DNA of 22,922 nucleotides from a virus. The stretch is from positions 43,775 through 66,696 of the IMG/VR virus record IMGVR_UViG_3300028384_000668; one strand, given 5' to 3'. Position numbers and translations under genes: made by a program. The notes below the pieces were generated by a model. The model searched no databases. It saw only the letters and a list, made by a program, of their open reading frames with translations, and was not told where the DNA came from. Position 1 is the stretch's first letter; each line of letters starts with the position of its first letter. This document shows positions 1 through 22,922 of this stretch, piece by piece.

Positions 1-1055
1 TCCTTACCAGAAACAATTTCGTTTGAAATTGTAGTTGTAAAGATTTTTAATGTGCCATCTGTTTGACCATCAAATACAACATCTTCGTTTGTAGATACGT
101 CACCTGTAATTCTAAATGCTGTTGACGATGTTAGTTTGTTTGCAGATCCCGCAATCCCCGATACTGTACCATTTACGTTACCGGTTAAATTGCCAACAAA
201 TGTAGTTGAATATACGTTACGCCACTTTGATGCAGGTGCACCTAAGTCCCTAGTGTTGTTACCATCTGGAATAGTATTTGCAAGGGTTGATACTCCAAGA
301 ATTTGTGCTGCGCCACCAACATTTAAATTTTTTGCTACACCAACTCCGCCTTTAGCAATAATACTTCCTGTATTAGTAGTAGAACTTTGTGTGATACCGT
401 TTACAAACAAATTAGAATCTGTTTGAATATTACCTGCAACATCTAATGCTTCGTCGGGTGCAAGGTTATTTACGCCAAGTCTCTCTGCAGAATCAATACG
501 CAATACTGTTTTTGTTGTTCCGCCCGATTTAACTTGCAAGTCAATGTTTGATCCTTCAATTTGGTGTCTAATAATACCAGCTTGGCCGTCTACCCCAATG
601 TTAAGTGCAGCGTCTGTACCTAAAATAACACCGGTATTATTTTGTACGTTAATAGGAAACAATGTTGTACTGTTTACATCGCCACGTAGGAAGTTTCCAG
701 CTGCAACCGACGTGTTGTTTACAATTAAGTTTTCTGCTTTTTCTGCTGTACCGTAGAATTTAGGAGAAGTTCCGTCGCCTAAAAAGTCTCTAGTTGACAA
801 GTTTACGCCTGGGTTAATAACAGTAAAACCAGGTATAACTACTTTAGGTGTAAAGCTATTAGCACTAACAATAGCAACCGGCTGTGCGTTTACTTCAATT
901 TGCAATACTGTATACGTTTGGTTGTCAATACCAACAATTGATAGCGGCGTTGCACCTGTAGATAGTCCGTCACTAAAACTAGGACCAACTAATACCCAAC
1001 CCGAACCTGAGTTAAGATATAACTGTTGGTTGTCTGTGTCTACCCAAAGGTCACC
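1..1055 (-). CDS. Tail-fibre-like virion protein, main part (partial, out of frame with its N-terminus)
   Basis: This stretch was translated by hand from the minus strand. From about 1055 down to the left edge one frame is open without a stop and reads GDLWVDTDNQQLYLNSGSGW and onward for about 350 residues. It has no ATG, so it cannot be an independent ATG-started gene; it is the continuation of the protein begun at 1243. Visible motifs include GSIIAKGGVGVAKNLNVGG, DGNNTRDLGAPASKWRNVYS and TFVGNLTGNVNGTVSG. These are repeat types I know from cyanophage and other T4-like tail-fibre or short-fibre proteins: beta-rich, Gly/Asn/Thr-rich and probably trimeric. The 3' end lies outside the window, so any C-terminal chaperone or receptor-binding tip is not visible. 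The role is inferred to be a baseplate-attached fibre or appendage; the exact T4 counterpart is not assignable. Confidence 0.75.
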
Positions 1056-1243
1056 TGTTGTGCAGGCTGAGTTGCACTTGCAAAGTTTTCTAGTAAGTGC
1101 AGAAAGTTTTCTGCAACTGCCGAGCCATATGCTGTTGTGTTTTTGCCAGGAAATTTTAAAGAAGTTGTTTGGTCAATAGTATTATCAATTACTGTAATTG
1201 TACCGTTGTTTGCTTCGTCGGAGTATGGAATCGTATATGGCAT
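1040..1243 (-). CDS. Tail-fibre-like virion protein, N-terminal fragment (frame broken)
   Basis: This 67-codon open frame begins MPYTIPYSDEANNGTITVID and contains LKFPGKNTTAYG and AENFLHLLENFA. That is the standard N-terminus of a family of marine T4-like phage fibre/structural proteins, in which the segment is followed by a G-x-LW-x-D motif. Here the frame instead ends in QQVTFG and a TAG at 1040-1042, while the expected GDLWVDTD lies in the -1 frame starting at 1055. The start is well supported: a GAGGTG ribosome-binding site at 1250-1255 sits six bases upstream and overlaps the stop codon of the preceding gene, a sign of translational coupling. The fragment is probably the true start of the long fibre gene. 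Either one base is missing (assembly or real deletion) or the ribosome changes frame; no canonical slippery heptamer is visible. Confidence 0.8.
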   Translation of the reverse strand: MPYTIPYSDEANNGTITVIDNTIDQTTSLKFPGKNTTAYGSAVAENFLHLLENFASATQPAQQVTFG

Positions 1244-1246
1244 CTA

Positions 1247-1861
1247 TTACACCTCGTTAAAACCTGATAGTGACTGTACTCTCACTGTATAGTCAACTTG
1301 AATCAATCTGTTCAGCGATTTTTGTACAGGGTGGAAGATAACGTGTGTAAGTAAACGTCCTGTACCTGTTGCTGAATAAGCCCTTAAACCTAACTCATCA
1401 AAGATATAAGAACTAGTTTCATCAGTAGCGTTATCAAAAGCGTCTTGGCCGCTTGGTTCACCATAGTCTAACAAACAACTAACAAGAATATCTGTATAGT
1501 TTGTACCGCTAACGTGTCTAGTTTCAATTTTGTTACGAATAGGATCTAAGTTGTTTACACTTCTATCGTCAACTACTTTTGAATAGGTTTGGTTATACAA
1601 ACTAGCATTAGTTCCTGTGCTGTTTGGTGTTAGGTATGTAATAATACCAGTAGGGTCAACACTTGTGCCACCATTACCAAATGCCATCTCATAGATCCAG
1701 CCAGTGCCGCCGTTACCTAACGACTCAGCCAGTGAGATACTCATATTTTCGTAATGTATAGCATTACGCTTGTCTACTATAATATCACCACTTTCTGGGT
1801 CACTAATCTTAATGTGCCCTTGTAGTAATACTCCGTTTAAATCATTAAAGTTATCTGCCAT
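1247..1861 (-). CDS. Conserved virion structural protein, tail-collar-fibre-like
   Basis: This is a 204-aa protein beginning MADNFNDLNGVLLQGHIKIS. The N-terminal part contains KRNAIHYENMSISLAESL, followed by IYEMAFGNGGTSVDPTGIITY. This layout (strand, helix, then a G-D/N-G-G-type strand) resembles the N-terminal domain of tail-collar fibre proteins. The C-terminal part has FDELGLRAYS and a hydrophobic LLTHVIFHPVQKSLNRLIQV segment. I recognise the sequence type from marine T4-like phages, where it is carried next to baseplate genes as a structural or hypothetical protein. Position after the gp7-like giant gene would fit the T4 gp8 slot, but the protein is much shorter than T4 gp8 (334 aa) and I do not claim homology. 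The start has an AGGAAAA ribosome-binding site about eight bases upstream, and a late-promoter-like box overlaps the stop codon of the upstream gene. Confidence 0.8.
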   Translation of the reverse strand: MADNFNDLNGVLLQGHIKISDPESGDIIVDKRNAIHYENMSISLAESLGNGGTGWIYEMAFGNGGTSVDPTGIITYLTPNSTGTNASLYNQTYSKVVDDRSVNNLDPIRNKIETRHVSGTNYTDILVSCLLDYGEPSGQDAFDNATDETSSYIFDELGLRAYSATGTGRLLTHVIFHPVQKSLNRLIQVDYTVRVQSLSGFNEV

Positions 1862-1880
1862 TTTATTTTTCCTGCTATAC

Positions 1881-1888
1881 TATTTATC
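1881..1888 (-). promoter_or_regulatory. T4-type late promoter-like box (GATAAATA)
   Basis: On the minus strand this reads GATAAATA, matching the NATAAATA form of the T4-like late promoter that is known from T4 (TATAAATA) and marine relatives. It overlaps the stop codon of the giant gene and lies about 20 bases upstream of the ATG of the 204-aa virion protein gene, so a transcript would have a very short leader. In AT-rich DNA an eight-base match can occur by chance; the placement at a gene junction is the main support. Confidence 0.4.
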
Positions 1889-4800
1889 GTGGTAGCTCAG
1901 TTGTCTTGTCACGTAAGAACTTAGCAACGTTAGATTCGCTTTGTGCAATTGTTTCTCCAGCATCTGACCAAGTTCTTCCTAATTTTCTAAAGATATCTAC
2001 AGTAGTTCCAATAGGCGGTGGTGTAGTTAATCTTACATATGCGCCTATGTTTTTATTTACTGCAAATTCTGCTTCAAGTGTTGTGTCGCCTTCTGGACTG
2101 TCTTGATCTAAGTAATTGTAAGAGCTTATAGGTGTTTTACGCAATCTACGTCCTGCAACAAACACTTCAATATCTTGTGCTTCCCAATACTCCTCTGGAA
2201 TAGTATCTTTATACCAATCTGTTGCGCTTGCCGGATTAGGAATAGGTGCATAAGGTAGCAAAATTTGAACATATTTAATTCCTCCAGGAACTACAAAACT
2301 AGTTTGCGGAGTGTCAATTGGAATACTTGTAAATGGATTTACAACAATTAAATCAAATGCTCCCGGTACGTTAAAGCCTGGAACATCAAATTCTAATTGT
2401 GTGCTGCTAATATATCGTGTAGTAGCTTCTGTTTCACCTACATAAACTTTTACACGCTCAGTAAATCCTTCGCCTGTTACTGTGCAGACTTGCTCGTATA
2501 CACCTTCAACTCTTACAGGGAATGCTGTATTGTTATTAAAGTTGTATTCAATATTTGTAACATTCATTCCTGAGCTGTTTTCATACTCCTCAGATCCTTG
2601 ATCGTATCCCCCTGAAGTAACTGTTAAACGATCAACTTCGTCTTTGTAAGGAAGTGTTGCATCAGGACCTTGTTCCATAAACATTGTACCGGCTTCGTAA
2701 ACGTCTTTAATGCCAGTACCTAATGTACCTCTACGAAGTTGTAGTAATGTATTGTTTTCTCTACCAAAGTATTCAATGCGCTCACCTTCAATAAAGATAA
2801 CGCCCGGATACTTTGAATCAGTTTCTGGATCAGAAAGACTAGTTGCATCAACAACTTCAATTGTTTTATCGTACCAATTTAACGGCTGAGCCAAGTGGTA
2901 TACTTCTTGCAAACGCTTGTAGTGTGTTCTGTTAAGCATGTCTTTAAACTGTCTCCAGCCAAACTTATCAACAATAACACTGTCTGCAAAGTGAATAACT
3001 TGCAACTTATCCCTTTCTGCAGGCTGTTCAGCTAGTTTTACATACTGTTTGTTTGATGTTACAATATAGTCAACATTTGGTATCAACATAGTTCCATTTT
3101 TAACAACCCAAACGTATTGTGCATCTCTTGCTGGCTTACGTAGTGTGATATATCCTTTTTGTAATAGTGCAAAACTATAATACAACGGAGTACCTGGAGT
3201 TGTTTCAGTTTTTTCCGTAACTTCAAAGCTCTGTCTTTCAATGCCCTGGCTCTTGTCATTACTAAACTGATATACTTCTATTTCTTGATCTTCAGCAAAA
3301 ACTTCGTTAAAGTAGATTGTTTGCGGAGTTTTAATAAATTCGTTATCAGAATCTAAGTAACCCATAGCATACTCGCCACTAGTTATAACATAAACTTTTA
3401 GTTCGTCGCCAGCTTCACCAATGCCTTCTGTTAGTGTTAGTGTTGATCCTGGTTGTGATTGCGGGTCTAGTGTTGAATCAAACGACCCTGCACCTTCAAA
3501 AGTCCAAGTTTGCAAGTACTCTAGTTCAATATCATTTAGGTATACTACTAAATCATAACTGTTAACACTTGCTACAGGAATCTGTGTAAGATCCAACTGA
3601 TATTCTCTTTGATTAGCTTTTACTTCAAAACTTTGACTATAGCCAGGATCTAAAATTCTATTTCCTACCTTAACAAGTACAAATGCCTGCTCTGGATTAT
3701 CTTCAAATGGTGCTTGAGATAATTCGTATGCAGTAGTACTCCCGTCTGCTGTAATTTTGTCAATAGTTACTGTGCTGTATTGTTGTGGTACTTCAACGCC
3801 GCCGGCAGCAATTAGTAATTGAATTACTGAATTTTCTGCAGGAGGAGTAGCAAATCTAAGAACAAAGTTATCGCTACGCTCATAAGTGTCGTCTGATTCG
3901 ATTAGTACGGCATCTGCTGCTACACCGTCAACTGTTACATACACATTAGCATTTTCTTCAAATCTTGCATTGGTTAAGAAATCAATAGCAGAGCCATTAC
4001 CGGTAAATGTATCAATTTCTAATACAGTCGTTGCACTAAAGCCAACATTGACAATACTAACTTTAGAGTTATTTGCAGGCGCACTATTAAAGATCAGTTT
4101 GTTTGTTGCAAAATCAAATGTGTAATCGTCTTTAGTTTTGATTACATAATCTACTTTTACAAACAAGTTTTCGATTTGTGTTATTGTCGAACCAATATCA
4201 AATTCTGTTTTAACACCGTTGCCAATATAATTTGTAGAAGTAATTTGACTTGCGCCGCCAGTTGGTTTTTCAAACACTTGAATATCAAGTGTATCAAGAA
4301 CTTGTCCTGGTACAATTTCTTCAGGACCTTTTGAAGTAGTTTGAGTTACAAATCCGTCACCGTCAATATTAATTTCAGCTGCATCAAGTCCTGTAGCAGT
4401 CGAATATGCTAGGTCGCCGCCGCTTACAGCAGTATCATAACTTTCTAGATCAGCAATAAAGCTACCATCTGAAGTATTTTTACGAACAATAATAGTAATT
4501 GTTTGTTCTGTACTATCTTCAACGTCTGTAGGAACACCTAGTTCGTCTAAGTATAAAACAGTTGTTTCGCCGTCGCCTTGTAACGGTAACATTACTGCAT
4601 GTTCATTATCTTCTGTACCTACAGTAGAGCCGTCCCAATTAGGATCGTCCATTCTGCGGTTGCTTACTATTTGTCCATTAATATCATAACTTACTCTGTA
4701 TAAATTATATTCAACACCGTCTTCTAACGGATTAGTTAATGTAATAGATATAGTTGATCCATCAAGTCTAAAAATCTCATCTTCAAACGTTGTATCGTAT

Positions 4801-7800
4801 ACGTCCCAACCTTGAGACATCCAAGGCGCTGCGTTCCAGCCAGTTGTGCCGCCAAATTCAAACGAACGTACTTCAACGCCACCATAGTCAACACCGTCCA
4901 TTAACTGACCAAGTGTCTTACCAAAGTTATCACCTGTTGGCTCGTATGCTAGGTTAATACGATCTTGTGCTTTTAGCAAGTTAAGTGATTTATAATACTC
5001 AATTCTAATTTCTGAGCCGTCTGCTGGAGGATCAACAAATTGAATTTGACCATAATACCTATCATAGCCTTTAGACGTATCTAAAACATTGCTATAAGTG
5101 TACCTTCTTGACAATACTTCGTCGTTGTCTTCAAAAACAGTAACTCGGCTTGTTCTTAAATCCATTGGCCATTTTAAATCAAAGTTAAATGTCTTGCCGC
5201 CGGAAATAAATGTTTCGGTAGTGTCTAGATTAACAAATTCATATGTTCCACTAACTCTGTCAAACTTAATTGATGTTTGTAAACTTCTTACTGGACTGTC
5301 GCCGATAATAGCAAATGCTTTTGCTTCTCTGCCATTTGGTCCTACAGAACCATTAATAGTTACAATCGGTGCTTCAAGATAACCGTTACCTTGATTAACT
5401 ACAATAATAGCACTAATAGAACCGTTACGCCCTAATGTTACTTTAGTAGTTGCACCAGTGCCGCCGCCGCCACTTAGTGTTGCTACAGGCGGTGTTTCGT
5501 ATCCTTCGCCAGCATCTGCTAGTTCAATTCTTATAACCTTATAACCTGCATTGTCTAACCAGTTTTTATTTGGATATGTATTAACTTCTTCAACATTATC
5601 AGCAACAATTCCGTCCGGCGATGCTTTAACACGTAATGGCTGAATGCTATCGTCCGCAGCTACATATCTAGCAGGTAAATCAAAGTCTGTTGTAACAGTT
5701 TGAGAATTGTCTAATGCTTCGTAAGAACTTAGATATTCTCTAACTTTTGTTTTATACGGTTTGACTTCTCTAATGTATTCTTCATAACTAGGAAGATTGT
5801 CGTTTTGGAAGTTTACTTTTTGTTCTAAATTGCCAACATTGTGTTTTGCTTTTAAGAAACTAGTTTTGAACACCCAGTCTACATAATTTTGTTCTGCAAA
5901 TACATATCGCAAACTTGAGAAGAATAAGTTGTTATATTCTAACAACAAGTCATCGATAAACACATTGTCTTTAATTGTATTAAGAATAATTCTTGTTTCA
6001 GTCGACGGTAAACTATCAAATGTTAAAACGTCATAACTTGTTGTGTCAAAACCTACTAGTGCTGCTGTTGAATCATATAGTGTAGGACGAATTTGAATAG
6101 TTCCGTTTTGTCTACCAATTGTTTTATAATTTACACTATAGTCAACACCTGTTTGTGCATCAATTTTTTGTAGTAACAACCATCCGCCGGTGCCAACGTT
6201 TTGAATTTTAATAACATCGCCAATAGAATCATTAATAGTTGTTAAGTCATATGAAAAATCAATAATATAGTCAATTTTTGTAAATGCATTGTAGTTTTCT
6301 GCATACCAATCAATATATTCCCAATATAAGTTTACGTCATATGCTTGACTTTCTACCAAGATCCATTCTTTTGCAACAGTGTCACGTTCATAAAGTGACC
6401 ACTTGCCATTTAAAGAAGTATCATTTTTAACTAATACTGTGTAACGTCTTACTGATAATTGTGTACTACTGCTATAGTTAGTTCCAGTACTTTCTACAAT
6501 TACATCAGTTACTCTGCCTTGATTATCAATAACTGTAGTAAGTTCTGCATCAGTACCTGTGCCCAATACTTTAACTGTTGGTGCTTGTAAATAACCTCTT
6601 CCTGCGTTTGTTATCTCTACACGGATAATTTTACCATCTTCTACAACAGGTGTTAACACTGCTTGTTCAGCTTTAGCAACGCCAACAAATTGTAAATCTA
6701 TTAGTGCGTCAACGCTTCTATCCCAGCGTCTACTTTGTTCAGTAGGTTCTGGTTGACTCTGTGTTAATGGTGTAATGTCTTTATCGTCTGCAATTAAGTT
6801 TGCCGCTAATACACTATTAATACGAGTAACAACTTGTTTAAGAGCTTCTTCTCTATTAATAAACCACCCTTGTCTTGGTCTATTAAGAATACCATACTTT
6901 TCTTTCGCACTTAATTCTGGTGCAGGAACTTGTCTATTCTGCTCATCATAACCTACTAAGCTATCAAACCATTTTTTCTGTATGTCTCTACCAGGAAGAC
7001 TTGTTTCTAATCCTTCAGTTATGATTTGATATTGATTATGAATATTTGTATCTTGGTTATCAATTGTCCAGTATTGCATACTCAATACAATATCTTGACT
7101 TCTTACTAGACTTTCGCAATTGTGTACTGCAAATTGGTCATTGCCAATTAAACTAACAAATCTGTATCCCTGTGCAGCAGGATCTTCAATTAATCTTGCA
7201 ACATCACGAGCACTAGTTCTTCTATCTTCTACTGGCGGAAGTGTAGTTTTATTTCCTACCCAATAGTAATAGTACGTCTTAAATACACCAACTGCTTCGT
7301 TATACTCTCTTTTAACTACATATGCATCGTCACCGTTTTTAGTAGTACCAGTAACGCCTTTGGCTAATCCTTCACTAGTTCCGCTAATGTTATCCCACTC
7401 GCTTGGTAATAGATCTGACTTTACCCATTCGTAAACGTCAATAGTATTAATACTAGCAAATCTGCTATTCCAGTTGTTAGAACTAAAAATTACGTCAGAC
7501 TGATACGGATTTTTAAACTTAGCAGAATTTAAATCCCACCATAGTTGACCAACCTGTGTAGATCCCCAACTGTTTGTTGCGTCTGTGTTAGGTAATGTGC
7601 CAGTTGTGTATGTTGCAGGATCATAATAAGTTTTGTATGTTAATTCTTGTTCTGCAGGTCCTGCAATCTTACCTTGAAGAACATCAATATAATCAATGTA
7701 ATCAACAATTTTGTTAGTACTTTTATCGTACAACATAGCACGTTTAATTTTACTTACATCAACTGTGTCTTTAGATTGTCTTAGTGTGTTCCAAATCTTA

Positions 7801-10800
7801 GTATTTTCTTTTAGTCTATAGTTTACAACAACGCCTTGTTTTGTATCTGTATCTAATATCGGTAATCCTACATAAATGTGATTATTTTTTAGCAATATAT
7901 TTTCGCCAAAGAATAATACATTAGGAACATCATAATCGATAGTTTCTGCATAGATTAACGATTCGTCTAATTTTTCATATACCCTAACTACTCCAGTGTC
8001 TTTACTAAAGGCTTTAAAGTCAGTCATCTTATTATCAAATGTAGTTTGTGGAGCAGTATTTCCTACACTATCTCCGTCAAATGTAGTTGAAATAAACGAA
8101 TCTCCGTTGCGTGACCCTACAATTAACCTTTCGCCGTCAAAGTCTACACTCCATCCAAATAGTTCTGTTTTTTCTTTAGTAGGACTGTATAGATTTTGTG
8201 ATAGTGTAAATGTTCCGCTTTCCTGTTTATAAACATAAACTCTACCTTGGTCTAGCTGTTCAGTATCGTCATAAGGTGCACCGACAGCAATCAAGCGTCC
8301 GTCATTGCTAACTGCTACATTGTTGCCAAAATTAGTATTTTTATTTGGTGCTTGTATTGTTTGATATCTATAATAAGAACCGTTATTATTTCTGTATACT
8401 TCGACAGTATTTGCAGTTTCGCCTTCGTATTCTGTAGTAACTACTAGTATCTCTCCATTTTTACTAATATCAAACGCTTTAGCAAACTGTAATAATGCAG
8501 TGTCTTCAATTACTGCTTCTTGATCTCCTACAATGTTTCCAGTAGTATTAGGCAAGTAACCTAGATAATCAGATACTTCACCTGCTACAACTTCTTCCCA
8601 GTCGTTAGCAGTAAACGCACTTGGTCCTGTAGTTGTAAGTGCTTTATACAATTTTTGATTGTAAAATACCAATTCGTCTGCAAAATAAGTTGTGTCAGAA
8701 TCGTATGGTCCTCTATAAGATTTATTTCTTGAAGATTCCCATCCGTATGTAACACCGTCAAATGTTCCATTTTTGTAAATGTAAAGTTTACCAAAGTTAT
8801 CAGTTGTATTGTTACCTGATGCTTTAACAAATAGTTTATCGTTGGTGCCGCTACGAGAAATTTTAATATCTATACCTAATTGACGATTGCTTGCTCTATC
8901 TGAAGCAATATAAGAATTAATTTTTACAAAAGAACCAATTCCTCGTCTTTCATATACACTAAACATACCTTCGTTTGTTTTAGTAGTTGCAGGAACAACA
9001 CCAGACGCTGTTGCAGGAACATTATATATAATATCCCAGTCGTTGTTGTCAATAGTTGGCTTATTAGCAGCTCTAGGAATACCTAGTACAGTTTCTTCTC
9101 TATAGAACCAATATTCGCCAGTAGTAATAGTATCTTCTCTTGTTGCAACGTCCGCATCAACATCCTGTACCGGAATATTGTCGCCGTTGTCAATAACAAT
9201 AAACTTACCAATATTGTCAGGAGCATATTCAAAACTTCTACCAAAGATCTGACCAAATACACGTTGTCCTGAAATAGGATCATAAACAACATCGCCCGAA
9301 CCGTCTGATAAAAATTCAATTTCTCTGTTTTCATTAAAATCAGAGCCAAGTGCCCATGTTCCTGTAACATTCTTAACAAAAATCCTACCGTTGTTAGTGT
9401 CGTACTTTTGATAGAATACAATTTCAGCAGTACCTAAGTTTGTTACATCTCTTACTGTTAGTCCTACTTTAGGTTCTAAAGGTTCGCCGCCAAACTGTTT
9501 TGTAATTCTAATATCAATATAACCGTCCCACACATCATATACTGTATGCTGTGTATTAATTTGATTTTCTGTTAATCCAATATTAGATAGATCTCTGTCA
9601 CCAAGTTCGTTTGTTAAAAACGGAGGCATTGTATTATAGAAAATATCCAGCGCAGGATTGCCGTCATCGCCTGCTGCAATTATTCCAGTTTCTAATTCAT
9701 CTGTCAACGGCTTAGGAGCTTTAAGGACGTACAAAGACGACTCAAAGTCTCCAATTACACCGAGTGGTCCTGGACTACCTCTATAACTTAGAGTAATAAG
9801 TTTGTTATACTCAGTATCTCTACTGTTTACTGTAGTATTTGCATAGTCTAAATTGTTGTAATAAAAACGATTTAAGTCTGAACCTGTTGTAGGAGTAACA
9901 TCTACAAACACAAGTCCTCTGCCTAGATCACTATTAATATCGTCGACTACCTGATAAGAACTAGTATTAATTCTCCAATAGCCTCCCCAATACTCATCAG
10001 CATTTGCCTGTGTATCGTTAGGTGCTACAGTTTCATATTCACCAACAAACTCACCAATGTCTGTTGTTAACGAACCTACTAATCCAAATGTACCGTTTTG
10101 TGCTTTAATATAAATTGTTGCCTTTGCGCCAACATTAAACGTATATGCAACTGTACCAAATCCAGATATTGTTTCAACAACTTGTCCTACTAACGGAATA
10201 GTGTTTGAGTTTTCAACATACAAAATACTGTCAATTTTTTCTGCAATAGTATGTTTATCAGTTAAAAACGATGCAGATAATTCCGGAATATCTCCGTTAA
10301 ACGGTAATACTGACACAGGCGTTACGCTATTCTGATTAGCATAAGTTAGATCGTTCCATTTAAGTTTAACACTATCACCAATGCCAGATCCTTCGTACAT
10401 GTCCTTTGGTGCTTTAACTATAAAGTGATCTGTAAAGAAATCGCTCTGTACTTCATCTGTAGTAAACGGATAGTCGCCTGTGAGTATTACAGGTTTAATA
10501 TCGTCGTCTTCTTCTGTTTGTAACAAGTCAATCATAATCTGCGGAACTGATTCAAAACTTCCAAAAGGAATTTGAGCAGTCGCGCCGTCTACGTCCTTGT
10601 TTGCTTGCCAAAGGTTGTTTTTATATTCAACAATATCAAGTGCATCATAGTTTGTTTCTTCTACATACGTTTCTTTGTATGTACTTTTAACATTAGATGC
10701 TTTTGGAGATCCAACAATTAAATATCTACCATCAGCCGAAACTGCAATACTGCTACCAAATGCTTGCCCACTATCAGCAATTTCACTTTCTGCTTCAACA

Positions 10801-13800
10801 ACTTGATTAAGTTGAAACGATCCAGATCCGCCTGCTCTAACATACACAAACACCTTTCCGTCACCATTGTCAGGCGCACCTACGCATAGTAATGTGTTAT
10901 TGTCACTAACTGCAAGAGCATACCCATAGTTATGATCTATTCCAGATTGCGAGTTTTCAATCACTTGATGATTATTAAATCCTGGTGTGTTTTCTAAAAC
11001 TTTCCAACGATTAGATTCATCTGCATCTACCCATACTCTACTAATACCTTGTTTATACGTTTGTACTAATTCGCTTGCTTGCTCGTAGTCTGATACTCTT
11101 ACACTGACAAATTTAGAAATAATACTGTTGGTTATTGTTTCCAATGCATCAATTTCTGTATTGTCAATTGTTACGATATTGTTTAAAATTTTTGTAATCT
11201 TTGTAAAAATTTGTACATTATTACCGTCTGCATTTGTATATTCAACACCAATAATTTCATCTACTACAAACTGTTTTGGAATTGTTGCAAATTGTAACTG
11301 TTTGTTATCGCCATCTTCTAATACTGCTTCAAGTACTATATCTTGCTGTAGGAAAGAATACACATCCCATGATTGTCCTACATTGCCTATCCATACAAGG
11401 TCTCTATGACTAATGTCGCTGTATTCAATGTTTACAATAGAATCGTATTCGTCTATTACAAACTGTACATCTTCATCGTTTACATATCCGCTATTTCTTG
11501 TATACGTTTCATTAACATACTTTGTCGGAAATGGCTTGTGATTATAATCATTAGGACGCAAATACACTTCAAATGGCTTAATTCTATATACTAAATCAGT
11601 TTCTTCGCCTGATGTAGTATTAACTAGTTGTACGCTCTGAGGTTCTAATTTAAATTTACTTTCATCTAAAATAAATTCTACTTCTTCAAATCCTTCAGCT
11701 GCACCGTATTGACCAGTTTTAATTGCCCATTCTTCGTAAAATTCTAGGCTATCTTTATCTGCACTGCCTAGCACATCAAATAATTTTGTAAGAGCATTTT
11801 TAGTACCTTTATCTTGGATCATGCCCTGATAAAATTTATACTGGCTTACATCATCGTTAATAATATTTGCTAAGTAATCTCTATTTTGATAGCCAATTAA
11901 ATGCTGTGCAAATTTTTGCTGCTCAGTGTCAAAGTTGTCAGTATCTAGATCATAAAAATCTGCAAACTGGTTTGTTTTATATTCAAAGTTAGGAATCAAT
12001 TCCATTTCAGGAACATCATTTAATAAAGACCAATTCCTTGCTTCAAAGTTTTGTGAACCAGCAACTTTATTAATAGCACTATAGTAAAACTCTTTGTATT
12101 TTACAATTTCACCAATAGCATAATCTTGCCACGGTTCCCATTCACTAACTGTTGCGTTATCAAATATAAATCCAGGAATATTTAAACTACCGTCCCAGTC
12201 ACCTGTTCTATAACCTAAAACCTTAATACGCTGCTGTCTATACCCAGGTTCCTGATCGTAAATAATGTCACCAAACACTGTTTTATTATCAATAGTAACA
12301 ACATGTTCTTTTTGAACTAAAGATAAGCGTACAGCAAAAATACCATCTTCTGTTGCTTTAGGCCTTACTACGAACTCTTGCGGATTTTCTCTAGTTAAAG
12401 ATACGTTTTGTGGCTGTAGTTTTTTGCCGTCTGCTTTTAATAAACTGTATCCATAAAATGTATCATAGATATCGTCAACTATCGAATATTCTGATCTAAA
12501 TTTAACTTGGAATGCGCCCGGACTTAGTGTAATAACACTTCCTGCTCCCCAGTTTTGAGTTGTCCAGAACATAAACTCTTTAGCAGTTGTTTCCCAATTT
12601 GAAACAAATTCACTGTCAGGTGCATAGTAATCAAAAACAAATCCTTGACTTTCTAGATAGTATCCGTATCCTAGTAAAAAGTCTACAACATCTTGTACTT
12701 TTTCAAACACAGTTCCGTATGGAACACGTTCTACATTATTTTTGTATGCTTTTCTAAAATATGCTTCGCGGCCGCCTTCTTGAGGAAGTTGAGGCAGTTT
12801 AACAAACTTGTCAGTGTCAAATTCTGTTCCGCTGGTATGAGACTCAGTAACTCTATAATACGAGCTTTGGAATCCTACAATAGCATCTTTTACATAAGTT
12901 TTATTTCCATCCCATTCAACATAACTTGCACTAATTCCGCCAATTCTAATTACTGGATCGTTTTGTAGTGAAATGGCTTTATTGATATCAAAATACGGAG
13001 CTTCTCTATCATAACCTCTTACAATGAATCCGTAACTTTGTTTTTCTATAATAACACCACTATATGTAATATTTTTAACAGGCGCACTGGTATTCAAAGA
13101 AATTTTATAGTTTTCTTCAGGAATAAAAACGTTTCCTTTATTTGTAGGAGTTCTACTATCAAGTATTAATTTAAATTTGTCTTTGTTAGTATAACCGCCT
13201 ACTTTAAAACCAATTTGATTATTAATACGTTTTAAATTATCTTTATAAGTGCTATACGGTGTTTCAACGTTAGAAGCAAGATAATCAAATACATAATTTA
13301 TTAAGCCCGATGAATATGCTCTAGTATCTTCATTAACAGTATTAGGAAATACAACATCTTCTAAATTAATTACAGTATTATTGTTAATGTAATTAATTTG
13401 ACTAGATGTTCCTCTAAACTGACGCTGTCTGTCAAAGATAGTTGCAAATGTTTGAGCAGGCTGATTAAGGACCAGCGAAGTAATTAGCGAAAACGGATAT
13501 TCTGAACTTCTGCGCCACGCTGTTTCTACAGGGCTATAATCACCAAATACAAAGTTATTATCAAGTTCGTTAGTGTTATATGTTTTAATAAAACTACTTA
13601 AAACAGGACTAACTAAATTTCCATCTTCGTCAACAGGAATATGAGTAGTAATAAATTTACGTGCTACCTTGTTGTTTATCATACCGGATGTATTTGGATA
13701 TCTAATAATACCTGCTTCAATATCTTCCCACATCAAAAAGTTGTTTTTTGTATATGGTGCTTCGCCGTACTGGTTGTCCCACCAGTCTGGTTTAATACTA

Positions 13801-16800
13801 AACCCTTGCATTTCCCAAGGATGCGTATGCGGGCGATCAGTATCATATGCATACTTGTATACTGCTCTCCAATAACCGTGTACACGGTTATCACTAACAT
13901 CTACCATTCCTGTGTGATTAAATGTAAACGAATTTTCTCTTTCGTATGCATTATTTTTTGTATAATCGTCATCTACCAATTGTAGCCATTGTACAAAATC
14001 GCTGATCATACTATCATTAATTTGATTTTCAGTTAATCCTGTTTTTCTGTTGTATCCAGGAATGTAATCGTAAAGATCAAATAAATTTGCATCATAATTT
14101 ACTTTAATATTATTAAAAATTCGTTTTTCTAACTCAAGTAATAAGTCATCTCTAAAATCTTCATAAGCTATGGTAATACTTCCGTCATGACCTTGAATAA
14201 CACTTTGGCTTTCTAAGTATGTGTCGTCTGTCATTATTTGAGGGACAAACTTAGGATACAATCCTAACTTAGTTGGTGTTGGTGGAATGTAGCTACCGTT
14301 AGTTGTTTCGTATTCGTAAATATCAATAATGTCGCCTTGCTGTTTGGTAGCTGTAACAATAACAAAGCCTTGATTGTTAAAAGTATAGTCTACACCATTT
14401 ACAAGTTGCTCTCCGTTTAAATAAACCTGTACTGCTGTATCACTAAGTGTTTCTAGGTCAAACACTCGACTTAATGCAAAAAAGTTGTTTTCTGAATCAA
14501 ATACTTCTGTAGAATTTTTAATTGCACCGGTAAATGGAACCATATCACTAAAGTAATAAGGCATTGTATTAACTTTGTCTTTTGTTAATTCATTTAAAAT
14601 AAGATCAACATGATCTTTTACTGGGCCGCTAAACCCTAGCTGTTCTGCTTTTTGTAAGAACGATCTTTTAAATTTTCCATATTCTCTTCTTGCAAATTTA
14701 AGAGATTTAATTACATTTGCATCTTTATTAACAATATGATATACTGGAATGTTAAGTGGAGACGAGTGTTTTACAATACGTTTACCATATTTAGATATTG
14801 ATCCTAAATCTCTTAAGTTACTAGATCCTGGAAATATTCCATCAAAAACATCAAGTTCTTCAACAATAGTACTAACGTGATCGTTAACTTCTCCTAAGGT
14901 AAATTCATTAATGTTTTTGTTTAAAGGATTCTTTTCTAAGTTACTTGCAATTTCATATTTTCCGTTTTCAGTTTTAGACGCACTTGACTTAGTTTTAATA
15001 ATAATATTGTCGCCAATTTCAAGAGGAGAAGTAAAACTAATTGTAAGATTAGAATTAGCATCCTGAGATGTTGTATAATCTTTATCTTTAAATTTTAAAG
15101 AATTGTTAACATACACTCTTAACCACAAGTCATCTAATAACGCACTTTGCTCATAAACGTCTACAGTATAAAATGTTCGTGTGTTATCGTTAGTATACTG
15201 TCTTATCACAGGCTGAGAACTTAACTCTTTTGCTTTGGTCCAACCGTTTAAAATTTCATACGAATCTCTTCCTGTATATTTTCTAATATACCCTTCACTA
15301 ATTTTTTTAGTCTGAGGAAGTTCGTTTGTTGCTGCATAAGTTAGTGAATCTTGTAGGAAATTACATTCAAAAACAATGTCGCCGACGTTTTCAATATTTC
15401 GATATGTTAGAGGAAAACCTAATTCTACATCATTAGATCCACTTGCTCTTTTATAAGAAAATAGCTCGGTACCTTTGAATGTCGAAGACTCAAAATAAGA
15501 GTCATCTGCATAACTGTAGCCGCTATCGTCAAACGCATCAAACAGGGGCTGTTGATTTAATGTAGTTTTTTGTTGTGCGATTTTCCAATCTGTACCATTG
15601 AACCAAAGCATACTTCCTTTAAATTCTGTACCTTGTTTACAAAGTAATACTTCGTTTTCTAAAGGGGTTGTATCTGTAGCTTCTTTTAAAGTAATTTGTC
15701 TTGTATTTCTAAAAGTAATAAACTCTACTTCAAAAATTTTACCCTTTACTAGAGGATCAGCATCGGCAGTAAATAAAATTCTCATGCCATTGGTTAGATC
15801 TACATCGTCAATATTATAACCTTGTGAGCCTTCAATAGTACTAAAAACGTCACTAGTAAAATTATCTACAAGATCAACACTTTGCTTAATACTTGTACCA
15901 TAATTAAATAGTTTTAAGTTAGCTTCAAATTCAATAATAGGACGAGTTGCACGAGCTGTTTGATCAAGATCAACCAACTGATTATTAATTTTTGCACTTG
16001 CTTCAATTACATCTTTGTGGAACCATCTGTTGTATTTTGACCATAAGTTCCCGTCTTGACTTGCTCTGTTAATTGTAATATAATCTTTGTTAACAGGATA
16101 CCCAATCGCTTCTGAATAAGGAAGTTCATCAAATCCTTCATCGTCAAAGTCTACTAATAAGTCTGACGTATATGAACTAGGAACATTTAACTCAGTTTCT
16201 GACATAAGAACAATACTGTTACCAACACCTTCCACATACCAAAAACCATTAGCATACTTTTCAGGAGTTACTTTTCCAGTAAACTCTACTTTCATACCAT
16301 TAGAAAGTTTAATACCTGCTTCACTAGTATATGTTTTAGTACCTAAGATTTCTTGTTCAACATCAATCGATGTAGCTTCAGTTATATCTAAAACATTAAT
16401 TGTGCCACTAGCATATAAGTCGTTATCTGACATATAATAAATTAAGTCAGGAGTAGATGTAGTAAGCTCAACTTCAATTGTTCCTGCTTCAACACTTTGT
16501 TGACTTACTTCTGTACGTAAGTTAAATGCTGTATCTAGATCCCAAAAGTCTAAATCTAATTCGTCTGTTGCTACATGATCTCCGTTACAAACGTAGATGC
16601 CGCCATTGTAATTTACTTTATCACCTTGGATATAAGTTACGTTTGGTCTAAATCTAGGAGCAGTATCTTTTCTAGTTCTAAAAGAAAGTGGATTACCAAC
16701 TGCATCAACTTCAAATATATATTTGATTCCTCTAAACAATGTTAACACAGGATTTTGTGTTTTTCCGTCAGGAGTAAACACATAACCAAAGTTTTCACCG

Positions 16801-17333
16801 TTGTCTACTGTAGTAACTTTAATAGTTTTTTCAACGTTATCTTTTTCGCCCGCAATTTGAACAGGACGAGGTCCATTTGGCAACCAATAGTATTCACGGA
16901 AGTTTGTAAACTTGTCCCAGTCAATATTAGGATTCCAAGAGTAATATTCTTGTCTATTAAGGATACTATGATCTTTAACACTTGATCCTAGTGCAGAAAG
17001 TTGATTAATATAATCATTGTAATCTGCATAAAATTGAACATTATTTAAATCGTCTTTCACAACTACCGCAGGTTCAAATTGATAATCTTCTCTTGACTTT
17101 GAAACATCACCAATATAAAAATCGTCTTTGGTATAACCTTTGGCTTCTTTTTGTCCAAAATATCCATTTAACTTTTCAGCAACACCTGGCTGTATTAGTT
17201 GGTCAATTGTACTTGAAAGAAACTTGTTATTAACCTGTGTTCTAAAATATCTAGGTAAGTGATCTGCACTTTTTCTACGATTATTCTTACCTGCTGGCAA
17301 GTTAGTAGGATTTTGATCGTCGTTGTATGCCAT
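1884..17333 (-). CDS. Giant multidomain baseplate/virion structural protein (5149 aa), in the position of gp7
   Basis: This is a single uninterrupted reading frame of 5149 codons. It starts with ATG at 17333 in a TAATG overlap with the gp6 stop, with GGAGG at 17346-17350 (spacing about 12). T4 gp7, the wedge protein in this slot, is 1032 aa, so this is about five times longer; gp7 equivalence rests on synteny only. No signal peptide, membrane segment or enzymatic motif was recognised. Visible modules by residue: W/Y-rich carbohydrate-binding-like modules (CBM5/12 style) near 230-265, 1472-1513, 1731-1772, 2228-2262 and 2880-2913; an aromatic block with DRPHTHPW near 1150-1190; FG-GAP-like propeller blades between 2137 and 3172 with a ~578-residue insert at 2211-2788; G-x-G-Y repeats near 3566-3630 and 3928-3995; tail-fibre-like beta modules from about 4058 to the end; and an IPT/TIG-like domain near 4944-5014. 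A peripheral wedge component with several sugar-binding or trimeric appendage surfaces is inferred. It is certainly coding; the molecular role is less certain. Confidence 0.85.
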   Translation of the reverse strand: MAYNDDQNPTNLPAGKNNRRKSADHLPRYFRTQVNNKFLSSTIDQLIQPGVAEKLNGYFGQKEAKGYTKDDFYIGDVSKSREDYQFEPAVVVKDDLNNVQFYADYNDYINQLSALGSSVKDHSILNRQEYYSWNPNIDWDKFTNFREYYWLPNGPRPVQIAGEKDNVEKTIKVTTVDNGENFGYVFTPDGKTQNPVLTLFRGIKYIFEVDAVGNPLSFRTRKDTAPRFRPNVTYIQGDKVNYNGGIYVCNGDHVATDELDLDFWDLDTAFNLRTEVSQQSVEAGTIEVELTTSTPDLIYYMSDNDLYASGTINVLDITEATSIDVEQEILGTKTYTSEAGIKLSNGMKVEFTGKVTPEKYANGFWYVEGVGNSIVLMSETELNVPSSYTSDLLVDFDDEGFDELPYSEAIGYPVNKDYITINRASQDGNLWSKYNRWFHKDVIEASAKINNQLVDLDQTARATRPIIEFEANLKLFNYGTSIKQSVDLVDNFTSDVFSTIEGSQGYNIDDVDLTNGMRILFTADADPLVKGKIFEVEFITFRNTRQITLKEATDTTPLENEVLLCKQGTEFKGSMLWFNGTDWKIAQQKTTLNQQPLFDAFDDSGYSYADDSYFESSTFKGTELFSYKRASGSNDVELGFPLTYRNIENVGDIVFECNFLQDSLTYAATNELPQTKKISEGYIRKYTGRDSYEILNGWTKAKELSSQPVIRQYTNDNTRTFYTVDVYEQSALLDDLWLRVYVNNSLKFKDKDYTTSQDANSNLTISFTSPLEIGDNIIIKTKSSASKTENGKYEIASNLEKNPLNKNINEFTLGEVNDHVSTIVEELDVFDGIFPGSSNLRDLGSISKYGKRIVKHSSPLNIPVYHIVNKDANVIKSLKFARREYGKFKRSFLQKAEQLGFSGPVKDHVDLILNELTKDKVNTMPYYFSDMVPFTGAIKNSTEVFDSENNFFALSRVFDLETLSDTAVQVYLNGEQLVNGVDYTFNNQGFVIVTATKQQGDIIDIYEYETTNGSYIPPTPTKLGLYPKFVPQIMTDDTYLESQSVIQGHDGSITIAYEDFRDDLLLELEKRIFNNIKVNYDANLFDLYDYIPGYNRKTGLTENQINDSMISDFVQWLQLVDDDYTKNNAYERENSFTFNHTGMVDVSDNRVHGYWRAVYKYAYDTDRPHTHPWEMQGFSIKPDWWDNQYGEAPYTKNNFLMWEDIEAGIIRYPNTSGMINNKVARKFITTHIPVDEDGNLVSPVLSSFIKTYNTNELDNNFVFGDYSPVETAWRRSSEYPFSLITSLVLNQPAQTFATIFDRQRQFRGTSSQINYINNNTVINLEDVVFPNTVNEDTRAYSSGLINYVFDYLASNVETPYSTYKDNLKRINNQIGFKVGGYTNKDKFKLILDSRTPTNKGNVFIPEENYKISLNTSAPVKNITYSGVIIEKQSYGFIVRGYDREAPYFDINKAISLQNDPVIRIGGISASYVEWDGNKTYVKDAIVGFQSSYYRVTESHTSGTEFDTDKFVKLPQLPQEGGREAYFRKAYKNNVERVPYGTVFEKVQDVVDFLLGYGYYLESQGFVFDYYAPDSEFVSNWETTAKEFMFWTTQNWGAGSVITLSPGAFQVKFRSEYSIVDDIYDTFYGYSLLKADGKKLQPQNVSLTRENPQEFVVRPKATEDGIFAVRLSLVQKEHVVTIDNKTVFGDIIYDQEPGYRQQRIKVLGYRTGDWDGSLNIPGFIFDNATVSEWEPWQDYAIGEIVKYKEFYYSAINKVAGSQNFEARNWSLLNDVPEMELIPNFEYKTNQFADFYDLDTDNFDTEQQKFAQHLIGYQNRDYLANIINDDVSQYKFYQGMIQDKGTKNALTKLFDVLGSADKDSLEFYEEWAIKTGQYGAAEGFEEVEFILDESKFKLEPQSVQLVNTTSGEETDLVYRIKPFEVYLRPNDYNHKPFPTKYVNETYTRNSGYVNDEDVQFVIDEYDSIVNIEYSDISHRDLVWIGNVGQSWDVYSFLQQDIVLEAVLEDGDNKQLQFATIPKQFVVDEIIGVEYTNADGNNVQIFTKITKILNNIVTIDNTEIDALETITNSIISKFVSVRVSDYEQASELVQTYKQGISRVWVDADESNRWKVLENTPGFNNHQVIENSQSGIDHNYGYALAVSDNNTLLCVGAPDNGDGKVFVYVRAGGSGSFQLNQVVEAESEIADSGQAFGSSIAVSADGRYLIVGSPKASNVKSTYKETYVEETNYDALDIVEYKNNLWQANKDVDGATAQIPFGSFESVPQIMIDLLQTEEDDDIKPVILTGDYPFTTDEVQSDFFTDHFIVKAPKDMYEGSGIGDSVKLKWNDLTYANQNSVTPVSVLPFNGDIPELSASFLTDKHTIAEKIDSILYVENSNTIPLVGQVVETISGFGTVAYTFNVGAKATIYIKAQNGTFGLVGSLTTDIGEFVGEYETVAPNDTQANADEYWGGYWRINTSSYQVVDDINSDLGRGLVFVDVTPTTGSDLNRFYYNNLDYANTTVNSRDTEYNKLITLSYRGSPGPLGVIGDFESSLYVLKAPKPLTDELETGIIAAGDDGNPALDIFYNTMPPFLTNELGDRDLSNIGLTENQINTQHTVYDVWDGYIDIRITKQFGGEPLEPKVGLTVRDVTNLGTAEIVFYQKYDTNNGRIFVKNVTGTWALGSDFNENREIEFLSDGSGDVVYDPISGQRVFGQIFGRSFEYAPDNIGKFIVIDNGDNIPVQDVDADVATREDTITTGEYWFYREETVLGIPRAANKPTIDNNDWDIIYNVPATASGVVPATTKTNEGMFSVYERRGIGSFVKINSYIASDRASNRQLGIDIKISRSGTNDKLFVKASGNNTTDNFGKLYIYKNGTFDGVTYGWESSRNKSYRGPYDSDTTYFADELVFYNQKLYKALTTTGPSAFTANDWEEVVAGEVSDYLGYLPNTTGNIVGDQEAVIEDTALLQFAKAFDISKNGEILVVTTEYEGETANTVEVYRNNNGSYYRYQTIQAPNKNTNFGNNVAVSNDGRLIAVGAPYDDTEQLDQGRVYVYKQESGTFTLSQNLYSPTKEKTELFGWSVDFDGERLIVGSRNGDSFISTTFDGDSVGNTAPQTTFDNKMTDFKAFSKDTGVVRVYEKLDESLIYAETIDYDVPNVLFFGENILLKNNHIYVGLPILDTDTKQGVVVNYRLKENTKIWNTLRQSKDTVDVSKIKRAMLYDKSTNKIVDYIDYIDVLQGKIAGPAEQELTYKTYYDPATYTTGTLPNTDATNSWGSTQVGQLWWDLNSAKFKNPYQSDVIFSSNNWNSRFASINTIDVYEWVKSDLLPSEWDNISGTSEGLAKGVTGTTKNGDDAYVVKREYNEAVGVFKTYYYYWVGNKTTLPPVEDRRTSARDVARLIEDPAAQGYRFVSLIGNDQFAVHNCESLVRSQDIVLSMQYWTIDNQDTNIHNQYQIITEGLETSLPGRDIQKKWFDSLVGYDEQNRQVPAPELSAKEKYGILNRPRQGWFINREEALKQVVTRINSVLAANLIADDKDITPLTQSQPEPTEQSRRWDRSVDALIDLQFVGVAKAEQAVLTPVVEDGKIIRVEITNAGRGYLQAPTVKVLGTGTDAELTTVIDNQGRVTDVIVESTGTNYSSSTQLSVRRYTVLVKNDTSLNGKWSLYERDTVAKEWILVESQAYDVNLYWEYIDWYAENYNAFTKIDYIIDFSYDLTTINDSIGDVIKIQNVGTGGWLLLQKIDAQTGVDYSVNYKTIGRQNGTIQIRPTLYDSTAALVGFDTTSYDVLTFDSLPSTETRIILNTIKDNVFIDDLLLEYNNLFFSSLRYVFAEQNYVDWVFKTSFLKAKHNVGNLEQKVNFQNDNLPSYEEYIREVKPYKTKVREYLSSYEALDNSQTVTTDFDLPARYVAADDSIQPLRVKASPDGIVADNVEEVNTYPNKNWLDNAGYKVIRIELADAGEGYETPPVATLSGGGGTGATTKVTLGRNGSISAIIVVNQGNGYLEAPIVTINGSVGPNGREAKAFAIIGDSPVRSLQTSIKFDRVSGTYEFVNLDTTETFISGGKTFNFDLKWPMDLRTSRVTVFEDNDEVLSRRYTYSNVLDTSKGYDRYYGQIQFVDPPADGSEIRIEYYKSLNLLKAQDRINLAYEPTGDNFGKTLGQLMDGVDYGGVEVRSFEFGGTTGWNAAPWMSQGWDVYDTTFEDEIFRLDGSTISITLTNPLEDGVEYNLYRVSYDINGQIVSNRRMDDPNWDGSTVGTEDNEHAVMLPLQGDGETTVLYLDELGVPTDVEDSTEQTITIIVRKNTSDGSFIADLESYDTAVSGGDLAYSTATGLDAAEINIDGDGFVTQTTSKGPEEIVPGQVLDTLDIQVFEKPTGGASQITSTNYIGNGVKTEFDIGSTITQIENLFVKVDYVIKTKDDYTFDFATNKLIFNSAPANNSKVSIVNVGFSATTVLEIDTFTGNGSAIDFLTNARFEENANVYVTVDGVAADAVLIESDDTYERSDNFVLRFATPPAENSVIQLLIAAGGVEVPQQYSTVTIDKITADGSTTAYELSQAPFEDNPEQAFVLVKVGNRILDPGYSQSFEVKANQREYQLDLTQIPVASVNSYDLVVYLNDIELEYLQTWTFEGAGSFDSTLDPQSQPGSTLTLTEGIGEAGDELKVYVITSGEYAMGYLDSDNEFIKTPQTIYFNEVFAEDQEIEVYQFSNDKSQGIERQSFEVTEKTETTPGTPLYYSFALLQKGYITLRKPARDAQYVWVVKNGTMLIPNVDYIVTSNKQYVKLAEQPAERDKLQVIHFADSVIVDKFGWRQFKDMLNRTHYKRLQEVYHLAQPLNWYDKTIEVVDATSLSDPETDSKYPGVIFIEGERIEYFGRENNTLLQLRRGTLGTGIKDVYEAGTMFMEQGPDATLPYKDEVDRLTVTSGGYDQGSEEYENSSGMNVTNIEYNFNNNTAFPVRVEGVYEQVCTVTGEGFTERVKVYVGETEATTRYISSTQLEFDVPGFNVPGAFDLIVVNPFTSIPIDTPQTSFVVPGGIKYVQILLPYAPIPNPASATDWYKDTIPEEYWEAQDIEVFVAGRRLRKTPISSYNYLDQDSPEGDTTLEAEFAVNKNIGAYVRLTTPPPIGTTVDIFRKLGRTWSDAGETIAQSESNVAKFLRDKTTELPR
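9555..9578 (-). repeat. 24-bp near-identical repeat, copy 2 (encodes GLTENQIN)
   Basis: The plus strand reads attaatttgattttc, then t, then gttaatcc. It differs at one of 24 positions from the copy at 14016-14039. Both copies lie in the same reading frame of the giant gene and encode the identical octapeptide GLTENQIN (residues 2586-2593 here). The repeat may be a remnant of internal module duplication or a short shared structural motif. Confidence 0.6.
14016..14039 (-). repeat. 24-bp near-identical repeat, copy 1 (encodes GLTENQIN)
   Basis: The plus strand reads attaatttgattttc, then a, then gttaatcc. It is the partner of the copy at 9555-9578, about 4.5 kb away in the same gene. It encodes GLTENQIN at residues 1099-1106, just before a conserved-looking segment beginning DSMISDFVQWLQLV. 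Confidence 0.6.
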
Positions 17334-20300
17334 TAGTAACTAAGGCCTCCACTTGTTGAGCTGCTACTTGTATTTGAACTACTTTGAATTCCTGTAGATG
17401 CAGATGTAACACTTGTAACTACTGCACCAGTTGATTTTAGTCTGCTTGCTGTAATTGCGTCAATAATTTCAACGTTTTCTACAGTTGCACCGCTAATAAA
17501 AATTTCATCAGATTCTGATTTAATCTCTTGTAGTGATCCGTATGCTTGATCTTCTTGCACAGGAACAATTACAAAAGTAACTAGACTAGGCGATAGTTGA
17601 CTCATTACATAATTTGACAATTCTGAGAAGTAAAATTTTTCGCCAAAGTCCCAATTATCTAATGCAAAGAATTTATTAATTGCACTAATTACATTAGATT
17701 TAATTTCGTTATCATTTAAAACTAGATCTGGGTTTTTAACTATTTTAAATGTTGCTTGCAAGTCTTCTTTTGCCTTGTTTCCAAAAAGTACTTTGTACTT
17801 AACCGGATGATAGATAATTTCATCACTTAGTGATTTAATTTTATTAAGCTCTCCGCCAAAACTAATGTATAAACTATCGCTACTCGGAGGTAATGGCTTA
17901 TCTGCAAAGACTCCGTCTAGCCATTGTCTAAATATTGTGTCGTAACCTCTAGTTAACAAGTATGTGTCAATAATATTACTTGCACTAGGGTCGATTCTAC
18001 TATTTTGATCCGCAGCGTGTACATACTGGAATTTTAAACCATCGCGACCAATGCTTGCTTTGTAGTCTGTTGTAATTGATAGCGTAGTAGTATTTGCATC
18101 AAACACTTCAAAAATATCTTCTTCTTTGTAGTACAAAATGTCACCGTCTTCGTATGTACTTAACGGCTGTCTTTCAGATACTGAATTTATAATAAGTTGT
18201 GTTGGATTTCTAAATACTGTTTCTTTGCTAACGTACTTGTAGTCTTCTACACCATCTGTTGAAGTACTCTTTTGTAAGAATACTAATTTGTTTAAAGGTG
18301 ATGTTTCTTCGTCTACAATATCGTCAAATATTTCTGGGTTATCAACAACACCGTCGTCATCATCATCAAAGAAACTTACTTGAATTTTTCTACTATCTAC
18401 ATATCCTTCTGCGTCACGATATTCTTCAACAATTTCCCAAGGATAATCAACATTAAACGGATTTGAAGAGTCAGGCTTTGTATTAATGTTTAAAACATTA
18501 ATCTTATCCTTGACAATTTTACCAGTTTTATTGTTGTAGATTTTGTCGCTGCTATCATAATAGAATCTAATATCTTGATCACTTTCGAATACATAACGCA
18601 TAGCACGGTGTGTAATAGTATATTTTTCACCATCTGTATTGAACTTTAAAAGCCAACTTGCATCAAGTTGCTGGCTCGAAGTGTCGCCTGTTTTACCTGT
18701 ACTAAATTCACTGTTTGCAGCAAGATTGTTTTCTGTAATAAGTCTCCACTCACCATCGTTTCTTGAAAATCTTAAACCAAATGTTCTATATGCAAATACT
18801 TGTGCAGTAACTTGTGCTTTAACATCGTCTGTTAGTGCCGACGGTAATGCAGTTCTAACTTCTACTAGCTTTGATCCTGTTGGAATGCTGTCATTGAACA
18901 CAATTGGTCCTGAATCGTCATCTTGTATTTCTGTGCCGTCTCTAACAACACTAATAACTTTTACCCATTTATAACTTGTACCGCCACGATAGTCAGGAGC
19001 ACCTGGTTCTTCTTTGCCGTTAAGGAAGTGATAGCCGTCACGTGGAACAAATTTAAGTAACGAATTTGGTTTTACAAACTTCATATTAGAGCCTGTAAAT
19101 GTTCCTACTTTAATTAAAACTCCTGCAGAGTTAGTTAATCTACCTGTAAATTTATTTGTATCTGTTGTAATTTGCGTCCAGGTGGCACCAAGGTCTTCAA
19201 CTAACAGTTTAGGAAACTGATCATAATAATAATTTCTTACTTTAATACTAGAAAGAATAGGCTCAATTGTGTTTACAATTTGGCCTTCAATATCTGTAAG
19301 AGTTTCAAAATTAAATCCTGTTTTAAGAGTTAGATAATTTTTATAAATTGCGCCATCTGTACCAAACAGATTTGTAGTAGAATATTTTCCTGTTGCATCA
19401 ACTAAGTCAAAGTTTCTACTAATTCCACTAGATATTCTGTTTACACTTTTTGCTTTTACAATTTCTTGACTTATGCCTAAAGGTCCTACTTGATAGTCTT
19501 CGCCAGTTATCATTCTATTCTGAGTATAGTATGACGAAGGTGCATTTTTCTTAATACTTGCGTTTGATTCTGAAATAGTAGAATTATCAACAGAATTTTT
19601 TAATTCAAGTGTAAGTGTAATTGTTTCTGCCGTACCTGCTCTTGAGATATACGGAATACGTACTGCAATACCTCTTAAGTTGTCAGGAGAAATAATCAAT
19701 CTTTGATTTTTACTTGTGCGATAATATACGCGGAAGTTGCCTTGCGGCAAATTACCAAATACACCATCTGAGAAAATTAAGCTAATTCTATCCTCAATAC
19801 GTGTTAGCACACTGTAGATATTACGGATGCTTTTATTTAAACTGTTATAGATAACATTGTTACCTTCAATTGCTTCTACTTTAGTCCAAAGTTCTTGTTC
19901 GTTTCCTAAACTATCTAGTTTGTAAAGCCATACATCTGAATTGTTTACATTACGTGCATCAACTGCAACGACTTGACTTGTTGAAGGATTAGTTACATTA
20001 AACTGTCCTTGATCCATTGTGCCCTGACGGAAATGTGTAAAGAAGCCCGAGTTTGAACTTGCTACACCACGGCCGTCATCTCTGTACAAAAATGCAAAGT
20101 TATTACCAGGAAATGGTGCTTCTTCAATAATGTCTGTGTCTGTAATGTCTGTGCTTACAACTTCAAAGCTAACACTTTTTCCGTCAACTGTTTTTGAAAA
20201 ACTATACACAGGAACTTCTGTATTTGTAGAATTCATACGATATTGTTCTGTAGGAATTCCGCTAATTGTTTCTCTTTTAACAGGTCGACCAAATGTTCCG

Positions 20301-20800
20301 TTAACTGGCAATGCCGCATTCATTACACGAATAAATTGTTCGTACCAGTCTGGATTGCTAGGATCGTTCCACTGAATTGTTTGATCCGATACGTTAACTC
20401 CGTTTGAATCAATAAGATCTTCAGTAGTACTAACTGCTTCAATTTTTAAAAGGCCGTTTGCTGCTTGATTACGTTTAGGATTATAGGAAAGCAATCTTGC
20501 TAGACGTAGTACACTTTCGCGACGTTCTGCTAGTTCTAAGAAGTTCTCACGTGCGTTTAGGTCAATACGGAAAGCAATGTTTTGACCTAAGAATGCAATC
20601 ATATCAATAAGTGCTAGATATTCACTTGATTCAATATAATCGTTAAAATCTTCTGGATAATTTTCTCGCAAATATGCGATCATTGTTCTGCGCAAATTAT
20701 CAAAATCGTATGATTTAAAATCTGCGTTACGGAACGACTGGTATACTCGTTTCCAGTCCTCTGCAAGTAGTAATCTATTTTGTCTATCTGTTGATGACAT
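17333..20800 (-). CDS. 6: Baseplate wedge protein gp6 (T4-like)
   Basis: This is an 1155-aa protein. The N-terminus (about residues 1-120) is diagnostic of marine T4-like gp6: MSSTDRQNRLLLAEDWKRVY, then YLRENYPEDFNDYIESSEYLALIDMIAFLGQNIAFRIDLNARENFLELAERRESVLRLARLLSY read in shorter pieces. In T4, gp6 forms the continuous ring that joins the baseplate wedges around the hub. This protein is longer than T4 gp6 (660 aa), with the extra length apparently spread through the middle. Residues 812-823 (DDDDDGVVDNPE) match a 12-residue EF-hand calcium loop. The region around 1020-1110 (FKIVKNPDLVLNDNEIKSNV, then NKFFALDNWDFGEKFYFSEL) looks like the conserved C-terminal domain, followed by a Ser/Thr-rich tail (1117-1155). 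The start has GAGGAAAG about ten bases or less upstream and a late-promoter-like box just before. The stop overlaps the next gene's ATG by one base. Confidence 0.93.
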   Translation of the reverse strand: MSSTDRQNRLLLAEDWKRVYQSFRNADFKSYDFDNLRRTMIAYLRENYPEDFNDYIESSEYLALIDMIAFLGQNIAFRIDLNARENFLELAERRESVLRLARLLSYNPKRNQAANGLLKIEAVSTTEDLIDSNGVNVSDQTIQWNDPSNPDWYEQFIRVMNAALPVNGTFGRPVKRETISGIPTEQYRMNSTNTEVPVYSFSKTVDGKSVSFEVVSTDITDTDIIEEAPFPGNNFAFLYRDDGRGVASSNSGFFTHFRQGTMDQGQFNVTNPSTSQVVAVDARNVNNSDVWLYKLDSLGNEQELWTKVEAIEGNNVIYNSLNKSIRNIYSVLTRIEDRISLIFSDGVFGNLPQGNFRVYYRTSKNQRLIISPDNLRGIAVRIPYISRAGTAETITLTLELKNSVDNSTISESNASIKKNAPSSYYTQNRMITGEDYQVGPLGISQEIVKAKSVNRISSGISRNFDLVDATGKYSTTNLFGTDGAIYKNYLTLKTGFNFETLTDIEGQIVNTIEPILSSIKVRNYYYDQFPKLLVEDLGATWTQITTDTNKFTGRLTNSAGVLIKVGTFTGSNMKFVKPNSLLKFVPRDGYHFLNGKEEPGAPDYRGGTSYKWVKVISVVRDGTEIQDDDSGPIVFNDSIPTGSKLVEVRTALPSALTDDVKAQVTAQVFAYRTFGLRFSRNDGEWRLITENNLAANSEFSTGKTGDTSSQQLDASWLLKFNTDGEKYTITHRAMRYVFESDQDIRFYYDSSDKIYNNKTGKIVKDKINVLNINTKPDSSNPFNVDYPWEIVEEYRDAEGYVDSRKIQVSFFDDDDDGVVDNPEIFDDIVDEETSPLNKLVFLQKSTSTDGVEDYKYVSKETVFRNPTQLIINSVSERQPLSTYEDGDILYYKEEDIFEVFDANTTTLSITTDYKASIGRDGLKFQYVHAADQNSRIDPSASNIIDTYLLTRGYDTIFRQWLDGVFADKPLPPSSDSLYISFGGELNKIKSLSDEIIYHPVKYKVLFGNKAKEDLQATFKIVKNPDLVLNDNEIKSNVISAINKFFALDNWDFGEKFYFSELSNYVMSQLSPSLVTFVIVPVQEDQAYGSLQEIKSESDEIFISGATVENVEIIDAITASRLKSTGAVVTSVTSASTGIQSSSNTSSSSTSGGLSY

Positions 20801-20823
20801 TGTGTGCTTTCCTCGTTATAATG

Positions 20824-20831
20824 TATTTATT
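20824..20831 (-). promoter_or_regulatory. T4-type late promoter-like box (AATAAATA) before gp6
   Basis: On the minus strand this reads AATAAATA, which fits the NATAAATA form of the T4-like late promoter. It lies in the 57-base gap between the gp25 and gp6 genes, about 23 bases upstream of the gp6 ATG, with the GAGGAAAG ribosome-binding site in between. A second box of the same form stands before the 204-aa gene at 1881-1888. Chance occurrence is possible in such AT-rich DNA. Confidence 0.42.
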
Positions 20832-20841
20832 TACTTTGATT

Positions 20842-20853
20842 AAGTGCGCACTT
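20842..20853. repeat. Perfect 12-bp palindrome (AAGTGCGCACTT) in the gp25-gp6 gap
   Basis: AAGTGCGCACTT equals its own reverse complement. It lies four bases downstream of the gp25 stop codon and about ten bases upstream of the late-promoter-like box. As a hairpin it could form only a short stem with a GCGC loop, and no T-tract follows on the minus strand, so it does not look like an intrinsic terminator. A protein-binding site or an RNA-processing or stability element is possible; function is unknown. Confidence 0.5.
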
Positions 20854-20857
20854 TATC

Positions 20858-21304
20858 TTATGCAAGGAAGCCGGCATTTTCATCAAATTTTAAACGCATT
20901 GTTTCTGATATATTGTAGGGCAAATAAGTTAGTGTACACTCAATTTGTATGCCACTTTCGTATGTTGATACTGTAATGTTATCAACATTTGCTCTAGGAT
21001 CATAGTTAATAATTCTAGAAACATTTTTAATAATTGCATCTCTTAATTGGTCAGTAAGAGGTTCAAACAATATATCCCAAATAATAGTTCCAAACTCAGG
21101 ATCGCTTAATTTTTCACCTTGCCTAATATGAAAATTATTAATAATATCCTGTTTGATTAATTCAATGTCATACAGTACCCATTCAGCAGCATCAGGATTA
21201 ACAGTACTAATACCTCTATAAGCCCTAGACTCCGGAACAACTTCTTGTTTCTGATTACTAGGAACAACAATTTGTTTGTATATGTTTTTCTCTTGTGTAC
21301 TCAT
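20858..21304 (-). CDS. 25: Baseplate wedge protein gp25 (T4-like, TssE/gp25 family)
   Basis: This is a 148-aa protein close to the usual gp25 length (T4 about 132 aa). The recognisable core is RAYRGISTVNPDAAEWVLYD (28-47), NNFHIRQGEKLSDPEFGTII (56-75) and WDILFEPLTDQLRDAI (76-91). The last of these contains the family's conserved FEP-x-T segment. In T4 and contractile injection systems, gp25-family proteins sit in the baseplate core, contacting gp6 and gp53 and nucleating sheath assembly, so the gene's place directly before gp6 is functionally sensible. The start at 21304 has AGGAAG (21315-21320) ten bases upstream, overlapping the stop codon of the gp5 gene, which suggests coupled translation. 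A 57-base gap separates it from gp6. No anomalies were seen. Confidence 0.95.
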   Translation of the reverse strand: MSTQEKNIYKQIVVPSNQKQEVVPESRAYRGISTVNPDAAEWVLYDIELIKQDIINNFHIRQGEKLSDPEFGTIIWDILFEPLTDQLRDAIIKNVSRIINYDPRANVDNITVSTYESGIQIECTLTYLPYNISETMRLKFDENAGFLA

Positions 21305-21319
21305 ACTGTATTTACTTCC

Positions 21320-22922
21320 TTATAGTGGTACTAGGTCGTAGCCCGCTTCAAATTCTTCTGTCTCTTCTTGATAAAGTTCTACTCTATATCTTCCATCTGA
21401 CATGGTTACTATATCGCCGTCTCTATACTTTCCATCATAAACATCGCCGATAATTTGGTCGTCTTGTCCGGGGCGAATACTAGGAAGTGAAGTACTATTA
21501 CTCACTGGTACTGTTGTCGAAGGCACATTTCCTTTAGCAAGAGTAGTTCTTAATCCTAATAAATCTCCTGCTGCTTTACTAGAAGAACCGAGACCTGTAA
21601 ACGAGCTTACTTTAGACAATAATCCAGGTCCTGCAATATCATCAATTGCGCCAACAATACTTTGCCCAACTCCAAATGTAACTGCCTTTCCTGCTTCTAC
21701 AACTGAGTTTATAAGTCCTCCTACAGTTGACGAGTTTATTGCTCCTTTTACAGCTGATAATGCATCCGAAATGCCGCCTGGTAAACTAGCACCAATATTA
21801 GGTTTTTGTATAACGCCGCCTGGCGCAGCGGCTACTGGAGCTTCTTGTGCTTCTGCAGGTTGTGCAGCAGGTGTTTCTCTTACATCTCTTGTTGTATTTT
21901 TCTTGAATGTATCAGGAGTTTTTGCAGGAGTTGCTTGCACTTCTTCTTCCTCTTTGCTGTCTGTCTTTTCAGCAGTAAAAGATGCAGGATCTAAATTCTC
22001 GTGTCCCGCCCAAGGTTCGTGCTGCGGAACTCTAGTAGGAACATTTGCCTCTGCTGCTTCTGCTGCTGCTGGTCCATTCATATCAATTTTACCGGCAGTT
22101 TCAATATGATGTGACGATTTAATATTTGTAGTTCCGCCAGCAGTTAATTTTCCATCTGCACCTGCTTTAATTTCTATATTACTAGCGGCTGTTTGAAATA
22201 TACTTGTTCCTGCGTTCATATGTATATCTCTGCCAGCTTCAAAGTTAATATCTCTGTCTGCTTTAAAATTTAAATCGTTTTCTGTATGTACACTAACGCT
22301 GTCCTGTGCATAGATGTCAATCTTACCATTGCTTGTTAATTCAATCCAAGTTGTACCTCTTGAGTTAGCAATATAAATTAAGTCTTCTGTATTGTGCAGT
22401 AAAATTTGATGTCCTGTGCGAGTTCTTAAACGCACAAGTTCATTATGTGGTAGTGTAGGATCGCCGTCTGTTTCGCCAGCTTCTACATTTGCATAAACAG
22501 GGGGACCGTCTTTTGCAGGTGTTTTTCTTACAAGAGTAGCATCGCCGTCGTCAAACACTAAACTACTGCCGCCTAATCTATTTTGTGCTACTGGAGTTTG
22601 TGCAAAGTTTTCGCCATAGTTAACCCTTGGCGCTCCTGGACGTCTGTCTTGTGGTCCAGGGCTGCTAAAGCCCATTACAGCACTCGGTAATTCACGTCTA
22701 GAACTAGAAGTTGTTAAGCCTCTAATTTCGTCTTCAATTAGTCCTTGTTCTGTTAGCGTGTCTACAGCATCTTGATTTGTAGGCTTAATAAATTTAGTAC
22801 TATCTCTGCCTTTGCCATCTTCTACTTTTTTGTTATATTCAACAACAGGTAATTTTTTAGCTTTATCGCTATCGTTAAATGTTGTTGACACCCAAGGATC
22901 AGGTGTCATAATGTTTGTATGA
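21320..22922 (-). CDS. 5: Baseplate hub/tail spike protein gp5 (T4-like), C-terminal part, 5'-truncated by the window edge
   Basis: The first ATG is at 22909 (529 codons), but the frame stays open to the right edge (H-T-N-I before the Met) and no ribosome-binding site precedes that ATG, so the true start is probably outside. The N-terminal OB-fold expected in gp5/VgrG proteins is not present in the visible part. Numbering from the ATG at 22909: about 155-280 is a spike-type beta-helix region with short periodic strands (LVRLRTRTGHQILLHNTEDL, then repeats such as NDLNFKADRDINFEAGRDIH), the form used in gp5 and VgrG membrane-piercing spikes. RVPQHEPWAGHENLDP (293-308) is a segment I associate with marine T4-like gp5. 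Then follow a Pro/Ala/Glu-rich linker (309-375), a Gly/Ala/Val/Ile-rich segment (376-445) and a small C-terminal module (490-529). No lysozyme domain like that inserted in T4 gp5 is recognisable here. Confidence 0.85.
   Translation of the reverse strand, partial: HTNIMTPDPWVSTTFNDSDKAKKLPVVEYNKKVEDGKGRDSTKFIKPTNQDAVDTLTEQGLIEDEIRGLTTSSSRRELPSAVMGFSSPGPQDRRPGAPRVNYGENFAQTPVAQNRLGGSSLVFDDGDATLVRKTPAKDGPPVYANVEAGETDGDPTLPHNELVRLRTRTGHQILLHNTEDLIYIANSRGTTWIELTSNGKIDIYAQDSVSVHTENDLNFKADRDINFEAGRDIHMNAGTSIFQTAASNIEIKAGADGKLTAGGTTNIKSSHHIETAGKIDMNGPAAAEAAEANVPTRVPQHEPWAGHENLDPASFTAEKTDSKEEEEVQATPAKTPDTFKKNTTRDVRETPAAQPAEAQEAPVAAAPGGVIQKPNIGASLPGGISDALSAVKGAINSSTVGGLINSVVEAGKAVTFGVGQSIVGAIDDIAGPGLLSKVSSFTGLGSSSKAAGDLLGLRTTLAKGNVPSTTVPVSNSTSLPSIRPGQDDQIIGDVYDGKYRDGDIVTMSDGRYRVELYQEETEEFEAGYDLVPL

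Follow-up and report, generated by a model that had tools for sequence, protein, structure and literature searches.

In the closest described systems, the baseplate wedge proteins gp25, gp6 and gp7 of phage T4 have been equated with W, J and I of phage P2 and with TssE, TssF and TssG, and a (gp6)2-gp7 assembly has been described (PMC6300606); in the baseplates studied, the gp7/gpI-type subunit is the attachment point of receptor-binding proteins (PMC10811340). P2 gpI, TssG and gp104 of Listeria phage A511 occupy the same place after the J-, TssF- or gp6-type gene (PMC6300606, PMC10811340). T4 gp7 is reported to be missing from pelagi- and cyanomyophages as well, where VrlC has been proposed as its substitute (PMC7029224). 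Giant genes that follow gp6 are usually annotated just as 'virion structural protein', and others have found members of one family of them in virions: CBB_236 was detected there with 21 peptides (PMC5259590), and phAPEC6 gp245, a 382-kDa protein encoded beside the baseplate wedge gp244, with 17 (PMC7247149). From its size and neighbour gene, gp245 is probably a homolog of the family considered here, and a further member, PA5oct gp355, has a record annotated with ESI-MS/MS.

The window, that is the whole stretch of 22,922 nucleotides analysed here, is the 22.9-kb end of an IMG/VR virus record of 66.7 kb, and carries in local order a gp5-type, a gp25-type and a gp6-type gene, the giant gene and a gene for a 204-aa protein (Table 1). 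The giant gene is a single ORF that starts with ATG and has no internal stop, exactly as first reported and on the minus strand, and its start overlaps the gp6 gene by one base, on the last base of gp6. Its product would have a mass of ~580 kDa and a pI of 4.5, and its presence in the virion is predicted from the homologs named above. Homologs of the downstream 204-aa protein are encoded 3' of the giant gene in both Atu_ph07 (51% identity) and PA5oct (39% identity), the latter detected by MS. We note that gp6 is also enlarged, with 1155 aa in the window and ~1140–1320 aa in related phages against 660 aa in T4, and that the gp5-type start may be missing because the frame (21320-22921) is open up to the contig end.

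Table 1. Genes of the window and features of the giant protein (coordinates in the window; aa, residues of the giant protein)
Feature	Coordinates	Strand	Evidence or remark
Giant baseplate-type structural protein, 5149 aa	1884..17333	-	ORF, phrog_10938
gp6-type baseplate wedge protein, 1155 aa	17333..20800	-	phrog_10646 E 2e-299
gp25-type baseplate wedge protein, 148 aa	20858..21304	-	PHROG profile search
gp5-type hub protein	21320..22909	-	ORF and PHROG profile search
Conserved 204-aa downstream protein	1247..1861	-	homologs after giant gene in Atu_ph07, PA5oct
Block N, aa 10-163	16845..17306	-	7/7 isolated jumbo homologs, E 2e-16 to 8e-39
Chitin-binding-type module 1, aa 227-268	16530..16655	-	PF02839 E 2e-5, internal profile
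Beta-sandwich repeat, T7-tail-fibre N-terminal type, aa 696-786	14976..15248	-	internal profile; family probable
Second beta-sandwich repeat, same T7-tail-fibre type, aa 916-1012	14298..14588	-	internal profile
Block A, aa 1012-1200	13734..14300	-	block profile search
Chitin-binding-type module 2, aa 1471-1514	12792..12923	-	Pfam, internal profile, local matches to chitin-binding folds
Block B, aa 1530-1728	12150..12746	-	block profile search
Chitin-binding-type module 3, aa 1731-1772	12018..12143	-	internal profile; clean 50-aa insertion
Block K, aa 1779-1960, helical, KGT motif aa 1842-1844	11454..11999	-	candidate wedge-contact core
Propeller blades 1-2, aa 2120-2217	10683..10976	-	Pfam, internal profile, model, Foldseek
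Chitin-binding-type module 4, aa 2222-2263, after blade 2	10545..10670	-	internal profile
517-aa region between blades 2 and 3, aa 2264-2780	8994..10544	-	internal profile, model
Propeller blade 3, aa 2781-2857	8763..8993	-	internal profile, model
Chitin-binding-type module 5, aa 2875-2916, after blade 3	8586..8711	-	Milano tail-spike match 8fqc_P1 E 1.7e-5
Propeller blades 4-7, aa 2940-3173	7815..8516	-	PF14312 E 4e-12, internal profile, model, Foldseek
Block C, aa 3175-3470	6924..7811	-	block profile search
YxxPP-type repeat 1, aa 3567-3631	6441..6635	-	internal profile
Block D, aa 3640-3900	5634..6416	-	6/7 isolates
YxxPP-type repeat 2, aa 3931-3996	5346..5543	-	PHROG search and internal profile
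Beta-sandwich repeat, aa 4017-4118	4980..5285	-	internal profile
Four consecutive beta-sandwich repeats, aa 4348-4786	2976..4292	-	internal profile
TIG (Ig-like) domain, aa 4948-4999	2337..2492	-	PF01833 E 1.7e-5, over cut-off
Weak beta-sandwich repeat, aa 5033-5121	1971..2237	-	internal profile

The sheer size of the frame, together with its being broken into two ORFs in two relatives (L058 and L126), might suggest an assembly artefact or the fusion of several separate genes, and a mis-joined assembly had been allowed for initially. However, a metagenomic relative (L014) encodes a protein of exactly 5149 aa with 83% identity and no internal stop, dN/dS for this pair of genes is 0.055–0.119 in each 500-codon window, propeller region included, 40 of 80 IMG/VR loci yield full-length frames (4896–5609 aa, median 5029), and the shorter homologs of isolated phages are also single ORFs. 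Because dN/dS is low throughout and 40 relatives are full length, mis-joining is excluded, and we give the artefact reading a negligible chance.

Three consecutive segments of the protein match PHROG 10938, 'virion structural protein' (E 4e-162, 5e-105 and 2e-79), the fourth, C-terminal one having no match to that profile. The initial annotation, a protein of structural type at the place of gp7, holds. By tblastn the family is found in ~60 phage records, nearly all of them of jumbo phages, among them RaK2, PBECO4, CBB, Salmonella phage Munch, Erwinia and Xanthomonas phages, PA5oct, Atu_ph07, Phosso, Vibrio phage 2.275.O and SCTP-2, and the gp6 gene as query retrieves largely the same set. Of the seven isolated jumbo phages that were fetched, six have the homolog directly after gp6, as does CBB; the exception is SCTP-2 (L003), in which the giant gene and gp6 lie ~92 kb apart on opposite strands. 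The window protein belongs to the same family as RaK2 gp465, PBECO4 gp538, CBB_236, PA5oct gp355, Atu_ph07 gp180 and Phosso XYS97451, with which it shares five blocks in a common order and the place after gp6, and it is longer than the homologs of isolates (5149 vs 3326–4555 aa, individually 3326 in RaK2, 3333 in PBECO4, 3340 in CBB, 3771 in the Vibrio phage, 3807 in SCTP-2, 3857 in PA5oct, 4449 in Atu_ph07 and 4555 in Phosso). Its size, singled out at first for comparison, is normal for the family and well inside the range of the full-length IMG/VR relatives given above.

In a scan of IMG/VR, 599 of the 600 stretches listed encode a relative, so that the family, with at least 599 such stretches, is common in public viral contigs, an abundance that is no unbiased census, the relatives having been picked by similarity to the window. 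As further queries of IMG/VR, PA5oct yielded 13 loci, and Atu_ph07 and Vibrio 2.275.O none that were new. One IMG/VR contig (UViG_2974739009, 121 kb; L093 and L094) carries two gp7 copies, perhaps through assembly duplication or the joining of two phages.

Judged from these relatives, the source is likely to be an uncultured relative of the phages of the Rak2/Atu_ph07/PA5oct group, and presumably a jumbo phage as they are. It is this group that forms the main comparison class, not the pelagi- and cyanophages that had been suggested as such. The pelagiphage HTVC008M, one of the marine T4-like phages, also has large proteins in the baseplate region; its gp55, the gene after gp6, is 1016 aa long and matches the window protein only in the YxxPP-type repeats, and its VrlC (2001 aa) shows no sequence match to the family. 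VrlC was accordingly rejected as the same protein.

Profiles of six conserved stretches (N, A, B, K, C and D) were searched across all homologs, and the order N-A-B-K-C is identical in 7/7 isolates and in the metagenomic relatives, with D present in six of the seven isolates. What is new here is the anatomy: fixed blocks, a K-C slot whose content is specific to the lineage, and a 50-aa insert between B and K. The gap between B and K, which chitin-binding-type module 3 fills, is 48–50 aa in the window clade and in the relatives nearest to it (49–50 aa in the clade), and zero in all seven isolates, in which B and K abut. The slot between K and C measures 68 aa in PBECO4, 105 in RaK2, 172 in the Vibrio phage, 206 in PA5oct, 431 in SCTP-2, 566–1023 in L121–L124, 1160–1471 in the window clade (42 members) and 1403–1426 in Phosso and Atu_ph07. 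Its content differs as well: PBECO4 has next to nothing there, Atu_ph07 and Phosso have YxxPP repeats, and L121–L124 and the window clade have FG-GAP repeats. When the window protein is set against the seven isolates, both the propeller in the K-C slot and the B-K insert occur in the window only. These clean insertions relative to shorter homologs show the protein to be, as described earlier, an accretion of modules and not one enlarged domain; its beta-rich make-up was corroborated in part, by Pfam matches and one good fold model. As a side observation, the giant frame is split before block K in L058 (4738-4742) and just before block C in L126 (16903-16928), each of which might be a natural split or a sequencing frameshift.

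The good fold model is that of the slot, in which Pfam FG-GAP_2 also matches. For aa 2120–3260 the mean pLDDT is 84.7, and Foldseek with this model retrieves integrin-alpha headpieces (E 6e-9, many entries below 1e-6) as well as FG-GAP proteins of phages and giant viruses, so that aa 2120–3173 share the fold of the integrin-alpha headpiece and other FG-GAP propellers. Read from sequence and model together, the propeller is seven-bladed, blades 3 and 4 being weak and blade 7 (aa 3139–3173) assigned by eye. Unlike that of integrin-alpha, it has no DxDxDG calcium loops, which were sought in the blades and are absent, and it is interrupted by two chitin-binding-type modules, one following blade 2 and the other blade 3, and by the 517-aa region. 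Since the slot of L121–L124 has FG-GAP matches and no such modules, nested insertion inside the propeller would be the simpler history, with the modules probably having entered a pre-existing propeller.

Five modules of the chitin-binding (CBM5/12-like) type were assigned along the protein by profile and, in part, by modelled fold, and for these carbohydrate binding is putative. Pfam CBM_5_12 (PF02839) scores three of the five, all under its curated cut-off, two of them narrowly (E 1e-5 to 2e-5). In the model of the core (aa 1000–2020), compared with PDB folds, there is no significant match, and the credible local ones are to chitin-binding domains: 1ed7, the chitin-binding domain of chitinase A1 (rmsd 1.8 Å over 44 residues), and chitin deacetylases, with Foldseek E values that are not significant and best probabilities of 0.95–1.00. 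Module 2 is present in Atu_ph07, Phosso, PA5oct and SCTP-2 and absent from RaK2 and PBECO4; module 3 is absent, with abutting flanks, from all seven isolates.

In a PDB sequence search, the family profile of the propeller region found first, at module 5, the tail-spike protein gp124 of phage Milano (E 1.7e-5), while the N-terminal region, the C-terminal region, gp6 and the 204-aa protein gave nothing significant. The Milano module is CBM5/12-like, as is module 5, but belongs to the N-terminal docking part of a trimeric spike, whereas the window module is embedded in a giant protein. It lies in the tail-binding part of gp124 and contacts the wedge proteins BW2 and BW3, the stretch 100-RTDLPPGPFDPANWQ-115 touching BW3 (PMC10811340). 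Because the Milano module touches the wedge, chitin-binding-type modules may dock proteins and not bind sugars, and the glycan-contacting surfaces that had been suggested for the protein are only one option. One could suppose more generally that the modules and the propeller are assembly adaptors that dock fibres, spikes or whiskers onto the wedge, which would also suit the missing calcium loops of the blades and the several fibre types and tail whiskers that phages of this group can bear. Module 3, however, as a lineage-specific insertion between framework blocks, hardly looks essential for assembly, and the modules are similar, too, to the genuine chitin-binding domains found in chitinases. 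We take this possibility seriously while leaning somewhat against it; it is compatible with a wedge position of the protein.

As to that position, the gene order gp5-gp25-gp6-giant equals P2 V-W-J-I, and because the order gp25-gp6-X equals both W-J-I and TssE-F-G, we place the giant protein in the gp7-type position. Homology was not detectable: profile-profile comparison with T4 gp7 gave none (hhalign probability 0.4%), and Tail_P2_I (PF09684) matched neither in the phage's own genome nor in the jumbo genomes. The gp7 profile matched in none of the jumbo genomes, a low-power negative from a set without a positive control; Baseplate_J (PF04865), searched in the window phage's own genome, gave no match. 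Sizes also differ, the window protein having 5149 aa against 1032 in T4 gp7 (a length we verified), 176 in P2 gpI and 1309 in A511 gp104. A KG(T) that lies in a helical part of block K is invariant and resembles KGTIGA of P2 gpI, RGTIPA of A511 gp104, KGTKAA of HTVC008M gp55 and KGIEAS of T4 gp7. Appealing by eye, this KGT was rejected as a gp7/gpI signature, since in a matrix test it did not rise significantly above shuffled sequences and was not the best-ranked string in most phages. In the core model, which was made without partners and gave no significant match to a trifurcation-domain fold, confidence is lowest in block K; this would fit a part that folds only with gp6 but is no evidence of it.

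Our best explanation, and in our estimate a fairly probable one, is that the protein is the outermost (peripheral) subunit of the baseplate wedge, corresponding in position to T4 gp7, P2 gpI and TssG, with an extensible arm. Against it stand the failure to detect sequence homology to T4 gp7 or Tail_P2_I, the non-significant KGT test, the core model with its low-confidence block K and no significant PDB fold match, and the SCTP-2 giant gene, which is not beside gp6. These same absences of gp7, gpI or TssG homology and the unlinked gene of SCTP-2, together with the many fibre-type beta modules, might instead suggest a distal receptor-binding or fibre-like protein that is merely encoded after gp6, another protein taking the gp7 position. 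We consider this unlikely: the framework is shared by phages as far apart as enterobacterial and rhizobial ones, which sets it off from host-specific fibres, in the other isolates fetched the gene comes after gp25-gp6, and no other gp7 homolog turned up in the complete jumbo genomes, although that negative is of low power.

If the protein is the peripheral wedge subunit, the fixed framework N-A-B-K-C, usually with D, most likely would pack on the gp6 dimer through the helical block K and build the wedge. The extra modules have been inserted between framework blocks, leaving the framework undisturbed. The largest variable stretch is the single K-C slot, filled here by a propeller interrupted by two modules and the 517-aa region. 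The added modules would probably project outward from the baseplate rim, where they might make contact with glycans or proteins on the host surface or else hold fibres in place. A stronger version, to which we attach a rather small chance, would have the arm exchangeable, with recognition modules swapped in this one slot, so that in the window phage a wedge-fused propeller, and not a separate fibre, would be the receptor-binding head.

The comparison gives a testable map for these giant genes, with five constant blocks, one lineage-variable slot and one 50-aa insertion site, which shows structural biologists the residues to place by gp6 and those to seek at the rim of a jumbo-phage baseplate. 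It also gives a defined starting point for studying how jumbo phages acquire or alter their contacts with hosts, and it cautions that phage-baseplate modules labelled 'chitin-binding' can serve docking and not the binding of sugars.

Lastly, a few features of the surrounding contig deserve mention. Eleven N bases lie within its stretch 40001-46000 (L010). Beside the baseplate genes on the same contig (L008 and L009, bases 1-40000) lies a dense cluster that encodes six or more radical SAM proteins, of which one bears a B12-binding and one a SPASM domain, together with a tryptophan halogenase (PF04820, E 2e-79), a TauD dioxygenase, an Asp/Asn hydroxylase-type protein, an AMP-binding protein and an Mtd_N tropism-type protein. 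Radical SAM genes likewise lie a few genes 3' of the giant gene in Atu_ph07 and Phosso.

Follow-up and report, generated by a model that had tools for sequence, protein, structure and literature searches.

A predicted seven-bladed FG-GAP_2 propeller inside a giant phage protein of the putative baseplate wedge carries its insertions on one face

Does the motif that recurs in the giant reading frame of this phage DNA build a closed propeller, and what would such a propeller do in a phage tail? To obtain insight into this question, we analysed a stretch of 22,922 nucleotides (the window; positions 43,775 to 66,696 of IMG/VR virus record IMGVR_UViG_3300028384_000668) computationally, together with viral relatives of the giant protein. 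A sequence-only reading had placed motif copies at residues 2137, 2192, 2820, 2951, 3002, 3059 and 3142 of the minus-strand frame and proposed a seven-bladed FG-GAP-like propeller at positions 7818-10925, which in a baseplate protein might serve as a ligand-binding or scaffold element. All seven copies were recovered with the strings quoted for them. The span did not hold, because the presumed closing strand precedes the first copy (residue 2137, nt 10925), and the propeller occupies approximately residues 2122-3173 (nt 7815-10970). A second correction concerns the long gap between copies two and three, which is an insertion inside blade 2 and not between blades (Table 1).

Table 1. Features of the giant protein, its propeller and the neighbouring genes in the window (residues are those of the giant protein).
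Feature	Positions	Strand	Basis
Giant structural protein, 5149 aa, carrying the propeller	1884..17333	(-)	open frame; PHROG 10938 on both flanks
gp6-like baseplate wedge protein, directly upstream of the giant gene	17333..20800	(-)	PHROG 10646 and 219 'baseplate wedge subunit'
gp25-like baseplate wedge protein	20858..21304	(-)	PF04965 GPW_gp25, 31.7 bits, cut-off 27.2
Predicted seven-bladed FG-GAP_2-type beta-propeller, residues 2122-3173 including inserts	7815..10970	(-)	PF14312, model strands, integrin alignment
Presumed closing strand D of blade 7, residues 2122-2126	10956..10970	(-)	DSSP strand HQVIE; model from 57 aligned with integrin from 1
Blade 1, strands A-D, residues 2139-2180	10794..10919	(-)	DSSP, blade HMM, family profiles
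Blade 2, strands A-B, residues 2195-2209	10707..10751	(-)	DSSP, family profiles
580-residue insertion, 2-3 loop of blade 2, residues 2210-2789	8967..10706	(-)	loop table, own model
First half of CBM5/12-like module, start of blade-2 insertion, residues ~2217-2262	10548..10685	(-)	PF02839 in relatives
Small beta-barrel in blade-2 insertion, gp7-module-like, residues 2369-2438	10020..10229	(-)	VIA-align
Second small beta-barrel, like eIF2-gamma domain III, residues 2603-2701	9231..9527	(-)	VIA-align Z 6.3-7.5
Second half of split CBM5/12-like module, residues ~2745-2776	9006..9101	(-)	conserved DW motif
Blade 2, strands C-D, residues 2790-2807 (no DSSP assignment for D)	8913..8966	(-)	DSSP, loop table
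Blade 3, residues 2819-2867	8733..8879	(-)	DSSP, FG-type dipeptide
Insertion between blades 3 and 4, residues 2868-2953, with CBM5/12-like module 2877-2912	8475..8732	(-)	PF02839, loop table
Blade 4, residues 2954-2994	8352..8474	(-)	DSSP, family profiles
Blade 5, best FG-GAP_2 match, residues 3005-3049	8187..8321	(-)	Pfam, DSSP
Blade 6, strands A-B, residues 3063-3075	8109..8147	(-)	DSSP, family profiles
38-residue insertion, 2-3 loop of blade 6, residues 3076-3113	7995..8108	(-)	loop table
Blade 6, strands C-D, residues 3114-3133	7935..7994	(-)	DSSP
Blade 7, strands A-C, residues 3145-3173	7815..7901	(-)	DSSP, FG-type dipeptide

Among the best 80 of 584 relatives, the propeller was found in all 75 in which its slot in the giant protein is covered. 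The remaining five (L057, L058, L083, L100 and L102) lack the N-terminal flank of the slot and were therefore left out; blades can still be seen in four, and L102 has just 101 upstream residues. At less than 85% identity 60 of the 75 were left, from which L118 was then removed and to which the window was added, giving the 60 rows used for the loop alignment. L118 is approximately 30% identical to the window row (alignment A5), L137 is 27% identical to L118, and MAFFT misaligned blade 2 of L118 against the window family. Both distant forms have compact propellers, that of L137 being approximately 690 residues long. FG-GAP_2 scored above its cut-off in six of seven relatives scanned, with L059 at 22.3 bits.

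In the window protein, Pfam FG-GAP_2 (PF14312) matched in three stretches (E 8.5e-16; 58.3 bits, cut-off 23), independently of the models built in this analysis, and PF01839, the FG-GAP repeat of integrin/VCBS type, was absent from the Pfam families listed at E<=1. An HMM built from blades 1, 4 and 5 recovered blades 1, 2, 4 and 5 at or over the limit set by shuffling the whole protein 200 times (8.5 bits for blade 2, against 7.8 for the best shuffle), scored blade 3 at only 4.1 bits and did not match blades 6 and 7. With profiles of the 60-row family, 11 of the 21 blade pairs exceeded the highest of 150 control pairs, a threshold that is strict because two of these controls scored about 30; blade 3 passed it in one of six pairs and blade 7 in none of six. 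The FG-type dipeptide of blade 7 is FG in 57 of the 60 rows, and that of blade 3 is LG in 39, FG in 11, IG in five and VG in three. At the level of sequence, blades 1, 2, 4, 5 and 6 are supported, the sixth being added by the family profiles, which leave blade 3 weak and blade 7 unsupported; sequence was insufficient as a proof of all seven. For blades 3 and 7 the case is made mainly by position, the conserved FG-type dipeptide and the predicted structure.

DSSP analysis of the AlphaFold2 model returned 27 of the 28 expected strands, the missing one being the outer strand of blade 2, in an order that begins with the outermost strand before blade 1 and ends with three strands of blade 7. Overall confidence of the model is low (mean pLDDT 56.7, pTM 0.47). 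All 50 VIA-align rows shown were integrin alpha chains (Z 28-31, 3.1-3.6 A, 345-368 residues), including alphaM, alphaL, alpha5 and alphaV, and model residues 57-1126 cover their complete propellers (chain 1 to about 450); alpha5 (9dia_A), for example, aligned at Z 29.1 and 3.1 A over 360 residues, model 58-1116 on chain 1-449. In this low-confidence model the presumed closing strand lies in place before blade 1, within the integrin alignment. Fewer blades, an absent closure or unrelated sandwiches did not occur in the prediction, and the distant forms L118 and L137 keep seven repeats in the same order, so the proposal of a seven-bladed FG-GAP-like propeller agrees with model strands, FG-GAP_2, integrin alignment and repeat retention. 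Seven blades with the classical 1+3 closure are consistent with every line of evidence, the closing contact itself being inferred. A set of unrelated beta-sandwiches, or an open solenoid, in place of a closed propeller is very improbable: the low model confidence, the weak sequence signal of blades 3 and 7 and Foldseek TM-scores of only about 0.3 to integrins, mixed with other six- and seven-bladed propellers, would be compatible with this, but the above-cut-off FG-GAP_2 match, the extent of the integrin alignment and the retention of seven repeats in three divergent forms argue against it. Foldseek was not taken as proof of blade number, its best rows mixing integrins with WD40, sialidase and paraoxonase propellers.

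The likeness to the integrin alpha propeller, which likewise has seven FG-GAP-type blades, extends to a weak sequence profile match with integrin alpha-6 (E 0.012). As in leukocyte integrins, a domain is inserted near blade 2; there it is the alphaI domain, located on the top face between blades 2 and 3, and in the phage the main insert lies within blade 2, in its 2-3 loop. Integrin alpha chains carry calcium-binding 1-2 loops in the last blades; the phage propeller, in contrast, is without long calcium-type 1-2 loops (2-5 residues in the window, at most seven in the 60 rows) and is internal to a putative baseplate protein. Compared with Pfam FG-GAP_2, the phage propeller has large inserts within or after blades 2, 3 and 6.

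Both flanks of the propeller match PHROG 10938 'virion structural protein' (E 7.9e-272 before it, 2.5e-61 after it). The giant gene directly follows the gp25- and gp6-like genes, in the order gp25, gp6, giant protein, and gp6 adjoins it also in relatives L004 and L005. In T4, the gp7 gene directly follows gp25 and gp6, the position that the giant gene holds here. Profiles of residues 1-2044 and of the barrel 2369-2438 found no gp7 chain in the PDB, and the carrier as a proven gp7 homologue was dropped for want of a sequence match, with gene order and one ambiguous barrel as its support. From its neighbourhood the giant protein is probably a baseplate-wedge component, which would place the propeller at the wedge in the virion. 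Tail-fibre-like genes lie after the giant gene in L004 and also downstream in the window's own record.

The flanks are homologous to a giant protein of jumbo phages (PHROG 10938; 25-39% identity), whose records have an annotated gp6-/wedge-type or CBM-annotated large gene just upstream in eight of nine cases. The propeller was not found in any of these nine named homologues (RaK2, GAP32, Munch, XbC2, SCTP-2, PA5oct, Atu_ph07, Phosso and Vibrio 2.275). In RaK2-type phages the slot is empty or short (about 95-105 residues between the flank profiles), and in Atu_ph07 and Phosso it holds about 1500 residues of other sequence; Pfam gave nothing above cut-off in six such slots scanned. The propeller occupies a variable slot of an already known jumbo-phage structural protein, and it is the filling of this slot that is new. 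No close relative of the clade was present in 50,697 phage records, in which the L137 region had no match and blades 4-7 had weak matches at E<=1 in three records, Phosso included; 119 candidate stretches in genome contigs yielded no relatives, and aligning the query with all jumbo phages gave no usable conserved stretch.

We tabulated loop lengths in the 60 rows, taking the 2-3 and 4-1 loops as the top face and the opposite face, with the 3-4 loops, as the bottom. Loops of at least 20 residues occur at 11 of 14 top positions and at none of 13 bottom positions (Fisher p 3.4e-5, the counts being alignment rows and not independent events), and the longest bottom loop has 12 residues. L118 and L137, with loops assigned by hand, agree with this pattern, L137 adding a twelfth long loop. 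Short bottom loops may be a plain requirement of the fold. The large blade-2 insert and the insert between blades 3 and 4 are kept in all 60 rows, and the 2-3 loop insert of blade 6 has at least 20 residues in 59 of 60. This retention counts against the unlikely reading of the propeller as mere bulk or spacing that enlarges the wedge, with inserts that are neutral or fold-stabilising and have no specific partner: neutral growths would come and go. In its favour, the slot is empty or otherwise filled in other phages, and the carrier therefore works without a propeller. The strands have a mean pairwise identity of 0.41; the inserts reach 0.36 (blade 2) and 0.37 (the other two), and the carrier flanks 0.31 and 0.55; the short top loops (0.32-0.33) are not more variable than the bottom 3-4 loops (0.29). 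With inserts that almost match the blades in conservation, the propeller is more probably a conserved platform than a receptor binder that changes rapidly, and the gain of domains on only one face in the relatives suggests a display or docking platform.

The 580-residue insert was modelled separately (residues 2210-2790; pLDDT 91.3, pTM 0.85) and had no PDB Foldseek match at E<=0.001 and no VIA-align row with Z of at least 8. Against BFVD it gave 18 matches at E<=0.001, those shown all having low TM-scores and long alignments, and short wedge-initiator matches in Aeromonas 65, CC2 and Proteus PM2 (E 0.004-0.006); on these results a known fold for the insert was rejected. Its first barrel resembles baseplate gp7 modules of KP1 (9f4a; Z 7.8, 69 residues) and T4 (5iv5, 5hx2; Z 7.3), within a Z range that the tool calls ambiguous. 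The eIF2-gamma likeness of the second barrel is a common arrangement without functional meaning.

The module at 2877-2912 matched PF02839 CBM_5_12 at E 1.2e-4 (22.5 bits, below the cut-off of 26.2, which relative L059 passes with 31.3 bits). At the start of the blade-2 insert PF02839 was found at E<=0.01 in 17 of 58 relatives, the window member being without a match, and this module, split in the window, is contiguous in L118 and L137. Profile matches to chitinase CBMs were also obtained (2rts, E 0.074). According to PMC4901313, the propellers of phi11 and PRD1 P2 are receptor binders or putative ones. These matches and precedents would favour a device that binds host surface polysaccharide in first adsorption, a possible but doubtful reading, as inserts near core conservation across a diverse family are unlike typical host-range modules, the giant gene's place among the wedge genes does not fit a distal receptor binder, and CBM5/12-like stretches are scattered through the whole giant protein and tail proteins at large.

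The reading that we prefer, although we hold it to be evenly balanced between right and wrong, is that of a one-sided docking platform. A whole FG-GAP_2 propeller would have been inserted into a baseplate-wedge component. In the predicted structure the chain enters through the outermost strand of blade 7 and exits after the third strand of that blade, the place of a 3-4 loop, so that the carrier would be attached at the bottom face. All inserted modules (the CBM5/12-like modules, the small beta-barrels and the 580-residue insertion) lie on the top face opposite, and the propeller would act as a rigid one-sided platform that keeps a set array of binding modules clear of the wedge. Docking of other tail proteins (fibres or pins) would be the most likely task of this array, which might in addition touch host surface glycans; glycan binding, too, would agree with the CBM-like modules and the modest variability of the top loops. 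By analogy, and rather speculatively, an integrin-like propeller could have been captured by the wedge in a large clade of uncultured phages as a hub, its bottom fixed on the wedge and its top a conserved, expandable socket array that docks fibres or pins and relays receptor contact to the wedge. The comparison drawn is with integrin heads that display inserted domains.

Phage baseplate propellers are already known, those found in print being five-bladed or terminal domains. As described in PMC4901313, phiKZ gp131C (PDB 4GBF) has a seven-bladed propeller at the periphery of a myophage baseplate, as a C-terminal domain and not as an internal insertion like the one here, and phi11 Gp45, a trimeric receptor-binding protein of a siphophage, has a five-bladed baseplate propeller in which an N-terminal strand closes the last blade. 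gp131C was absent from the 50 VIA-align rows listed for the window model, and, judged by titles and abstract openings, none of the papers listed in literature searches describes a phage baseplate with an FG-GAP propeller. The one predicted here is integrin-like and complete, belongs to the FG-GAP_2 type and is internal to a giant, putative wedge protein. The strict one-face rule of insertion offers a testable picture of how giant baseplate proteins may grow, in which one side stays fixed and joins the rest of the machine while the other is free to take up new domains. In Sinorhizobium phage Phosso, whose giant protein has no propeller in its slot, FG-GAP_2 repeats occur in a separate gene far from the baseplate genes (XYS97267.1; 19 stretches in 3334 residues scanned).

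The largest ORF of the window, running on the minus strand from 17333 to 1884, encodes a giant protein of 5149 amino acids in which the sequence-only reading had noted seven FG-GAP-like motif copies that would fit a closed propeller, plausibly a ligand-binding or scaffold element. All seven copies are present at the residues it named. Pfam FG-GAP_2 matched the giant protein with 58.3 bits (cut-off 23), and its matches in the window's own record lie in three places, every one in the frame of the giant protein. We modelled residues 2060-3230 with AlphaFold2 from an alignment of 15 rows, obtaining a mean pLDDT of 56.7 (60-87 for most blade blocks) and a pTM of 0.47. DSSP strands of the model, mapped on the sequence, comprised a lone outermost strand (2122-2126) ahead of blade 1, four strands in each of blades 1-6, with the outer strand of blade 2 unflagged, and a further three in blade 7 (3145-3173). 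One outermost strand plus three in blade 7 make up, in the predicted fold, the 1+3 count that would go with ring closure in a seven-bladed propeller. A second look at the Foldseek matches with VIA-align covered 978 aligned chains; all 50 rows shown were alpha chains of integrins, with Z 28-31 and 3.1-3.6 A over 345-368 residues, and these rows matched model positions 57-1126 with the integrin alpha chain from 1 to ~450. Foldseek itself was less decisive, placing integrins (E ~5e-6, target TM ~0.3) amid other propellers, and integrin alpha-6 ranked first, at a weak E of 0.012, in a PDB search with the profile of the propeller region.

T4-type baseplate genes are ordered gp25, gp6 and gp7. The window matches this order, with the giant protein in the place of gp7 (see table). 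Both propeller flanks belong to PHROG 10938, annotated "virion structural protein", with E 7.9e-272 for the flank ahead of the propeller and 2.5e-61 for the one behind it. The N-terminal 2044 residues found matches in 60 phage records, all below 60% identity; the best, from Atu_ph07, the PA5oct group and Phosso, covered 81-83% at ~30%, followed by SCTP-2 (76% covered) and then RaK2-type phages and others. Near its termini the giant protein carries a CBM_5_12 domain (residues 229-255, 41.3 bits, over the cut-off) and an IPT/TIG domain (residues ~4948-4999, 22.7 bits, cut-off 20.9). Downstream of the window's genes, in C1:5000-43774 of the same record (L039 and L040), four of ten scanned proteins match PHROG radical SAM families and two hit families of tail-fibre or virion structural proteins; a radical SAM gene cluster next to tail genes is unusual.

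Baseplate neighbours of the giant protein, and the slot between the flank profiles in the window and in named jumbo phages
Feature	Position or phage	Match or length
gp25-like protein	upstream of giant protein, same strand	PF04965 over cut-off
gp6-like wedge protein	upstream of giant protein, same strand	PHROG 10646
Slot	window	~1180 residues
Slot	Atu_ph07, Phosso	~1520 residues
Slot	SCTP-2	~360 residues
Slot	PA5oct	~90 to 280 residues, depending on the position taken for the weak second match
Slot	Vibrio 2.275	160 residues
Slot	RaK2, GAP32, XbC2, Munch	~95-105 residues

In integrin propellers the 2-3 and 4-1 loops lie on one face and the 1-2 and 3-4 loops on the other. Applying the model's DSSP strands to a 60-row alignment, we found that the 1-2 and 3-4 loops of every blade have at most 12 residues, whereas 11 of 14 2-3 and 4-1 loops reach at least 20 residues in at least one row (11/14 versus 0/13, Fisher test p 3.4e-5 with loops treated as independent). 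The blade-2 loop (527-788 residues) and the loop between blades 3 and 4 (82-154 residues) are long in all 60 rows and the blade-6 loop (at least 20 residues) in 59, while each of the remaining long loops reaches 20 residues in 1 to 12 rows. By hand assignment, every insert of the more distant viral relatives L118 and L137 also falls in 2-3 or 4-1 loops, L137 having an additional one in the blade-4 loop. The chain enters ahead of strand D7 and exits after C7, where a 3-4 loop would otherwise lie, and by this topology the carrier would be joined at the undecorated face. Set against the closely related L138, relative L139 shows a ten-residue tandem duplication in the loop joining blades 5 and 6, on the face taking all inserts. 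L118 has a 100-residue insert between blades 1 and 2 with a weak match to PF16190 E1_FCCH (21 bits, cut-off 29.5).

The blade-2 loop of L118 and L137 holds a contiguous CBM5/12-like module of ~75 residues. The window family keeps both ends of the same module with ~480 residues between them, so that a second insertion appears to have split it; PF02839 was found at E<=0.01 in the blade-2 insert of 17 of 58 members, that of the window being unmatched. The window's insert (2210-2790) was modelled with pLDDT 91.3 and pTM 0.85, and as a whole had no confident PDB relative by structure comparison. Within it, a small barrel (2369-2438) resembles a module of gp7 from the baseplates of KP1 (Z 7.8) and T4 (Z 7.3), with 21-26% identity over 69-72 residues and Z in a range the tool calls ambiguous, and its profile found no gp7; another barrel (2603-2701) resembles the eIF2-gamma domain III barrel (Z up to 7.5, likewise ambiguous). 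Mean pairwise identity is 0.41 in the blade strands, 0.36 in the blade-2 insert and 0.37 in each of the other two inserts, with 0.31 and 0.55 in the carrier just before and just after the propeller. By these values the displayed modules and the platform are conserved to about the same degree, which favours conserved partners, e.g. other tail proteins, over a fast-changing host receptor. The same near-equality speaks against a receptor-binding device, our second-ranked and rather unlikely reading, although the CBM-like modules and the baseplate site would fit glycan binding too. Passive bulk ranks third and seems improbable. We put first, and give about an even chance, a propeller that would act as a one-sided platform for docking and display.

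No propeller was matched in the giant protein of any of the nine named jumbo phages extracted, although both flank profiles match in each; their best whole-protein score with the propeller profile (E 0.0017) comes from a short stretch at the CBM-like insert position, outside the slot. N-flank homology fades at about residues 2010-2027 and returns at about 3171-3197, which locates the insertion point no more exactly than these ranges. In Atu_ph07 (L013) and Phosso (L041) the slot holds ~1500 residues of other sequence, rich in GxGY..P.V-type repeats in Atu_ph07, and a Pfam scan gave no family over cut-off in either slot. Scanning IMG/VR with the downstream flank yielded 584 relatives, the best 80 of which were kept, a sample skewed to that part of the family in which the window lies (48-85% identity); 75 of these 80 cover the slot, and in every one the blade HMM scores above 9 bits at two or more places. 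Two forms that are further removed (L118/L119, with a slot of 651 residues, and L137 with its relatives) also carry seven repeats, ordered alike, and their inserts are much smaller; FG-GAP_2 exceeded the cut-off in six of seven relatives tested. None of 119 candidates among GTDB genome contigs was confirmed as a relative, nor did the phage records searched contain one of the L137 form.

Phage baseplate propellers are already in print: PMC4901313 describes five-bladed propellers in phi11 and, in distorted form, in PRD1 P2, as well as a seven-bladed C-terminal domain at the baseplate periphery in phiKZ gp131, its function unconfirmed there. In the parts of the literature that our search covered, none of the baseplate propellers of phages was of the FG-GAP type. 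FG-GAP_2 repeats in phages are not confined to the window's family, since a separate giant protein of Phosso has them too. This huge protein, XYS97267.1 (L048:3244-13245), annotated as hypothetical, has 19 FG-GAP_2 stretches in its scanned part (562 bits) and may contain several propellers in a row.
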